This document shows positions 1 to 64,000 of a stretch of DNA of 64,000 nucleotides, one piece after another. The notes beneath the pieces were generated by a model that was not told the origin of the DNA, made no database searches, and was given only the letters and a program-made list of their open reading frames with translations. How positions within the stretch are numbered: position 1 is the first letter of the stretch; every line of letters begins with the position of its first letter. Source of the stretch: Alphaproteobacteria bacterium (lineage in GTDB: Bacteria > Pseudomonadota > Alphaproteobacteria > Micropepsales > Micropepsaceae). The stretch spans positions 62,001 through 126,000 of the forward strand of contig JAATGP010000035.1 of the NCBI GenBank assembly GCA_015654635.1, in the 5' to 3' direction. The translations under genes were made by a program, and so were the position numbers.

Positions 1-1165
1 TGCGGATCCGGTCATGGGCGCTATCGCCGACCGCACGCAAACCCGCTTTGGTCATTTTAGGCCCTATCTGATCTGGTTTGCACTTCCCTTGGCCGCCGCA
101 GGCGTTTTGACCTTTACCACGCCCAATTTGAGCGGTGACGGCAAGGTGGTCTACGCTTACATCACTTATTCATTGCTGATGTTTCTTTATACCGCGGTCA
201 ACATTCCCTACACGGCGCTGATGGGCGTCATGACCTCAAATTCCAAAGAACGCACGGTGATTTCCTCCGTCCGTTTTCTGGGGGCCTTCACAGCCGGCAT
301 ATTGGTCCAATATCTCACGCCAACCTTTGTGCGCGTTTTGGGGCAGGGCAGCGATACACTGGGTTGGCAACGCACCATGATTCTCTATGGCATTATCGCG
401 GTTGCCATGTTGATCGCTTGTTTTCTCACCACCCGCGAACGTGTCACACCGCCACCGCAGCAAAAGGCTGACCTTCGAAGCGATGTGACGGCTCTGGTGG
501 CGAGCCGCCCCTGGCAGGTGCTGTTTGCCGTCATGGTTTTGGTTTTGGCGGCACTCACCATTAAGGGATCGGATGGGGCCTATTACTTCAAATACTTTAT
601 CCATAACGAGCGGCTTCTGCCGGCCTTTCTGGTTTCCAACGGCTTTGCCTTTATCGCCGCCGTGGCGGTGGCGTCATTCTTGGCCAAGATATTTGGCAAA
701 AAAGCACTCTTCATGTTTGCCGTTGGTGCTGGGGGCGTGGTGATCGGTGGTTTTTGGATGGCGCGCCCCACCGACATTGCGGCCATCTTTGCGCTGCAGA
801 TTGTTTCGAGCTTCATTATCGGTTTCAACTCGCCGCTGGTTTTCGCCATGTTCGCGGATGTGGCGGACGAAACCGAATGGCGCAGCGGCCGGCGCAACAC
901 AGGCCTCGTTTTTGCGTCGGCGATCTTTAGCACCAAAGCAGGCTGGGCTATCGGGGCGTGGATGTTCGGATTGCTGTTGAGCCATTTCGGCTATGTGCCC
1001 AATGCGGTGCAAACGGCCTGGGCGTTATGCGCTGTGGTGCTGGCGACTAGTTGGCTTCCCTGTGCCCTGATGGTCGCCGCCGCGCTTCTGATGCAGTTCT
1101 ATCCTTTGACCGAGGCGCAGATGGTCAGGATTGAATCCGATCTCAAAAACCGCCGGGGAGGCTAA
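1..1165 (+). CDS. GPH-family sugar:cation symporter, 5' end outside window
   Basis: Integral inner-membrane sugar transporter of the glycoside-pentoside-hexuronide (MelB-like) branch of the major facilitator superfamily. The reading frame is open from base 2 with no start in the window. The first residues, ADPVMGAIADRTQTRFGHFR, are the conserved cytoplasmic loop after the second membrane helix, so about 60-80 N-terminal residues are missing. About ten hydrophobic segments follow, and the protein ends in a short basic tail. Its stop codon lies one base before the start of the GH17 gene, so the two are surely co-transcribed. The likely role is uptake of a gluco-oligosaccharide released by that enzyme; the substrate is inferred from the neighbour only. 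Confidence 0.85.
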   Translation, partial: ADPVMGAIADRTQTRFGHFRPYLIWFALPLAAAGVLTFTTPNLSGDGKVVYAYITYSLLMFLYTAVNIPYTALMGVMTSNSKERTVISSVRFLGAFTAGILVQYLTPTFVRVLGQGSDTLGWQRTMILYGIIAVAMLIACFLTTRERVTPPPQQKADLRSDVTALVASRPWQVLFAVMVLVLAALTIKGSDGAYYFKYFIHNERLLPAFLVSNGFAFIAAVAVASFLAKIFGKKALFMFAVGAGGVVIGGFWMARPTDIAAIFALQIVSSFIIGFNSPLVFAMFADVADETEWRSGRRNTGLVFASAIFSTKAGWAIGAWMFGLLLSHFGYVPNAVQTAWALCAVVLATSWLPCALMVAAALLMQFYPLTEAQMVRIESDLKNRRGG

Positions 1166-1166
1166 T

Positions 1167-2198
1167 ATGAAGCGGGCACTCGCCACCGCATTTGTTCTGA
1201 GCCTAGTAACGCTCTGGCCACTCCACGCCGCTGCATGGGATGATGTCAATCTCACCCAACCGGGATGGCATGGCGACGGCATCGCTTATTCGGGCTATCG
1301 CATCGGGCAGAACCCCGATCGCGGTCTCTATCCCAGCCAAGCCCAAATTCTCGAAGATCTGAAACTGGTGGCGAAGTCCTGGAAGATTATCCGTCTCTAC
1401 AGCGCCGACCAGCATGCGGCGGATGTTCTGGCCGTGATCGCCCGTGAGAAGCTGGGTCTCAAAGTCATGCTGGGGGTTTGGCTGGATGGCAAGCCAGAAA
1501 AGCTCAATGCCAACAGCTTGCAAATTGTCCGGGCCATCCGTTTGGCCAATGAATATCCCGATCTCGTGGCGGCGGTGAATGTCGGCAACGAAATTCTGGT
1601 GTCCTGGTCTGATCACCGCCTGACAGAGGCGCAAGCCGAACGCTATGTTGTTACGGTTAAGGCGGGCGTGCGCTGTCCGGTCACGATTGCGGACGACACG
1701 CTTTATTGGCGCGATCCCGCGAGCAGGCTGGGCAAGGACATCGACTTTATCACGATGCACACCTATCCGATGTGGAATGGCGAAGACATCGATACCGCCT
1801 TCACTTCGACCATCCACAATTATGAAGTGGTCCGGGCGGCACAGCCGGGAAAAACCATAGTCATTGGCGAAGCGGGCTGGGCCACCTTTGCTGACAGCCC
1901 TAAGACTTTGCCAAGCGCGGCAAGCCAGGCCAAACAGCAGCGCTATTACCAGGAACTGAACGCCTGGGCGAAAGCATCCGGCGTCACGGTCTTTGTCTTC
2001 GAGGCTTTTGACGAGCCATGGAAGGGCAACGGAACCGAAGGCCATTGGGGTGTTTTCGACGAAAGCCGCAAGCCCAAACAGGTGATGGAGAGTCTCTATC
2101 CCGAATTGGTCTCTGCGCAAAAGCCCACCCTCATGAGCGGCACGCAGAGCCTGCAAGCGGCTGCTCCTATACCTGGGACTTTGAAAAACAAGGAGTAA
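1167..2198 (+). CDS. Secreted GH17 beta-1,3-glucanase / glucosyltransferase
   Basis: Glycoside hydrolase family 17 protein (343 aa), expected to cleave or transglycosylate beta-1,3-glucan outside the cytoplasm. The ATG at 1167 was chosen because GGGGAGG sits 6-8 bases upstream and a Sec signal peptide follows (charged MKR, hydrophobic core, AAA/W cleavage near residue 23). The family's acid/base is visible as NVGNEIL (Glu142) and the nucleophile as VIGEAGW (Glu235). The catalytic core occupies almost the whole mature protein, with no carbohydrate-binding module. It follows the GPH transporter after 1 bp. Some alphaproteobacterial GH17 proteins serve cyclic-glucan synthesis, but the separate signal peptide and transporter partner favour catabolism. 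Confidence 0.85.
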   Translation: MKRALATAFVLSLVTLWPLHAAAWDDVNLTQPGWHGDGIAYSGYRIGQNPDRGLYPSQAQILEDLKLVAKSWKIIRLYSADQHAADVLAVIAREKLGLKVMLGVWLDGKPEKLNANSLQIVRAIRLANEYPDLVAAVNVGNEILVSWSDHRLTEAQAERYVVTVKAGVRCPVTIADDTLYWRDPASRLGKDIDFITMHTYPMWNGEDIDTAFTSTIHNYEVVRAAQPGKTIVIGEAGWATFADSPKTLPSAASQAKQQRYYQELNAWAKASGVTVFVFEAFDEPWKGNGTEGHWGVFDESRKPKQVMESLYPELVSAQKPTLMSGTQSLQAAAPIPGTLKNKE

Positions 2199-2359
2199 GA
2201 ATTGCTCCGCGTTTTTTTCGCCATGCTGCGATAACGCATTATCACCCCGAGGCGCGTGCCTTCAGGGCTTTATCATGTACAAGAAGCGGGAAAATTCCGA
2301 AGCGATGCAAGGCTTCCATACCGGCTGGCGCAAAAAAACGCCACGAGTTCCGCAGCCGG
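2199..2359. other. Convergent intergenic region between GH17 and GH87 genes
   Basis: Transcription arrives from both sides. On the plus strand a short GGAG/CTCC stem around 2191-2207 is followed by a seven-T run. On the minus strand a GGCG-T7-G-CGCC hairpin lies near 2333-2348. These could act as weak terminators for the two operons. No gene is supported here. Confidence 0.35.
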
Positions 2360-4096
2360 CTAGTCGATAAAAATCCGAAAGTTCGGCGAATCGTTTTTAA
2401 CGTCACCGAGTTTCGAAGCCGAAAGTTTCACCGACCCGGCGACGTTGCTGCTGACCCAGAGGCCGTGGCGGTCTTTAGCGCCAAGGCCGTAATTTGTCAC
2501 CGTGACCCGCTCCAGAACGGTGTCGCTTAGGCGGCGCGTTGCGCCGAGTTCCTGTGGCGTGATGATGCTCACGCCATCGGAAAGACTGTCTTCGATGGCG
2601 ATATCGCTGATGCGCAGGCCCGCAATGTCCTTGCGTTGCAGACATATCTGCAGTGCCGCGCGCCAGGTCCAGCCATGATCATAACCGCCGCAGCGTTGCA
2701 GCAAGCAATTGCGTACCGTAGAAATTCCACTGAAGTTGTTGTCGGTCGTCTTATCCGATGTCGGGAAAGTCGTGCTGATCAGAATGCCGCTGCCCGAGCC
2801 GATATCGGTGAACAGGCAATCCTCGATGCGGTTGCCCGCACCGCCATAAAGCGAGGCGCCTTGCGCCAGAAACGGTGCCTGACCGGTACAGCGCCGGATG
2901 ACATTATTGCCTGGCGTCGAAGTCTGCTGCGTAAAGCCTTGATCGGCAGGGGTGGGCCAAATGGCAAAGCAGTCATCGCCGGTATTGCGTGCGGTACAGT
3001 TCTCGATCGTGCTATCGCGGACATCGACACAGAGGTTGATGCCATCGGCATAGGTGTTGCGCAGGCGGCAGCCTGTAATCGTGATATTACGGCAAACATA
3101 GAACCACATGCCAACTTTGGTGTGCTCCACCCACAGCCGCGAGACGGTGCAGTCGCGCCCATCAGCACCGAAAATCCCGTCGTTCTGCTCACTGTCATTG
3201 CGGTATTTCACTTTGCCGATCAGAGCAAAATCGGCCAGCTGGCTGTCTTCGCCGGTCAGCTTGAACCGCAGGCGTCGCGTGGGCTGCTCATAAAGTGCCT
3301 CGTCGCCGACAAAGGTGGTATGCCACATGCCGGCGCCTTTTAAGGTCACATGCGAGGGCATCACGATATCGCCCGTCAACTTATAGTCACCGGCGGGAAC
3401 AAAGGCGATCTTGCCGGATTTCGCGGCGGCTGCCAGCAAGCTCCGGAGCGCTTCGGTATCGTCGCTCCGGCCTTTGCCGTCGGCGCCGAAATCGGCGATC
3501 GAGAGGGCCCCTGCCGGTTGCTCCTCTGCTGGCGCCGTCAATTCCAGATCGACCAGATCGATGATGCACCATGGCGCCCCATGTCCGCTCTTGGCGAGCC
3601 GGATCACATCGCCTTTGACAATCGTAAGTTCTTTGATGCGCGCATCGTCAAAAAAATGGCGCGGCTTGCCGTCAGACGGATTGTTGGTAAAGGGATATTC
3701 GCCATAAAGCCAAGTGAAGCGCGAGGTTAGAGCAATCTCCCGCACCGCTTCGCCATTGCGATACAGTGTCAGCGCATCATTCAGGCCGCCGCCTTTGGCT
3801 GCATCCGGCAGCGAGTAGCGCACGACCAAGGTATTGGCTGGCGCGGTGACTGTGAACTCTACATAGTCTCCCGCCGTGCCGAGCTTGACGCAGCTCTGAT
3901 TGATGGCCTCGTTCTCCACCAGAAACGGCCCATATGTCGGCCCCAGCACGGTTCCTGTGGTTTTCATCGCTTCAGCTTGATAGCTGACCCAGGCAATATC
4001 GGCCCCAGGGGCGCGCTGGTTGCTCGTAACCGCAGCCGGCGCAGGCGTTGTGGCGAGGAAGGCGGCGGTGGAGACCAAAAGTTCTCGGCGATTCAT
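2360..4096 (-). CDS. Secreted GH87 alpha-1,3-glucanase / mycodextranase
   Basis: Parallel beta-helix glycoside hydrolase (578 aa) predicted to hydrolyse alpha-1,3-glucan or nigeran. The start at 4096 gives a Tat-like signal (MNRRELL, hydrophobic stretch, APAA). Residues 35-190 resemble a CBM6/35-type beta-sandwich (AEAMKTTGT opening), and residues 198-578 form the right-handed beta-helix starting at ADFGADGKGRSDDT. The putative catalytic acids are Asp351 (TYADGIN) and Asp374-Asp375 (NTGDD). Their 23/24-residue spacing equals the Asp triad I recall for Bacillus circulans Agl-KA. It is the last gene of a four-gene leftward operon, 10 bp after the GH65 gene. A GH28 or generic pectate-lyase-like assignment is the main alternative. 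Confidence 0.75.
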   Translation of the reverse strand: MNRRELLVSTAAFLATTPAPAAVTSNQRAPGADIAWVSYQAEAMKTTGTVLGPTYGPFLVENEAINQSCVKLGTAGDYVEFTVTAPANTLVVRYSLPDAAKGGGLNDALTLYRNGEAVREIALTSRFTWLYGEYPFTNNPSDGKPRHFFDDARIKELTIVKGDVIRLAKSGHGAPWCIIDLVDLELTAPAEEQPAGALSIADFGADGKGRSDDTEALRSLLAAAAKSGKIAFVPAGDYKLTGDIVMPSHVTLKGAGMWHTTFVGDEALYEQPTRRLRFKLTGEDSQLADFALIGKVKYRNDSEQNDGIFGADGRDCTVSRLWVEHTKVGMWFYVCRNITITGCRLRNTYADGINLCVDVRDSTIENCTARNTGDDCFAIWPTPADQGFTQQTSTPGNNVIRRCTGQAPFLAQGASLYGGAGNRIEDCLFTDIGSGSGILISTTFPTSDKTTDNNFSGISTVRNCLLQRCGGYDHGWTWRAALQICLQRKDIAGLRISDIAIEDSLSDGVSIITPQELGATRRLSDTVLERVTVTNYGLGAKDRHGLWVSSNVAGSVKLSASKLGDVKNDSPNFRIFID

Positions 4097-4106
4097 CGGG
4101 ATTTCC

Positions 4107-6413
4107 TTAGGCGACTTTTTCCGCCCGGTCGATAAGGATACGTTTTCCGGGCACACAGGACTCATCTCGCCCCCAGACGCAGAAGCGGCGTGTTTGGCGA
4201 TTGGATGGAGCAGCCGTTACGGCGACACTGTCATGGGTGATGGTGATGTCGAAGCTATCGCCCTTGTAGGCCAACTTGAATTTTAAACTCCGCCAACTTT
4301 TGTAGAGCCGCGGTGAGATCGTGACCTGATCGGCTCCGGCACTAACACCACCAAAGCCGAATACCGCCGTCATCCAGGCACCGCCGTTGGCCGCCGGATG
4401 CGAGCCGCCCATGAAGACCGTCCCGACATAGATCTTGTATTTGGCATCGAGATCGAGCCGGGCGGTCTTCAGAAAATATTTGTAGGCGAAGTCCAGGTTT
4501 CCAAATTCGGCTGCCACCATGGCGTAGGCACAGGCGCTGAGGCTGGAGCCATGTTCGGTACGCGGCTCATAATATTCCCAATTTACGCGCTTTACAGCAG
4601 TGGGATAACGCTCCCTGAACAGGCTCAGCATCATCACCACGTCGGCCTGCTTGATAACCTGGGTGGGGACGGCAAGCCCTTGCCCGGCGCCGAGATATTC
4701 GTCGGGGTGGATGCGCTGAGATTTCAATTCTTCGACGGGCACATTCCTCAGATTGAAATAGCCGTCGAATTGCTCAATCAGGCCGTCGGTCGGATTGGGC
4801 TCCGGCACATAGAGCAGACGCGCGGCTTCGGCAAAGAGAGGAAGCTCTTGTGCTATGGCAATCTTTTGCACCAGTGCCTTGAACGCCTCCGGGTGGGTCT
4901 CAGCCAGATAGAACGCGGTCTGGCTGGCGATCTCGAAGGTCGCTCTCACCACCATGTTGGTGAAGGCATTGTTGTTGACGCGCTCGTGGTACTCATCCGG
5001 ACCGATGACATCGAGGATCTCGTAGCGGTTTTTCTCCTTCTTGAAATAGGCGTAGGAGTAATAGAACCGCGCGCATTCCAAAATGACTTCGGCGCCGCCC
5101 TCCAGCAGAATGCAATCGTCACCGGTGAGCTTGAAATACTCCCACATCGCAATGGCGACGTCGCCGCTGATATGCACTTGCTTGTCGCGGAAATGGGTAC
5201 GCAATTCTCGCTTGGTCAGAGGATCACCGATATTGAAATAGGTACAGGCATCATCGCCGGTCTCCTGGCTTTCCCAGGCATAGAAGGCACCGCGATAACC
5301 GGCGCCTTCGGTCAGCGCCTTGCGCCTGGCGCCATCGAGGGTGCGGATACGGTAGCGTAGCAATTCGGCGGCTTTCTGCGGGCAGGTGTGCAGAAAGAAG
5401 GGAAACATGAACATCTCGGTGTCCCAGAACACCGCACCTTTATAGACTTGCCCAGAGAGCGCCCGTGCGGGAATGGAGTTCCGGCTGCCATCGACCGGTG
5501 CCACGATCAGGAGCTGGAAGATGCTATAGCGCAAGGCGTGCTGGGTTTCGTCGTCTCCTTCGATGATAACATCGCACTGGGCCCATTTATCGGCCCAGAC
5601 GGCATTGTGTGCGGCGAGGCAAACATCGAAGCCTTGTGCCTTGGCTTCGTGCACCGCCGCGATGGCTGCCTCGGGCGCCGTCAGGCCGGCCTCCTCAAAA
5701 GCGGTACAAACGGCAAAGTACTTCCAAAAGGTATAGGTCTTTCCCGCCTCGGCTTTGAAGCTGACGACCCTGAGATTGCGGTTGCCATCGACCTTATGAT
5801 GCTGTTGGCCAAAAGGAATCGTCGCGCTTTCGGCGACGGCCACGCATTTTCCCAACTCATTGGTCATGCCCGCGATCACCAGCGTATCGCCGTACATCTT
5901 CGCGTCCAGCCTGGGAAGATGGGGCCCGTTGAGATCCCAAATGTCGCCATCTATGCCGGTTTCGACGACGATATCGGCATCGTGATCGCTGCTGATACTG
6001 TAGCGGATGACGCCGAGATGGGGCTCCGCAGCACTCAGAAAACGCTGCGAGGCAATCGTTACGGTCTTACCATCCAACGCAAAAGCCGTTTTGCGCTCGA
6101 AGACGGCGTTGCGTAATGACAACGCTTGGTGATGGGCACTGACCGGCACCTCAAGCGCACCAACCGTCTGTCCATCCACCGCGATCCTTGTGTAGCCGCC
6201 ATTGGGTGCGTTGACCGGCTCACGCCATGCCTCGCCCACACGATCGAAGACTCCGGCCAAGGTAATGGCAACCAGTTCGCTGCGGCCATATTCGTCCAGA
6301 GTGCCACGATAGCCCATATAGCCATTGGCAATCTGATAGATATTGCCGTTGCGCATGATCGCTTCGCCATCGGCGGCCAGCGATGATGTTTCAACGCTCC
6401 AGAGATCGCTCAT
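4107..6413 (-). CDS. GH65 disaccharide phosphorylase (maltose/nigerose/kojibiose type)
   Basis: Cytoplasmic family 65 phosphorylase (768 aa, normal length) that splits an alpha-linked glucose disaccharide with phosphate into beta-glucose-1-phosphate and glucose. An N-terminal beta-sandwich (about 1-270) precedes the (alpha/alpha)6 barrel. GAVFWDTEMFMFPFF and the acid motif IGPDEYHE (Glu near 474) are diagnostic, as is the substrate-end motif TEHGSS with GTVFMGGSHPAANGGAW. The ATG overlaps the stop of the upstream transporter gene by 4 bp (translational coupling), and beta-phosphoglucomutase is in the same operon to handle the product. Linkage specificity cannot be read from sequence. The adjacent GH87 gene argues for nigerose or nigeran-derived products; maltose is the conservative alternative. 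Confidence 0.9.
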   Translation of the reverse strand: MSDLWSVETSSLAADGEAIMRNGNIYQIANGYMGYRGTLDEYGRSELVAITLAGVFDRVGEAWREPVNAPNGGYTRIAVDGQTVGALEVPVSAHHQALSLRNAVFERKTAFALDGKTVTIASQRFLSAAEPHLGVIRYSISSDHDADIVVETGIDGDIWDLNGPHLPRLDAKMYGDTLVIAGMTNELGKCVAVAESATIPFGQQHHKVDGNRNLRVVSFKAEAGKTYTFWKYFAVCTAFEEAGLTAPEAAIAAVHEAKAQGFDVCLAAHNAVWADKWAQCDVIIEGDDETQHALRYSIFQLLIVAPVDGSRNSIPARALSGQVYKGAVFWDTEMFMFPFFLHTCPQKAAELLRYRIRTLDGARRKALTEGAGYRGAFYAWESQETGDDACTYFNIGDPLTKRELRTHFRDKQVHISGDVAIAMWEYFKLTGDDCILLEGGAEVILECARFYYSYAYFKKEKNRYEILDVIGPDEYHERVNNNAFTNMVVRATFEIASQTAFYLAETHPEAFKALVQKIAIAQELPLFAEAARLLYVPEPNPTDGLIEQFDGYFNLRNVPVEELKSQRIHPDEYLGAGQGLAVPTQVIKQADVVMMLSLFRERYPTAVKRVNWEYYEPRTEHGSSLSACAYAMVAAEFGNLDFAYKYFLKTARLDLDAKYKIYVGTVFMGGSHPAANGGAWMTAVFGFGGVSAGADQVTISPRLYKSWRSLKFKLAYKGDSFDITITHDSVAVTAAPSNRQTRRFCVWGRDESCVPGKRILIDRAEKVA

Positions 6414-7903
6414 GCCGCATCCCTGACATTGTCTTTAACGAAAACCATCAGCAGTCCGGCCAGTATCATTGCCGCGCCGCCCAATAGGAGGGCGTAAATC
6501 GCCTGACCGTGAAACAGGGTGCGTACCAAAAGCCCGAGACTGGCGGAGGCGAGAATCTGCGGGATCACCACGAAGAGATTGAACATCCCCATATAGACGC
6601 CCATTTTTTTCTGCGAAACCGCGCAGGACAGGATGGCGTAAGGCATGGTGAGAAGGCTGGCCCAGGCGATGCCGATCGCGACCATGGAGATCAGCAGAAA
6701 AGTCGGGTCTTTGATAACGTACATCGACATCAGCCCGAGCCCGCCGATGATCAGGCAGACCACATGGGTGGCCACCCGGCCGATTTGCTTGGCGATCTGT
6801 GGCAGCAGAAATGCCACCAGAGCAGCGACGCCGTTGTAAACGGCCATCAGAACGCCGACCCAATTGGCACCGTCATTGTACAAAGCCGACGTGGGATCGT
6901 TCGAGTGGAAATGAAAACTCGTAATCGCCGAGGTCGAGTAGATAAACATGGCGAAGAGAGCAAACCAGGTCAGCATGGTAACCAAAGCGAGCTGCTTCAT
7001 GGTCGTCGGCATATGCTTCAGATCGGCGACAATCTCCACCATGCCGCCGTTCTCACCGGCGCGGGCTCTGGCGGCTGCCACGATTTCCAGGCCGCCGTAA
7101 AAAACAAGACCGATGGAAAGGATGTAGAGCCCGGCATACCAGGACAACACCTGCACCGCATATGTGAAGCCCGCTCCCACGAGGATCAGGGCCACGCCCT
7201 CGCGCGTACAGCTCTTGGTGTCGAGAGCTGTTGTTTCGGCTGTTTCCACCGCCGTTCCAGGGCTGAAAGCCTCCTGCTCAGCGGGGGAATATTCGCGAAC
7301 CTTGAACACGGTCCACAACACGGTGGCAAGAAAAGCGATGCCGCCGATATAGAAGGACCATTTGACCGAAGGCGGAATCTCGCCAGCGGGCGCGGTGTTG
7401 GCGAGGTGAAGCCATTGGGTGAAGAGCCAGGGGCAGATCGAGGCGACAACGGAGCTGACACCGATGAAAAAGGTTTGTACCGCAAAGCCCTGCGTACGCT
7501 GATCATCTGGCAGCATGTCGCCGATGAAGGCACGGAATGGCTGCATGGTAACATTGATGGAGGCGTCCATGATCCACAGCATACCGGCAGCGATCCAAAG
7601 GCCTGGCGAATTGGGCATGAACAATAGAGCGAGCGAGGACAGGATGGCGCCGATCAGGAAATAAGGTTTGCGGCGACCGAGCCGGTTCCAGGTCTTGTCG
7701 CTCATATGACCGATGATCGGCTGGATCAGAAGACCCGCAATCGGAGCGGCAATCCATAGAATGGGAATATTCTCGACCTTAGCGCCGAGCGTTTCGAAGA
7801 TGCGGCTCACATTGGCATTCTGCAGGGCAAAGCCGAATTGGATGCCGACATAGCCGAAGCTCATATTCCACAATTGCCAGAAATTGAGCCGGGGTTTTCT
7901 CAT
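6410..7903 (-). CDS. MalY-like maltose/disaccharide MFS transporter (SLC45/SUT type)
   Basis: Inner-membrane symporter (497 aa, about 12 membrane helices) of the sucrose/maltose transporter branch of the MFS, resembling the MalY transporter of Caulobacter. It carries the signature loop GHMSDKTWNRLGRRKPYF after helix 2 and a second helix-rich half from about residue 300. A cytoplasmic insert lies near residues 215-245. It imports the intact disaccharide into the cytoplasm for phosphorolysis by the GH65 enzyme encoded immediately downstream. Its start overlaps the pgmB stop (TGA/ATG sharing) and its stop overlaps the GH65 start, so the block is one tightly coupled operon. The sugar specificity (maltose versus nigerose) is open. 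Confidence 0.85.
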   Translation of the reverse strand: MRKPRLNFWQLWNMSFGYVGIQFGFALQNANVSRIFETLGAKVENIPILWIAAPIAGLLIQPIIGHMSDKTWNRLGRRKPYFLIGAILSSLALLFMPNSPGLWIAAGMLWIMDASINVTMQPFRAFIGDMLPDDQRTQGFAVQTFFIGVSSVVASICPWLFTQWLHLANTAPAGEIPPSVKWSFYIGGIAFLATVLWTVFKVREYSPAEQEAFSPGTAVETAETTALDTKSCTREGVALILVGAGFTYAVQVLSWYAGLYILSIGLVFYGGLEIVAAARARAGENGGMVEIVADLKHMPTTMKQLALVTMLTWFALFAMFIYSTSAITSFHFHSNDPTSALYNDGANWVGVLMAVYNGVAALVAFLLPQIAKQIGRVATHVVCLIIGGLGLMSMYVIKDPTFLLISMVAIGIAWASLLTMPYAILSCAVSQKKMGVYMGMFNLFVVIPQILASASLGLLVRTLFHGQAIYALLLGGAAMILAGLLMVFVKDNVRDAA

Positions 7904-8691
7904 ATTGGATGCCTCTCACCGGGAGCGCCGGGCCTTGTACGGACGACAGTCTCGAACCAGTGATCGATTTCGTCGACTGATATTTGGGAAAGATCGTTCA
8001 CAACGATATCGGCGCCGTGCTGGCGCAGCGCTTCGGTATTGCCATCGCGCGCCACCCCCAGCGTCAGACCGAAGCGCCCCCGTGCACCGGCTTGCACCCC
8101 GCTAGTCGCGTCTTCGACAATCAGGGCGCGATGCCGGCAGGCCCCCAGCCTCTCGCAGGCTTCCACAAAGATATCCGGGGCAGGTTTGCCCATCAGGCCC
8201 AATTCGGCCGAGACCACACCATCGACCCGGGTTTCGAACATTTCGGCAATGCCGGCCTTTTGTAGAACCAGCGCGCCGTTCTTGCTGGAGGTGGCCACCG
8301 CCACTTTCACACCGCAGCGCCGCAGCGCAAGAATCAAGGCGGTGGTCGAGCCGAATACCTTTACGCCTCGGGTTCTCAGGATGCGGTTGAAGCTTGCATC
8401 TTTGCTGTTACCAAGGCCGCAAATCGTATCCCGTTCGGGCGCATCACTGGGGTCGCCGAAGGGCAGGTCTATCCGGTGCGAACGAAGGAAGGCGGCCACG
8501 CCATCATAACGCGGCCGGCCATCGACATGGGCGAGATAATCCGCCTGCGTAAAGGGCTCGAACGGTGTATCGGATTGGGCAGCGTGATCCCGCAGATAGG
8601 TGTCGAAGGTCTCTTTCCAGGCAGCTGCATGTACCGACGCCGTATCGGTGATTACTCCGTCCATATCAAAGATGGCCGCATCAAAATGCAT
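7900..8691 (-). CDS. pgmB: Beta-phosphoglucomutase (HAD superfamily)
   Basis: Converts beta-glucose-1-phosphate from the GH65 phosphorylase into glucose-6-phosphate. This 263-aa HAD protein shows FDMDGV (nucleophile Asp9, acid/base Asp11), a helical cap domain (about 20-110), motif II ATSSKN, the conserved Lys in GKPAPDIF and the metal-binding VEDATSGVQAG. It is the first gene of the leftward operon pgmB / transporter / GH65 / GH87. Transcription probably starts in the 8692-9316 region that also serves the divergent TBDR. The cap insert is slightly longer than in short PGMs. The combination with GH65 makes the assignment firm. Confidence 0.9.
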   Translation of the reverse strand: MHFDAAIFDMDGVITDTASVHAAAWKETFDTYLRDHAAQSDTPFEPFTQADYLAHVDGRPRYDGVAAFLRSHRIDLPFGDPSDAPERDTICGLGNSKDASFNRILRTRGVKVFGSTTALILALRRCGVKVAVATSSKNGALVLQKAGIAEMFETRVDGVVSAELGLMGKPAPDIFVEACERLGACRHRALIVEDATSGVQAGARGRFGLTLGVARDGNTEALRQHGADIVVNDLSQISVDEIDHWFETVVRTRPGAPGERHPI

Positions 8692-8899
8692 GGCGCTGCG
8701 CCCCCGATGGCGTAACCGGCGATCCGCCTAACTGTTTGGCGTGATGGCAAAAGAGGCAAAAACTCAAAACACGCCGAAGCCGCATGACAGACTCAAACAT
8801 TTGCTGTTCAAGCGGTGCAACGCCGCCCGAGTGTCTAAGGGGCACGAAAATCCATCCCCTCGGCATTATCGACACGCGGGCAACGCTGCCAATCGCAGC

Positions 8900-8911
8900 G
8901 CATACGTATAC
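8900..8911. promoter_or_regulatory. Candidate LacI-family operator A
   Basis: GCATACGTATAC differs by one base from the perfect palindrome GTATACGTATAC at 9005. It has the central CG pair typical of LacI-family operators. Its centre lies 105 bp from that of the second site, about ten helical turns. The likely binder is the LacI protein encoded at 12877-13935. Confidence 0.55.
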
Positions 8912-9004
8912 TTCGATAACCAGGGCCGTTTGCGATCTTGCGCCGCGCCGCCCCGCTGTGGCGAAAACACAATAGGCGGCTGACTGTGTAAGGGCGTCCC
9001 GCAT

Positions 9005-9016
9005 GTATACGTATAC
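9005..9016. promoter_or_regulatory. Candidate LacI-family operator B
   Basis: GTATACGTATAC is a perfect 12-bp palindrome with a central CG step, 300 bp before the TBDR start and about 315 bp before pgmB. Together with operator A it could support looping repression of both divergent transcripts. Confidence 0.6.
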
Positions 9017-9316
9017 GGCGGCATTGGCCGTTGAGCAGTGTGGCGAGATTATGCTGACCGAAGACGCATGGTCGTTTGACCGTCGTGGACGAAGTAAAAC
9101 GTCTCCCCACAATGGTCAGGGATGGCCGAATCGGGAAGGCGTCAGACAAGGGGGGCTTTCGCCAATGCCTGCATTTTCGAATCTGACAGGGAGCAGAAGG
9201 GGCGGGCAGTAAAGGGGTTGCACCTTTCTAACACATGACGTCTCCAACACTGGGCGGCAGCAGCCGTGGAGCAGTGCAAAAAGTTCGGCAAAAAAAGTTT
9301 GGGAGGATTACGAAAA

Positions 9317-12300
9317 ATGACCAATAGCAGTTTCGGCCGCAAGGCCGCCATGCGGGGGAGCGCGTCGTTGCTGGTTTTGGCGGCGATCGCGGTTGCCGCT
9401 CCGGCCTGGGCAGAGGCCGAAGGTACATTGGAAACCGTCGTCGTCACCGGTGTGCGGGCTTCGCTCGAAAGCGCCGTCAATATCAAGCGGAACGCGGATA
9501 CCGTCGTTGATTCGATCACTGCAACGGATATCGGCGTGTTCCCCGACAAATCCGTTTCCGATGCCATCCAGCGCGTGCCCGGCGTAACCGTGTCGCATCT
9601 GCAGTCGGACGACGACACCACTCATCCTTCGGGCGAGGCGACCGGCGTGCTGGTTCGCGGCTTGACTCAAGTGCGCACCGAATTCAACGGCCGTGACAGC
9701 TTCTCGGCCGATGGCCATCGCGGTCTGAACGTCAACGACGTTTCGCCGGAAATGATCGGCGGCATCGATGTCTATAAGAACCAGACCGCGGATATGGTCG
9801 AAGGCGGCATTGCTGGCACGGTGAATATCCGCACCCGCATGCCATTCGATGCGGACGACCACACCCTGTCTGGTTCGGTCAAGATGAATTACAACGACCG
9901 CGCCGACGATGTGACCTACGATTATTCGGGCGTGGTGGGCAAGAACTTCGACACCCAGTTTGGACGTGTCGGCTTCGTGCTGGGTTACGCCAATTCCCAT
10001 GTCGTGACGCAAACGAACTCGGTCATCATGTTGCGCAATGGCACCTTCTGCTCGGCTGGCGCGACCAACCCCGATGGTAGCGCGATCGTCAGCAGTGACG
10101 GCTCTGTCCCTTGCACGGCCACGGCATATGGCGGCAAAAATTGGCAATATATACCGGATGAGGTGAACTACAGCCGCGTCAACTACGACCGCAAGCGCGA
10201 AGGCAAATCTTTCGCTCTGCAGTATGAAAGCCCTAACAAGGATGTGCGCTGGAACTTCCAGTACAATGAATCGAATTATCGCAACGCTTGGCTCGAACAC
10301 AGTTCAAACGTCAACCTGTTCGGCATGTGGGCGGCTCCGGGCTTCGACCCGATTGCGGGAACGCCGCAGCCGCCGGTATTGCCCGCCTTCGGCACGCCTG
10401 CCTTCACCTTCAACTCCAACGGCACGCTGCGCTCGGGTGTGATCGCCGCTCCGAGGGGCGGTTGGGTGAGCGACTATGCCGGAAGCTTCGCGAGTGCTCT
10501 TGCCTCGGCGTCGGTCGTTCCCGGTGTGCCATACGTCAATTACTGCGGTGCCGGGTATACCTGCGCCAACACCGCCACTGACGGCGTGACGCTCGAGAAT
10601 CAATCCCGCGTCTTCGACCATTCGGAAGGCACGCGCGATCTGTCGACCAACCTGCAATGGGATCTGACTCCGAAACTGCATGCGACCTTCGACGGCCAGT
10701 ACATCAGTGCCAAGACGGGCAACAACGACATGCTGGTGGCTGCCGATACACTGGTGGATGCCAAATACGAGCGCGACGGCAACGGCGCGCCGGCAATCAC
10801 CTTATTGCCAGGCGACAATGTCAATTACGCCCCCGGGTTCCTCGCCAATCCGCAAAATTACTACAGCGCCTTCATTCAGGACCATGTGGAGCACAACAAT
10901 GCGCAAGAAGTCGCGCTGAAGGGTGATGCCCAGTGGGATGTCGACAACGGCTGGCTCTCTTACATCAAAGCCGGCGTGCGCTATGCCAACCGCAAGCAGG
11001 TGGTGCGGTATTCGGCCTATAACTGGCAGCCCGTGGCCGCTCCTTATATGTGCAATGGGCCGGGCTTTAGCATCGCCAACACCACCCCGTCCGCCTATCC
11101 GGCCGCGTGTGGCAATTCCACCATGTTCACGGGCTATGGCGCCAACATCTGGGAAACCCAAAGCCTTGGCAGCGGTTTCTACAACGGCAACGTTTTCAAT
11201 CCGGGCGATACAGTCTGGCTGAAGAACTCCGTGCTTGAGGACCCTAATGCCGTCGCTGTGGCGCTGGGTCATAAGGAGACCGGCAGCCCCGGCTCATGGG
11301 ATCCGGTCTGCAATCGCGCGGGCACCACCAACTGCTATCAGCCGTCGGAAGTGCTGAGCGTCACGGAAAAAACCACGGCCGGCTATTTGATGATCGCTTT
11401 TGGCGGCGATTCGCTGGCAGTCCTCGGCATTCCGGTGTCGGGCAATATCGGTGCGCGTTACGTCGAGACCGAACTGACCAGCACAGGCGGCATTTCATAC
11501 CCGGACAACAGCTGGTATCAGAACCAGCTCTCCGGTGCGCCCTGCAACACACCGGTCGGCGGTAACAACGTCACCAACATCTCGTGCTGGCTGACGTCCG
11601 CACTGGGATCCTTCAGCAATGGTGGTTCCGGCCTCAATAGCTTCGGCAAGACCACCTATAACCTGCTGCCGAGCTTCAACGTCAAGTTCGATCTGACCGA
11701 TAACACACTTCTGCGTTTTGCTGTTTCGGAAGCCTTGTCGCGGCCAGACTTCGGTTACCTGCGCAACTATGTTGGCATCACGCCGCCCGCCATCGACGTG
11801 ACCAATGCTTCGCCATACGTGACCTACAATTCGCCGACGGCGGCGCACACCCAGGCAAATGTTACAGGCTACAACTTCGAGTTCATCGCCAACGCGGGTA
11901 ACCCGGCTCTGAAGCCGATGACCGCTTGGCAGTACGACGCGACGTTTGAGCATTATTTCAGCGCTTCCAGTTCGTTCACCGCCGATGTGTTCTTGAAGGA
12001 ACTGAACAACAGCATCGCTTACGGCGATGTGACGCGCGCCATCACCAACAATGGGGCGACGGAGAACATCCTGGTTCGCGGTCCGGTCAACTCCCCGAAT
12101 GGCGGCGAGCTGTGGGGCTTTGAAATGGCGTATCAGGCCTTCTTCGACTTCCTGCCGGATCCGTTCGATGGCTTTGGCACCCAGCTCAACTACATCCACA
12201 CCCATCAGGCCGGAATCCACAACTCCAACCTGGCGGTTCAGCCTGGCTACATCGCCGGCAGCACCATCGCTTATGGCGGCGGTCTGCAGATCGACAATGC

Positions 12301-12679
12301 GGTTATCGATTCGCACCGCTTGGCCGGCATCTCCGACGATTCGTACAACATCGTCGCCCTGTACGAGAAAGGTCCGATTGGCTTCCGTCTCGCCTACAAC
12401 TGGCGTTCATCCTTCCTGACCGACAACCTCGACTGCTGCACCGGCACGCCGATGTATCAGAAATCCGCCGGGTTCCTGGATGGGTCGATCCGCTATTCGG
12501 TGGACGAGCATTGGGAAGTGTCGTTGGACGGCTCCAATCTCCTCGACACCCCGATTGTCTTCCAGCAGCAGGTCATGGGCGACACCTCGCTCTCGCCGAA
12601 CGCCAAGCCAGTCAAACTCGATACCGGCTGGAGTCGGAGCGGCCGTCTGCTCCAGTTTGCGATCCGGCTTAAGTACTGA
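9317..12679 (+). CDS. TonB-dependent receptor (putative alpha-glucan oligosaccharide uptake)
   Basis: Outer-membrane TonB-dependent transporter, 1120 aa from the ATG at 9317, which has GGGAGG upstream and is followed by a signal peptide ending near APAWA. The TonB-box-like ETVVVTG is followed by a plug with DIGVFPDKSVSDAIQRVPGV and VRGLTQVRTEFNGRD. The rest is a 22-strand-type barrel with large, Cys-containing extracellular loops, ending in the aromatic FAIRLKY. This is the subclass frequently linked to carbohydrate uptake. Its shared promoter region with the pgmB/GH65/GH87 operon and the downstream LacI gene suggest import of nigero- or malto-oligosaccharides; the substrate is inferred from context. 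Confidence 0.85.
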   Translation: MTNSSFGRKAAMRGSASLLVLAAIAVAAPAWAEAEGTLETVVVTGVRASLESAVNIKRNADTVVDSITATDIGVFPDKSVSDAIQRVPGVTVSHLQSDDDTTHPSGEATGVLVRGLTQVRTEFNGRDSFSADGHRGLNVNDVSPEMIGGIDVYKNQTADMVEGGIAGTVNIRTRMPFDADDHTLSGSVKMNYNDRADDVTYDYSGVVGKNFDTQFGRVGFVLGYANSHVVTQTNSVIMLRNGTFCSAGATNPDGSAIVSSDGSVPCTATAYGGKNWQYIPDEVNYSRVNYDRKREGKSFALQYESPNKDVRWNFQYNESNYRNAWLEHSSNVNLFGMWAAPGFDPIAGTPQPPVLPAFGTPAFTFNSNGTLRSGVIAAPRGGWVSDYAGSFASALASASVVPGVPYVNYCGAGYTCANTATDGVTLENQSRVFDHSEGTRDLSTNLQWDLTPKLHATFDGQYISAKTGNNDMLVAADTLVDAKYERDGNGAPAITLLPGDNVNYAPGFLANPQNYYSAFIQDHVEHNNAQEVALKGDAQWDVDNGWLSYIKAGVRYANRKQVVRYSAYNWQPVAAPYMCNGPGFSIANTTPSAYPAACGNSTMFTGYGANIWETQSLGSGFYNGNVFNPGDTVWLKNSVLEDPNAVAVALGHKETGSPGSWDPVCNRAGTTNCYQPSEVLSVTEKTTAGYLMIAFGGDSLAVLGIPVSGNIGARYVETELTSTGGISYPDNSWYQNQLSGAPCNTPVGGNNVTNISCWLTSALGSFSNGGSGLNSFGKTTYNLLPSFNVKFDLTDNTLLRFAVSEALSRPDFGYLRNYVGITPPAIDVTNASPYVTYNSPTAAHTQANVTGYNFEFIANAGNPALKPMTAWQYDATFEHYFSASSSFTADVFLKELNNSIAYGDVTRAITNNGATENILVRGPVNSPNGGELWGFEMAYQAFFDFLPDPFDGFGTQLNYIHTHQAGIHNSNLAVQPGYIAGSTIAYGGGLQIDNAVIDSHRLAGISDDSYNIVALYEKGPIGFRLAYNWRSSFLTDNLDCCTGTPMYQKSAGFLDGSIRYSVDEHWEVSLDGSNLLDTPIVFQQQVMGDTSLSPNAKPVKLDTGWSRSGRLLQFAIRLKY

Positions 12680-12727
12680 TCCTTGTAAAGTACCTCTCGT
12701 GGACTGACCTTTCCTGTTAAACGACTT

Positions 12728-12760
12728 GGGCCCGCTTGCTTGGCGGGCCCTTTTTCTTTG
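12728..12760 (+). terminator. Rho-independent terminator after the TBDR gene
   Basis: An 8-bp perfect stem GGGCCCGC / GCGGGCCC with a 7-base loop, followed by TTTTTCTTTG. It separates the TBDR transcript from the LacI gene, which therefore likely has its own promoter in 12761-12876. Confidence 0.9.
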
Positions 12761-12876
12761 TTATGGGATGCAATTATCGGTTGTGTGCCGTCGGGCGGGG
12801 ATTTATGGCATCCACGCTGCTTTTGTTGCGAATTTGTGGCATGGTGACGGCGCATCAGGACTTAGAAAAAAGGCCG

Positions 12877-13935
12877 ATGGGAGAGAAACCAACCCGTGAT
12901 TCTGGATCGGTTCCACGACCGACCTCGTTCGACATTGCCCGCAGAGCTGGTGTCTCGCAGCCCACGGTGTCGCGCGCCTTGCGTGGCGATCCCACCATCA
13001 GTCCGATCACGCGCCGCCGCGTCGCTTTCATCGCCAAGGAGCTTGGTTATAAAGTCGACAAAAATGCCTCTAACCTTCGCGGTCAGCGCTCGCTGACTAT
13101 TGCTATCCTCTTCTTCGAGGATCAGCGTTTTAATGCCTCACTGATCAACCCGTTCTTTCTGTCGATGCTGGGGTCCATCACCGGAGCTTGTGCCAAACGC
13201 GGTTACGATCTTTTGATCTCCTGCCAGCACCTGTCGAGCAATTGGCGGATCGACTATGAAGACAGCCGCCGGGCCGATGGCATCATCCTCCTGGGCTATG
13301 ACGACTTCGTTACTTACAGCGCCGAGTTGGAGCGGCTTGTGGAAGAGGGCACGCATTTCGTGCATTACGGCGCGACACTGAAGGATCATCCTGGACTGTC
13401 GGTTGGCTGCGATGATTATACGAGTGGCCTGGAAGCGACGCGTCATTTGATTTCGCTAGGCCGCCGCAACATTGCCTTTCTTGGCTGTGCCTCGGAACAT
13501 TACCCGGAATTCTTTGGGCGTTACCGTGGCTACGTCGATGCCTTGCGCGCCGCTGATCTGCCTGTGCTGCCGCAATTGCAGGCGGATGCTGTCAGTGCAT
13601 TGCCGGACGGGGAGAGGGCCATGCGCCAGATTATCACCGCCGGTGCGCCGTTTGACGGTATCTTCGCTGCCAGCGATCTTATCGCGATCGCGGCCTTACA
13701 GGTCTTGCACGAGGCCGGCTACACGGTACCGGAGCAGGTGTCGGTCGTCGGCTTTGACGACATCCCGGTTGCCAGCATGATCACGCCTGCCCTTACCACC
13801 ATGAAGCAGGATACGCAGCTTGCGGGTGAGGTGCTGGTGGACACCTTGCTGAAGCTCATGCGCGGCGAACAGGCTGAACCCACGGTTCTGCCCTGCCAAC
13901 TGGTGATACGAAAGTCCTGCGGCGCGGCGCATTGA
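12877..13935 (+). CDS. LacI-family transcriptional regulator
   Basis: 352-aa repressor with an N-terminal LacI helix-turn-helix (PTSFDIARRAGVSQPTVSRA, residues about 13-32), the hinge region ending near NASNLRGQRS and a periplasmic-binding-protein-like sugar domain (VVGFDDIPVASMITPALTT). The ATG at 12877 was chosen because residues upstream of MGEKPTRD are not LacI-like; an ATG at 12841 is possible. It follows the TBDR terminator on the same strand. Its location and the paired GTATACGTATAC sites at 8900 and 9005 make it the probable regulator of the alpha-glucan operon and TBDR, responding to a disaccharide such as maltose or nigerose. Confidence 0.85.
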   Translation: MGEKPTRDSGSVPRPTSFDIARRAGVSQPTVSRALRGDPTISPITRRRVAFIAKELGYKVDKNASNLRGQRSLTIAILFFEDQRFNASLINPFFLSMLGSITGACAKRGYDLLISCQHLSSNWRIDYEDSRRADGIILLGYDDFVTYSAELERLVEEGTHFVHYGATLKDHPGLSVGCDDYTSGLEATRHLISLGRRNIAFLGCASEHYPEFFGRYRGYVDALRAADLPVLPQLQADAVSALPDGERAMRQIITAGAPFDGIFAASDLIAIAALQVLHEAGYTVPEQVSVVGFDDIPVASMITPALTTMKQDTQLAGEVLVDTLLKLMRGEQAEPTVLPCQLVIRKSCGAAH

Positions 13936-13976
13936 GCGCAGCGAACAGAGCACCGATTGTAGGCGTCTCTTTCCGG

Positions 13977-14642
13977 TTATTTCGCAAGCGTTTCGCATGA
14001 CGACGCCGCTCTTTGGGGGCGCGAGGCCGGTTCAGGCCATGCGGCAAGCGCCATTTGTGCGACCTGTTGCAGCTCTTCGCGGGTTGCGCCCGACGAGGCT
14101 TGCACACACATGCCGTTGGCCACGGCTATCAGATAGCGTGCCAAAGTGCATGGTTGGGCACCTTTGGGCAGTTCCGTCGCGGCGCTGCTGCATTCGAAGC
14201 GCTCCCGCAACGCCAGTTCTGCGCCGGCGCGGTGGCGGGCCACTTCCTCGGGGATTTTTGCAGCGGCTATGCTGCACGTCAGGCCGCTTTGCACCAGAAG
14301 ACTGCCCGGGGGGTGGCTGGGATCTGTGGCATGTTCGGCGACGCCCAAAAGAAAACGGGCGGCGGCATCTTTGGCGCTGGGCGCGGCCAGCACGTCACGC
14401 AAGAAGCCGGCCCTTGTCTTGTCGTGATGATCCAGCACCGCTTTGAACAGGCCGTATTTGTTTCCGAAGGCCGCATAAACACTGGGGGAATTTATTCCCA
14501 TCGCCGTGGTCAGGTCGGTCATGGACGCGCCTTCATAGCCTTGGCGCCAGAACACCTGCATCGCCCGGTCCAGAGCGGTGGGCATATCGAACTCCCGCGG
14601 GCGCCCCAACTTTACGCTGGGCGTTTTTTTTGTGCTGTTCAT
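13977..14642 (-). CDS. TetR/AcrR-family repressor of the RND efflux pair
   Basis: 221-aa TetR-family regulator. The N-terminal helix-turn-helix is typical (ASMTDLTTAMGINSPSVYAA followed by FGNKYGLFKAVL), preceded by the basic KLGRPREFD lead-in. The C-terminal ligand domain is variable and unassigned. It is divergent from the efflux adaptor gene with 68 bp between the start codons, which hold an imperfect palindrome, the standard arrangement for a local efflux repressor. The inducer is unknown. Confidence 0.85.
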   Translation of the reverse strand: MNSTKKTPSVKLGRPREFDMPTALDRAMQVFWRQGYEGASMTDLTTAMGINSPSVYAAFGNKYGLFKAVLDHHDKTRAGFLRDVLAAPSAKDAAARFLLGVAEHATDPSHPPGSLLVQSGLTCSIAAAKIPEEVARHRAGAELALRERFECSSAATELPKGAQPCTLARYLIAVANGMCVQASSGATREELQQVAQMALAAWPEPASRPQRAASSCETLAK

Positions 14643-14679
14643 TACAGAAATCTCTTGAAATCCGCCGGATCGGCCATAT

Positions 14680-14697
14680 CTGTGATGCTCACTACAG
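14680..14697. promoter_or_regulatory. Candidate TetR operator
   Basis: CTGTGATGCTCACTACAG is an imperfect 18-bp palindrome (CTGT/ACAG ends) between the divergent TetR and efflux-adaptor starts, 14 bp before the adaptor ATG. A second ACAGAA copy lies at 14644. The position is right for repression of the pump genes. Confidence 0.4.
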
Positions 14698-14710
14698 AAT
14701 GTGGGGCGTT

Positions 14711-15901
14711 ATGATACATTTTACAAGCCATCTACGGAATCGTCCTTATCTGCTGGGCAGTGTGGCCTTCGCTGCAGTTTTGGCGGTTTTTCTGCTCACC
14801 CATGAAAGCGGACGGGCCAGTGCGGGCCCCGCCGCTGCGGCGCCTGTTCCGGTCGTGGCGCGTACCATCGCTCCCAGAGACGTGCGAATTTGGTCCGCCT
14901 TCTCCGGCCGGATGCAAGCCGTCGACGCGGCGGACATCCGTCCCGAAGTAACCGGCCGGGTCACGGAAATCCGCTTCAAGGATGGCCAGATGGTGCATGC
15001 TGGCGACATCCTCTTTGTTATCGACCCGCGATCCTATGAGGCCAACGCCGCCAAGGCACGGGGCGATCTGGCCTCGGCCAATGCCTCTTCGGCTCTGGCG
15101 AAAACGGAATTCGAGCGCGGCCAAGGCCTTCTCAAGGCGCAGGCGATCGCCCAAAGCGCTTACGATCAGCGCGTCAATGCAGCCCGTGTCGCGGTCGCCA
15201 ACGTGCAGGTCGCCGAAGCGACGTTGCGTCAAGCGGCGCTGGATGTTGAGCACGCCTATGTCCGCGCGCCGATCTCCGGTCGCGTCAGCCGCCCTGAAAT
15301 CACCATTGGTAATCTGGTGACGGCGGGGCCGACAGCCCCCTTGCTGGCCTCGATTGTCTCCACCGACGGCATCTATGCCGACTTTGAGGTGGATGAGCCG
15401 ACCTATCTGAACCTCGTGCGCAGCAGGGCTGCCAGCCAGACCACCGAGCAAGCGGTGCCGGTAGAACTGACCCTGCAGGGCGATTCCGGCCACGGTTATC
15501 ACGGCGCAATTTACAGCTTCGACAACAAAATCGATACCAACTCGGGCACGATCCGTGCGCGCGCTCGTTTCGACAACAAGGACGGTGCCCTGATCAGCGG
15601 CATGTTCGTCACCGTCAAGCTGGGCAGCCAGATCGATCGCAACGCTCTACTGGTGCCGGAAGGTGCCATCGGCACGGACCAGAACAAGCGCTTTGTCTTC
15701 GTCATCGATGGCGCCAGCAAGGCGGCCTTCCGCGAGGTGGTGCTTGGCCCCGGCGTGGATGGCGAGCGCGAGGTGCTGCATGGTCTTCGTGCCGGGGATC
15801 GCGTGATCGTCGATGGTCTACAGCATGTCGCGGCCGGTGCCGTGGTTCAGGCTGCAACTCAGATCGCCGATGCCTCACCGCATGCTGCCGTCAGCCGCTA
15901 A
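14711..15901 (+). CDS. RND efflux periplasmic adaptor (membrane fusion protein)
   Basis: 396-aa HlyD/AcrA-type adaptor that bridges an inner-membrane RND pump and an outer-membrane channel. The ATG at 14711 starts a short cytoplasmic segment and one membrane anchor (PYLLGSVAFAAVLAVFLL); there is no lipobox cysteine. The lipoyl half-motifs (DIRPEVTGRVTEIRFKDGQ and AYVRAPISGRVSRPEITIGN) flank an alpha-helical hairpin at about 100-165. A beta-barrel and membrane-proximal domain follow. It is 41 bp upstream of the RND pump gene, so the two form an operon. No outer-membrane factor is encoded nearby, so the pump must borrow one. Confidence 0.9.
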   Translation: MIHFTSHLRNRPYLLGSVAFAAVLAVFLLTHESGRASAGPAAAAPVPVVARTIAPRDVRIWSAFSGRMQAVDAADIRPEVTGRVTEIRFKDGQMVHAGDILFVIDPRSYEANAAKARGDLASANASSALAKTEFERGQGLLKAQAIAQSAYDQRVNAARVAVANVQVAEATLRQAALDVEHAYVRAPISGRVSRPEITIGNLVTAGPTAPLLASIVSTDGIYADFEVDEPTYLNLVRSRAASQTTEQAVPVELTLQGDSGHGYHGAIYSFDNKIDTNSGTIRARARFDNKDGALISGMFVTVKLGSQIDRNALLVPEGAIGTDQNKRFVFVIDGASKAAFREVVLGPGVDGEREVLHGLRAGDRVIVDGLQHVAAGAVVQAATQIADASPHAAVSR

Positions 15902-15942
15902 CGCAGTTAAACGGCCAATCCTTTCCAACGGACAGTGTTTTT

Positions 15943-18900
15943 ATGAGCCTTTCAAAATTTTTCGTTGACCGGCCGATTTTCGCTGGTGTGATCTCGATCA
16001 TTATTTTTCTATCAGGATTGATCGCCATCACGCAGTTGCCGATCTCGGAATATCCCGAGATTGTGCCGCCCTCTATCGTGGTCAAAGCCCAATTTCCCGG
16101 GGCCAATCCGAAGGTGATTGCCGAAACCGTGGCCACGCCGCTCGAGGAGCAGATCAACGGCACCGAGAACATGCTGTATATGTCCTCGCAAGCCGCCTCC
16201 GATGGCACCTTGACCCTGACCGTCGTTTTTAAACTCGGGACGGATGCCAATCTGGCGCAGCAGATGGTGCAGAACAGAGTCAATCAGGCCCTGCCGCGCC
16301 TGCCGGAGGTGACGCGCGATCTTGGCGTCACAACGGTCAAGAGTTCGCCGGACCTGACCATGGTGGTGCATCTGGTCTCCCCCAACAACCGTTATGACAT
16401 GCTGTATCTGCGCAATTACGCAGTGCTGAACGTCAAGGATCAGCTCGCCAAGATTTCCGGCGTCGGCAGCGTGCAGATGTTCGGCTCGGGCGATTACGCC
16501 ATGCGCATCTGGCTCGATCCGCAGAAGGTTGCCCAGCGCAGCCTGACGGCAGACGAGGTGATAAACGCCATTCGCCGCCAGAATGTCCAAGTCTCTGCCG
16601 GTGTCATCAATGGCCCGCCTTACAGTGCCAAAGGTGAGCTGCAACTTCCGATCAATGCCAAGGGGCGGCTGACCGATCCCGAACAGTTCTCCGACATTAT
16701 TATCAAAAATACGGGTGGCACTATCACGCGGCTGAGAGATGTGGCGCGGGTGGAGATTGATGCCTCCGAATATGGCCTGCGTTCGCTGCTCAACAACAAC
16801 TCCGCGGTGGCGATTCCGATCTTTCAGGCCCCAGGCTCCAACGCCATTCAGATCTCCGATTCGGTGCGCAAAACCATGGCGGAGCTGAGCCAGAATTTTC
16901 CGCCGGGCCTGGAATATCGCATTGCCTACGATCCCACCGTCTTCGTGCGCGGCTCGATCGAGGCAGTTGTTCATACCCTCTTGGAAGCCATCGCGCTGGT
17001 CGTTTTGGTGGTGATCCTGTTCCTTCAGACATGGCGCGCCTCGATCATTCCGCTTCTGGCTGTGCCGGTCTCTATCGTCGGCACGTTCGCCGCGATGTAT
17101 ATCTTCGGCTTTTCGATCAATGCGCTGTCGCTATTCGGTCTTGTGCTTGCGATCGGCATCGTGGTCGATGACGCCATCGTGGTGGTGGAGAATGTCGAGC
17201 GTGGCATCGAAGAAGGCTTGAGCCCGCGCGACGCCACCCTGCGCGCCATGCGTGAAGTAACGGGCCCCATCATCGCCATCGCGCTGGTGCTGTGTGCCGT
17301 GTTCGTGCCGATTGCCTTCATCAGCGGCCTGACCGGGCAGTTTTACCGCCAGTTCGCGCTGACCATCGCCTTCTCGACGGTCATCTCCGCTTTCAATTCA
17401 TTGACCCTCTCGCCGGCCTTGGCAGCCACGCTTCTCAGAGGGCACGATGCGCCCAAAGATGGGCTGACGCGCTTTATGGACCGCTGGCTTGGCTCGTTCT
17501 TTCGCGGCTTTAATCGCTTCTTTCATCGCAGCTCCGACGGTTACAGCCGCGGTGTAACGAGTGCGCTTGGTCACAAAACCCGTGCGCTCGGTGTCTATGG
17601 GGCGCTTTTGGTGGCGGCATTTATCGGCTTTCAACTGGTGCCTTCCGGCTTTGTGCCGATCCAAGACAAGCAATATCTCGTCAGTTTCGCGCAGTTGCCT
17701 GACGGCGCCACACTGGACCGCACGGAAAAGGTTATCCGCGATATGTCCGCCATTGCCTTGAACGAGCCAGGGGTTGAAAGCGCTGTTTCTTTCCCCGGCC
17801 TTTCGATCAACGGCTTCATCAACAGTCCGTCGGCGGGTATCGTCTTTGTCACCCTGAAGCCCTTTGCGGATCGGCCTTCCGCCGCGCTGTCGGGAATCGC
17901 CATTTCGCAAAAATTGCAGCAGAAATTCGCTGGCGTGAAAGACGCGATGATCGCGATCTTCCCACCCCCTCCGGTCCAAGGGCTCGGCACCATCGGCGGC
18001 TTCAAACTGCAAGTGGAGGATCGCACCGATCTTGGTTACGAAGCCCTCGACAAGGCGATGAAAACCATTCAGCTCAAGGCCCGCAGCGAACCGGCTTTGG
18101 CGGGGGTGTTTTCAAACTTCAAGATCGGCGTGCCGCAGCTCGACGCCACGCTGGATCGCACCAAGGCCATGCAGCTTGGCGTCGATGTGCAGGACGTCTT
18201 CGACACCATGCAGGTTTATCTGGGCTCGATCTATGTCGATGATTTCAACAAATTCGGTCGTACCTATCAGGTGATTGCGCAAGCCGATAGCCGCTTCCGC
18301 GCCCAGCCGGATGACATCACCAAACTGCAAACCCGCAATGCCAGCGGTCAGATGGTGCCTTTGGGCTCGGTGATCAATGTCACCGAAACGGCCGGTCCCG
18401 ACAGTGCGATGCGCTATAACGGCTTTCGCGCCGCCGATCTGAACGGTGGTCCGGCGCCCGGCTATTCGACCGGTCAGGCGCAGGCGGCCATGACGCGCCT
18501 CCTGCAAGACAATCTGCCTAAGGGCATGAACTTCGAATGGACAGAACTGACCTATCAGCAGATCCTGGCCGGCAACACCGCCCTGCTGGTCTTCCCGATT
18601 TGCGTGCTTTTGGTCTTTTTGGTTCTTGCGGCCCAGTATGAAAGCCTGTTTTTGCCGCTCGCGGTGATCTTGATTGTGCCGATGTGTCTGTTGTCGGCGA
18701 TCTGGGGCGTCTGGCTGACGGGCGGAGACAACAACATCTTCACGCAGATCGGCTTGTTCGTTTTGATTGGGCTGGCTTGCAAGAATGCGATTCTGATTGT
18801 GGAATTTGCGCGCGATCTCGAAATCCAAGGCAAGAAGACCTTTCCGGCGGCGGTGGAAGCAGCACGCTTGCGCTTGCGCCCGATCCTGATGACGTCCTTC

Positions 18901-19101
18901 GCCTTCATTATGGGGGTGGTGCCGCTGGTATTGTCCTCCGGGGCGGGCGCGGAGATGCGCCACGCCATGGGTATCGCGGTATTCTTCGGAATGCTCGGCG
19001 TGACCTTCTTCGGCCTGTTCCTCACGCCTGTGTTCTATGTGGCACTGCGGACCATTGAAAAGCGTGTCACCGGCACCGAGGTGGTTCACCATCATATCTA
19101 G
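15943..19101 (+). CDS. RND multidrug efflux pump, HAE-1 family
   Basis: Inner-membrane proton/drug antiporter of the AcrB/MexB family (1052 aa, normal length). It starts with the classical FFVDRPIFAGVISIIIFLSG helix. The proton-relay motif GIVVDDAIVVVENVER is in TM4, and the two large periplasmic loops lie at about 40-335 and 565-870. GLACKNAILIVEFARD marks TM10. It is second in the operon behind its adaptor and is under probable TetR control. Substrates cannot be told from sequence; relief of toxic plant or fungal compounds would fit the surroundings but is a guess. Confidence 0.92.
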   Translation: MSLSKFFVDRPIFAGVISIIIFLSGLIAITQLPISEYPEIVPPSIVVKAQFPGANPKVIAETVATPLEEQINGTENMLYMSSQAASDGTLTLTVVFKLGTDANLAQQMVQNRVNQALPRLPEVTRDLGVTTVKSSPDLTMVVHLVSPNNRYDMLYLRNYAVLNVKDQLAKISGVGSVQMFGSGDYAMRIWLDPQKVAQRSLTADEVINAIRRQNVQVSAGVINGPPYSAKGELQLPINAKGRLTDPEQFSDIIIKNTGGTITRLRDVARVEIDASEYGLRSLLNNNSAVAIPIFQAPGSNAIQISDSVRKTMAELSQNFPPGLEYRIAYDPTVFVRGSIEAVVHTLLEAIALVVLVVILFLQTWRASIIPLLAVPVSIVGTFAAMYIFGFSINALSLFGLVLAIGIVVDDAIVVVENVERGIEEGLSPRDATLRAMREVTGPIIAIALVLCAVFVPIAFISGLTGQFYRQFALTIAFSTVISAFNSLTLSPALAATLLRGHDAPKDGLTRFMDRWLGSFFRGFNRFFHRSSDGYSRGVTSALGHKTRALGVYGALLVAAFIGFQLVPSGFVPIQDKQYLVSFAQLPDGATLDRTEKVIRDMSAIALNEPGVESAVSFPGLSINGFINSPSAGIVFVTLKPFADRPSAALSGIAISQKLQQKFAGVKDAMIAIFPPPPVQGLGTIGGFKLQVEDRTDLGYEALDKAMKTIQLKARSEPALAGVFSNFKIGVPQLDATLDRTKAMQLGVDVQDVFDTMQVYLGSIYVDDFNKFGRTYQVIAQADSRFRAQPDDITKLQTRNASGQMVPLGSVINVTETAGPDSAMRYNGFRAADLNGGPAPGYSTGQAQAAMTRLLQDNLPKGMNFEWTELTYQQILAGNTALLVFPICVLLVFLVLAAQYESLFLPLAVILIVPMCLLSAIWGVWLTGGDNNIFTQIGLFVLIGLACKNAILIVEFARDLEIQGKKTFPAAVEAARLRLRPILMTSFAFIMGVVPLVLSSGAGAEMRHAMGIAVFFGMLGVTFFGLFLTPVFYVALRTIEKRVTGTEVVHHHI

Positions 19102-19120
19102 GATCGCCAGAAGCGCCGCC

Positions 19121-19150
19121 AGCCCCGCGTAATAGCCGTGAAGCGGGGCT
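19121..19150. terminator. Stem-loop between RND pump and LuxR-type gene
   Basis: AGCCCCGC / GCGGGGCT forms an 8-bp perfect stem with a 14-base loop between the convergent genes, touching the LuxR-type stop codon. There is no T-run on either side, so it is at best a weak or Rho-assisted end. Confidence 0.4.
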
Positions 19151-19425
19151 CAAAGCGCCACTGTCTCACGGCTCTTGTGCTTCATGGCTTGTGCGGCGAG
19201 CGCCACCTGGGTGCGGTTGTGCACGTTCAGCTTGCGCATGAGCACCGTCATATGGGCTTTGACGGTCGCCTCGGCTATCCCCAAATCAAAGGCGATTTGT
19301 TTGTTGAGAAGGCCGGAATGAACCCCGTGCAAAATTTTCCATTGCATTGGCGTCAGATGGGTGGAAGCGGCATCGCGAGCACAATCGCCGCTTTCCAGCT
19401 CATAGGATGATGATAGGCTTTCCAT
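19150..19425 (-). CDS. Orphan LuxR-type DNA-binding protein, no receiver domain
   Basis: 91-aa protein made almost only of a GerE/LuxR helix-turn-helix (HLTPMQWKILHGVHSGLLNKQI, then AEATVKAHMTVLMRKLNVHN). The ATG at 19425 was chosen because AGGGAGG lies 6 bases upstream; a longer frame upstream lacks such a site. The domain is like those at the C-terminus of NarL/FixJ response regulators, but nothing in the sequence upstream encodes a receiver domain. It may be a stand-alone regulator or the remnant of a response regulator. It is convergent with the RND gene and divergent from gntP, with 294 bp between the start codons. Its targets are unknown. Confidence 0.75.
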   Translation of the reverse strand: MESLSSSYELESGDCARDAASTHLTPMQWKILHGVHSGLLNKQIAFDLGIAEATVKAHMTVLMRKLNVHNRTQVALAAQAMKHKSRETVAL

Positions 19426-19549
19426 GAACACCTCCCTGCGGTGCTTTTGTTGTTTCTCCAACAACCGATAACCGCGCGCGGTCTTTGGTGCTGCGACAAC
19501 TTGCTACAAGCTACTAAAATTAGTTGGACAAGTTCAAGGCCAAAAGGGC

Positions 19550-19568
19550 CACATTTCTAAGAAATGTG
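19550..19568. promoter_or_regulatory. Perfect inverted repeat upstream of gntP
   Basis: CACATTTCT-A-AGAAATGTG has 9-bp perfect arms around one base. It lies between the LuxR-type gene and gntP. Its symmetry suggests a protein-binding site or cruciform; the binder is unknown. Confidence 0.4.
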
Positions 19569-19593
19569 CCCATACTTGCGTTTTTGATCTGAT

Positions 19594-19608
19594 ATCTGTC
19601 ATACAGAT
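19594..19608. promoter_or_regulatory. Candidate FCD-GntR operator upstream of gntP
   Basis: ATCTGT-CAT-ACAGAT is a perfect 6-3-6 palindrome containing TGTCATACA, the core often seen in operators of FCD-type GntR regulators. Such a regulator is encoded two genes downstream (21110-21787). A CGCCCG-AAAA-CGGGCG hairpin follows at 19610-19625, and TGTCA/TGACA arms recur at 19630-19646. Confidence 0.5.
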
Positions 19609-19663
19609 TCGCCCGAAAACGGGCGGACTTGTCAGGATGCATGACAGCCGCGGGAGGAAAATA

Positions 19664-19723
19664 ATGCCGCAATTCTGCGCTTTGGGGCATCCGCAGCCTC
19701 TTTGGAGCGCGCCGCGGCCATGA
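19664..19723 (+). CDS. Candidate 19-aa leader peptide overlapping gntP
   Basis: A short frame, MPQFCALGHPQPLWSAPRP then TGA, begins 4 bases after a strong ribosome site GGGAGGAAAATA. Its stop overlaps the gntP start in the ATGA arrangement used for translational coupling. The frame differs from gntP, so it is not an N-terminal extension. The much weaker ribosome site of gntP itself (GGAGCG) makes coupling plausible. No amino-acid run typical of attenuators is present. It could be chance; no homologue is known to me. Confidence 0.4.
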   Translation: MPQFCALGHPQPLWSAPRP

Positions 19724-21066
19724 TGGTTTCCGACAGCCGTTTGGTACTGGCCGCCCTTATCGGCATCATTCTTTCTATCGTGCTCATCGTGCGCGGGCGC
19801 TTGCATCCCTTTGTGGCGCTGCTCTGCGGTGCTTTTGTGATCGGTCCGCTTAGTGGGCTTTCCCTCCCCGATACCGCCAAGGCAGTGCAGAAGGGTGTCG
19901 GCGATGTCCTCGGCGGTATCGGCTTGGTGGTGGCCTTGGGGCTGGCCTTGGGAACCATGCTGCAGTTGTCGGATGGGGCTGCCGGCCTCGCCCGCATGAT
20001 GATCGGCCGGGCTGGGGCACGCCGGGCGCCATGGATGAGTTTGCTGGTCGCGCTGGTGCTCGGGCTTCCCTTATTCTTTGAAACCGGTCTGGTGCTGCTG
20101 TTGCCGATTGTCGCCAGCGCGGCAGCCACACTTCCCGCCAGCAAAGACCGTGATTTCATCAAGCTGCGATTGATGCTGTCTGCCTTGACCGGGCTTTCGG
20201 TGATTCATGCGCTGGTACCGCCGCATCCAGGCCCATTGCTGGCGGTCACGATGTTGAATGCGAATCTGGGCCTCACCATCATCTACGGTGTGCTCGTGGC
20301 GGTGCCGACAGCGATTGTGGCAGGACCCTTGCTGTCGCTGATCACGGCCCGCGGTGTGATACTCGCTCCCACCCCAGCCCTTCCTGTCGTGAGCGGCGTC
20401 TATCCAACGCAGACTTGGCGTGCCCTCTTTGTGGTGCTGCTGCCGGTGCTGCTGATCGCGGCCGGGCAGATTGAAGCGCTGTTGCCGCACAGCCTAGCAC
20501 CGCATTTTGCCTGGCTGTCGCTGGCAAGCAATCCGGTATTGGCTTTGCTGGTGGCGTGCCTTGTGGCGTTGCCGCTGCTGTTTGGTGCACGCATGGGCAA
20601 AGCCGATGTGCAGCAGGCCATCTGGCAGGAAACCATGAAGCCCGCCGGGGCGATCCTGCTTGCCATTGGGGCGGGCGGGGCGCTGAAGCAGGTGCTGGTG
20701 AGCGCAGGTCTATCCGATCTGCTGGCGCGGCTTGCCGCCACAGGTTCGCTGTCGCCGATCCTGCTGGCATGGTCGATTGCCGTCGCCATTCGGCTCGCCA
20801 CCGGTTCGGCCACGGTGGCGACGATCACGGCAGCCGGGATCATGCCGGGCGTGGTGGCTGCTTCCGGCGTTTCGCCGGAATGGATCGTACTGGCCATCGG
20901 GGCGGGATCGGTGTTCTTCTCGCATGTCAACGATCCGGGATTCTGGCTGGTGAAAAGTTATTTGGGCTCCACGACGCCTGCAACCTTTCGCACCTGGTCG
21001 GTGCTGGAGACGGCGGTGTCCGTCATGGGACTTGCCTTGGTCCTTGTGCTAAGCCGCTTACTTTAG
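19720..21066 (+). CDS. gntP: Gluconate permease, GntP family
   Basis: Inner-membrane gluconate:H+ symporter (448 aa from the ATG at 19720, a standard length). Hydrophobic helices cover the whole protein. GntP-family stretches include GLPLFFETGLVLLLPIV and VIHALVPPHPGPLLAV, plus the C-terminal FFSHVNDPGFWLVK. Two adjacent ATGs (19720, 19723) are possible starts. A regulator (FCD-GntR) lies 43 bp downstream, and gluconokinase is convergent with that regulator, giving a gluconate uptake and phosphorylation module feeding 6-phosphogluconate to central metabolism. Related sugar acids are possible substrates. Confidence 0.9.
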   Translation: MMVSDSRLVLAALIGIILSIVLIVRGRLHPFVALLCGAFVIGPLSGLSLPDTAKAVQKGVGDVLGGIGLVVALGLALGTMLQLSDGAAGLARMMIGRAGARRAPWMSLLVALVLGLPLFFETGLVLLLPIVASAAATLPASKDRDFIKLRLMLSALTGLSVIHALVPPHPGPLLAVTMLNANLGLTIIYGVLVAVPTAIVAGPLLSLITARGVILAPTPALPVVSGVYPTQTWRALFVVLLPVLLIAAGQIEALLPHSLAPHFAWLSLASNPVLALLVACLVALPLLFGARMGKADVQQAIWQETMKPAGAILLAIGAGGALKQVLVSAGLSDLLARLAATGSLSPILLAWSIAVAIRLATGSATVATITAAGIMPGVVAASGVSPEWIVLAIGAGSVFFSHVNDPGFWLVKSYLGSTTPATFRTWSVLETAVSVMGLALVLVLSRLL

Positions 21067-21109
21067 GTGCTGCAATGCAATCATTCCGGATGAAGAACGA
21101 GGGCAATCC

Positions 21110-21787
21110 ATGAGCGGCAGGCGGCTCGCCGATCAGGCCTATTCGGGGATTGTCGCGTTTATCGGCGCGCAAAAGCTCTGCGTTGGCGACCGTCTTCCTT
21201 CGGAGGTGAGTCTTGCGGAAATGTTCGGCATGTCGCGTACGATTGTCCGCGAAGCGTTGGTGCGGCTGGCTTCCGATGGCATTACCGAAGCGCGCCGGGG
21301 CGCTGGATCCTATGTCAAAAACCGGCCTTCCGATCGCCTGATTGCTTATACGCAGACCGACAATCTGTCGGCCACGCTGGGCACCTATGAAGTCCGATTC
21401 GTGCTGGAATCCGAAGCCGCGCGTTTGGCTGCGATGCGCCGCTCCGCTGCAGATATGGCGAGCATCGACGATGCTTTGCAGAAATTGCGGTCGGTTCTCC
21501 TCTCCAGCGTGCCCGCCCATGTGGAAGATATGGAACTCCACCGTCAGATTGTCTTGGCAACGACCAATCCTGCCTTTCTGGTGGCCTTCGAAGCCTTGAC
21601 TGTGGATGTCGAACAGATCATGCGCGCCGGTGTCGACATCTCGCGCATGCGTCCGCCAGAGGTGATCGGGGCGATGATGCGCGAGCATGAAGCGATCGTG
21701 GATGCTATTCGTGCTCAGGATGGTGACAGCGCCGCCTTGGCGATGCGCTGGCATCTTGCGGAAGGCCGCAAGCGCTTGATGCCATAG
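21110..21787 (+). CDS. GntR-family regulator with FCD ligand domain
   Basis: 225-aa FadR-subfamily regulator. The winged helix is clear (LPSEVSLAEMFGMSRTIVRE, then a wing ending RRGAGSYVKN). The C-terminal all-helical FCD domain covers about 85-220, with metal-ligand-type residues (EVRFVLESEAARLAA, and REHEAIVDAI with its His). GAGGGC precedes the ATG. It lies 43 bp behind gntP, so it is probably cotranscribed, and is 8 bp from the convergent gluconokinase gene. It is the likely gluconate-responsive regulator of this module, with a candidate operator at 19594-19608. Confidence 0.85.
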   Translation: MSGRRLADQAYSGIVAFIGAQKLCVGDRLPSEVSLAEMFGMSRTIVREALVRLASDGITEARRGAGSYVKNRPSDRLIAYTQTDNLSATLGTYEVRFVLESEAARLAAMRRSAADMASIDDALQKLRSVLLSSVPAHVEDMELHRQIVLATTNPAFLVAFEALTVDVEQIMRAGVDISRMRPPEVIGAMMREHEAIVDAIRAQDGDSAALAMRWHLAEGRKRLMP

Positions 21788-21795
21788 CTGCCGCT

Positions 21796-22371
21796 TTATT
21801 TCGGCGTCATGCCGCCTACAAAATGCGCAATGACCTGATCGCGCAACACCGCCGGCGTCTGGCGCGCATCAAGCATGAACACAGCTTCGTCTGGCGTCGG
21901 GCGTTCCAATGTTTCGAGCTGACTCGTCAGCAGGCTCGGCGGCATGTAATGGCCGGAGCGGCTCGATAGCCTGCGCAATAATTCATCGTGCTCAACATCC
22001 AGCAGCACGAAGCAGACCGCTGCTTTAATCGTTTCGCGCAACCGGTCGCGATAAATTCTTCGCAAAGCTGAGCAGGCCACAACGGCGACGCCATGCTGAG
22101 AAACCTCCGCGTCGACAGCATGCCCCACCCTGTCGAGCCAGGGCCAGCGATCCTCGTCCGTCAAGGCTTGCCCAGAGCGCATCTTGGCGATCGCGGTTGG
22201 TGTATGAAACGCATCGGCATCGAGAAAAGGACAGCCGAGAGCGAGCGCAAGTTCGGCGCCCAGAGTCGATTTTCCGCTGCCGCTTACACCCATGATGAGG
22301 AAAGCAAGCGGTGCACTCTCGCGAAAACTGTCAGGCACGTCGCTGTATTCCCACACTGTTACCGGTCCCAC
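21796..22371 (-). CDS. gntK: Gluconokinase
   Basis: Phosphorylates gluconate to 6-phosphogluconate. A GntK/IdnK-type P-loop kinase of about 191 aa with Walker A GVSGSGKST (residues 28-36), the substrate-side LDADAFHTPTAIAKMRSGQ and DEDRWPWLDRV motifs, CSALRRIYRDRLR, and the lid region SRSGHYMPPSLLTSQLETLE. The start is uncertain: a GTG at 22371 is used because an internal ATG at 22293 would remove the first beta-strand. It is the only kinase in the gluconate module and is convergent with the FCD regulator. Confidence 0.88.
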   Translation of the reverse strand: MGPVTVWEYSDVPDSFRESAPLAFLIMGVSGSGKSTLGAELALALGCPFLDADAFHTPTAIAKMRSGQALTDEDRWPWLDRVGHAVDAEVSQHGVAVVACSALRRIYRDRLRETIKAAVCFVLLDVEHDELLRRLSSRSGHYMPPSLLTSQLETLERPTPDEAVFMLDARQTPAVLRDQVIAHFVGGMTPK

Positions 22372-22535
22372 AAAGGCGCGTGACCATTTTAGACGATCGA
22401 TTGTCGAAGCTTCCGGCGCTGCTGAAAACTACGACCATGGTCGAGGATGTGCGCGCAAAAACTCCCGATATCATCACCCGATGTCGGCCTCGGAAAATTC
22501 CTGCATGTCAGGAACGAGGCGCAAGGCAACTGTTC

Positions 22536-22568
22536 GATAGCAATACTATCCCAACGAAAAGATTGGGA
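22536..22568. promoter_or_regulatory. Paired inverted repeats upstream of the second TBDR
   Basis: GATAG-caata-CTATC (22536-22550) abuts TCCCAA-8nt-TTGGGA (22549-22568), ending 53 bp before the TBDR start. The position suits an operator or 5'-leader structure. The 250-bp gap from gntK (22372-22621) holds nothing else that I could recognise. Confidence 0.35.
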
Positions 22569-22621
22569 CCGATATCGAAGCAGTCGGGAGCGGATAAAAC
22601 ATAGTCGGGGAGAGAAGATCA

Positions 22622-25582
22622 ATGCGACAGAGCGACGATGCAGTCTCAACCGTTGCGCCGCGCCGGTTGTGGAAGGCCGCTATGGCATCAACAAGCCTGG
22701 CCGCCATTATGGCCATATCTTTGGCGATGGCAGCAGAGGCGCAAGAATCCGGCACGAGGTCGCAGCCCGATACCGCCGAGGTGGTTGTCATCACCGGTTC
22801 GCGCATTCAAAGCACCAGCTATTCTGCTCCCACGCCCACCACAATTATCGGCACCGAGCAAATCGAAAAGAACGCGCAGCCGAATATCTTCAACACGATT
22901 GCTCAACTTCCGTCGCTTCAGGGCTCGTCGGGCACCACCGTCAATACCTTCAGCACCTCCAGCGGTCAGCAGGGCCTCAGCTCCTTTTCGTTGCGCGGCC
23001 TGGGCACGATCCGGACGCTGACGTTGCTTGATGGCCAGCGTGTTGTGGGTGCCAACGTGACGGGCGTCCCCGATATCAGCCTGTTTCCACAGCTCTTGGT
23101 CGAGCGCGTCGATGTCGTGACCGGCGGCGCCTCGGCGTCCTACGGTTCCGATGCGGTCGGCGGCGTCGTCAACTTCATCACCGATAAGCGCTTCGAAGGG
23201 TTCAAGGGCAATGTTCAAGGCGGCATCACCACCTATGGCGATGATGCGCAATATCTGCTTCAGGCAGCCTATGGCACCGCGCTCCTCGGCAATCGGCTAC
23301 ATTTCGAGATTGCTGGTGAATACGATCACGAGGATGGCATCCCTGCCGGGGGCTTCGGTGAGAATGCGCCGAATGGCCGTACCTGGTACCGAGCCTCCAC
23401 GCTGCTCAACACCGGCATCACCAACAACGGCCTGCCGCAATATAACTATCGCGATCATGCTCAGGCCTCGGGCTATTCCAAATATGGTCTGATCTCTGCT
23501 GGCCCGCTGCAGGGCACGGCCTTTGACATCAGCGGCCATCCCTACCCGTTCGTCTATGGTTCCAATGGCGTACCGGTCAAAGATGCCGGCGGTCATGTGA
23601 CCGGCTGCTATACCGGCTTCTGCGTTGGCGGCGACCGGACTGGCGATGTCGGCATCGGCGCGTCACTCATGTCGGGGATCAAGCGTCTGAACGGTTACAG
23701 CCGCATCGGCTATGATTTGGATACCGACAACGAAATCTATGCCAGCGTGAACTGGGCCCGGGTGACGTCTAACAACCAGCCCAATCCCGGCGCGCAGAAG
23801 TCAGGCTTGACCCTATCCTGTTCTAATCCTTATGTGCCGGCATCGGTCATGGCGGCCTGCGCAGCCAACGGCATCACGAGCTTCCAATATGGCACCGACG
23901 ACGCCATGTTGCCTAATACCCATGTCAACACTTCACGTCGGCAAGCCCGCCTTGTCGTTGGTGCAGATGGTAAGCTGAACATTGGTTCCGGCTGGCGTTA
24001 TGACGCTTACTATGAGCGCGGCGAAGAACTCAGCGACATCCGTGTTCGTAACATGATGCTGTCGCCACGCTTCAACAACGCCATTCAGGCAACCACGCTC
24101 AACGGTCAAATCGTTTGCGCCGATGCCACCGCACGCGCCAACGGTTGTCAGCCGCTGGACATCATCGGCGCTCCCCCGCCGAGCCCATCGACGCTGGACT
24201 ATCTCGAACCGGCAGGCGGTCCGTTCCAGCACACCCACCAGACGCAAGATGCGGCCAGTCTTTCGATCAATGGCGAGCCCTTCTCGCTTTGGGCGGGGCC
24301 TGTGTCGATCGCCTTCGGCGGCGAATATCGCCGCGAATATTACCGCGTCAATGCCGATCCCTATGGTAACGGCGTAACCAGCACCAATCCCAATACCAAT
24401 TTGTATCCGGCCGATCCCGTTTTGAGCACGGCTGGCAACAACTGGTATGCTGGCAATTATCACGACGGCAGCGGCAAATATGACGTCAAAGAAGGATTCG
24501 CGGAAACCAATATTCCGTTTCTCGATTCCGCGTCCTTCGGTAAGGCCAATCTGAACGTGGCTGGCCGTGTGACGGACTACAGCACTTCTGGCACCATCTA
24601 CACCTGGAAGATTGGCGGCACTTGGGAAACGCCCCTGGATGGTCTCCGCTTCCGGGCCGTCACGTCGAGCGACGTGCGTGCGCCCAACTTGTCGGAATTG
24701 TTCGCAGCCCCGGTGACGACGACCATTCCCAGTTTCACCAATCCGTTCAACAAGACCTCGATCACCATCCTTCAGAACGCCATCGGCAACACCGCGCTGG
24801 TGCCGGAAGTCGCGCGTAATATCGAAGCGGGCGTTGTTCTATCCCAACCAAGCTGGCTGCCCGGCTTCAGTGCTTCGCTCGATTACTACAGCATCACGCT
24901 GAACAAGGGCATTTCGAGCCTGGCCGCCGCCGACATCGTGAACTCCTGCTTCCAGGGCGTGACCCAGCTTTGCAGTGCCTTCAACCTCGCTCCGGCAAGC
25001 GGCACGCCTTTTGTAAATGCGCAAACCTTCAATTTGGCATCGATTTTCACGGAAGGGTTTGACCTCGAGGCGAGCTATCAATTTGAACTCGATGATCTGG
25101 CCGTGCCCGGGCATTTCGCGGTCCATGGCTTGGCAACGAACGTCAGCACTTTCGTCACCAATTCGGGTATTCCCGGCCTCGTTCCCGTCCAAAGCGCCGG
25201 TACCAATACCGGCAACACACCGCATTGGAAGCTGCTCCTCATCGAGAGCTGGGATACCGACAATTTCGACATCACCCTGCAGGAGCGCTGGTTCAGCGAT
25301 GGCGTCATCGGCCGCCAATACATCGTCTGCTCGACCGGTTGTCCGGTTTCGACCAGCAACAATCCGACCCTCGACAACAATTCGATGTCCGGCGCCTTGT
25401 ATATTGACATTGGCGGCTCCTACAACATCACCGACAATGTGAAGGCATATTTCAAAGTCGACAATCTGTTCGATCATGATCCAACGGCAGCGCCCCAGAC
25501 CAACACCGGCCTCGACACCAATCCTGCGCTTTACGATATGGCGGGCAGGTTGTACCGGGTTGGGGTGCGGTTCAGTTTGTGA
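22622..25582 (+). CDS. TonB-dependent receptor (putative beta-1,3-glucan oligosaccharides)
   Basis: Outer-membrane receptor, 986 aa, starting after GGGGAGAGA. It has a signal peptide ending at AAEAQ, a plug with EVVVITGSRIQSTSYSAPTPTT, SLRGLGTIRTLTLLDGQRVV and VVTGGASASYGSDAVGGVV, and a barrel ending in YRVGVRFSL. This APTP-type plug resembles that of the receptor at 60278 and differs from those at 9317 and 31914. The GH55-like gene starts 36 bp downstream on the same strand, which suggests that the imported ligand is a product of beta-1,3-glucan digestion. Confidence 0.85.
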   Translation: MRQSDDAVSTVAPRRLWKAAMASTSLAAIMAISLAMAAEAQESGTRSQPDTAEVVVITGSRIQSTSYSAPTPTTIIGTEQIEKNAQPNIFNTIAQLPSLQGSSGTTVNTFSTSSGQQGLSSFSLRGLGTIRTLTLLDGQRVVGANVTGVPDISLFPQLLVERVDVVTGGASASYGSDAVGGVVNFITDKRFEGFKGNVQGGITTYGDDAQYLLQAAYGTALLGNRLHFEIAGEYDHEDGIPAGGFGENAPNGRTWYRASTLLNTGITNNGLPQYNYRDHAQASGYSKYGLISAGPLQGTAFDISGHPYPFVYGSNGVPVKDAGGHVTGCYTGFCVGGDRTGDVGIGASLMSGIKRLNGYSRIGYDLDTDNEIYASVNWARVTSNNQPNPGAQKSGLTLSCSNPYVPASVMAACAANGITSFQYGTDDAMLPNTHVNTSRRQARLVVGADGKLNIGSGWRYDAYYERGEELSDIRVRNMMLSPRFNNAIQATTLNGQIVCADATARANGCQPLDIIGAPPPSPSTLDYLEPAGGPFQHTHQTQDAASLSINGEPFSLWAGPVSIAFGGEYRREYYRVNADPYGNGVTSTNPNTNLYPADPVLSTAGNNWYAGNYHDGSGKYDVKEGFAETNIPFLDSASFGKANLNVAGRVTDYSTSGTIYTWKIGGTWETPLDGLRFRAVTSSDVRAPNLSELFAAPVTTTIPSFTNPFNKTSITILQNAIGNTALVPEVARNIEAGVVLSQPSWLPGFSASLDYYSITLNKGISSLAAADIVNSCFQGVTQLCSAFNLAPASGTPFVNAQTFNLASIFTEGFDLEASYQFELDDLAVPGHFAVHGLATNVSTFVTNSGIPGLVPVQSAGTNTGNTPHWKLLLIESWDTDNFDITLQERWFSDGVIGRQYIVCSTGCPVSTSNNPTLDNNSMSGALYIDIGGSYNITDNVKAYFKVDNLFDHDPTAAPQTNTGLDTNPALYDMAGRLYRVGVRFSL

Positions 25583-25611
25583 GTTGGGTCCTCAAATTTG
25601 TGAGTTGAGTC
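25576..25611 (+). repeat. 15-bp direct repeat at TBDR/GH55 junction
   Basis: TTTGTGAGTTGGGTC (25576-25590), which includes the receptor stop codon, is repeated as TTTGTGAGTTGAGTC (25597-25611), 21 bp apart with one mismatch. It looks like a small local duplication next to the GH55 start. Confidence 0.7.
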
Positions 25612-25618
25612 TTTGAAC

Positions 25619-28600
25619 ATGAACACATTACGCATCTGCAGTTTTTGGTTTGCCGCCATGGTGTTGAGTGGAGCGGCTTTGGCATCCACCTCTGTTTTTG
25701 CCACAGCCCCATCGGATCCGCGGGCCGTCACGGTGGCGGGGCGCGGTGATGGCATTGCCGATGATACGGCGGCCCTTCAAACCGCCATCGATCGGGCAGG
25801 CGAGGGTGGCGGCGGGATAGTCTTCCTCCCTTCCGGCCGCTACCGCATCAGCCGCACGATCCTGGTGGGGCCCGGTGTCCGTCTTTACGGCACCGGGCCA
25901 ACCCGTCCGGTTCTGCTGCTGGGGGATCGCACGCCCGGCTTTCAGCGCGGTGTTGCTAATATGGTGGTTTTTACCGGGGCCAAATTCGCGGCCTTCCCGC
26001 ATGTGCCATTTCCGCCGCCGAGTGTGGTACCCTTTGATCCCAAAATCGCCGATGCCAATTCGGGCACTTTCTATTCCGCGATCAGCAATGTCGATGTCGA
26101 GATTGGCACCGGCAATCCGGCGGCCGCGGCGATACGCTTTCGCGTCGCTCAGCATGCGTTCCTCAGCCACATGGAGTTTCACTTGGGCTCCGGCTTCGCG
26201 GGCATTTATCAGGCGGGCAATCTGATTCGGGATGTGCATTTTCACGGTGGCCGCTATGGCATCGTGACTGAGAAGACCTCGCCCGCATGGCAATTCACGG
26301 TCGTCGATTCCAGCTTCGACGGTCAGCGCGCTGCCGCCATCCGCGAGCACGAGGTCGGGTTGACGCTGGTCAATGTTGCGATCCGCAATGTGCCGGTGGG
26401 GATCGATATCGACCGCGGTTATAATGACCAGCTATGGGGCAAAGACGTTCGCTTTGAGCAGGTGAAAAACGCCGCGATCATCATCTCCAACGAAAATAAC
26501 GTCTATACCCAGATCGGCTTCGAGAACGCGCTGGCGGCCGACACGCCGGTATTCGCGCGGTTTCGCGACAGCGGGAAAAAGGTGGACGGCAAAGGGCGGT
26601 TCTACCGCGTCGCGGCGTTCAGCCATGGCTTGGCCGTGCCGGGTGTTGGACAAATGGGGCAGACTGCCACCACGGCGGAACTGACGCCGCTTGATGCCTT
26701 GCCGCCCGAGCGCGCGCCTGCGATCCGCGCCTTGCCGCCGGTTTCCGAATGGAGCAATGCGCACGATCTCGGCGCTCTTGGGGATGGCAAGGCGGACGAT
26801 ACGGCGGCGCTGCAGCGCGCCATCGATAGCCACCGCGTGGTCTATCTGCCATCCGGCCTTTACAAGGTCACCGACACGCTGCATTTGAAGCCCAACACGG
26901 TGCTCATTGCACTGCATCCGACCCAGACGGAGATCTTCCTTCCCGATTCGACGCCCTCCTATCAGGGTGTCGCGGCGGCAAAACCCCTGATCCAATCGGC
27001 AGAAGGCGGTGATGCCATACTCTCCGGTGTTGGTCTCTACACTGGCGACATCAATCCGCGCGCCACTGCCTTACTATGGATGGCTGGTGCGGAGTCATTG
27101 GTCGAAGATATCAAATTCCAGCTCGCACTCGGCAAGGATTTTCCCGGTGCAGCCACTTCCGCGCCCTTCAACGCGGCGCAAACTGCAACCCCCGCCCCAT
27201 CCGAATTCTTCAACATCAAGCCATCACCGCGCTGGGATGGGCAGTATCCCAGCCTATGGGTGACGAAGGGCGGCGGCGGTACCTTCATCGGCTGCTGGAG
27301 CCCGAATACCTTTGCCGGCGCGGGATTCTACATCTCGGATACCAGCACGCCGGGGCACGCCTACGAGATGTCGGTCGAGCATCATGTGCGCCACGAGATT
27401 GTTCTGGAACGGGTGGCCAATTGGGAACTGTTGGCACCACAAACCGAGGAAGAATACCGCGAGAGCGGCAATGCGGTGTCGCTCGAAATCCGCGATTCCC
27501 ACGACATTCTGATCGCCAATTACCACGCCTATCGCGTCACCCGCACGTTGGTCCCGGCCCGGTCGGCGGTCGAACTTAGCAACTCGAGCAGCATTCACTT
27601 CCGCAACGTGCATGTGAATAGCGAAAGCGGCTTTACAAGTTGTGACGGCGACGCCTGCATCACCTATTTGCGCGCCAACAAATTTCCGTACGAGAATGCG
27701 ATTGTCGACATTACGCACGGGCAAAAGCTGCGCGAGCGCGAATTCGCCTCGCTCGACATTCCGGCCGCTGCGGCACCAATTGCGGCTGCCACCAGTCCCG
27801 TTGTCAGCAAGCTCGCCGACGGTTTCTTCGCGCTTGGCGGCGGGGCGGCGGATTCGCATGGCACGTTCTATTTTATCGATCGCACATTCCAGCGCATTTA
27901 CAGCTGGTCGCCAACGTTGGGTTTGCGGGTCGTCAACGATCAGCCATTGGATGCTGTTAATCTGGCGGTGGACCGCTCTGACAATCTGCTTGTGCTGTCC
28001 TCTGCGGGGTTTGAAGGGGCCGTCTTCAGCCTTAAGCCAGACGGTGCAATCGCCCCCATCCCGCCGGCGCCTATAGCCCCGCATCCGCAAGCAGCGTTCG
28101 CTTTGCCAGCCAATTGGTGGGTCAATGGCGAGTTCAAAGATCAATACGATCCGGCGCACGATCACTTCAAGACACTCGCCGAACTCTTTGCCGCCGATGC
28201 TGCAACGGCGCCGTCCCAGGAATATGTCTCGCCGGATGGCAGTCTGGTGCTGCCGGCCTATCATGTGGTCCATCAAGGCCCGCCAGACAATCGTGGCTGG
28301 CGCTTCTCGCACGCGCTGGATAGCTATGGCTTCACGCTGGCGCAGCCCGGCACACGCGCCTTCATCAGCAATGGCTCCGAGGCGCGAACCTACAGCGCCA
28401 AAGTTGGGTCAAGCGGTGCGCTCCTCGATCTGAAATTTTTTGCAGAGCGCGGTGGTGAGAGTGTGGTGGCCGACAGCGCTGGCCGCGTCTACGTGGCCAA
28501 TGGGCAGATTTTCGTCTACACCGCCCAGGGTGAAGAAGTGGGCCGCATCGATGTGCCGGACAGGCCTTTACAGCTGGTAATCGGCGGGGCGGGCCATCAC

Positions 28601-28669
28601 ACCCTGTTCATCCTCACCCATCACGCGCTTTATTCGGCGGATCTTTCCCAAAGTGCCATAACGCGTTGA
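25619..28669 (+). CDS. GH55-like exo-beta-1,3-glucanase with C-terminal propeller-like domain
   Basis: Secreted protein (1016 aa from the ATG at 25619) with a Sec signal peptide ending at SVFA. Two tandem right-handed beta-helix halves each start with the same motif: GDGIADDTAALQTAID (about 45) and GDGKADDTAALQRAID (about 390), the twin-helix architecture of GH55. From about residue 715 an added segment (FALGGGAADSHGTFYFIDRT, later AVDRSDNLLVLSS) resembles SMP-30/NHL-type propeller blades, which is longer than usual for the family. It probably removes glucose or short oligomers from beta-1,3-glucan. It pairs with the TBDR upstream. The ribosome site is poor, so coupling to the receptor is likely. 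Confidence 0.7.
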   Translation: MNTLRICSFWFAAMVLSGAALASTSVFATAPSDPRAVTVAGRGDGIADDTAALQTAIDRAGEGGGGIVFLPSGRYRISRTILVGPGVRLYGTGPTRPVLLLGDRTPGFQRGVANMVVFTGAKFAAFPHVPFPPPSVVPFDPKIADANSGTFYSAISNVDVEIGTGNPAAAAIRFRVAQHAFLSHMEFHLGSGFAGIYQAGNLIRDVHFHGGRYGIVTEKTSPAWQFTVVDSSFDGQRAAAIREHEVGLTLVNVAIRNVPVGIDIDRGYNDQLWGKDVRFEQVKNAAIIISNENNVYTQIGFENALAADTPVFARFRDSGKKVDGKGRFYRVAAFSHGLAVPGVGQMGQTATTAELTPLDALPPERAPAIRALPPVSEWSNAHDLGALGDGKADDTAALQRAIDSHRVVYLPSGLYKVTDTLHLKPNTVLIALHPTQTEIFLPDSTPSYQGVAAAKPLIQSAEGGDAILSGVGLYTGDINPRATALLWMAGAESLVEDIKFQLALGKDFPGAATSAPFNAAQTATPAPSEFFNIKPSPRWDGQYPSLWVTKGGGGTFIGCWSPNTFAGAGFYISDTSTPGHAYEMSVEHHVRHEIVLERVANWELLAPQTEEEYRESGNAVSLEIRDSHDILIANYHAYRVTRTLVPARSAVELSNSSSIHFRNVHVNSESGFTSCDGDACITYLRANKFPYENAIVDITHGQKLREREFASLDIPAAAAPIAAATSPVVSKLADGFFALGGGAADSHGTFYFIDRTFQRIYSWSPTLGLRVVNDQPLDAVNLAVDRSDNLLVLSSAGFEGAVFSLKPDGAIAPIPPAPIAPHPQAAFALPANWWVNGEFKDQYDPAHDHFKTLAELFAADAATAPSQEYVSPDGSLVLPAYHVVHQGPPDNRGWRFSHALDSYGFTLAQPGTRAFISNGSEARTYSAKVGSSGALLDLKFFAERGGESVVADSAGRVYVANGQIFVYTAQGEEVGRIDVPDRPLQLVIGGAGHHTLFILTHHALYSADLSQSAITR

Positions 28670-28680
28670 CAGGTAAGCCA

Positions 28681-29826
28681 TTAGGCGTTGTGCAATACGC
28701 CGCCGGCGAAGCTGCACTGCAGGTTGAAGGCATCATCCACCAGGACAAAATCGGCGCGCGCGCCTGCGGTGATGCTTCCGGTTTCACGGGTAAGCCCCAG
28801 AAAAGCGGCGGCATTGCCGCTCGAGAGTTTGGCGGCGATTGCGAAATCGTTGATCCTTAGAAATTCCATCGCCTTGCGGACCACGGTGGCCATATCGGTA
28901 GCGCTGCCGGCCAGCGTTCCGTCGGGGCCCAGGCACAGCCCATTTTCGGCGCGTATCGTGCGGCCTTGCAGGACAAAGCTCTTCTGGGTGCTGCCGACCG
29001 GGGGCATCGCATCGGTCACCAGCATCAGCTTGTCGTCACCGCGGCAGGCATAAGCCACGCGTAAGGCCGCCGGGTGGACATGATGGCCGTCCGTGATGAT
29101 ACCGCACCAGCTCTCCTCATCGTCGAGCGCGGCGCCGACCACGCCGGGGGTACGCGTCTGCAGGGGCGACATGGCATTGAAGAGATGGGTGAAGCCGCGT
29201 GCTCCTGCCCGCAGTACTGCCTGGGTCTCATCATAGCTGGCATCGGAATGGCCGATGCAGACGATCACGCCAGCCGCCACCAATTGTTTGACCGCTGCAA
29301 GCGAGACTGTTTCGGGCGCGAGCGTCACCATCGTTTTGCCATGCTGCAGCGACGACAAAATGCGCACCGCTTCGTCATCCAATGGCGGAAAAGTGGTTGG
29401 ATTGTGAATGCCGCGGCGCTTGGGGCTGAGGTAGGGCCCTTCGATATGAATGCCGAGAATACCGGGCACGCCATAGGCGATGGCCTCATCCACGGCTGCA
29501 ATGGCTTTGCCAATACTGGCAATGTCGGTGGAAATGATCGTGGGCATCAGACCTGTGGTGCCGAAACGCGCATGGGCATGGGCGATGGCCCGCAAGCCCT
29601 CAACGGTTGGTGCATCATTGAACAAAACGCCGCCACCGCCATTGACCTGCACGTCCAGATAGCCGGGCATGAGAACACCGCCGCCGAGATCGACCCGCAT
29701 CGCATCGCCCGGAACGGCATCATCGGCGACAAGCCCTAGAATGCGCCCGTTCTGGCACAACACACTTTGTCCGCGCACAAGGCCCTGCGCGGTTACGATA
29801 CGGCCATGGCCGAAAGCAGTAATCAT
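28681..29826 (-). CDS. nagA: N-acetylglucosamine-6-phosphate deacetylase
   Basis: Cytoplasmic amidohydrolase (381 aa) that removes acetate from GlcNAc-6-phosphate made by the PTS at 38773-42995. Family motifs are complete: PGYLDVQVNGGGG, HIEGPYLSPKRRGIHNP (metal Glu), GHSDASYDE, HLFNAMSPL, DGHHVHP and the catalytic Asp in LVTDAMPPVG. Its start overlaps the nagB-II stop, placing it third in nagR-nagB-II-nagA. The 3' end is 11 bp from the convergent GH55 gene, with no clear terminator between them. Confidence 0.93.
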   Translation of the reverse strand: MITAFGHGRIVTAQGLVRGQSVLCQNGRILGLVADDAVPGDAMRVDLGGGVLMPGYLDVQVNGGGGVLFNDAPTVEGLRAIAHAHARFGTTGLMPTIISTDIASIGKAIAAVDEAIAYGVPGILGIHIEGPYLSPKRRGIHNPTTFPPLDDEAVRILSSLQHGKTMVTLAPETVSLAAVKQLVAAGVIVCIGHSDASYDETQAVLRAGARGFTHLFNAMSPLQTRTPGVVGAALDDEESWCGIITDGHHVHPAALRVAYACRGDDKLMLVTDAMPPVGSTQKSFVLQGRTIRAENGLCLGPDGTLAGSATDMATVVRKAMEFLRINDFAIAAKLSSGNAAAFLGLTRETGSITAGARADFVLVDDAFNLQCSFAGGVLHNA

Positions 29827-30863
29827 CAGACGGTCTCGGTAACTTTGCGCAGATGGGGTGGATTGTCGGGATCGAAGCCGCGTGCGCGTGAAAGCTGTTC
29901 GGCCATCCGATAGAAACTCTGGAGCAACAGGATCGGCTGCAGCGCCGGATGAGCCTCCAGCGATGCGAGATTGATGGCGCGCGGGTCAGCGAACCCGGCC
30001 AGGAGCATGTCGGCGCCGCTTGCCGCCAGCGCCTCGACCAATGCGTGCATGCCCGGGCGTGTTTCGTCGTTTTGCGACAGGATGAGGGCCGGAAAACCGG
30101 CCTTGGCAAGCGCCATCGGACCATGGCGCACTTCCGCAGCGCTGAAGGCTTCGGCATGGAGCCCGCAGGTCTCCTTGAGTTTGAGAGCGGCTTCTTGCGC
30201 CCCGCCGAAACCGACGCCGCGTCCGATCACATAGAGATCGCGCGCTGCGGTGAGCCGCGCCGCCGCTGGGCTCCAATCCAGTGCCCAGGCTTGTGTCAAA
30301 AGCTCGGGGAGGGTCTGAAGCGCTGCGGTGAGGGCTTGATCATCGCTCCACGCCCCAATCAATTGTGCAAGACCGGCCACCGTCGCGAGATAGGATTTCG
30401 TCGCCGCAACGCTACGCTCGGGACCGGCATGCAAAGCCAGTGCAACATCGGCCTGCCGCGCCAGGGGGGAGTCCATCACATTGACGAAAGCGATGGTGAA
30501 GGCGCCAGCCTCTTTGGCCGCTTCAAGGGCGGTTACGATGTCGGGGCTCTGCCCCGATTGCGATGTCGCAATCAGCACGGTGTCCGTAAGATCGGCTTTG
30601 GCGCCATTGTAGAGCGAACTGATCGATGGCGCTGCCGAGGACGTCATAATCCCAAGCCGGGTTTCAATCAGATATTTGGCAAAGGTCGCGGCATTGTCCG
30701 AACTGCCACGGGCCAGCGTGATCGCCGCGCGCGGTTTACGCGCTTTTAGGCGGCTGCAAACCTCCGCAATGGCGCTGGCATTGGCTGCGAATTGTGTCGC
30801 GATCACCGCCGGTGCTTCGGCGGCCTCGCGAAACATCAAGGTATGCGATTCAGACACGCGCAT
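29826..30863 (-). CDS. nagB-II: Glucosamine-6-phosphate deaminase, SIS type (NagB-II)
   Basis: 345-aa protein with two SIS domains, like the isomerase half of GlmS but without the glutaminase domain. Sugar-phosphate-binding motifs are ARGSSDNAATFAKYLIE (about 51-67), TSQSGQSPDIVTALEAA and, in the second domain, VIGRGVGFGGAQEAALKLKE, with GLHAEAFSAAEVRHGPMAL. It converts glucosamine-6-phosphate to fructose-6-phosphate and ammonia. The gene starts directly after the nagR stop (no gap) and overlaps nagA, so one polycistronic message is expected. Proteobacterial nag loci often use this type in place of the classic NagB. Confidence 0.9.
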   Translation of the reverse strand: MRVSESHTLMFREAAEAPAVIATQFAANASAIAEVCSRLKARKPRAAITLARGSSDNAATFAKYLIETRLGIMTSSAAPSISSLYNGAKADLTDTVLIATSQSGQSPDIVTALEAAKEAGAFTIAFVNVMDSPLARQADVALALHAGPERSVAATKSYLATVAGLAQLIGAWSDDQALTAALQTLPELLTQAWALDWSPAAARLTAARDLYVIGRGVGFGGAQEAALKLKETCGLHAEAFSAAEVRHGPMALAKAGFPALILSQNDETRPGMHALVEALAASGADMLLAGFADPRAINLASLEAHPALQPILLLQSFYRMAEQLSRARGFDPDNPPHLRKVTETV

Positions 30864-31607
30864 CTACTCCGAGGTTGTCAGTTCGGCGACGAAGTCATAG
30901 GTGTCGCCGCAATAATAGGATTGGGAAAACTCCACGATGCGCCCGTCGTGCAAAAAGCCCCGCCGTTCCACCAAAAGCCCGGCATCGCCCTCTTTGCCAT
31001 GGAGCAACTCGGTCTGCGGCGCGGTGAGCGGAACGGCGCGCAAGCGTTGCAAGGCGCGCTGTGGCCGGTACCCGGCTTTGCCCAAGGCGTCGTAAAGCGA
31101 CGACTGTACAGCTTCGACCGAGGGCAGCACGAAGGTCGGCACCGTACAAAATTCCAGCGACATCGGTGTGTCATCGGCATAGCGCAAGCGGTTGAAGCGA
31201 TAGACCGGTGTTCCCGGCGCAAAGCCGGTCGACATTGCCTCCTCCGGCGAGACCACGCCTTGCGACTTGCGCAGCCATACCGATCGCGGTGTTTTCCCGC
31301 GCGAGGTCATGTCTTCGGTGAAGCTCGAGAGTTTGGAGAAACTTTTTTCGACACGGCTGGCGACGAAGGTGCCCGAACCTTGGCGCCGCGTCAGCAGTCC
31401 TTCGCTCACCAGCCCATCCAGCGCTTTGCGTACGGTGATACGCGAAACGGAAAATTCTTCAGCCAGCTCGCGCTCCGGCGGCAGGGCATCTTCCGGTGCC
31501 AGAAGTTTCATCTCAATGGCACGCCTGAGACCGCGTTGCAGCTGCTGGTACAGCGGCAGGTTTTGCTCCTCGGTGAGGCGCCCAATAATGGCCGAAAGGG
31601 AAGGCAC
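30864..31607 (-). CDS. nagR: GntR/HutC-family regulator of the nag locus
   Basis: 247-aa regulator: winged helix (LPPERELAEEFSVSRITVRK, wing RRQGSGTFVA) plus a UTRA sugar-phosphate-binding domain (about 95-240, opening FSKLSSFTEDMTSRG). A GTG at 31607 is chosen because AAGGAGG lies 5 bases upstream; the longer frame from 31667 contains an upstream CCGCCT/AGGCGG hairpin (31632-31648) that better suits a 5' leader. It heads the operon with nagB-II and nagA and probably responds to GlcNAc-6-P or GlcN-6-P. Twin copies of TGGTATTGCATTGG in the divergent region are the best operator candidates. Confidence 0.85.
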   Translation of the reverse strand: MPSLSAIIGRLTEEQNLPLYQQLQRGLRRAIEMKLLAPEDALPPERELAEEFSVSRITVRKALDGLVSEGLLTRRQGSGTFVASRVEKSFSKLSSFTEDMTSRGKTPRSVWLRKSQGVVSPEEAMSTGFAPGTPVYRFNRLRYADDTPMSLEFCTVPTFVLPSVEAVQSSLYDALGKAGYRPQRALQRLRAVPLTAPQTELLHGKEGDAGLLVERRGFLHDGRIVEFSQSYYCGDTYDFVAELTTSE

Positions 31608-31663
31608 CGCAACCTCCTTAATTGGTCTCTTCCGCCTCCAGTAGGCGGCAACCAAATCTAGTA

Positions 31664-31677
31664 CCAATGCAATACCA
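31664..31677 (-). promoter_or_regulatory. Candidate NagR operator, nagR side
   Basis: CCAATGCAATACCA on the plus strand reads TGGTATTGCATTGG on the minus strand, identical over 14 bases to the site at 31794 in opposite orientation. It lies 57 bp before the nagR GTG. The 306-bp divergent region holds no other gene. Confidence 0.6.
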
Positions 31678-31793
31678 CGACGGGGCTATGCAAAGTCAAC
31701 TGCAAAATTGTGCCTATAAATAGCCTTTTGTGCTGCCTTATTGGACACGATTTTGTCGCAGTTTGGTCTTGACAGGGCGGCCCAATTTCAGAA

Positions 31794-31807
31794 TGGTATT
31801 GCATTGG
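31794..31807 (+). promoter_or_regulatory. Candidate NagR operator, TBDR side
   Basis: TGGTATTGCATTGG, 106 bp before the TBDR start. A TTGACA hexamer sits at 31769-31774 just upstream, so the site would cover or follow the -10 region of the receptor promoter. Confidence 0.6.
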
Positions 31808-31913
31808 ATATGAGCGGGTGATCCCGGAGGGGTTGTCACCGGCTTGATGAAGGGGCGGCGAGGGGCAGTTTCGGCGTTCGTTCGGGGACACAAAAAGAGA
31901 AGAGGGTTTGGCC

Positions 31914-34574
31914 ATGAGATTACGGAAAGTCTTTGCGGGGTCGGTCAGCATGCTGGCTCTCGCGTCGATCGCGGCGCCGGTATACGCCCAAGACACTATG
32001 GAAACGGTGGTCGTTACCGGCATCCGTGCATCATTGCAGCGCGCGATGGATATCAAACGCGATGCCACCACCATCGTCGATGCGGTGTCGGCGGAAGACA
32101 TTGGCAAGTTCCCTGACAAGAACGTCGCCGATGCGTTGCAACGTCTTCCGGGTGTCAACACGGTATCGGCGGCGGGCGGCGAAGGCGGTTTCGATGAGAA
32201 CGACCGCGTTTCGATCCGCGGCACCAATTCGAGCTTGACTGACGTTCAGGTCGACGGTCATCGGATTTCGACTGGCGATTGGTTCATCCTCGACCAGTTC
32301 GGCGAGGTTGGTCGCAGTGTCAGCTTTACGCTATTGCCGTCGGAAATCGTCGGCAGCACCGAAGTCTACAAGAGTCAGGAGGCGGACTTTCTGGAAGGCG
32401 GCGTTGCCGGCGTGGTCAACTTGGTCACGCGCAAGCCGCTCGATCTCAAGGAAACATTTACGGCCGAAGCCAGCGCCGAGGCTGTTTACACGACCCTGCG
32501 CGGCAAGACGACGCCAGACTTCAACGCATTGTTCGGCTGGAAAGACGATTCCAACCATTTTGGCGTGATTGTTCAGGCGTTCTATGAAGCCCGCGACATC
32601 CGCCGCGATGGCCAGGAAGTTCTTGGCTATACGCCGGTCTCCGCGACCAGCCCGTTCGGAATCGCCGATAAAAGCGCGGTCGGCGCCATGTTCCCGAACC
32701 TGATCGGCTCAGCCTACTTCCTGCAGCAGCGCGTGCGCGAAGGCGGCGACGTCTCCGTTCAGGCACAGGTCACCGATTCCTTCGAGGTCGACGTCCAAGG
32801 CTTTTATTCGAAGCTGAAGGCGTCGAACATCAACAACAACTTCATGTTCTGGGGCACCAACGAATTCGGCAACAACGTGCCGACGTCCTACACGATCAAG
32901 AACAACGCCATCCTCTCGGCGACCTTCCCGTCGGCCGGCGGCGTTCCAATCGTGGCCGATTCCATCATGCGTCCGGGTTCGGCCTCCGATACCTATTACA
33001 TCAACGCGCATGCCAACTGGGATGTCACCCAGAATCTCAACGTTAGCATCCAGGGCGGCGTCACGCGCGGCGTCGGCACCACCAATCCGCAAGTTGCCTG
33101 GGAAGGCGAGGTCCAGGGCGCGCCAGGCAGCACGGCCGGATACAGCTTCAACGACCAGGGCCTCGCCTCGGTCAGCATGCCGGGTGTCGATCTCTCCAAC
33201 GCCCACAACCTGGTCAACGATTGGGCTTGGACGGTGGTGAACACGGCGGTCGACCGCGAGTTTTACGGCCAGGTCGACGTCACCTACAAAACCAAACTCG
33301 GGCCGATCGATTCGGTTAAGGCTGGCGCCCGCTTTGCCGATCACGTTCACACCAGCACGGTGTGGGACGGCGGCGTCTCCTATGCCAACTCGTTCGGCAG
33401 CGACATCTCGTCGAGCAATTATCCGAGCGATTTTGCCGATTCCTTCAAAGTCCCCGGCATGATGACCAACGTCCCGCTGGGCAACACGGCTCTGATCGAA
33501 AAGCTGCTCTTCAACAACAACAGCTGGCGCAGCTATCCGCAGTCGCCGGCAGCCATCTCCGATCCCAAGAACAACCGCTTCGATTGGCCGGACAGCATGA
33601 ACCTTCAGGAAACCGACTTGGCTGCCTATGCGATGGCGACCTTTGGCGGCGAAGGCTGGAAGGGCAACTTCGGCGTGCGCGTCGTCGATACCCGCGAGAA
33701 TGTCAAGCCGTTCGTCAACGACGCGACCGGCGCGCCCAGTGACTTCGGGCCCTATAGCACCATCAAGGATACCCACAACTACTGGGACATACTGCCCAGC
33801 GCCAATATCAGCTTCAACCTAACGGAGGATCAAGTCCTGCGCTTCGCGGCGGCGCAAACCATGTCGCGTCCTGACTACAACGCCTTGGGCGGGGCGGTGT
33901 CGCTGCAAGACCTGATCCTCACGGGCACGGGTGGCAACCCGGACCTGAAGCCGATCAAGTCGGCGAACTACAACGTCAGTTATGAATATTACTACGCGCC
34001 GCAGTCGTTGTTCGCGGTCAGCTTCTTCTACATGGACCTGTCGTCCTATGTCAGCTTTGGCACGCATTCGGCCGTCTACCTGAACCAGTTCCTGACCGGT
34101 CAGGGCGCGCCGGTATATTCGACCTACAGCGTCACCACGCCGGTCAATTCGAGCGGACATGATGAAGGTGTCGAGATCCAGTGGGAGCAGCCGATCTATG
34201 GCGGCTTCGGCTTCCAGTCGAACTTCACCTATGCCAGCGGCGTCGATAACGGGGGCGGGCCACTGGTTGGCGACTCCAAGGTTACGGCCAACCTAACCGC
34301 CTATTTCGAGAACGAATGGCTCTCCACGCGCCTGACCTACGACTATCGTTCGCAGATGCTCGTCGGTCTCGACCGGAGCGCGAATGAGTTCCAGAGCCCC
34401 AGCGGCACGTTGAACGGTTCGGTGCAGTTCACCGTCACCGATTACCTTCAGCTTACGTTCGATGCTATGAACATCACGAACCGCAAGTTCCGTTTGACTC
34501 AGGGCGACGGTATGCCCCGTGCAATCTACGACAACGGCAGACAGTTCTATGCCGGCATCCGCGTCAAACTTTGA
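31914..34574 (+). CDS. TonB-dependent receptor (putative chitooligosaccharide uptake)
   Basis: Outer-membrane receptor of 886 aa. The ATG at 31914 follows AAGAGGG by 7 bases and begins a signal peptide ending at APVYAQ. The plug has METVVVTGIRASLQRAMDIK, DIGKFPDKNVADALQRLPGV and a VSIRGTNSSLTDVQVDGHRI core; the barrel ends YAGIRVKL. This IKRDA-type plug is shared with the receptor at 9317. It is divergent from nagR-nagB-II-nagA with a repeated candidate operator between them, and upstream of hexosaminidase and GlcNAc PTS genes, so chitin or GlcNAc oligomers are the likely cargo. Confidence 0.88.
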   Translation: MRLRKVFAGSVSMLALASIAAPVYAQDTMETVVVTGIRASLQRAMDIKRDATTIVDAVSAEDIGKFPDKNVADALQRLPGVNTVSAAGGEGGFDENDRVSIRGTNSSLTDVQVDGHRISTGDWFILDQFGEVGRSVSFTLLPSEIVGSTEVYKSQEADFLEGGVAGVVNLVTRKPLDLKETFTAEASAEAVYTTLRGKTTPDFNALFGWKDDSNHFGVIVQAFYEARDIRRDGQEVLGYTPVSATSPFGIADKSAVGAMFPNLIGSAYFLQQRVREGGDVSVQAQVTDSFEVDVQGFYSKLKASNINNNFMFWGTNEFGNNVPTSYTIKNNAILSATFPSAGGVPIVADSIMRPGSASDTYYINAHANWDVTQNLNVSIQGGVTRGVGTTNPQVAWEGEVQGAPGSTAGYSFNDQGLASVSMPGVDLSNAHNLVNDWAWTVVNTAVDREFYGQVDVTYKTKLGPIDSVKAGARFADHVHTSTVWDGGVSYANSFGSDISSSNYPSDFADSFKVPGMMTNVPLGNTALIEKLLFNNNSWRSYPQSPAAISDPKNNRFDWPDSMNLQETDLAAYAMATFGGEGWKGNFGVRVVDTRENVKPFVNDATGAPSDFGPYSTIKDTHNYWDILPSANISFNLTEDQVLRFAAAQTMSRPDYNALGGAVSLQDLILTGTGGNPDLKPIKSANYNVSYEYYYAPQSLFAVSFFYMDLSSYVSFGTHSAVYLNQFLTGQGAPVYSTYSVTTPVNSSGHDEGVEIQWEQPIYGGFGFQSNFTYASGVDNGGGPLVGDSKVTANLTAYFENEWLSTRLTYDYRSQMLVGLDRSANEFQSPSGTLNGSVQFTVTDYLQLTFDAMNITNRKFRLTQGDGMPRAIYDNGRQFYAGIRVKL

Positions 34575-34583
34575 TGATGAAAC

Positions 34584-34611
34584 ACCCGGCTGCCTCTCGG
34601 TGCAGCCGGGT
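34584..34611 (+). terminator. Stem-loop just after the TBDR stop
   Basis: ACCCGGCTGC / GCAGCCGGGT, a 10-bp perfect stem with an 8-base loop, starts 10 bp after the receptor stop. The following bases (AATCTTCTCT) are only moderately T-rich. It may act with the stronger terminator 40 bp further on, or protect the 3' end. Confidence 0.6.
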
Positions 34612-34652
34612 AATCTTCTCTTATGACAGCTCTCCCTCGAACTGACCTTTGT

Positions 34653-34690
34653 GTGCGGAGTAGGAATTCCCGCTCCGCACTCTTTTTTCG
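34653..34690 (+). terminator. Rho-independent terminator for the TBDR
   Basis: GTGCGGAG / CTCCGCAC (8 bp, 12-base loop) is followed by TCTTTTTTC. It lies immediately before the 3' end of the convergent TPR-sulfotransferase gene. Confidence 0.85.
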
Positions 34691-34691
34691 T

Positions 34692-36422
34692 TCAGGACAG
34701 CGCGTCAAGCAGTGGGCCGAGCCAGGGTTGATAAGGCCGCCAGCGCCCAATCGAATCGGAAAACAAAGGTTTTCGCACCTGAAATTCGCTCAAGGTCCTG
34801 ACTGCGCGCTTGTTTTCATAGAAGTGCAGGCATGCCGCGTTCCACTCAAGGCCGCAAAAAGCAACGATGCGCTTCGCTTCATGCTCAAAATCCGCCACCA
34901 GAGTCTCGTATTGTATTTCCAACAGACATTCCGTAGGAAGAACGTCACGCCAATGCGCCATCAGCGCTTCATAGGCTCTGTAGTAACGCCCCAATTCGCC
35001 AAGCTCGTAAGCGAAATTGAGCCCACTGCGGAACAGCTTGGAGTAACAGGAAAAGCAGGTATCGCGGGCATCGCGCCGAATGTGAATGATCCTGGCGCTC
35101 GGCAAAGCGAGATGAATCAGACCCAGATGGCGGAAATTCGCCGGCAATTTGTCGGTGATGCGCGCAGCGCCCGGTGCCAGGGCACGAAGGCGCTCGCAGT
35201 AGCGCCGTCCCAATTCCTCTGCACGGTCGAGCGGCACCGCGCTGGGATAATCGGGCACCATTTCGCCGATCAAATTCCCAAACCACGTCCGTTCCCCAGC
35301 ACCAAACACGCGCGGATGACTCGCCAGCATTTGCTCTACCAAACTGGTTCCGGAGCGCGGCATTCCGACAATGAAAACCGGCTGCTCGGTCGTGTTCGCA
35401 ACGATCTGGCGTTCCGCGCTGGCCGTGAAATGCTTTTTAAGGCCGTCAAAAAAAGCAAAAACGCCGCCCTCATCATACGGAATCGTCTCGCGGTAAAGCG
35501 CATTGCCGCGGGTCAAATGGGCAAACGCCTCTTCATGCCGCCTCAGATCGTCATAGGCCTTGAACAAGGCAAAATGCAGTTCGACTTTTTGGGCTTGCGG
35601 CAGCGCGTCTTTGCCTGCCACCAAAGCCTCAAGCGGCGCCAATCTTGGATCGTTATCGCCATAGCGCCGGATCTCGCCGAGAGCGCGATGAAACGCGGGC
35701 ACTCGCGGTGCCAACTGCACGGCTCTGGCAAAAGCAGTTTCGGCTTCGGCCATGCGGCCCAATTGTTTGAGCACACTGCCCTGCGTGGCCTGGGCGGTGG
35801 CGTAGCGTGGATCGAGCCGCAACGCCGCCTCGCTCGCCGCCAAAGCCTCGTTATGGCGTCCGAGCGCCGCGAGTGCCTCGGCGCGATCGATATGGGCCGT
35901 GACCGCGCGCGGCTGGCGGGCGAGGGCCTTGTCGAAGAAGCGGAGCGCAGCTTCGGGCGCATCCCGCATAAGCTCGATTTGGCCCATGGTCTTAAGGATT
36001 TCAGGATCGTCCGGAGACAGAGCAATCGCGCGTTCCAGGCAGGGGAGCGCCTTATCCATTTGGCCCAATGCTGCGCGGGCAGTCCCCAACGTGCTCCAGG
36101 CCTCGGCAAAATCTGGCCGGATGGCGAGGGCCGCTTCGGCTTGTTTCGCGGCTTCATCCGGGTAGCCGAGCCGCTGCAAAAGCAAACCCAAATGGTGGCG
36201 CACAACGGCGTCCTGGGGCGCCGCTTTGGCCGCCCGCTGCAAATAGTCCTTAGCGGCCTCGATGCGGCCGGATTGAATACACAACAACCCCAAGTGGTGG
36301 AGCGCTCCGGCATGCGCCGGCGCTGTCACCAACACCGCGCAGTACTGTTCTTCCGCCTCGCTCAGCCTGTTTTGGCTGTGCAGCAGGCAGGCGGTTTGAA
36401 AAATCTGCTCAGGGCTGGCCAT
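34692..36422 (-). CDS. TPR-repeat sulfotransferase
   Basis: 576-aa protein with about seven TPR-like repeats (residues 1-250, alternating helices such as AEAWSTLGTARAALGQMDKA) fused to a sulfotransferase domain (about 345-576). The PAPS 5'-phosphosulfate loop PVFIVGMPRSGTSLVEQ (about 348-364) and the 3'-phosphate motif RIIHIRRDARDTCFSCYSK are intact. It is expected to transfer sulfate from PAPS to a protein or glycan; the acceptor is unknown. There is no signal peptide or membrane segment, so it acts in the cytoplasm. It sits between the chitin TBDR and the hexosaminidase, facing the receptor and divergent from GH20, an unexplained partner for GlcNAc catabolism. Confidence 0.85.
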   Translation of the reverse strand: MASPEQIFQTACLLHSQNRLSEAEEQYCAVLVTAPAHAGALHHLGLLCIQSGRIEAAKDYLQRAAKAAPQDAVVRHHLGLLLQRLGYPDEAAKQAEAALAIRPDFAEAWSTLGTARAALGQMDKALPCLERAIALSPDDPEILKTMGQIELMRDAPEAALRFFDKALARQPRAVTAHIDRAEALAALGRHNEALAASEAALRLDPRYATAQATQGSVLKQLGRMAEAETAFARAVQLAPRVPAFHRALGEIRRYGDNDPRLAPLEALVAGKDALPQAQKVELHFALFKAYDDLRRHEEAFAHLTRGNALYRETIPYDEGGVFAFFDGLKKHFTASAERQIVANTTEQPVFIVGMPRSGTSLVEQMLASHPRVFGAGERTWFGNLIGEMVPDYPSAVPLDRAEELGRRYCERLRALAPGAARITDKLPANFRHLGLIHLALPSARIIHIRRDARDTCFSCYSKLFRSGLNFAYELGELGRYYRAYEALMAHWRDVLPTECLLEIQYETLVADFEHEAKRIVAFCGLEWNAACLHFYENKRAVRTLSEFQVRKPLFSDSIGRWRPYQPWLGPLLDALS

Positions 36423-36558
36423 ACTGGGTCCGTGCGACGGGATCGTTCATTGCATCGAATACTGGCGCGAAACCGGCACAAGACTCCAGGCCTTTTTGCT
36501 TTTCCCGCAGCTGCGCCATCGATACATTTTCTGCCGTCTCGACAAGGCCCCTCGTCAT
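36409..36558 (-). CDS. Candidate 49-aa protein ahead of the TPR-sulfotransferase
   Basis: A short frame starting MTRGLVETAENVSMAQ and ending TQYGQP has a possible ribosome site (AGAGGCG, 8 bases upstream). Its end overlaps the sulfotransferase start by 14 bp, which would allow coupling. Its start codon shares the CATG at 36556-36559 with the GH20 start on the other strand. The composition is mildly acidic and protein-like, with no family that I recognise. The frame may be fortuitous, since it fills the 134-bp divergent region where promoters for both neighbours must lie. Confidence 0.3.
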   Translation of the reverse strand: MTRGLVETAENVSMAQLREKQKGLESCAGFAPVFDAMNDPVARTQYGQP

Positions 36559-38770
36559 GGTGATCGCCTCTCGCCTTTTGGCTGCAACTATGGTGGCGTT
36601 GTGTTGCGGCGCCGCTGCCGCCACGCCGTCTTTGATTCCGTTGCCTGCCCATATGGAAGGAGGCGAGGGCAGATTCGCGTTGTCATCCCAGACACCGCTT
36701 GTCTGCGCCGATCCTGGCGACCAAGGCTGTACGCGGATCTTGGATTATCTCGCCGGTCTGCTGCAGCGCGATCCCGGTCTGACCTTGCGGCGAGATAAAG
36801 AAGGTAACGCGCCTGCCATCATTTTGCGGCGGACCAGTGATCTCACAGGTGAGGCCTATCGTCTCCATGTGGCGCCTTCGGGTATTGAAATCGCGGCGGG
36901 GTCCGATGCGGGGTTGTTCTACGGCGCCGTCACGGCGTGGCAATTGTCCTCGCAACAACCGCCATCATCCGGCCGTATCGAGATCGCATCCATCGATATT
37001 GCGGATGCGCCGCGCTTTTCCTGGCGCGGAGTGATGTTGGATTCAGCGCGGCATTTCCAAAAGCCGGATGCGGTGAAGCAATTGCTCGATACCATGGCGA
37101 TGCACAAGCTTAACGTGCTGCAATGGCATTTGACCGACGATCAGGGCTGGCGGATCGAGATCCAGAAATATCCCCGCCTCACCAAGATCGGGGCTTGGCG
37201 CAAGAATAACCGCGAAGGCCGTTATGGCGGCTTCTACACCCAGGTTCAAATCCGCGATATCGTCGCCTATGCCGCGGCGCGCCACATCACCGTGGTGCCG
37301 GAAATCGAAATGCCCGGTCATGCCTCGGCGGCGATTGCGGCCTATCCGCAGCTTGGCTCTCTCAAACATCCGCCGCGCAAAGTATCGGGCGATTGGGGCG
37401 TCTTCCCAAATCTTTATAATGTTGATGACACCACCTTTGCCTTTCTCGAAGATGTTCTGACCGAGGTGATGACGCTGTTTCCGAGCCCCTATATCCATGT
37501 GGGCGGCGATGAGGCGCCGAAAGGCCAATGGGATGCATCGCCAAACGTGCAAAAGCGCATGGCCGCACTGGGTGTGCCCGACACCAAGGCCCTACAGGGG
37601 TATTTTACCGCCCGCATGGGCCGCTTTCTCGAAGCTCATGGGCGGCGCTTGATCGGTTGGGATGAGATTTTGGAGGGCGGGCCGCCGCAAAGCGCTACAA
37701 TCACCAGCTGGCGCACCATCGAAAGCGCCAACGAGGCGGCCGAGAAGGGCCACGACGTGGTGCTGTCGCCCTCGCCGCAACTCTATCTTGATCATTGCCA
37801 GCGCGAGCGTGAGGGCGAACCCACCTGTCGCGGCGGGGCGATAACGCTGCGCGATATTTATGCCTTCGATCCCGTACCAAGCGGCGCCTTAACGCAGCAT
37901 CTTATCGGCATGCAGGCGAATATCTGGACCGAGCATCTGCCGACCGCAGACGCTGTTTCCTATGCCGCCTTTCCGCGCTTGGCGGCCTTTGCCGAAATTG
38001 CCTGGTCGCCGCAGAACATGCACCATTGGCCGGATTTCGTCACCCGTCTTCCGGCCCAATTTGCGCGTTACAACGCTCTCGGCATTGTCCATTCCAATGC
38101 GGCCTTTGCGGTGGATGTTGCAGCGGTTCCTTCGTCAACCGGCGCCACAGTCACGCTTTCCAGCCAGACAGGCTTCGGCGCGATCCACTATACCCGCGAT
38201 GGCTCGCCGCCCATGCTAACCTCGCCGGTTTTCGATAAGCCGTTCGAGACGGCGTTGCCTGCTGTCATTACCGGGGCAACCTTCGACAGCGACCGCGTCA
38301 TCAGTGCGCCGGCGCGCGAACGCCTCAATGCCGCCTCTCTGCTTCGGCGCAATTCCTACACGCTGGAGCAATGCGCCAAGGACATTCTTTTGGCGCAGAG
38401 AGGAAAATCCGGCGCCGTCATGATGGTCAATGTCATGAACCCCTGCTGGCTCTACCGCGGACTCGACATGACTGCGATCCGCGGCTTTGACATTGCCATT
38501 ACCACGCTGCCGTTCAATTTCCAGATCGGTGCGGACATTCAGAAAATCCCGCTCGATCCTAAAGCGTCGCGTTTCGGCCAGCTCGAAATCCACGATGGCG
38601 ATTGCAAAGGCGAACGGCTCGCCGTCGTTTCGCTTTCGCCCAAGAGCGCGTATCTACACATTCCCATGAAGCCGCGTGCGGGTCTCCACGATCTCTGTTT
38701 TGCTTTTGCACGGCGCAAAGTCGATCCTCTTTGGGCGGTCGACTGGGTTCAGCCCTTGGCCAAGGAGTAA
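36557..38770 (+). CDS. GH20 beta-N-acetylhexosaminidase
   Basis: Secreted exo-hexosaminidase (737 aa) releasing terminal GlcNAc from chitooligosaccharides. It has a signal peptide ending near AAAATP, an alpha/beta GH20 N-domain (about 25-150) and a TIM barrel beginning FSWRGVMLDSARHF. The catalytic pair Asp318-Glu319 lies in YIHVGGDEAP; HLTDDQGWRIEI and PEIEMPGHASAA are substrate-site motifs. The C-terminal 200 residues form an added beta-rich region. The nagF-like PTS gene starts 2 bp after the stop, so released GlcNAc is imported by proteins of the same operon. The ribosome site is weak. Confidence 0.92.
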   Translation: MVIASRLLAATMVALCCGAAAATPSLIPLPAHMEGGEGRFALSSQTPLVCADPGDQGCTRILDYLAGLLQRDPGLTLRRDKEGNAPAIILRRTSDLTGEAYRLHVAPSGIEIAAGSDAGLFYGAVTAWQLSSQQPPSSGRIEIASIDIADAPRFSWRGVMLDSARHFQKPDAVKQLLDTMAMHKLNVLQWHLTDDQGWRIEIQKYPRLTKIGAWRKNNREGRYGGFYTQVQIRDIVAYAAARHITVVPEIEMPGHASAAIAAYPQLGSLKHPPRKVSGDWGVFPNLYNVDDTTFAFLEDVLTEVMTLFPSPYIHVGGDEAPKGQWDASPNVQKRMAALGVPDTKALQGYFTARMGRFLEAHGRRLIGWDEILEGGPPQSATITSWRTIESANEAAEKGHDVVLSPSPQLYLDHCQREREGEPTCRGGAITLRDIYAFDPVPSGALTQHLIGMQANIWTEHLPTADAVSYAAFPRLAAFAEIAWSPQNMHHWPDFVTRLPAQFARYNALGIVHSNAAFAVDVAAVPSSTGATVTLSSQTGFGAIHYTRDGSPPMLTSPVFDKPFETALPAVITGATFDSDRVISAPARERLNAASLLRRNSYTLEQCAKDILLAQRGKSGAVMMVNVMNPCWLYRGLDMTAIRGFDIAITTLPFNFQIGADIQKIPLDPKASRFGQLEIHDGDCKGERLAVVSLSPKSAYLHIPMKPRAGLHDLCFAFARRKVDPLWAVDWVQPLAKE

Positions 38771-38772
38771 TC

Positions 38773-41253
38773 ATGGCACTGACGATCTTGGCTCCGGTGG
38801 CGGGTTGGGCGACACCGCTCGATGAGGTGCCCGATCCGGTCTTTTCCGATCGCATCTTGGGAGATGGCGTCGCCATTGATCCCATCGGCGGCAGGCTTGT
38901 TGCGCCATGCGATGGTATCATCGTCGCGCTCGCCAAACATGCCGTGACTATTCGGGCCGAGAGCGGCGCGGAAATTCTGGTCCATGTCGGGCTGGAAACG
39001 GTCGCTTTGAAAGGTCTTGGCTTTACGCCTCTTGCCGAAGAGGGACGGGCTGTCAAAGCGGGCGATCCCATCCTCTCCTTCGATCTCGAAATCTTGGCGC
39101 GCCATGCCAAAAGTCTGATCACGCCGGTCATCATCGCTAACGGCGAGGCGTTTGTGATTGTGCGCCGCACCGTATCGCGCGAAGTGGCCGCGGGTGATGT
39201 TCTGATGGAGGTTGTGCCGGTCACAGCTTCCATCTCGGGCGGGCAAACGGGCGCCGAAAGCGTTAGCCGCGTTGTGGTGGTCGCCTCCGAGCACGGCTTG
39301 CACGCCCGCCCTGCCGCCTTGTTGGCCAGCACTGCGAAAACATTTTCCGGGGAGGTCACACTTGCTTGTGGCGGGCGTTCCGCCAACGCCAAAAGCACCG
39401 TGGCCATCATGGCGCTCGGCGTGCGTAGCCAGGATGCGGTTACACTTTCGGCGGCGGGCGCCGGTGCTGAGGCAATGGTGGAGCGTCTCGCCCGGATGCT
39501 GGAGCAAGTGCATCACGAGGCCAAGCCCGCGCTCGCCATCCAAAAGCCCAAAACCTCCAACACCGCCACGCATCTTTATGGCGTTCGCGCAGCGCCCGGA
39601 CGGGTGGCGGGCATTGCCGTGCCCCTTCGCGCCGCGGTGTTTGTGGTGGCAGAGGAGGGGTTGGGCATCGCTGTTGAGACCAAAGCGCTGCAGGAGGCGC
39701 TCGCGGCATTGCGCGCGCGCCTGGAAGCCGCGGCGGCAGCCGCTTCTGGTCCGGCTCGTGAAATTGTGGTGGCGCATTTGGAACTGCTGGCTGATTCTGA
39801 GCTCGAAGCCGCGGCTCTGACGGCTATCGCAGAGGATAAGAGTGCAGCTTTTGCTTGGCGCCGCGCCATACAGCATTTCGCTGCTATTTTTCGCGGTCTG
39901 GAAGATCCGCGTTTGCGCGAGCGCGCCGCCGATCTCGTCGATCTCGAGCGCCAAGTCCTGACGCTTCTCATCGGTGGTCCCGTTGCCAGCCAGCCCTCGC
40001 TGCCGCCGTCTGCCATCCTCATTGCCGATGAAATTCTGCCCTCCGATCTTTCCGGTTTCGACAGCCGCTTGATTGCGGGTTTGCTCTCCGCCCGCGGCGG
40101 CCCCACATCGCATGTCGCAATCCTCGCGGCGAGCATGAACATTCCGGCCTTGGTCGGTGCGGGCGAAGGTGTGCTCGCCATCGCCGAAGGTACGCAAATT
40201 CTCCTGGATGCAGATGGCGGCTTTGTCGATCTGGCGCCGGACGGCGCGACGCTGGCTGCCGCAAAACATTCCGCCGCACAAGCTGCCGCCCGCGCCAATC
40301 AGGAAAGGGTGGGCGCCGGAGAGCTTTGCTTTACCGCAGACGGCCTGCGCATCGAGGTCTTTGCCAATCTTGCCAAAGGCGCAGAGGAAGCTGCCGCGGC
40401 GGTGGCGTTTGGCGCCGAGGGTTGCGGCTTGCTGCGCACTGAGTTCCTTTTCATGGAGCGGCAGGAGCCACCCACAGAGTCTGAGCAGCGAGAAGCTTAT
40501 CAAGCTGTTGCCGCTGCACTCGGCGGCCGTCCCTTCATCCTGCGCAGTTTCGACATCGGCGCCGACAAACCGGTCGCTTATCTTTCCTTTCCACACGAGG
40601 ACAATCCCCAGCTCGGGCTGCGCGGTATCCGTGCGGGACTTGCGTGGCCCGATCTGCTGCGCACGCAATTGCGCGCCGTTCTGCAGGTTACGCCATCCGG
40701 ACGTTGCAAAATTTTGCTGCCGATGATTACCGCTCTCGGTGAGCTTCGTGTGGTTCGAGACATGATCGATGAAATTTGTGCGGAGTTCGCGGTGCAGCGC
40801 CCCGAACTTGGCGTGATGATTGAGACGCCGGCCTCTGCCGTGCTTGCCGATCAGCTTATCCGGGAGGCCGACTTTCTCTCCATCGGCACCAATGATCTCA
40901 CCCAATATGTACTGGCCATCGATCGCACCCATGGTCAGCTCTCGGGACAACTCGATGCCTTGCATCCCGCGGTGCTGCGCCTGATCGCGCGAACCGCCGA
41001 TGCCGCCAATGCTGCCGGCAAGATCGCAGCGGTGTGCGGCGGCCTGGCGGCGGATCCGCTTGCCGCGCCGATCTTGATCGGCCTCGGCATCAAAGAACTG
41101 TCCATGCCCGCCCCGGCTATACCGCGCCTGAAGGCACAAATTCGCAGCTTGCGAGCCGAAGCGTGCCGCGCCCTGGCCCAAGCCGCACTCGCCTGTGAAT
41201 CCGCCGCCGCCGTGCGGGCCTTGACGACATCATTTCCGGGGGACGCGCCATGA
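38773..41253 (+). CDS. nagF: PTS EIIA-HPr-EI fusion protein for N-acetylglucosamine
   Basis: Cytoplasmic 826-aa phosphoryl-transfer protein joining three PTS components. EIIA-Glc type: residues 1-150, active His71 in LVHVGLETV with partner His56. HPr: about 165-250, active His177 in HGLHARPA. Enzyme I: about 268-826, active His447 in RGGPTSHVAI, GCGLLRTEFLFM and the C-terminal PEP-binding FLSIGTNDLTQY. It takes phosphate from PEP to the EIIB of the adjacent transporter. The ATG at 38773 follows AAGGAG by 5 bases, 2 bp after the GH20 stop. Its 3' end overlaps nagE by 4 bp. The same split (NagF plus NagE) is known in Caulobacter. Confidence 0.93.
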   Translation: MALTILAPVAGWATPLDEVPDPVFSDRILGDGVAIDPIGGRLVAPCDGIIVALAKHAVTIRAESGAEILVHVGLETVALKGLGFTPLAEEGRAVKAGDPILSFDLEILARHAKSLITPVIIANGEAFVIVRRTVSREVAAGDVLMEVVPVTASISGGQTGAESVSRVVVVASEHGLHARPAALLASTAKTFSGEVTLACGGRSANAKSTVAIMALGVRSQDAVTLSAAGAGAEAMVERLARMLEQVHHEAKPALAIQKPKTSNTATHLYGVRAAPGRVAGIAVPLRAAVFVVAEEGLGIAVETKALQEALAALRARLEAAAAAASGPAREIVVAHLELLADSELEAAALTAIAEDKSAAFAWRRAIQHFAAIFRGLEDPRLRERAADLVDLERQVLTLLIGGPVASQPSLPPSAILIADEILPSDLSGFDSRLIAGLLSARGGPTSHVAILAASMNIPALVGAGEGVLAIAEGTQILLDADGGFVDLAPDGATLAAAKHSAAQAAARANQERVGAGELCFTADGLRIEVFANLAKGAEEAAAAVAFGAEGCGLLRTEFLFMERQEPPTESEQREAYQAVAAALGGRPFILRSFDIGADKPVAYLSFPHEDNPQLGLRGIRAGLAWPDLLRTQLRAVLQVTPSGRCKILLPMITALGELRVVRDMIDEICAEFAVQRPELGVMIETPASAVLADQLIREADFLSIGTNDLTQYVLAIDRTHGQLSGQLDALHPAVLRLIARTADAANAAGKIAAVCGGLAADPLAAPILIGLGIKELSMPAPAIPRLKAQIRSLRAEACRALAQAALACESAAAVRALTTSFPGDAP

Positions 41254-42995
41254 AAGCTGTCTTTGAAGTACTGCAGCCTTTGGGCCGGGCCCTCATGCTG
41301 CCGATTGCTGTGCTTCCTGCGGCAGGTATCTTGCTGCGGCTTGGCCAACCGGATCTCTTGAATATTGCCTTTGTGGCGGCGGCAGGCGATGCCATCTTCC
41401 ACAATCTCGGCTTGCTCTTTGCGATCGGTATCGCGGTTGGCCTCGCCAAGGAAAACCATGGTGCCGCTGCGCTTGCGGGCGCGGTGTTCTTTTTGATCGC
41501 GACCACTGGTGCCAAGGTTTTGATGCAAGTCCCGCCGGAGGCGCTGGCGGGCTATTCCGGTGATGCGATCAAGCTTGCCGCCGACCATTTCAAACAGAGC
41601 CAACTCGACAAGCTCGGCGTTCCTACAGGCATTATTTCGGGTCTTGTTTCGGGCTGGCTCTACAATCGGTTCCACACCATCAAACTGCCGGAATATCTGG
41701 CCTTCTTCGCGGGTCGCCGTTTCGTGCCTATCATCGCTGGTGTGGCGGCGCTGTTGCCCGCCTTTCTCATCGGCACGCTCTGGACATCGATTTCGCACGG
41801 CATGGATAGCGCCAGTCACGCGGTGCTCAGCCTGGGGCCGCTCGGCCTTTTTATCTATGGCGTTCTGAACCGCCTTCTCATCGTTACGGGAATGCACCAC
41901 ATCCTCAACAATCTGGCATGGTTCAATCTCGGCAGCTATCACGGTGTCACGGGCGATTTGAACCGCTTCTTTGCGGGCGACCCCACCGCCGGTGCCTTCA
42001 TGACGGGTTATTTCCCGGTGATGATGTTCGGCCTGCCCGCCGCCTGTCTTGCCATGTATCACACCGCCCTGCCGGCGCGGCGCAAAGAGGTTGGTGGCGT
42101 CCTCGCCTCCATGGCGCTGACCGCATTTCTCACCGGGGTCACCGAGCCTATCGAGTTCAGCTTCATGTTCTTGGCCCCGGCCCTCTATGTGATGCATGCG
42201 CTGCTGACAGGCCTTTCCATGGTGGTGATGAATCTCCTTGGTGTGCATTTGGGCTTCGGTTTTTCGGCGGGCATCTTCGATTACGCGATAAACTTCAACC
42301 GTGCTCAGAAGCCATTGCTTCTCATCCCGGTGGGGCTGATTTATTTCGCGCTCTATTACACGGTGTTTCGCTTCGCCATTCTCCGCTTCGGGCTCAAGAC
42401 GATGGGGAGGGATGAAGCGCCAGTCGCGGCCGTCAGCGCCAAAGACACGCCTCGCGGCAAGGCTTATTTGGTGGCGCTTGGCGGTGCCGCGAATCTGCGC
42501 AGCGTCGATGCCTGCACCACGCGTCTGCGCCTCAACGTGCAGTCCTCCGCGGTGATTGACGAAGCCGCCCTGCGGGCGCTTGGCGCCAAAGGCTTTGTGC
42601 GGCCCTCGGAACACGCGCTGCAAGTGGTCATCGGACCTCAGGCCGATCAGATCGCATCAGAAATCCGAGAGAGCATGACCGGCGTAGAGAAGGCGGAGCC
42701 AGACCTCACCGCTGCCTCGCCGATGGCATCAACGACAACATCCCCGGAGTCTGCCGGGCCGCTTCCCGCCGCAGAAGTTTTGGCGGCGCTTGGCGGCAGC
42801 GGCAACGTGCAATCCGTCGCCGTCTGCGGCAGCCGCATTGCCGTCGATCTCATCGACAGCCGCTGTATCGACACCGGAGTCTTAAAGGCGGCAGGCATGC
42901 GCAGTATCGCGATGTTACCGCACGGGGTGCATTTGATCTTCGGGCCTGGCGCCGGAGCCTTGTCTTCGCGTCTGAAAACGCTGCTGGCGGCCTAA
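41250..42995 (+). CDS. nagE: PTS GlcNAc permease EIIC with two EIIB domains
   Basis: Inner-membrane PTS transporter (581 aa) that imports GlcNAc as GlcNAc-6-phosphate. EIIC occupies residues 1-385 (about ten helices; signature GVTEPIEFSF at 296-305 and GMHHILNNLAWF). The canonical EIIB follows at about 402-475 with phospho-Cys422 in DACTTRLRL. After a Ser/Thr/Pro-rich linker (about 480-505) a second EIIB-like domain (507-581) carries Cys526 in SVAVCGSRIAVD, where the usual TRLR is altered. No EIIA is attached; that domain is in the upstream fusion protein. It overlaps nagF by ATGA. The second EIIB may be a regulatory or degenerate copy. Confidence 0.9.
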   Translation: MKAVFEVLQPLGRALMLPIAVLPAAGILLRLGQPDLLNIAFVAAAGDAIFHNLGLLFAIGIAVGLAKENHGAAALAGAVFFLIATTGAKVLMQVPPEALAGYSGDAIKLAADHFKQSQLDKLGVPTGIISGLVSGWLYNRFHTIKLPEYLAFFAGRRFVPIIAGVAALLPAFLIGTLWTSISHGMDSASHAVLSLGPLGLFIYGVLNRLLIVTGMHHILNNLAWFNLGSYHGVTGDLNRFFAGDPTAGAFMTGYFPVMMFGLPAACLAMYHTALPARRKEVGGVLASMALTAFLTGVTEPIEFSFMFLAPALYVMHALLTGLSMVVMNLLGVHLGFGFSAGIFDYAINFNRAQKPLLLIPVGLIYFALYYTVFRFAILRFGLKTMGRDEAPVAAVSAKDTPRGKAYLVALGGAANLRSVDACTTRLRLNVQSSAVIDEAALRALGAKGFVRPSEHALQVVIGPQADQIASEIRESMTGVEKAEPDLTAASPMASTTTSPESAGPLPAAEVLAALGGSGNVQSVAVCGSRIAVDLIDSRCIDTGVLKAAGMRSIAMLPHGVHLIFGPGAGALSSRLKTLLAA

Positions 42996-43034
42996 TCGAT
43001 AGCCGCCTGCGATATGAGAAGCCACGGAAAGGAT

Positions 43035-43061
43035 GCGGGCGGCGCTGTCTTCGCCGCCCGC
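43035..43061 (-). terminator. Terminator between nagE and the fourth TBDR
   Basis: GCGGGCGGCG / CGCCGCCCGC, a 10-bp perfect stem with a 7-base loop in the 78-bp convergent gap. On the minus strand it is followed by ATCCTTTCC, so it mainly suits the receptor transcript, and may also stop nagE transcription. Confidence 0.7.
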
Positions 43062-43073
43062 CTTGGAAAGCGC

Positions 43074-45359
43074 TTAGTTGAATTTGCCGCTCAACGTCAC
43101 GCCGAAAGTGGCCGGGTCGTTGAGGATGGCGGCGTCATAATTCTCGATGACACCTTTAAGGTTCTTTTCATTGGTGATGTTGCGGCCATAGAGGGCGATT
43201 TCCCAGCTGTCGGTGCCGTAACCGAGTTTGAGGCCGCCTTCGAAATTGCCGTTAGAATTGAATTCTCGGGTCCGGTAGAGAACAAAATTGGTGTAGCCCT
43301 GCAAATTCCAATCGGTGGCGATGAACACTTTGCCGCCATCGGACACCGGAATGTCATAGCGCGCGCTGACGTTCAGATTGTATTCCGGCGCGTTCGGCAG
43401 CGCATTGCCATCGATTTTGGCGAAATAGGTCGTGCCGGTTCCCGAGCCCTTGGTGAAATAGGCATTGAGGGGGGTCAGGGTCAACGCGCCGTTGAAGCTA
43501 CCCATCTGGGCAAAGGCATTGGCATCTTTGATCTCGGTGTGGAGCAGGCTGAGGCCAGTCGAGAGCGACAGGTTTTCCACCGGCAGCCAATTGAGTTCGG
43601 CTTCCATGCCATAGGCTTCCGCCTTGTTGGCATTGAAGAAGACGCCGTTGCCGTTGGAGTCGTTGCCGTTCAGCTGAATGTCATCGACGGTGTAGGTAAA
43701 GGCCGAGACGTTGAAGCGCAGCGTATTGCTGAGTTGGCTCTTAAGGCCGCCTTCCCACGACAGAATGGTCTCCGAATTGGCGAAGGTGAAGGGCGAATTG
43801 AACACCGCCGAACGCCCCTGAATGGTCGGGCCGCGAAAGCCGGTGGCAACGCGGGCATAAAGGCTGACTTCGGGGCTCACTTCATAGATTGCGCTGACAT
43901 CCCAGCTCGGCTTGGTGGATTCCAGCGTGGGGTTGCGGTCGGCAGTGGCGGGGAAACTCACGACGCCCGTCGGCGAGTCGGCCGTTTTGAGCAGATGCGT
44001 TTCCTTTTTGTCGTTGGTGACGCGCGCACCAGCGGTGATTGTCAGGTGCGGCAGCACTTCATAGCTTGCCTGGCCGAACAGCGCCCAGGAGGTATTGACA
44101 TCGCGCAGGCGCACCCAGTTGTTGGGATTGTTCGCCGGTCCGGTCAGGAAGAAGGCGCGCTGATAAAACTCGGTGATGTCGTGCTGGTCGAAATACATGC
44201 CGCCGACCTGCCATTTGAACTTGCCCTCGGCGCTGCTCGCCAGCCGCACTTCTTCGGTCCACTGCCCCAGGGCGCGGATGCGGCCCATCGATTCGCCGAA
44301 GCCCGCATTGCCGTAATCGGCTGCTGCGCCGCCGTCGGTATCGCCGCGGCTCTGGCCTTCGGTGGCTTCATAGCCGGTGATGGAAGTCAGCGTAATACCG
44401 CCGAAATCGTACGCGATGTTTTCCGAGACGCCATAGGTATTATAGCCCTGCGGATTGTTCATGCCTTCGTCCCAACGCGCTTGGTTCCAATGCTGCGAAT
44501 CGGCATTGTGTGACCCGATGGTCAGCGCCCCGCGGCGAAACACGCTGGCTGGGCCGTCATACCAGCGGCCATGCGCCGAGGTCAGCATCGACAAATTCTC
44601 TACTGGTGTCGCCAGCAACTGCACGCGCAGATCGCGTTCGTTGAAGCCGCCGACGGCGTTCTTCTGGCCGGTCGGCGTGCCGTCCGCACTGGCGCCGGTA
44701 TAGGTATTATCGATGTAATCGGCGCGGGACTGGAAGAGGCCGGAAACGCGGATGGCGAGCTTATCGGCGATGATGGGACCGCCCACGCCGAAATCGAGAT
44801 CGACGCTGTTATAGGCGCCATAGCTGGCCGATCCACGCCCCTCGAAATCCTGGGTTGGGCGATTGGTATCAAACTTGATGATGCCCGCCGTGGTGTTGCG
44901 GCCGAACAGCGAGCCTTGGGGGCCGCGCAGCACTTCGACCTGCGCTATGTCATAGGCGGGGTTCGACTTCAGCACGACATGCTCCAGCACGATATCGTCT
45001 TGAATAATCGACACCGGCTGCGAGGCACCGAGATAGAAGTCGACATTGCCGAGGCCGCGAATGTAGAAGCGTGGGAAAATGCGGCCCGTGGTCGATTCCA
45101 CATAAAGGCTGGGCACCTTGCCGGACAGCGCCAGCAGCGTGTCGTCGCCCGAGGAGGTCATGGTGGTCAGTGCCTCGCCGCTCAGCACGCCTACCGATAC
45201 CGGCACGTTCTGCTGATTTTCGGGGCGGCGGTCGGCGGTTACGACGACTTCTTCAAGGCCCTCCGATTTGGCTTGGGCAAAGGCCGGGTCTGCGCACAGC
45301 ATTGCGCCTACGGCCGCGCTGGCCAGAAGGGTGCGCTTGGTAATCCCCTTGGAATGCAT
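43074..45359 (-). CDS. TonB-dependent receptor, substrate unknown
   Basis: Outer-membrane receptor of 761 aa; the ATG at 45359 lies 6 bases after GAGGGAC and begins a signal peptide ending at DPAFAQA. The plug reads EEVVVTADRRPENQQNVPVS, FYIRGLGNVDFYLG and VEVLRGPQGSLFGRNTTAG, the type common in iron-complex and catechol-siderophore-like receptors of sphingomonads, unlike the four other receptors here. The barrel ends GVTLSGKFN. The ROK-kinase gene starts upstream on the same strand but 227 bp separate them, so a separate promoter is likely. Carbohydrate or metal-complex ligands are both possible. Confidence 0.82.
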   Translation of the reverse strand: MHSKGITKRTLLASAAVGAMLCADPAFAQAKSEGLEEVVVTADRRPENQQNVPVSVGVLSGEALTTMTSSGDDTLLALSGKVPSLYVESTTGRIFPRFYIRGLGNVDFYLGASQPVSIIQDDIVLEHVVLKSNPAYDIAQVEVLRGPQGSLFGRNTTAGIIKFDTNRPTQDFEGRGSASYGAYNSVDLDFGVGGPIIADKLAIRVSGLFQSRADYIDNTYTGASADGTPTGQKNAVGGFNERDLRVQLLATPVENLSMLTSAHGRWYDGPASVFRRGALTIGSHNADSQHWNQARWDEGMNNPQGYNTYGVSENIAYDFGGITLTSITGYEATEGQSRGDTDGGAAADYGNAGFGESMGRIRALGQWTEEVRLASSAEGKFKWQVGGMYFDQHDITEFYQRAFFLTGPANNPNNWVRLRDVNTSWALFGQASYEVLPHLTITAGARVTNDKKETHLLKTADSPTGVVSFPATADRNPTLESTKPSWDVSAIYEVSPEVSLYARVATGFRGPTIQGRSAVFNSPFTFANSETILSWEGGLKSQLSNTLRFNVSAFTYTVDDIQLNGNDSNGNGVFFNANKAEAYGMEAELNWLPVENLSLSTGLSLLHTEIKDANAFAQMGSFNGALTLTPLNAYFTKGSGTGTTYFAKIDGNALPNAPEYNLNVSARYDIPVSDGGKVFIATDWNLQGYTNFVLYRTREFNSNGNFEGGLKLGYGTDSWEIALYGRNITNEKNLKGVIENYDAAILNDPATFGVTLSGKFN

Positions 45360-45586
45360 GATTCTTGTCCCTCGAATAGTGGTTGCCGATCGTAAGCGAG
45401 GGACGCACGCAAACCTCGGCTCAGGGCGCTGCCCCCGTCCGTAACCGTTCTGTCTGATTGAGCCCCAAGACTCCGTTCTAACGACGTTTAGGCGACAATC
45501 ATGTAGCTGAAGTGACAACGTGGATGCGCTGCAACATTTCGCCAACGGTACCGCGTCGCTGTAGCGTAAAGATCACGCTTGACGGG

Positions 45587-46483
45587 CTAAGGCGTGGAGC
45601 CCCTGGCAAGCTTTGCCAGCAACAGGGCGCCGAGTAATCCTGAATTCTGTCCCAGTCCCGGCGCGCGGATGATCATCCCGATCTCGCCATCATCGCAGCA
45701 ATAGGATTTGTTGAGCAGGGTGGCAGCAGTTTTAATTTTGTCCAGAAGGCCTTGTGTATGCAGCACGCCGCCGCCAAACACGATCGCCTCCGTGGAGAGG
45801 GTGGCGATCAGGGTCACCGCCAACTGGCCAAGATAGAAAGCGATGATGTCTTGTTCTTCGCCGCCCAGCTGCGATAGTGGCTTTGCCCATCGCCGCTCTA
45901 TCGCAGGCCCGCTCGTCAGCCCTTCCAGGCAGTCGCCATGAAACGGGCAACTCCCGGCAAAGGCCAGGTCGGCGGGATGGCGGCGCGGGAAGATATGCCC
46001 CATCTCGGGATGGCGCATGCCATGAACAGCTTTGCCGTCAATGGCGATGCCGGCACCGATGCCGGTCCCGACGGTGATATAGGCTGCGGAACTGGCGCTC
46101 TTTGCTGCGCCCCACGCAGCCTCTGCCAGAACTGCGCTATTTACATCCGTATCAAACCCAACAGGAACGCCGAAGGCTTCGGCGATGACACCGCGCGTAT
46201 CGATACCGCTCCAGCCCGGCTTGGGCGTCGATAAAATTCGTCCCCATCCGGGCGAGGCGGGGTTGACAACGGCTGGCCCGAAACTAGCAACGCCGAAACC
46301 CGCGATGGCGCCATGTTCGCCTTCCATGCGGCGAAAGTAATCCACCACCTGCGCCAAAGTGCTGGCCGGGTCTCTGGTCGGAATGCTCACCCGCTCGCGT
46401 ATATCGCTTGTCGTGCTTGCGACCGCGCAAACAAATTTTGTGCCGCCCGCTTCGATGCAGCCATAGAGCCAATCCGCCACCAT
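45587..46483 (-). CDS. ROK-family sugar kinase, fructokinase type
   Basis: 298-aa cytoplasmic hexokinase of the ROK family. ATP motif IEAGGTKFVCAV at the N-terminus, sugar-site GFDTDVNSAVLAEAAWG, GTGIGAGI phosphate loop with catalytic Asp in FDTDVN, HPEMGHI and the zinc-binding CPFHGDCLEGLTSGPA that marks fructokinase-like members. The start follows GGGAGGGG closely. It is 66 bp behind the GH2 gene on the same strand and is probably cotranscribed with it. It might phosphorylate fructose or another hexose released from the GH2 substrate. GlcNAc kinase is less likely because GlcNAc enters through the PTS already phosphorylated. Confidence 0.85.
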   Translation of the reverse strand: MVADWLYGCIEAGGTKFVCAVASTTSDIRERVSIPTRDPASTLAQVVDYFRRMEGEHGAIAGFGVASFGPAVVNPASPGWGRILSTPKPGWSGIDTRGVIAEAFGVPVGFDTDVNSAVLAEAAWGAAKSASSAAYITVGTGIGAGIAIDGKAVHGMRHPEMGHIFPRRHPADLAFAGSCPFHGDCLEGLTSGPAIERRWAKPLSQLGGEEQDIIAFYLGQLAVTLIATLSTEAIVFGGGVLHTQGLLDKIKTAATLLNKSYCCDDGEIGMIIRAPGLGQNSGLLGALLLAKLARGSTP

Positions 46484-46549
46484 CCCCTCCCGCCAAAGCC
46501 AAGCGCGCGGAATATCCGCGCAAGGGTTGCCTCTGTCCAGGCGTGCGCC

Positions 46550-49500
46550 TTAAGCAACCAGCCAGGACAAGGCATTGCTCAAGAAGCGCAGCTGCATCGG
46601 CGCCGCCATGTCCGGCACACGGTGAAAGACGATTTTGCCGCTGCCAAGCTTGGTTGTGAACGTCCCCGCCCCCAGGCGGCGATCGTGATCGCGGCTGTAA
46701 CCCGCAACCACCGCGACATTCTGGCCTTCGACCATAAGGCCATTGGCCAAGCGCCCACGGGCTTGGAAGAAGCCGTCCATGGCTTGATTGGCAGGCATGC
46801 CGCTGTAGAGCGGATGGTCGGCCAGGAAATACCAATTGCCCATCCAAGGCGCGCGATAGCGGCCGACTTGGCCCTGATAGGTGAAGGCCCCCGCATCCGC
46901 GAGTTGGCGCGCCACACCATCGGCCAAACCATCTTCTTGCGCCAACACCAGCAGCGGCACGCCTTTTTTTACCACGGCGAGCAGCGCTTGCGGCAGAGCG
47001 CCCGGCACCGGCTCGGCTTTGGCGTTCTTATCGAGCGTCAAGCCAGCATCGCCGCCAATCTTCTGCCCCGCCGTGGCGGCGTCTGTCAGCCCCGAGGAGA
47101 TCACCGCATCGTAGCGTTTGCCGCCAACAAATTCTTCTACGGTGATGCCGGGCAGCAGCGCCAGTTGTGCCAAGAGGGATGGCCATACACCCGTCACACC
47201 CACCCTCAGGATTTTGCCGGAAACCGGTACGCATTTGGTGTCCACCACCCAGATGTCCCGGACATGTGTGCCATTCGGTGCCCCCGTGAACGAAAATTCG
47301 AAGCGATAGCGCCCTTCTTCGTCGAGCGGTGGTGTCGCAAATCCCTCTCGCAGCAAGAGGCTCATTTGCAAGGGCTGGAACGACGGCGCGGCAAGGTTGG
47401 CAAGAACGCTTCGCTGCCCCTTGGGATCGGTCATGGCAAATTGCACCGTTCCGTCCACGGCGCGGCCGCTATCATTCAACAGATAGAAATCGAACAGCGC
47501 CGCTTCGCCGCGTGGAACTGTCAGCCGCCGCTGTTTGGCAACCGGCCGCACGCTCCGAAGAGATCCGGCGATGAGGGCGGGGTCGGATTTGAAATTGCGG
47601 AAATTGTCGACAATGCCGGAATGGTTGTCGATGGCGGTGCTCTCCCAGCCCGAGATCGTCGCGTAATCCACCGCATCGGCGATGCGGATATTCTCCATGT
47701 AATTCTGCCAACTGGCATAGGATTTGTGGCCGAGGGATTGGAACAGCGCCTCCGCATTGGGAAAGGCGCTGCGAAAGCCCCAGCGGTCGAGAAAGCCCTG
47801 ATAGGCCGCCAAAATTTCCTGGTGATCCTGCAGGTCATAAGCTTTGCCGCCGCGGCTCAGAATTTCGGCGACCACCATGGTGTGATTGTCGGGCACCGCG
47901 CAGCCTTCCATCTCACCGTATTGTACAATCTGTTCGCGGATGGAATTGCGATAGGTGAAGTGCTGCGGGTCTTGATAAAAGCTGTCATACCATTGATCGC
48001 CCGCGCCTTGGTGATCGTCCCACCAGCCGCCCCAAGCCTCACGATCCGAGCGATGCAGCGTGGCATTATAAGGCGCATAAAAGGCTTGGGCGGCGTGAAT
48101 GTCCGGTGAAGACATACCGTCATTCATCAGGATGATGCGGCTTTCGTCTTCCGCCCGCATCGTCTCCAGCACCGCGGCGACGGTGGGATCGTTGAAGTCG
48201 GCATTGTTCTCGTTTTGCAGCGTCCAATGGATCAGCGAAGGATGGCTGCGGAAGGTCCGCATCATCAGGCGGATTTTCGCCATCACATAGCGCTGGCAGA
48301 ACGTGTCCGCCTCGCTCACCGGCGGCTGCATGAGCAAGCTATGCTGGTCCACCGCCACGCCATCCGGCAAGCGCCCAAAGGCGAATTTGCCGCCGCCGGG
48401 TTCCATGGCGCGCAGCAGTCCCAGCCGGTCTTGCGCCTCCAAGACATCGTGCTTGCCGGGATTGCGATGGAAGGCAAGGCAGTTGAGACCCAGCGCCTTG
48501 GCTTGCGTCACTTCCTTTTCGGCAAGATTTGGCGTTGGCCACATACCATTACCGCCCCAATAGCCCCAAGAAATCGCCGAATAAAGTTTGATGCGCTTGC
48601 CGTTAAGCGTGAAGCGGGCATTTTCGCCCAGACCTTCCACCGTGAACCAGCGAAAGCCAAAACGCTGCTCACGCCGGTCCTCACCCAGCATCGCGATCAG
48701 CCGGTAGAGCCTTGGTGTTTCCAAATCCCACGGTGCCGCATCTTTGGCGCTGGCCTCATAGCGCCAGGTGATGGTCTTGCCTGCAACGCTATGGCCGAGG
48801 GGCCGAAAACGCGCGGCGAGCCGTTTGCCGCTCTTGTCGCTGGCAACGAACAGCAGCGGCGCCTGCGGCAGCTTGTCTGAGAAGGCTGCGCTCACAAACA
48901 CATTCACCACGCCCGGCTTGGGCGTGTTCAGGACCCACAGATCGCTGATCCGCGCCTGCATCGGAGGGGCGCTGAGGCGCATGCCGCGATCCAGCCCGCC
49001 AAAGCCGTGGCTGCGCTGAATCTTGACCTTGCCCCATGTCAGCGTGTCGCCATCGACCCAATCATAGCGTCCGCCGGGATTGGTGATGCGGATGGCGAGC
49101 ACATTCTTGCCGCCCGGCACCGCCGCCGCGGTCAGATCGCACTCAAAGGGCAGTTGCTCCAGGATCGAATAGCCGACCAGCTTACGGTTCAGATAAACCT
49201 CAGCCCTGAGCCGCGCCCCGCGAATGGCGAGAAGCAGACGGCGCCCTTTGACGCTCGCGGGAATCGCAATCTGGCGCCACCACCACGATACGCCGGTGTA
49301 AGCGCCGTTGCGCACTTCGCTGTCGCTGTCGGCATAGGTGAACTCGTCCATGGTGTAAGGGCGGCTGCCGGCCCCGCCCCAATAGTGCTGCTCGACCGTG
49401 GCGGGCAGGGTGACCATGATTGCGTTCTCGCGTCCCAGCACCTCCCAGCCGCCGCTTGGCGGGTTCACCGGCAGGGCTTTCAGCCTCACCTCGTCGGGCA

Positions 49501-49663
49501 GATAAATCGCATCATCCTGCCAGCCCGCCGCACGGTCGAGCCACAGCTGCCAGCCATCATCGGGAATGACGAGATCATCCGCGGATTGGGCTTTGGAGGC
49601 CGCGGTGGCGGTGGCGAGGCCAAGGCCCAAGCCGGCAAATTGGCGGCGGTTGATCCGCGTCAT
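46550..49663 (-). CDS. GH2 family beta-glycosidase with extra C-terminal domain
   Basis: Exported 1037-aa enzyme with a Tat signal (RINRRQFAGLGLGLATATAA). A jelly-roll sugar-binding domain (about 30-250), an immunoglobulin-like linker and a TIM barrel (about 355-690) follow the GH2 order. The probable acid/base Glu is in HWTLQNENNADFND, and a candidate nucleophile Glu is in TMVVAEILSRGG. Residues 790-1037 form an additional alpha/beta region, GATase-like in style (VPLLVLAQEDG, ending FHRVPDMAAPMQLRFLSNAL). Substrate is uncertain (beta-galactoside, beta-glucuronide). It is divergent from the GH106 alpha-rhamnosidase with 153 bp between the starts, so a role in side-chain removal from rhamnose-rich polymers is likely. 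Confidence 0.8.
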   Translation of the reverse strand: MTRINRRQFAGLGLGLATATAASKAQSADDLVIPDDGWQLWLDRAAGWQDDAIYLPDEVRLKALPVNPPSGGWEVLGRENAIMVTLPATVEQHYWGGAGSRPYTMDEFTYADSDSEVRNGAYTGVSWWWRQIAIPASVKGRRLLLAIRGARLRAEVYLNRKLVGYSILEQLPFECDLTAAAVPGGKNVLAIRITNPGGRYDWVDGDTLTWGKVKIQRSHGFGGLDRGMRLSAPPMQARISDLWVLNTPKPGVVNVFVSAAFSDKLPQAPLLFVASDKSGKRLAARFRPLGHSVAGKTITWRYEASAKDAAPWDLETPRLYRLIAMLGEDRREQRFGFRWFTVEGLGENARFTLNGKRIKLYSAISWGYWGGNGMWPTPNLAEKEVTQAKALGLNCLAFHRNPGKHDVLEAQDRLGLLRAMEPGGGKFAFGRLPDGVAVDQHSLLMQPPVSEADTFCQRYVMAKIRLMMRTFRSHPSLIHWTLQNENNADFNDPTVAAVLETMRAEDESRIILMNDGMSSPDIHAAQAFYAPYNATLHRSDREAWGGWWDDHQGAGDQWYDSFYQDPQHFTYRNSIREQIVQYGEMEGCAVPDNHTMVVAEILSRGGKAYDLQDHQEILAAYQGFLDRWGFRSAFPNAEALFQSLGHKSYASWQNYMENIRIADAVDYATISGWESTAIDNHSGIVDNFRNFKSDPALIAGSLRSVRPVAKQRRLTVPRGEAALFDFYLLNDSGRAVDGTVQFAMTDPKGQRSVLANLAAPSFQPLQMSLLLREGFATPPLDEEGRYRFEFSFTGAPNGTHVRDIWVVDTKCVPVSGKILRVGVTGVWPSLLAQLALLPGITVEEFVGGKRYDAVISSGLTDAATAGQKIGGDAGLTLDKNAKAEPVPGALPQALLAVVKKGVPLLVLAQEDGLADGVARQLADAGAFTYQGQVGRYRAPWMGNWYFLADHPLYSGMPANQAMDGFFQARGRLANGLMVEGQNVAVVAGYSRDHDRRLGAGTFTTKLGSGKIVFHRVPDMAAPMQLRFLSNALSWLVA

Positions 49664-49816
49664 GGTGATCTTTCTGGGGTCGTCTGCGCCGCTTATTGTG
49701 AACGATCCGGCTGTTGTTGCCCGTACATCTCTAATCTAAACTGCGCAACAAAGAACACAATGCGCCAAAAACGATCACACACCACCACAGCTTTTGGCTC
49801 TGTCCGGGAGAGACCT

Positions 49817-52800
49817 ATGCGTATCATGCTGGCCGCTTTGATGGCTTCGGCCGCACTTGTCCTGCCCGCAGAGGCCGCCCTGGATGCGCTCGCCGCGGGT
49901 TTTGCAACGCCGCCCCAAAGCGCCCGTCCGCACACCTTCTGGCCCTGGATGAACGGCAACGTCACCAAAGATGGCATCGCCAAGGATTTGGCCTGGATGA
50001 GCCGCGTGGGTCTGGCGGGCATGCCTGCGGTCGATGCCGCTATCGATACGCCCACGGTGGTGGATCACCGAATCCCGTACATGTCGGAAGAATGGAAAGA
50101 CACCTACCGCTATGCCGTCGGCCTCGCCGCGCAGAAGAGTATGGAAATCGGCATCGAGGGTGCGCCGGGCTGGAGCATGTCGGGCGGTCCTTGGGTGACG
50201 CCGCAAGAGGGCATGAAGAAGCTCGTCTGGAGCATCGCCAAAGCCGAAGGCGGCAAACCCTTCAAAGCGCTTCTGCCTGAGCCGCCCGACACCATCGGTC
50301 CGCTGCAGAATCTTCCCATGGCAGGCGACGAAGCGCCCACGGCCAAGACTGCGGCCCTGCATTTCTATCGCGATGTCGTGGTGATGGCCTATCGCACACC
50401 TGCGGAAGCGCCCGCGATGGCGCAGATGTTCTGGAACAACGGTCCTCTGGATAGTGCCCAGCTTGCTGGCGGCGATCTGTCGAAGGCGGTGACGCTCGCA
50501 CCCGCCACGCTGAACGGCGATGTTTTTCTCGCGGTGAAATACAAAAAGCCTGCCATCATAGAGGGTGTCACCCTCGCCATGACGGTGCCCAAAGCGCTGG
50601 GCTACAGGGCCGTTGTGGAAGCCTCCGATGATGGCGACGTCTGGCGGCCCGTCGCTGATTTTCCGCCCGCAGCGCAGCTTCAGCGCATGCAGATGGGCGA
50701 GCAGACGATCTCTTTTGCTCCCGCCACGGCACGCTGGTTCCGCGTCGTGCTGAAAGCGGGTGAGCCGCTACGCCGTTCTTATCGTCCCACCGGTGATGCC
50801 GCCCCTGGCGCCGTGCCGCCCGGCAGTGTGACGCAGACCTCCGCCAATCCTATGCTGGTGAAGGCTGGCACCATCGAGCGCGCCTACCAGATTCGTGGGC
50901 TTCAATTCCATGCCGCCGCCACGGTGCATGAGTTCGAAAAAAAGGCGATGTTTGCTGCTCCGCCGCGCGATTTTTATGCCTTGGCAGGCACGGCGGATAT
51001 TGCCCCCGGCACCGCCATCGATCCGGCAGGGATCATTATCCTCAATAACAAGCTGAAGCCGGATGGCACGCTGGATTGGACGCCGCCGCCGGGGCACTGG
51101 ACGGTGCTCAGGCTCGGCTATTCGCTGGTCGGCGCCGAAAACCATCCCGCCCCGCCCGAAGCCACGGGCCTCGAAGTCGACAAGCTCAATGCCGCCCATG
51201 TCCGCGCCTATTTCGAGCGCTACCTCGACATCTATCAGAAGATGCTGGGGTCCGATCTCTTCGGCAAGCGCGGTGTTCAGATGTTGGAAATCGGCAGCTC
51301 GGAAATCGGCCAGCAGAATTGGACGGAAAATCTCGTCAGCGAATTTACGCGCCGGCGCGGCTACGACCCTACGCCTTATCTGCCCGCCCTGACCGGCGCG
51401 GTGGTGACGAGCCCCGCGGCCTCGGACAAATTTCTTTGGGACTTCCGCCGCACGGTGGAAGAGCTTCTGGCCGACAATCATTATGGCGAGCTTGCCAAGG
51501 TGGCGCATGGGCGCGGCCTCTTCGTGCAAGGCGAGGCGCTGGAAATCTTCCGCCCCACCTTCGGCGACGATATGGAAATGCGCCAGCATTTCGACGTGCC
51601 CATGGGGGCGATGTGGACCTACAACACCGATAAATTCCCCCAGCAGCTCACCTACGAAGCCGATCTGCAGGGGGCCGCTTCCGTGGCCCATATCTATGGC
51701 CAGAAATACGTCGCATCGGAATCCCTCACCAGTGATTTGCAGCCTTGGGCCTGGGCTCCGGGCGGATTGAAACGCTACATCGACATGGTGTTCGCGCGCG
51801 GCGCCAACCGCGTCTACATCCACACCTCGGTCCATCAACCCTTAGACAAGGCACCGGGCTTGACCCTGTTCGGCTATGGCCAGATGTTCGACCGGCACGA
51901 AAGCTGGGGCGAGATGGCAAGGCCCTGGCTCGATTACATCTCGCGCGCCTCGTATCTGTTGCAGCAGGGCCGTTATGTCGGCGACATCGCCTATTTCTAC
52001 GGTCAGGAAGCTCCACTCACCACTTTGTTCGGGGAAAAACGCGTCGATCTTCCGAGCGGCTATGCGCTTGACTATTTCAACGCCGATGCGCTCATCCATC
52101 AACTCTCTTTCGAGAATGGCCAGCTCAGCACCAAAACCGGCCAGCATTACAAGCTTGTTTATCTCGGTGGCGCCAGCCAGCGCCTGACCGTCAGCGTGCT
52201 GACAAAACTCCTGGAGTTGGCGCAGGCAGGCGCCGTTATCGTCGGCAAACGCCCCATCGAATCGCCCAGCCTTGCCGATACGCCAGAGGCTTTCGCCGCT
52301 GCCGCCGATGCGCTGTTCGGCACGCCTGGTGAAACCGCGCCGCGCCGTGTGGGGCAGGGTAAGGTCTTTCCGGCGGGCTCGCTTTCCGAGGCTTTGGCTG
52401 CCACCGGTACAACACCGGATTTCTCGGTCACCGGCACCGCAGCGACGGTGCAATATCTCCATCGCCAGCTCAACGATGGTGAGGCTTATTTCGTCTCAAG
52501 CCGCAGCGAAAAACCGGAAACCTTTACCGCTTCCTTCCGCGTCGCAGGCAAATTGCCGGAATTGTGGGATGCGGTCACGGGTCAATCTGCGTCAGCCTCC
52601 TATCGTATCAAGGATGGCCGTACCGAGGTGGCGCTGGCGCTTCCTGCCAACGGCTCGGTCTTCGTGGTCCTGCGCAAACCTGCCAAAGCGCAGGCGGTCA
52701 CGCTGCCCGCCAAGGCGCAAACCCCAGTGGTCACGCTGAGCGGCGCCTGGAGCCTCGCCTTTCAACCCGGCCGCGGCGCGCCAGCCGCCATCACCAGCGA

Positions 52801-53206
52801 TCTGAAGCCGTGGAACGAAAGCGCCGATAAGGGCGTGAAGTATTTCTCCGGCGTCGGCACGTACACCAAAACCTTCACGCTCGTCGCCAAAACACCCGGC
52901 GTGCAATACGTACTCGATCTCGGCGCCGTGAAGGAACTTGCCGAGGTGACGCTGAACGGCAAGCCCGTCGGCACAGCCTGGATGGCCCCTTTCAAGCTCG
53001 ACATCACCAAAGCCGTAAAGCCGGGCAAGAACCTGATAAAAGTGAAGGTCGCCAATCTCTGGGTCAATCGCCTGATCGGCGATGCTCAGCCTGATGCCAA
53101 AGAGAAGATAGCCTTCACCACCATCGCCACCTATCGTCCCGATGCGCCGCTCAGGTCATCCGGTCTTTTGGGGCCTGTGCAAGTGCTGCGCGTCTCGGGC
53201 AAATAA
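49817..53206 (+). CDS. GH106 alpha-L-rhamnosidase
   Basis: Secreted 1129-aa enzyme that removes L-rhamnose from glycans or glycosides. The ATG at 49817 (GGGAGAG upstream) opens a Sec signal peptide ending LPAEA. The family's opening ARPHTFWPWMNGNVTKDGI is followed by a long TIM-barrel-like core with interrupting beta-domains. Glu residues in MLEIGSSEIG, VQGEALEIF and YVASESLTS are catalytic candidates. A C-terminal beta-sandwich (about 985-1129, VTLNGKPVGTAWMAPFKLD) resembles GH2 sugar-binding domains. It is divergent from the GH2 gene and part of the locus with rhaI, rhaD and rhaB. The open frame runs further upstream from 49007, but that portion is antisense to GH2 and not signal-like. Confidence 0.85.
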   Translation: MRIMLAALMASAALVLPAEAALDALAAGFATPPQSARPHTFWPWMNGNVTKDGIAKDLAWMSRVGLAGMPAVDAAIDTPTVVDHRIPYMSEEWKDTYRYAVGLAAQKSMEIGIEGAPGWSMSGGPWVTPQEGMKKLVWSIAKAEGGKPFKALLPEPPDTIGPLQNLPMAGDEAPTAKTAALHFYRDVVVMAYRTPAEAPAMAQMFWNNGPLDSAQLAGGDLSKAVTLAPATLNGDVFLAVKYKKPAIIEGVTLAMTVPKALGYRAVVEASDDGDVWRPVADFPPAAQLQRMQMGEQTISFAPATARWFRVVLKAGEPLRRSYRPTGDAAPGAVPPGSVTQTSANPMLVKAGTIERAYQIRGLQFHAAATVHEFEKKAMFAAPPRDFYALAGTADIAPGTAIDPAGIIILNNKLKPDGTLDWTPPPGHWTVLRLGYSLVGAENHPAPPEATGLEVDKLNAAHVRAYFERYLDIYQKMLGSDLFGKRGVQMLEIGSSEIGQQNWTENLVSEFTRRRGYDPTPYLPALTGAVVTSPAASDKFLWDFRRTVEELLADNHYGELAKVAHGRGLFVQGEALEIFRPTFGDDMEMRQHFDVPMGAMWTYNTDKFPQQLTYEADLQGAASVAHIYGQKYVASESLTSDLQPWAWAPGGLKRYIDMVFARGANRVYIHTSVHQPLDKAPGLTLFGYGQMFDRHESWGEMARPWLDYISRASYLLQQGRYVGDIAYFYGQEAPLTTLFGEKRVDLPSGYALDYFNADALIHQLSFENGQLSTKTGQHYKLVYLGGASQRLTVSVLTKLLELAQAGAVIVGKRPIESPSLADTPEAFAAAADALFGTPGETAPRRVGQGKVFPAGSLSEALAATGTTPDFSVTGTAATVQYLHRQLNDGEAYFVSSRSEKPETFTASFRVAGKLPELWDAVTGQSASASYRIKDGRTEVALALPANGSVFVVLRKPAKAQAVTLPAKAQTPVVTLSGAWSLAFQPGRGAPAAITSDLKPWNESADKGVKYFSGVGTYTKTFTLVAKTPGVQYVLDLGAVKELAEVTLNGKPVGTAWMAPFKLDITKAVKPGKNLIKVKVANLWVNRLIGDAQPDAKEKIAFTTIATYRPDAPLRSSGLLGPVQVLRVSGK

Positions 53207-53210
53207 AAAA

Positions 53211-53241
53211 GGAGCCGGTGCGGTAACACCGGCCCCTTTTT
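53211..53241. terminator. Bidirectional terminator, GH106 / GH28
   Basis: AAAAAA then GGAGCCGGTG / CACCGGCCCC (one mismatch, 6-base loop) then TTTTT. A-tract and T-tract on the two sides let it work for GH106 on the plus strand and for the convergent GH28 gene on the minus strand. Confidence 0.9.
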
Positions 53242-53256
53242 CTGGCACTGTAATCG

Positions 53257-54840
53257 TTAGAGGGTAACTGGCGTCAGCGGCGTTCCGGGAGCGGCGGAGG
53301 CGAAAACATTATCGGTGCGAAGCCCGCTCACATCCTCTGTTACCACGGCGGGGCGCGCATCGGGCGTCAGGCAGCGCATGTCGATATTGTGCATCGTCAC
53401 GCTCCTGGCATGGCGCAGATAAAAGCCGTAAGCGGGCATCATGCCGAACATATCGGGATCGGGATAGCCATCCACCACTTCTGGCGGCTTGATCGCGGCA
53501 TCGGCGGCGCTGCCGCCGCCCGGATGAATCTGGCGGATGTTGTTGAAGGAGACGTCTTCGATGATCCCCCCCGGCACGCCCGAAATGATCGAGCAATAAC
53601 GCTTGTCGAGGAAGTGACAATCGATATCGCTGATCGAGACGCGGCGCAGCACCGCCATCGGCGCGCCCTTGGGCGCCCGCCGCCGGTCGCCAAGGCGCAG
53701 GAAAATCGGCGCTGCCGTCGTGTCGCGCATGACGAGATTGCTCACCACCACGTCCTCCAACACCGCGCCGTCCACACTTTCAAGCGCAAGCCCATTGCCG
53801 CAATCGAAGACGCAATTGGAAACCGAGATATTGCGATAGCCACCGGTCGATTCGGTGCCCAGCTTGATGCGGCCCGAGGTCAGATGCGGGGTGATGTCCT
53901 TGAGCTGCTCGCGCTTGTAAGTGCCGTCGAGCAAGCTACCCACTGCAAAGCCCGAAACGAAACAATTGGTGATGGTGACGTTCTCTGTCGGCCGCACCTG
54001 GCCCAGCGCATAAGAGCTTTTGAGCACGATGGCATCGTCGGTGGGCGAATTGACCGAGCAATTGGAAATCCGGCAATTGCGCACCACATCGACATCGATG
54101 CCGTCGCGATTGGTATCGATTTTCAGATTGTCGATGGTGCAGTTGTCGACGCCGGTGATGATGATGCCGAAATGGCCGCCGCGCAGAATAGTGATATCGC
54201 GCAGCGTAATATTTCGGGAGTTCTTGATGGCAATGGCTTTGTTGCCAAGCCCGGCCATGGCCTTCACCGCTTCGGTGTGATCGGCAATGCGTGCACGCAG
54301 CATCGGCGTGTCTGGAAGATCGCGGCCGATCCCGACACTCCAGGGCGCATTGGGGCTGACATTGGTGAGGCCCTCGCCATCGATCATGCCGGGGCCGAGG
54401 ATCGCCACATCCTCAAGGTTCTCGCCCCAGAGCAGGCTGTTGTGGAAATAGGAGTGGCCGTAATCCTGGAAGTTCTCAAATGGATTGGCTTCCGCCGCAT
54501 CGTAGCGCCCTTGGTGTTTTTTGGGGTCGGCTGCTACCAGCACCGCGCCGGAGCCGAAATAGAGCGTGACATGGCTTTTCAGCTGCAGCGAGAAGGAAAG
54601 AAACCGCCCTTTGGGGATGAATATTGTGCCACCGCCAATCGCCGCGGCTTTATCGATGGCACGTTGAATAGCCGCGGTATCGAGCGTCTTGCCATCGCCC
54701 TTGGCGCCGAATTTGCGAATGTCGAAAGCATCGGGGGCATTGGCGCTGGCGGCATAAAAGGGAAGCACGGCAAGGCCAGTGCTCATCAAAATCTGCCGGC
54801 GTCCAAACAGACCCCAGTCGGCCCGCGTTTCTACGATCAT
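53257..54840 (-). CDS. GH28-family beta-helix enzyme (polygalacturonase/rhamnogalacturonase-like)
   Basis: Exported pectin-active hydrolase candidate, 527 aa. The ATG at 54840 lies 8 bases after GGGGAGGAA and begins a Tat-like signal (GRRQILMSTGLAVLP). The beta-helix starts with FDIRKFGAKGDGKTLDTAAI. GH28 motif I is NRDGID, motif II PTDDAIVLKS (two Asp), motif IV SGRIKLGTES; the usual G-H-G motif III is missing, with SGFAVGSLLDG in its place. Within a rhamnose locus, attack on rhamnogalacturonan is more likely than on homogalacturonan. It is convergent with GH106 and upstream of the DeoR gene in map order, with 140 bp between its start and the DeoR stop. Confidence 0.8.
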   Translation of the reverse strand: MIVETRADWGLFGRRQILMSTGLAVLPFYAASANAPDAFDIRKFGAKGDGKTLDTAAIQRAIDKAAAIGGGTIFIPKGRFLSFSLQLKSHVTLYFGSGAVLVAADPKKHQGRYDAAEANPFENFQDYGHSYFHNSLLWGENLEDVAILGPGMIDGEGLTNVSPNAPWSVGIGRDLPDTPMLRARIADHTEAVKAMAGLGNKAIAIKNSRNITLRDITILRGGHFGIIITGVDNCTIDNLKIDTNRDGIDVDVVRNCRISNCSVNSPTDDAIVLKSSYALGQVRPTENVTITNCFVSGFAVGSLLDGTYKREQLKDITPHLTSGRIKLGTESTGGYRNISVSNCVFDCGNGLALESVDGAVLEDVVVSNLVMRDTTAAPIFLRLGDRRRAPKGAPMAVLRRVSISDIDCHFLDKRYCSIISGVPGGIIEDVSFNNIRQIHPGGGSAADAAIKPPEVVDGYPDPDMFGMMPAYGFYLRHARSVTMHNIDMRCLTPDARPAVVTEDVSGLRTDNVFASAAPGTPLTPVTL

Positions 54841-54921
54841 GATTATTCCTCCCCTGCGCGGCAGTTTTTCCACCACTGTTTCATGCAAAATGGGCGCGCC
54901 CTCTGTGCAATGCAATCGCGC

Positions 54922-54935
54922 TCGCGTTTTTGTGA
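54922..54935 (-). promoter_or_regulatory. Candidate rhamnose-regulon motif before GH28
   Basis: On the minus strand this reads TCACAAAAACGCGA, similar to TCACAATnnCGCA-like sequences before rhaB and the fifth TBDR. It is 82 bp ahead of the GH28 start. A DeoR-family operator is a guess. Confidence 0.25.
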
Positions 54936-54980
54936 CGATGGTGCGGAAAAGCGTTGTCCCGCTGGCAATAAAAGAAAAAT

Positions 54981-55760
54981 CTAGCTGTCGACGACCATCA
55001 GCTTGACGCCATTGTCGCTGATCATCTTGGCCGAGGCATCGCTGATGCGGCTGTCGGTGATGACGGTATGCAGACGTGGCAATTCGCAAAGCAGATGCGC
55101 CGCCGAGTTGGCAAATTTGCTCGCATCCATCAACGCTATGAGCTGATCGGCAAGGCTGAGCAATTTGCGCTCGGCCTGGACCAGGATGATATCGCTCTGC
55201 ATCAGGCCGTGGCGGGTGATGGCGGCGGAGCCCAGGAACATGCGGCTGGCATGGAACGAGCGCGTGGTGGTATCCACAAACGGATCCAGAACGATATTCT
55301 GTTCCCGGAAGACGACGCCGCCGGGAATGGAAACGCCGGTATTGGGCTGCTGCAAGAGGGCGCTGACAATGTGCAGCGAGTTGGTCATCACCTGCAGGCG
55401 CAGCGGCTCCAGATGCGGGCACATCTGCAAGGTGGTCGAACCGCCATCGATGATCACGGCCTCGCCCGGGTGGCACAGTGCTGCGGCCGCTTTGCCGATC
55501 GCCTCTTTGGCGGCGCTGTTGCGATTCACGTTCTCGTGAAACGGCACGCCCTGCAGATGAAAGCCGGTGATTTCGCTTTCGGCTCCGATCTGAGCGCCGC
55601 CCCTCACGCGCTTGAGCTTGCCCTGTTCCTGCAGGCGCTCAAGGTCACGCCGCAATGTGGCGGCAGAGGCCGAAAGCCGCCGGGATAGATCGCGAAAAGA
55701 GACAAAACGCTGCTCTTCCAGCAGGTTTAAAATAACTCTATCGCGCTCAGTTGCATGCAT
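54981..55760 (-). CDS. DeoR-family regulator of rhamnose genes
   Basis: 259-aa DeoR-type regulator. The N-terminal helix-turn-helix is RFVSFRDLSRRLSASAATLR followed by RDLERLQEQGKLKRVRGGA. The C-terminal sugar-phosphate sensor (about 75-250) shows the family's IIDGGSTT and SIPGGVV with RSFHASRMFLGSAAI. The ATG at 55760 (MHATERDRVIL) was chosen by family alignment from memory; the frame extends 22 codons upstream without a good ribosome site. It lies 70 bp after rhaI on the same strand and is probably cotranscribed from rhaD-rhaI. It likely responds to a phosphorylated rhamnose intermediate. Confidence 0.83.
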   Translation of the reverse strand: MHATERDRVILNLLEEQRFVSFRDLSRRLSASAATLRRDLERLQEQGKLKRVRGGAQIGAESEITGFHLQGVPFHENVNRNSAAKEAIGKAAAALCHPGEAVIIDGGSTTLQMCPHLEPLRLQVMTNSLHIVSALLQQPNTGVSIPGGVVFREQNIVLDPFVDTTTRSFHASRMFLGSAAITRHGLMQSDIILVQAERKLLSLADQLIALMDASKFANSAAHLLCELPRLHTVITDSRISDASAKMISDNGVKLMVVDS

Positions 55761-55802
55761 GTTCGACTCATAAAGCGCCAAAATCTCATTCCTATTATAC
55801 GA

Positions 55803-55837
55803 TATTTGGCGGGTCGTGCTATTCACGCCGTCAAATA
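55803..55837 (-). other. Stem-loop across the rhaI stop codon
   Basis: TATTTGGCG and CGCC-GT-CAAATA form a 9-bp stem with a small bulge around a 15-base loop. It includes the rhaI stop and lies ahead of the DeoR gene. It could attenuate or stabilise the message between the two genes; the T-tail for a terminator is missing. Confidence 0.3.
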
Positions 55838-57120
55838 ATGCCTGCTTCTATGGCCGCCGTCTTGCGCGCGCTCGCCTTCTGTTTGCGATAACCCAACTCC
55901 CGGAACAGGACAACAGGATCGGCAGCACCGCCTGCCGCGATGCGCGCCATCGCCAGGATGGGCGTGACATCGACGTTGTAGGCCCGGCGCAGTGCGCGGA
56001 ACGCCATCATCACGTCATTGCCGTCGCGCGCCGCCTTCAGGGCCTCGCGGTCGATCAGAAGGGCACGGGCATAAGCCCCCGCAATGGCTTCGGCGGCGGC
56101 AAACAGGCTTTCGACCGGATCGGTGAGGTTATGGGATTCATCGATCATGTAGGCGGGGTTGAAAGTGATCGGATTCGACAGCCTGGACTCAACCAGTTCG
56201 TTGAAGATCAGGAACAGCTGGTGCGGATTGATGGCACCCGCATCCAGATCGTCATCGCCATATTTGCTGTCGTTGAAGTGGAAGCCGCCGAGCTTGCCGA
56301 CGCGGTTCAGCATTGCCACAATCTGTTCGATATTCACGTTGGGGGCATGGTGACCAAGATCGACCAGACAGGCCGCCTTGGGGCCGAGTTCCGTGGCCGC
56401 CATCAGGCTGGTGCCCCAATCGGAAATCACCGTGGAATAAAACGCCGGCTCGCAGATCTTATGTTCAAGCAACATCCGCCAGTTGGCAGGCAGGTGCGCA
56501 TAAATCTGCGCCGTGCTTTCCATATAGCGGTCGAATGAGGCCTTAAAGCTCTGCTGCCCCGGGAAATTGGTGCCGTCGCCGATCCACACGGTCAGCGCTT
56601 CGGCGCCCAGCTTCTTGCCGATTTCGATGCAATCGATGTTGTGCGCCACGGCCTGCTCGCGCGCCTTCTGATCGCTGGCGGTCAGGCTGCCGTATTTGTA
56701 GCTCGCTTCCTGTCCAGGCTGATCCTGAAAGGTGTTGGAGTTCACGGCATCGAAGCCCAGGTCAAGCGCTGCGGCTTCTTCCTTCAGTGCCACCGGGTCA
56801 CTGGTGCGATCCCAAGGAAAATGAGTCGAGACGCGTGGCGTGATGCGGCACAGCTGCTGTACGACGGCGCAATCTTGCAGGCGCTCGCTAAGATTGGTTG
56901 GTTCACCGGGAATCGGAAAGCGCCCGAAACGGGTGCCGCCCGTGGTCAGGCACCAGCTCGGGATGGCAACCGAAAAGGCGGCGACTTTGCGTTTGATCGC
57001 CGCAATATCGATGCCACGCTGCGCCAAGGTGCGGCCAAGGCCCTGATATTCTTCCTGCAGACCATCCAGGCGCTTGCCGTTGTGAAGTTCAATGCGTTCC
57101 TGGGGCAAAAGGGCTGCCAT
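55831..57120 (-). CDS. rhaI: L-rhamnose isomerase, RhaI type
   Basis: Cytoplasmic 429-aa isomerase converting L-rhamnose to L-rhamnulose, of the xylose-isomerase-like TIM-barrel type found in rhizobia and pseudomonads. The ATG at 57120 follows GGGAGAC. Probable metal-ligand segments are LLEHKICEPAFY, VDLGHHAPNVN (Asp, His) and GGFHFNDSKYGDDDLDAG. WIGDGTNFPGQ lies in a substrate loop. It stands 110 bp behind rhaD on the same strand, with the DeoR regulator following, so the three probably form one leftward transcript. Its product is the substrate of the kinase encoded at 58659. Confidence 0.88.
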   Translation of the reverse strand: MAALLPQERIELHNGKRLDGLQEEYQGLGRTLAQRGIDIAAIKRKVAAFSVAIPSWCLTTGGTRFGRFPIPGEPTNLSERLQDCAVVQQLCRITPRVSTHFPWDRTSDPVALKEEAAALDLGFDAVNSNTFQDQPGQEASYKYGSLTASDQKAREQAVAHNIDCIEIGKKLGAEALTVWIGDGTNFPGQQSFKASFDRYMESTAQIYAHLPANWRMLLEHKICEPAFYSTVISDWGTSLMAATELGPKAACLVDLGHHAPNVNIEQIVAMLNRVGKLGGFHFNDSKYGDDDLDAGAINPHQLFLIFNELVESRLSNPITFNPAYMIDESHNLTDPVESLFAAAEAIAGAYARALLIDREALKAARDGNDVMMAFRALRRAYNVDVTPILAMARIAAGGAADPVVLFRELGYRKQKASARKTAAIEAGII

Positions 57121-57230
57121 GTTCGTCTCCCATACGCGGCCGCGGGCATCCCGGGCCGTCATTTTGCAATTGTTCAACGCTAACACAGGCTATCCGGCGC
57201 TCTCAATTCAAGATCCGCCGGGCATAAAAT

Positions 57231-58142
57231 CTAACGCAAGGCCGCGCCCACAAGGGCAGGCTCCAGACGTGTTATGGGCTTTTCGGCCCCTGCTTTTTCC
57301 GCCATGCGCCAGCCATTCAAGGCCATCGCCGAGGGCAAGGGCTTGACGCCGAAGCGGCGCGCCAGATCGACCAGGTTCGCCGTCGAAATCGTTTGGCGGG
57401 GGCCGCCCATCGAAATCACTTTGACCAGCAATTCGCCGGCCTTTTCCGCCGTCTCAATCAGACCGAAGGCCTCGCCGAGGTCGTGCCCCGTGGCAAACAC
57501 GCCGTGGAACGGCCATACCGCCATGGGGTGGTGGGCAAGCAAGGCCGCCGTGGCATCGCCGATGGAATCGGTGCCCGGCACCATCCAATCCATAATGCCG
57601 ATGCCATCGGGAAACACGACCAGACATTCGGTCGAGGCTTCCCACAGCGCCCGTGTGATGTTCGCCGAGGTCAGCTCCAAAACGTAGGACAGCGCGATCA
57701 CGTGGGTAGCATGGCAATGCATGATCACGCGCTTCAGCCGGCTGCCTGGCTTTTGGCAGGCAAAATGCGAACTCAGATGCGCCGGCATCTCGGAGGTGGG
57801 GCCGCCCTTTTCGCCGAAGCCCCACATAATCTCTACGGCGCTGCCACCGGGCAGCACGCGGATGATACCGAGATTTTCTTCCGGCTCGCGTTCGACATTG
57901 CGGAAATAAGCGCCCGTTCCGGTGACCAGAAAATATTCGCCATCGAGACCGGCCACAGGCAGCGTCAGTGGCCAGATGCGCGTCTTCGTCCAGGAGGCAA
58001 GATAAGGTTCGATGTCGCTTGGCAAGAGCCGCAAAGAGACATTGCCACCGTTGCGCTCGTCCCACCCCTTACGCCACATGTCGGTGGTGACCCGCACCAT
58101 CTCCGAGACAAACCATGATTGGTCGATGCGCAAACTATCCAT
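57231..58142 (-). CDS. rhaD: Rhamnulose-1-phosphate aldolase
   Basis: 303-aa class II aldolase splitting rhamnulose-1-phosphate into dihydroxyacetone phosphate and L-lactaldehyde. Motifs: GWDERNGGNVSLRLL (phosphate loop), catalytic Glu in GPTSEMPAHLSSHF, zinc-binding MHCHATHVIALSY, and third His in TGHDLGEAFG. The ATG at 58142 begins MDSLRIDQSWFV; the open frame reaches further upstream, but that part is rich in Pro/Arg/Gly and not aldolase-like. It is the first gene of the leftward rhaD-rhaI-deoR set, divergent from rhaB across 516 bp. An aldehyde dehydrogenase for lactaldehyde is not in the window. Confidence 0.9.
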   Translation of the reverse strand: MDSLRIDQSWFVSEMVRVTTDMWRKGWDERNGGNVSLRLLPSDIEPYLASWTKTRIWPLTLPVAGLDGEYFLVTGTGAYFRNVEREPEENLGIIRVLPGGSAVEIMWGFGEKGGPTSEMPAHLSSHFACQKPGSRLKRVIMHCHATHVIALSYVLELTSANITRALWEASTECLVVFPDGIGIMDWMVPGTDSIGDATAALLAHHPMAVWPFHGVFATGHDLGEAFGLIETAEKAGELLVKVISMGGPRQTISTANLVDLARRFGVKPLPSAMALNGWRMAEKAGAEKPITRLEPALVGAALR

Positions 58143-58658
58143 CAGAGTAAAAATCCTGTTACGGCCCCAAAAGCCGGGACATGAAGGAAGACCGGCACCA
58201 GGTGAGCGGGGAGCATCCCCAGCGCCGGGAATGCAGACACCAACGCCCGCCCTGGGAGGAAAGAGCACCGCGTGTCTGCGAAATCTGGGTTTGGCCAAGG
58301 GGTATAGAATTGAGCCGCGCGGTCGCTGATCATCTCCATCCCTCTTCACCGTGGCCATCCTGGGGTGATCGGTAGCGCTCTCTTCCCCTTGACGACTTCA
58401 ATCACAATCGCACAAATTCCATCAAAAAGAAATAGGGGGGAGCCGTGCGACATATTACGGTCCCGCCGCGGAAAGTGTAAGAAATGGTAGAAAACCCAGC
58501 GTTCTTACGGCTCACCAGCCACTGTCGCCCAAGCATCCGGGGCTTGCTGGCATGCTCGATCGTGAGCGCGAGTGGCCGGCAAGGGACATGTCATCGGTGT
58601 TGAAGGCCAAAATCGCTGGCCATTCGGCCATTTTCTATTCCTTGAGAAGAGGCACGTG
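58143..58658. other. Divergent regulatory region rhaD / rhaB
   Basis: 516 bp without a convincing gene. It contains TTGACGA at 58389-58395 and ATCACAATCGCAC at 58401-58413, resembling the sequence at 60173-60193 before the TBDR. The region ends with AGAAGAGG, the rhaB ribosome site. A GTG with a G-rich lead at 58445 opens only 11 codons. Confidence 0.6.
58389..58413 (+). promoter_or_regulatory. Candidate rhamnose-regulon element before rhaB
   Basis: TTGACGA, five bases, then ATCACAATCGCAC. The same two parts occur fused as TTGACGATCACAAT at 60173 before the TBDR. The TTGACG part could also be a -35 box. Confidence 0.35.
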
Positions 58659-60041
58659 ATGCAGACCAAAGCCGTCGTTGTTGTGGATGTCGGCAAGACG
58701 CTGGCCAAGCTTTCCTTGTGGTCGCAGGGCGTGCTCTTGGACCGGCGCACACGTCCCAATGCCCGCATCGTCAGCCCCGCCGGATATCCCACGCTCGACA
58801 CCAAGGGCATTGAGGCGTGGCTGGCCGAAGGGCTGGCCGAATTTTCCCGCCAAGCGCCAATCGGTGCCATCATGCCGGTGGCCCATGGGGCGGGCGCGGT
58901 GGTGATAGCGGCAGACGGCAGCTATCTCGACCCGCTCGATTACGAGGCGGCGCTGCCGCAGGCGCTGGCCGAAAGCTATGCTGCTCAACGCCCCGCCTTT
59001 GCCGAGACCGGCTCCCCGGCACTTCCCTGCGGCCTCAACCTTGGAGCCCAGCTGCATTGGCTGGAGGCGGCGGCACCGGAACGCTTTGCTGCAGGCACCA
59101 TCGTCACCTGGGCGCAATTCTGGGCCTGGCGGCTTTGCGGCGTTGCCGCCATCGAGGTCTCCAGTCTTGGCGTCCATACCGATTTGTGGAATCCGGGCGA
59201 GGGCGCGCCCTCTTCGCTGGCGGTGGCGCGCGGCTGGTCCAAGCGCTTTGCACCCTTGCGGCGGGCAGGCGAGGCTTTGGGGCCGGTCACCGAAGAATGG
59301 CGCCGGCGCGCCCACTTGTCTGCCGATTGCTTGGTTTATTGCGGCCTGCACGACAGCAATGCCGACCTCTTGGCGGTCCGCTCGCACCTCGCGATCGGGG
59401 CGCGCGAGCACACGGTTGTCTCGACCGGAACCTGGTTCATTTCCATGCGTGTCAATGCCGGTTCTGTCACCCTGCCGCCGGGACGCGACTGCCTCTTCAA
59501 CAGTGACGTCTTCGGCCGGGCAGTGCCGTCGGCGCGCTTCATGGGGGGGCGTGAGACCGAATTGCTGGAAGAGACGCAGCCTCAACTTGATCCCGCCGCC
59601 AACGCTGAGGCGCTGCTGGCGCGGGCGCAGATGCTGATCGGCGAAGGCGTCATGGCGCTCCCGGCCTTCCAGCCAGGGGTGGGTCCGTTTCCCGATCATC
59701 ACGGCCGCTGGGTCGGCCGGCCAGAGGACCAGCTTGGCCGCCGGGCAGCAGCCGGGCTCTATCTGGCACTGATGCTCGATTCTTGTCTCGATTTGATTGG
59801 CGCGCGCGAGGCGGTGGTGATTGGCGGCCGTTTTCAGGGCGATGCCGTTTTCACCCGCATGCTCGCCGCGCTCCGGCCGCAGGCCGCAGTCTTCTTGGCC
59901 CCCTCCAGTGACAGCCTCTGCCATGGCGCCCTCAGCTTGCTTGGCCCAGTGCAAGTCCCTGCCGCCAAGCTCATCGAGGTTACGCCGCTAGGGTTCGACA
60001 CCACGGCGTATCGGATACGTTGGCGAGACTTATTATCATGA
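58659..60041 (+). CDS. rhaB: Rhamnulokinase-like FGGY kinase
   Basis: 460-aa FGGY-family carbohydrate kinase, assigned to L-rhamnulose by its neighbours. The ATG at 58659 lies just after AGAAGAGG. The N-terminal ATPase strand AVVVVDVGKTLAKLSLW, AHGAGAVVIAADG, the sugar-side WAQFWAWRLCG and GLHDSNADLLAV, and the C-terminal GTWFISMRV and VVIGGRFQGDAVF are visible. It differs from the enterobacterial enzyme and resembles the short kinases of rhizobial rhamnose loci. It is followed by the TBDR and a FucP-type permease on the same strand. A different deoxyhexulose cannot be excluded. Confidence 0.85.
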   Translation: MQTKAVVVVDVGKTLAKLSLWSQGVLLDRRTRPNARIVSPAGYPTLDTKGIEAWLAEGLAEFSRQAPIGAIMPVAHGAGAVVIAADGSYLDPLDYEAALPQALAESYAAQRPAFAETGSPALPCGLNLGAQLHWLEAAAPERFAAGTIVTWAQFWAWRLCGVAAIEVSSLGVHTDLWNPGEGAPSSLAVARGWSKRFAPLRRAGEALGPVTEEWRRRAHLSADCLVYCGLHDSNADLLAVRSHLAIGAREHTVVSTGTWFISMRVNAGSVTLPPGRDCLFNSDVFGRAVPSARFMGGRETELLEETQPQLDPAANAEALLARAQMLIGEGVMALPAFQPGVGPFPDHHGRWVGRPEDQLGRRAAAGLYLALMLDSCLDLIGAREAVVIGGRFQGDAVFTRMLAALRPQAAVFLAPSSDSLCHGALSLLGPVQVPAAKLIEVTPLGFDTTAYRIRWRDLLS

Positions 60042-60058
60042 GCACTTATGAGCGGTCT

Positions 60059-60078
60059 TGGGGTGAAAGCCCCCATTT
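60059..60078 (+). terminator. Weak stem-loop after rhaB
   Basis: TGGGG / CCCCA (5 bp, 7-base loop) then TTTACC, 17 bp after the rhaB stop. The short stem makes it a weak terminator at most. It begins the 236-bp gap before the fifth TBDR. Confidence 0.35.
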
Positions 60079-60172
60079 ACCCTGTGGCCGGTAGTGCACA
60101 CTCCGCTCACATTCGCTCGGTTTGATCAGATGTGGCTACCTTGACCACACCAATTCTGATTACTATCACTCT

Positions 60173-60193
60173 TTGACGATCACAATTACGCAC
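60173..60193 (+). promoter_or_regulatory. Candidate rhamnose-regulon element before the TBDR
   Basis: TTGACGATCACAAT followed by TACGCAC, about 85 bp before the receptor start. Its ATCACAAT core is identical to that before rhaB (58401-58408). Confidence 0.35.
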
Positions 60194-60277
60194 GACGTGA
60201 TCTCGAAAGGCGCCAGTTCGGGGATAGCCCGGCGTGTCGCGTCAAATAGGAAACGTGCTGAGGGAGGGTTCTACGAA

Positions 60278-63200
60278 ATGATCAACACATCACTGACTAG
60301 TCATCGTGCGCGCTTGTTGTGCAGCACGGGGCTCGTTGTTGCCGGTGCGATGTTTGCGGCAACGGCTGCATCCGCACAAGATAACCAGACGATGGAAACG
60401 GTGGTGATCACCGGTTCGCGTCTCGCCGTGTCGACGGCCTTCGACGCGCCCACGCCGGTATCGGTGGTCGGTGCCGAAGACATCAAGATGACCGGCACGG
60501 TCAACATGGAAGGTCTGCTGGCGCAGTCGCCGCAGTTTACCGCAGCCACCAATGGCGGCGTCACGGCCAATACGGTGCAAGCCAATGGCGACAGCGGCGC
60601 GACCTATCTCAACCTTCGTGGCTTGGGCCAGCAGCGCAACCTGGTTCTGGTCAACGGCCGCCGCTTTGCGATCCAGTCCACCAGCCTGATCACCGACATC
60701 AACACCATTCCAACCGCCCTCATTCAGCGCACGGAAATCGTCACCGGCGGTTCCTCCGCGGTGTACGGCTCGGATGCCATTTCGGGTGTCGTCAACTTCA
60801 TCATGAAGCAGGATTTTCAAGGCGTTCAGGGCAATGCCCAATACAGCTTTGACCAGTTCACGACATCGCCGACTTACAATTTCGACCTGACGATGGGCGG
60901 TAATTTCGATCACGACAAAGGCAACGTCGTCGTGGACGTTAACTACTCAAGCCGCAAAGGTTTTACCCAGCCTCAGCATGGCGGGTGGACAAATGTACAG
61001 TATACGGATGCCTGCGTGACCCAGGCCTCCTACAGCCCGACCAATCCGGGCGTACGCAACGGTGCTGGCACAGGCGCGGCCTGCGTCGCCTCCGGCGGCG
61101 TCAATGGCTTTGTGGCGAGCGGCTCGGGCGATACGCCGAATGGCTACATCACTGGCGTCACGCCCTATGCTAGCGCCAATCCGGCGCTGCAGGGCCTTAT
61201 GGCGGCTGCCGGCCTGACGGGGATGACGACCGACGGCATGATCTTCGGCAATGCCGGAGCGCCGACGACTGTGCGCGATCGCAACGCCACCAGCGATGTC
61301 TATAATCTGATCGCCACCAACTACATGCAGGTCCCGCAAACGCGCTGGATGATGAACTCCTTCGCGCATTACGACTTCAACAAGCACGTCCAGGCTTACG
61401 CGGAATTCCATTTCTCGAGCAACACCGTCAGCGCTCAGCTCACCCCGGCCAATGCCAGCGGCCAGATGATCATCGAGACGCATGATCCGGCCTTCACCCC
61501 GGCGTTGCAGAATCTGTTCGACTATCTGGATTCCCACGAAACGGGCGTGACCACGGTGACAGCCGGCACCGGCACCTTCACCACGGCACCGAACGATGGC
61601 CGCGTCGCCCTGAATTTCGGCAAGCGCTTTGTGGAAAACGGCGAGCGCCGCCAGGATGCCAACCGCGTTACGTGGCGCTTCGCCGGCGGTTTCAAGGGTG
61701 AGATCGGCAGCGTCAGCGATAGCTTCCTCAAAGACCTTAATTACGACATTTACTATACCTATGCCCGCGCCCAGGAGACTGATACCCAGTCCGGTTCGCT
61801 CTCCAGGAGCAAGCTGCAGCAGAATGTGCTGACCACAACCAACGGTGCCACACCGGTTTGCGAATTGTTCGGTATTGGCGCGCTGTCCCAGGCGTGTATC
61901 AACCTCATCTCGGTCCAGTCGGAAGTCATTACGAATGCCGAGATGCAGGGCGCCCAGGCCTCGATTTCAGGCACCGCCTTCGATCTGCCGGCTGGTCCGG
62001 TGCAGGTCGCCCTCGGCGGCGAATGGCGCTACACCATGGCGGAATACATTCCCGATATGTCGACCCGTTCGGGCGATATCGCCGGTCTCAACTCATCGGC
62101 GGCCACCAAGGGCGCGATCGTCGTGCATGAAGGCTTCGGCGAAGTCCGTGTTCCCGTGCTCGCCGATCTTCCCTTCATTCAGAAGTTCACCATCAACGCC
62201 GCCTTCCGTGAGTCCGGCTATAATCTGCGCCGTGCAGGGGGCGTCTTAACATGGTCGTCGGGCGCGGATTGGAAGGTGATGGATGACATCACCATCCGCG
62301 GCCAGTATCAGCGTGCCATTCGTGCGCCGAACGTCAACGAACTGTTCGGCGGCCTTGCCACCAACTACGGCAGCGGCGTGGTCGATCCGTGCGGTGGTTT
62401 GACCACGGCGGCGCAGCGCACGGCCGCGGTGCAAGCGATCTGCTTGGCACAGGGCGTTTCGCAGGCCAATCTGTGGACCAGTGCGGTTCAGGGCAATGGG
62501 CAGCTCGTACGCTACACCACGGGCGGCAACGATCAGCTTGCACCGGAAAAGTCCGACACAATCACGTTGGGTGCGGTCATTACGCCTGAATACATTCCGG
62601 GCTTGGCGTTGAGTCTCGACTTCTACAGCATCACCATCCATGGCCAGATTGCGCCCATCGGTGGCAGTCCGGCCGGCGTGCTCAACAATTGCTACCTTCC
62701 TACGACGGGGACCGCGAGTGCATCGAGCCCGTATTGCACCAACATCCATCGCGTCAACGGCGACCTGACCAATGGCTATGTCGCGACCGCGAATGCCAAT
62801 ATCGGCGGCACAGCCACACGCGGCCTCGATCTGGCCGGCACCTACACCTTTGAACCCGGCTTCGGTCTGTTGACGGATAGCGGCCGTTTCGACATCAGCG
62901 AAAGCTGGAACTACCTGCTGACCTTCAACAACATTCCGAGCATCACGAATCCGGGTGCTGTGAGCGAATGCGCGGGCACCTACGGCAATACCTACTGTCA
63001 ATGGGAACCGATGCCATACATCAAAGGCACCCAGGACATCCGCTGGCATGACGGTCCGCTGACGGTTGGTTTGCGCTGGCGTTACATCGGTGGTGTGACC
63101 GTGGACAAGTTCCTGGTCCCGCTGCGCCAGGGCCAGGCTGTCGTTGCCTCCAGCTACACCCGGCCCTATTTGCCCGATATGAACTACTTCGACGTCTCGG

Positions 63201-63370
63201 CCAATTACGATATCACCGAGAACCTCACCATCTATGGCGGCATCAACAACCTGTTCTCGAAGGATCCGCCAATCATCGGCAGCGCGCAGAGCTATGCGAA
63301 CTCTTTGCCGGCGACATACGACTCCTTCGGCCGTACAACCTTCATCGGCATCACGGCGAAGACGAACTAA
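60278..63370 (+). CDS. TonB-dependent receptor (putative rhamnose-glycan uptake)
   Basis: Outer-membrane receptor of 1030 aa. The ATG at 60278 follows AGGGAGGG and starts a signal peptide ending at TAASAQ. The plug reads ETVVITGSRLAVSTAFDAPTP, LNLRGLGQQRNLVLVNGRRF and IVTGGSSAVYGSDAISGVVN, the same type as the receptor at 22622. The barrel carries cysteines in extracellular loops and ends FIGITAKTN. It lies between rhaB and the FucP-like permease on one strand, so it should carry the outer-membrane step for rhamnose-containing oligosaccharides. Confidence 0.87.
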   Translation: MINTSLTSHRARLLCSTGLVVAGAMFAATAASAQDNQTMETVVITGSRLAVSTAFDAPTPVSVVGAEDIKMTGTVNMEGLLAQSPQFTAATNGGVTANTVQANGDSGATYLNLRGLGQQRNLVLVNGRRFAIQSTSLITDINTIPTALIQRTEIVTGGSSAVYGSDAISGVVNFIMKQDFQGVQGNAQYSFDQFTTSPTYNFDLTMGGNFDHDKGNVVVDVNYSSRKGFTQPQHGGWTNVQYTDACVTQASYSPTNPGVRNGAGTGAACVASGGVNGFVASGSGDTPNGYITGVTPYASANPALQGLMAAAGLTGMTTDGMIFGNAGAPTTVRDRNATSDVYNLIATNYMQVPQTRWMMNSFAHYDFNKHVQAYAEFHFSSNTVSAQLTPANASGQMIIETHDPAFTPALQNLFDYLDSHETGVTTVTAGTGTFTTAPNDGRVALNFGKRFVENGERRQDANRVTWRFAGGFKGEIGSVSDSFLKDLNYDIYYTYARAQETDTQSGSLSRSKLQQNVLTTTNGATPVCELFGIGALSQACINLISVQSEVITNAEMQGAQASISGTAFDLPAGPVQVALGGEWRYTMAEYIPDMSTRSGDIAGLNSSAATKGAIVVHEGFGEVRVPVLADLPFIQKFTINAAFRESGYNLRRAGGVLTWSSGADWKVMDDITIRGQYQRAIRAPNVNELFGGLATNYGSGVVDPCGGLTTAAQRTAAVQAICLAQGVSQANLWTSAVQGNGQLVRYTTGGNDQLAPEKSDTITLGAVITPEYIPGLALSLDFYSITIHGQIAPIGGSPAGVLNNCYLPTTGTASASSPYCTNIHRVNGDLTNGYVATANANIGGTATRGLDLAGTYTFEPGFGLLTDSGRFDISESWNYLLTFNNIPSITNPGAVSECAGTYGNTYCQWEPMPYIKGTQDIRWHDGPLTVGLRWRYIGGVTVDKFLVPLRQGQAVVASSYTRPYLPDMNYFDVSANYDITENLTIYGGINNLFSKDPPIIGSAQSYANSLPATYDSFGRTTFIGITAKTN

Positions 63371-63399
63371 AGCCGCGGTCCATCCCGCAGCGTAAATGA

Positions 63400-63438
63400 A
63401 CGGCCGGCGCGGGAAACTGTGCCGGTCGTTTTCTTTGT
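63400..63438 (+). terminator. Terminator after the fifth TBDR
   Basis: ACGGCCGGC / GCCGGTCGT (9 bp with one G-U pair, 12-base loop) followed by TTTCTTTG. It is 29 bp after the receptor stop and 100 bp before the permease start, so the permease probably has its own promoter. Confidence 0.8.
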
Positions 63439-63538
63439 GTACGCGGGCGCGACCTAGAGGCCTTTTCCAACAAAGCATCTTCAGTGCGCGGCGAAAAACG
63501 CATAAGCTGCAACAAAATAAAAGACACAGGGAACGAAC

Positions 63539-64000
63539 GTGGCGATTGATATGGTGACCGGTACCAAACCGGCGCGATCCTATGCGGGTCCTTTGGCGCT
63601 CGCGATAAGCTGTTTTTTGATTTGGGGTTTGGCCTATGGCCTCTTGGATGTGCTGAACAAGCATTTCCAGGATACGCTGCATGTCTCCAAGGCGGGTTCG
63701 TCCTGGCTGCAGATCGCCTATTTCGGCGCTTATCTGGTGTGGAGCATTCCGGCTGGCATGGTGCTGCAGGCACGGGGCTTCAAATTCGGTATCGTTGCCG
63801 GGCTGACGATTACTGCGGCCGGTGCGTTTCTCTTCGTGCCTTCCGCACAATTCGCAAGCTTTCCCTATTTCGTGCTCAGCATGTTTGTGCTCGCCACGGG
63901 TTTGTGCGTGTTGGAGACGGCGGCAGATACCTATGTGAGTGTGCTCGGCGCTCCAGAGGATGCGCCCAAACGGCTCAATCTCGCACAATCGTTCAATGCC
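63539..64000 (+). CDS. FucP-family sugar:H+ symporter, 3' end outside window
   Basis: First 154 codons of an MFS permease of the fucose:proton symporter family. A GTG at 63539 (AGGGA 6 bases upstream) is preferred; an ATG at 63551 is the alternative. Helices start at GPLALAISCFLIWGLAYGLL, SWLQIAYFGAYLVWSIPAGM, FGIVAGLTITAAGAFLF and YFVLSMFVLATGLCVLETAA. The final RLNLAQSFNA is the family's conserved loop before helix 5. By position behind the rhamnose TBDR it probably imports L-rhamnose; FucP-type proteins also carry fucose, glucose or GlcNAc. Confidence 0.85.
   Translation, partial: MAIDMVTGTKPARSYAGPLALAISCFLIWGLAYGLLDVLNKHFQDTLHVSKAGSSWLQIAYFGAYLVWSIPAGMVLQARGFKFGIVAGLTITAAGAFLFVPSAQFASFPYFVLSMFVLATGLCVLETAADTYVSVLGAPEDAPKRLNLAQSFNA

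Follow-up and report, generated by a model that had tools for sequence, protein, structure and literature searches.

Organization of the locus

The window analyzed here is a 64,000-nucleotide stretch of DNA from an Alphaproteobacteria bacterium related to Rhizomicrobium (Micropepsaceae; GCA_015654635.1, contig JAATGP010000035.1, 62,001-126,000). We found all four genes that a first-pass annotation of this sequence had described as overlapping or near-contiguous; they lie head to tail on the minus strand at 2360-8691, in the order HAD, MFS, GH65, and GH87, and each has a Pfam family match (Table 1). That unit of four was real but incomplete, as it omitted a divergently oriented TonB-dependent receptor gene and a LacI-family regulator gene. 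The receptor scores 544.7 bits against TIGR01782 (cut-off, 310), and in the eight other same-genus genomes that bear the operon, a receptor orthologue followed by a LacI orthologue lies beside it (8/8). One named strain carrying the locus is Rhizomicrobium electricum DSM 21034. What appears to be a rhamnose locus is located 40 kb from the operon.

Table 1. Genes and predicted regulatory features of the locus, numbered from the first nucleotide of the window
Feature	Position	Strand	Basis
Terminator-like hairpin and T-run	2340..2356	-	Directly 3' of GH87
GH87 endo-α-1,3-glucanase-like protein, 578 aa	2360..4096	-	Pfam CatAgl_D1/D2, phmmer, Asp triad, structure model
GH65 inverting α-glucoside phosphorylase, 768 aa	4107..6413	-	Pfam, motif E-E-Q-T-H-G, active-site residues
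MFS transporter, 497 aa	6410..7903	-	MFS_1, 87 bits; 4-bp overlap with each neighbor
HAD-family protein, probable β-phosphoglucomutase	7900..8691	-	HAD hydrolase (Pfam), 75 bits; genomic context
Promoter-like site of the operon, TTGGCA-16-GATAAT	8865..8892	-	Consensus scan, 10/12 matches; adjoins inner palindrome
Inner site, palindrome-like GCATACGTATAC, probable LacI-family operator	8900..8911	.	Sequence
Outer site, palindrome GTATACGTATAC, probable LacI-family operator	9005..9016	.	105 bp from inner site
TonB-dependent outer-membrane receptor	9317..12679	+	Divergent from operon; ATG 9317 after GGAGG box
LacI-family regulator	12784..13935	+	PF00356, PF13377; start uncertain, possibly 12856

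The 12-bp outer palindrome is exact in the divergent intergenic region of 9/9 same-genus copies, and when up to one mismatch is allowed, the 3.885-Mb assembly has no copies besides the outer and inner sites. At the same tolerance, it was absent from the 13 loci searched among 19 close loci outside the genus, so we have seen it only in this genus. The other predicted sites are common in the region: the surrounding 12 kb holds four promoter-like sites where 5.4 are expected, hence the one assigned to the operon says little alone, and 15 terminator-like sites were observed against 11.6 expected, the argument for the one listed being its position after GH87.

The MFS and HAD proteins

The first-pass annotation had named a disaccharide importer and a β-phosphoglucomutase (β-PGM), and both names stand in part. 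The first is an MFS transporter by Pfam, but a disaccharide would be its cargo only by inference; against the GPH_sucrose model it scores 112.8 bits, below the cut-off of 511. The second belongs to the HAD family, but it falls just under the β-PGM superfamily model TIGR02009 (150.3 bits; curated cut-off, 153.35) and well under the β-PGM equivalog TIGR01990 of NCBIfam (94.4 bits; cut-off, 189.4), and its genomic context makes it a probable β-PGM. The HAD gene is missing in one same-genus copy and truncated in another; among the relatives described below, it was not found at one locus (L058) and gave only a distant match at another (L056).

The GH87 protein

The GH87 protein is made up of a β-sandwich (D1) and a β-helix (D2), both of which passed their Pfam cut-offs of 27 bits (CatAgl_D1, 121 bits; CatAgl_D2, 93 bits), and phmmer matched it to PDB 7c7d with an E value of 8.7e-58. 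Translation likely starts at ATG 4096 rather than at 4165, since an AAGGAA box lies upstream of the former and the Arg-Arg N-terminus that it yields is kept in 9/9 same-genus copies; this N-terminus (MNRRELL...) appears twin-arginine-like when judged by eye. Numbered from ATG 4096, Asp351, Asp374, and Asp375 align with three Asp of 3/3 solved GH87 enzymes, and the triad is present in 24/24 GH87 ORFs drawn from 27 loci (one genome counted twice). The residue numbers of the first-pass annotation were therefore confirmed, and the spacing of 23/24 that it had likened to Agl-KA equals that of the catalytic Asp described for Agl-FH1 (D1045, D1068, and D1069; PMC10696023). The predicted structure (pLDDT, 84.9) aligned with seven solved GH87 entries at Z 39.2-40.4 over 494-521 residues, while the next chain scored Z 29.9. 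Other β-helix enzymes, such as alginate epimerase and GH28, were rejected, as the 43 further matches listed align only from about residue 192 and with Z <30, compared to 39-40 for GH87.

Profile, structure, and triad assign the protein to GH87, and its predicted activity is that of a glucanase on α-1,3-glucan or nigeran. Of the exported α-1,3-glucanase proposed at first, the family holds and the N-terminus looks export-like, but the site of action of this small protein may be the periplasm, with imported oligosaccharides as substrate, instead of the cell exterior. It could also be a mycodextranase that cuts the α-1,4 bonds of nigeran, in which case nigerose would still feed the same pathway. 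We regard this as rather unlikely, though worth keeping in view: GH87 is described as containing both activities (PMC13421300), and a single phosphorylase would be enough if nigerose were the main product, while the matching solved GH87 structures are α-1,3-glucanases, in a comparison set without any mycodextranase.

The GH65 protein

All three GH65 domains (N, M, and C) are present (Pfam; 313, 133, and 31 bits). The general acid E474 and the phosphate site (K325, S623, S624, and H672), a site described in PMC8626586, are intact. Read at CsKP positions 64, 392, 394, 402, 416, and 585, the specificity motif is EEQTHG; among EEQ-type rows (n = 104, some of them duplicates or fragments), K325 is kept in 104/104, and in the 96 that reach the remaining sites, the Glu, S623, and the His are kept in 96/96 and S624 in 94/96. 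Since the phosphate-site residues are conserved, we ruled out a hydrolase and take the protein to be a phosphorylase.

The motif is distinct from those of MP, TP, KP, T6PP, and oligoNP. It matches neither KV[MF]NES of maltose phosphorylase (PMC8537180), nor the TRIGPP type of trehalose phosphorylase, nor the FAITQA type of α-1,3-oligoglucan phosphorylase, nor EEAPxx of kojibiose phosphorylase, with which it has its first two letters in common. Our literature search found no assay of the EEQ-type clade, and we do not name this GH65 a nigerose phosphorylase outright; Cphy_1874 and Cphy_3313, discussed below, are set beside it by description only.

The best-scoring GH65 with a solved structure is the 2-O-α-glucosylglycerol phosphorylase of Salisediminibacterium selenitireducens (4KTR, 4KTP), at 37% identity and with a loop 3 of similar length; identity to kojibiose phosphorylase is 34-35%. 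Conservation of loop 3 among the relatives is partly due to selection, as one of the two search peptides sits in it. Unlike the operon's GH65, the S. selenitireducens enzyme has the motif EIGPHP and a glutamine in place of K325. Glucosylglycerol phosphorylase is also the neighbor of the operon's GH65 in the tree, but on a long branch whose placement is unsure. These resemblances raise an alternative that we consider improbable, namely that GH65 acts on another α-glucoside (2-O-α-glucosylglycerol, kojibiose, glucosyl-rhamnose, or another one) and the neighboring GH87 supplies a different sugar. E64 and WE391-392 are as in kojibiose phosphorylase, H416 and F417 are as in glucosylglycerol phosphorylase, and the apparent rhamnose locus 40 kb away could be taken the same way, but the whole motif fits none of those candidates whose motif is known.

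An MFS transporter, a GH65 protein, β-PGM, a TonB receptor, and a LacI regulator together resemble Gram-negative maltose loci, and the operon could be an ordinary maltose system (importer, maltose phosphorylase, and β-PGM) that lies beside GH87 by chance. We give this very little credence. EEQTHG stands in place of the maltose motif, and six other genus members, five of which carry this operon, have a separate maltose-type GH65. On the other hand, the operon's own genome has two GH65 genes in total and none of maltose type, so that a separate maltose enzyme cannot be invoked there; its second GH65 has the trehalose-phosphorylase-type motif TRIA-H and lies next to a trehalase. A strictly maltose-specific GH65 is disfavored by these sequence comparisons.

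Conserved linkage of GH87 and GH65

A search of genomes for GH87 adjacent to GH65, proposed with the first-pass annotation, revealed that the pairing is conserved, both in the family and in close relatives from several phyla. In the family, GH87 is present in 9 of 96 genomes and this GH65 in the same nine, with the two genes adjacent in 9/9; the chance of drawing the same nine of 96 would be 7.7e-13 if the genomes were independent, which they are not. Across the class, GH87 is rare, being found in one of 385 sampled genomes, the operon's own. Spread of the cassette by itself would also keep the genes together.

Relatives of GH65 were found with two peptide patterns, and the best 80 of 449 confirmed were divided into 26 loci whose GH65 shares ≥62% identity (25 genomes; a single gene broken between two contigs accounts for the 26th locus) and 54 more distant loci; all counts in this paragraph and the next refer to these best 80 of 449. 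At the closer loci, where GH87 or a GH71-like protein lies beside GH65, no FA[IL]-type GH65 was classed. GH87 lies within about 0.6 kb of GH65 in 21/25 genomes, and in three, all Bacteroidota, a GH71-like protein occupies the GH87 slot (two over the Pfam cut-off, and one cut by a contig end and below it); besides GH87, GH71 is the other family of α-1,3-glucanases. The remaining genome has neither in the stretch examined and has GH87 elsewhere.

Among the distant loci, 30/54 have a second GH65 close by, with FAI (15), FAL (12), or variants (3) at the first three motif positions. FAITQA, the published α-1,3-oligoglucan phosphorylase motif, comes from a single tested enzyme, and it is matched here at its first three positions; FA[IL]-type rows adjoin maltose-type rows in the tree. 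GH87 lies within the stretch examined in 3/54. The 24 distant loci without a classed FA[IL]-type GH65 comprise two with GH87 (L079 and L100), one with a truncated GH87 (L111), and 21 with none of these neighbors, seven of which were examined further and gave no clue. Some distant loci share one genome (L065 with L079, and L078 with L088), and motif classing left out two second GH65 matches in the bacterial family (L025 and L031). In a separate comparison, GH87 was present in 18/39 chosen GH65-clade genomes and, over cut-off among the matches listed, in 9/397 of one Firmicute family; the lineages differ, and no statistic was drawn.

These neighborhoods bear on all three alternatives. Retention of GH87 next to GH65 across phyla argues against a maltose operon. 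The GH71-like protein in the GH87 slot and the many distant loci that pair GH65 with an oligoglucan-phosphorylase-like GH65 speak against a mycodextranase. Recurrence of all three kinds of partner in several phyla counts against another α-glucoside as the substrate of GH65, while the 21/54 distant loci without any of them count in its favor.

Proposed pathway

We propose that the locus is probably a complete carbohydrate-utilization system for α-1,3-glucan-derived sugars. The TonB receptor would take up α-1,3-gluco-oligosaccharides, which GH87, exported to the periplasm or in part released, would cut to nigerose and short nigero-oligosaccharides, and the MFS protein would carry these into the cytosol. 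There, GH65 would phosphorolyze them to β-glucose-1-phosphate and glucose, and the HAD protein, as β-PGM, would convert the former to glucose-6-phosphate without ATP cost, so that splitting the disaccharide with phosphate instead of water would save energy. The LacI regulator, bound at the two palindromes, would keep the divergent promoters shut until an inducer appears.

The route from glucan through nigerose and β-glucose-1-phosphate to glucose-6-phosphate had been suggested in the first-pass annotation, and comparative evidence supports it well: the conserved adjacency, the GH71-like substitute, the oligoglucan-phosphorylase-like GH65 in 30/54 distant loci (best 80 of 449), and the absence of the maltose motif. 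As the polymer, α-1,3-glucan and nigeran are both compatible with what we infer here. More tentatively, EEQ-type GH65 proteins might form a single uncharacterized specificity group, that of α-1,3-glucobiose phosphorylases, and be the core of a mobile module whose parts can be exchanged; the partner would be an oligoglucan phosphorylase inside the cell (Firmicutes and others), an exported GH87 (Gram-negatives), or an exported GH71-like enzyme (some Bacteroidota). If true, no phosphorolytic system for α-1,3-glucan utilization would have been defined in Gram-negative bacteria before this one, which would also have a LacI operator of its own.

Relation to known systems

α-1,3-Glucan is found in fungal walls and dental plaque, as noted in PMC11475409. 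Bacterial feeding on it is poorly known, and the locus offers a small defined gene set with predictions for both substrate and operator; it also suggests a substrate for the EEQ-type clade and could yield phosphorylases for nigerose synthesis. The authors of PMC13421300 (2026) state that, to their knowledge, no GH87-containing utilization locus has been experimentally characterized. The putative GH87/GH97/GH99 locus of Prevotella melaninogenica that they describe is likewise Gram-negative and combines GH87 with a TonB-dependent transporter; in contrast to the present locus, neither GH65 nor a phosphorylase is mentioned for it in the main text of that paper. Our literature search found no paper joining GH65 phosphorylase, maltose, β-phosphoglucomutase, and TonB-dependent uptake.

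The pairing of GH87 with GH65 had seemed new in the first-pass annotation, but it is already in print: PMC9061262 reports a putative GH87 near the nigerose phosphorylase Cphy_1874 of Lachnoclostridium phytofermentans. As described there, that cluster (Cphy_1874, the GH31 Cphy_1877, an ABC transporter, and LacI, with GH87 nearby) resembles ours in its GH65 near a putative GH87, sugar transporter, LacI regulator, and proposed nigerose route. Unlike ours, it belongs to a Firmicute and has an ABC importer and a GH31 α-1,3-glucosidase, with no TonB receptor named in that description. Cphy_3313 and Cphy_3314 are reported as α-1,3-glucoside phosphorylases (PMC8950772), and their consecutive accessions suggest that they are neighbors, much as distant GH65 relatives lie near FA[IL]-type GH65; Cphy_3313 may belong to the EEQ clade. 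In contrast to that pair, the 26 closer loci have GH87 or a GH71-like protein, and no classed FA[IL]-type enzyme, beside GH65.

An operon of GH87 and GH65 genes with a divergent receptor and regulator

The 3.9-Mb genome that holds the window (completeness 92.9%) carries the four-gene GH87/GH65 operon claimed by the first-pass annotation, in which the HAD-family, MFS and GH65 genes join by successive 4-bp overlaps, GH87 follows GH65 after a 10-bp gap, and a terminator-like hairpin lies 3' of the GH87 stop codon. That annotation had left out the TonB-dependent receptor and LacI regulator that run divergently from the operon. We found the exact palindrome GTATACGTATAC in all nine operon-receptor intergenic regions. 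At a distance of 84 to 168 bp, each region has a second copy, which carries one mismatch in eight regions and two in the ninth. At no more than one mismatch, the only matches in the whole assembly were the two window sites listed in the table, compared to seven per strand for a reversed control pattern, and two mismatches added one match within the window. From their position and conservation, we infer that the palindromes are binding sites of the LacI protein. The symporter and GH17 pair downstream recurs in only one other same-family locus, that of the closest relative (L035), where other genes lie in the 4.5 kb between the pair and the operon.

Positions of features in the window
Feature	Position	Strand	Remark
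HAD-family gene, MFS transporter, GH65, GH87, in that order	8691 to 2360	minus	operon
TonB-dependent receptor and LacI regulator		plus	divergent from operon
Palindrome, at most one mismatch	9005-9016; 8900-8911		
Palindrome, two mismatches	61000		
GPH-type symporter and GH17 β-1,3-glucanase-like gene	14-2198		convergent to operon
Protein of 1018 aa	25613-28666		two pectate-lyase-like β-helix stretches (PF12708), perhaps GH55-like
Apparent N-acetylglucosamine locus	28681-46483		
TPR-sulfotransferase fusion protein	34695-36422	minus	inside aminosugar locus
Probable rhamnose/pectin locus	46550-60041		

GH65 belongs to a distinct motif group

The window GH65 has a complete Pfam domain set and retains the general acid as well as the phosphate site, in line with what has been described for phosphorylases (PMC8626586). 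Of its residues, those at the six positions that De Beul et al. 2021 (PMC8537180) link to specificity are E-E-Q-T-H-G (EEQ-type). In that paper, maltose phosphorylases have KV[MF]NES and kojibiose phosphorylases EEAPxx, with tested enzymes reading TRIGPP (trehalose), FAITQA (α-1,3-oligoglucan) and DQGQDE (trehalose-6-phosphate); we read EIGPHP in glucosylglycerol phosphorylase. A 63-row GH65 tree placed the 29 EEQ rows in one set (SH-aLRT support 99). The maltose, trehalose and kojibiose rows stand outside this set, as do the FA[IL]-type rows, which adjoin the maltose rows. The EEQ rows adjoin glucosylglycerol phosphorylase, whose branch is long and unsure in its place.

The second GH65 of the window genome has motif TRIA-H beside trehalase, MFS and HAD genes, and a KVMN-S GH65 occurs in six other genus members, five of which also have the operon. 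These genes give the genus a further enzyme for trehalose and those six members one for maltose as well; no maltose-type GH65 was found in the window's own genome. Separately, the GH65 of L134, L164 and L165 (Mobilisporobacter; genus of Clostridium sp. KNHs205) reads EESA-S, which is unlike the published motifs read here and could mark another specificity group.

GH65 is linked to putative α-1,3-glucan genes within and beyond the family

GH87 (PF22816) matched in 9 of 96 family genomes, and orthologues of the window GH65 (identity at least 68%) occurred in the same nine, including one with the gene split over two contigs. The genome search that the first-pass annotation had proposed for GH87 adjoining GH65 found the two adjacent in all nine. 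TonB receptor and LacI orthologues were similarly placed in all eight other genomes. The HAD gene is absent from L038 and truncated in L039. Among 385 genomes of the class sample, GH87 occurred only in the window's own.

Among the best 80 of 449 relatives of the window GH65, 26 loci from 25 genomes had identity of at least 62% (L104 and L107, both included, are halves of one locus), the next best being near 50%. They span the window's genus, Verrucomicrobiota (Opitutaceae and others), Bacteroidota and MAGs without a phylum, and in 21 of them GH87 is no more than about 0.6 kb from GH65. L056, L058 and L064 differ in that GH65 is followed by a GH71-like gene (PF03659, cut-off 34 bits). Two copies match the second half of the profile, with scores of 54.7 and 47.7 bits; the third, ended by a contig edge, scores 28.3. 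L058 also has SusC-like, SusD, GH99-like and GH97 genes. The stretch around GH65 in L048 has neither GH87 nor a GH71-like gene, and GH87 lies elsewhere in that genome.

The remaining 54 of these 80 loci are mostly from Firmicutes. In 30, the same stretch contains a second, FA[IL]-type GH65 (15 FAI, 12 FAL, 3 variants), which is split between two ORFs in L113. At some loci this gene and the EEQ gene run head to tail; at others they are up to about 3.5 kb apart. A further locus, L111, has a truncated copy. GH87 lies within the stretch examined at three (L079, L086 and L100), and 21 have none of FA[IL]-type GH65, truncated copy or GH87 there. Since GH71, like GH87, is an α-1,3-glucanase family (PMC10696023), the three kinds of neighbour indicate an α-1,3 linkage.

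In L100 (Pontiellaceae, 7838-16479), an EEQ-type GH65 sits between two GH87 genes, and the motif of a second GH65, QQDP, is unusual and may reflect a further specificity. The EEQ-type genes of L078 and L088, from one Verrucomicrobiaceae MAG, adjoin genes that look by eye like sulfatases, a context that does not suggest α-1,3-glucan.

GH87 retains the catalytic fold and residues

Both catalytic Pfam domains of the window GH87 score far above cut-off, and solved α-1,3-glucanases are its top phmmer matches. Its AlphaFold2 model (pLDDT 84.9) aligned over about 500 residues with seven GH87 entries (Z 39.2-40.4); the next-best chain reached Z 29.9, on the helix only. The Asp triad named at first pass (D351, D374 and D375) aligns with the GH87 catalytic Asp residues and is kept in all 24 GH87 ORFs (from 27 loci given, one genome being counted twice). 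Arg-Arg near the N-terminus is present in all nine same-genus copies, and copies of other phyla have different leaders, hydrophobic-looking by eye. The protein is scarcely more than a catalytic unit, a size that would fit a periplasmic role; Clostridium yunnanense (L079) has a 1782-aa multi-domain GH87 adjoining a related GH65.

A candidate nigerose phosphorolysis route

Together, motif, neighbours and conserved linkage support the nigerose phosphorolysis proposed at first pass, in which the route would run from α-1,3-glucan through nigerose and β-glucose-1-phosphate to glucose-6-phosphate, a reading well supported at the sequence level. In the literature, a putative GH87 is noted near the nigerose phosphorylase Cphy_1874 of Lachnoclostridium phytofermentans (PMC9061262), Cphy_3313 and Cphy_3314, of consecutive accession, are listed as nigerose and α-1,3-oligoglucan phosphorylases (PMC8950772), and, to the knowledge of the authors of PMC13421300, experiments have yet to characterise any GH87 utilisation locus. 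Titles and abstract openings of open-licence literature held no description of such a GH87/GH65 system among the matches listed. It is plausible that the operon fits a larger picture of an exchangeable phosphorolytic module.

Other loci in the window

The apparent N-acetylglucosamine locus comprises NagA-like, SIS-domain, GntR, TonB receptor, GH20, PTS and ROK kinase genes, all named by eye except GH20 and ROK; considered alongside GH17 and GH87, the locus suggests that fungal walls are a common theme. The probable rhamnose/pectin locus has GH106 α-L-rhamnosidase, GH28-like and GH2-like genes, together with a class II aldolase assigned by Pfam and a kinase recognised by eye.
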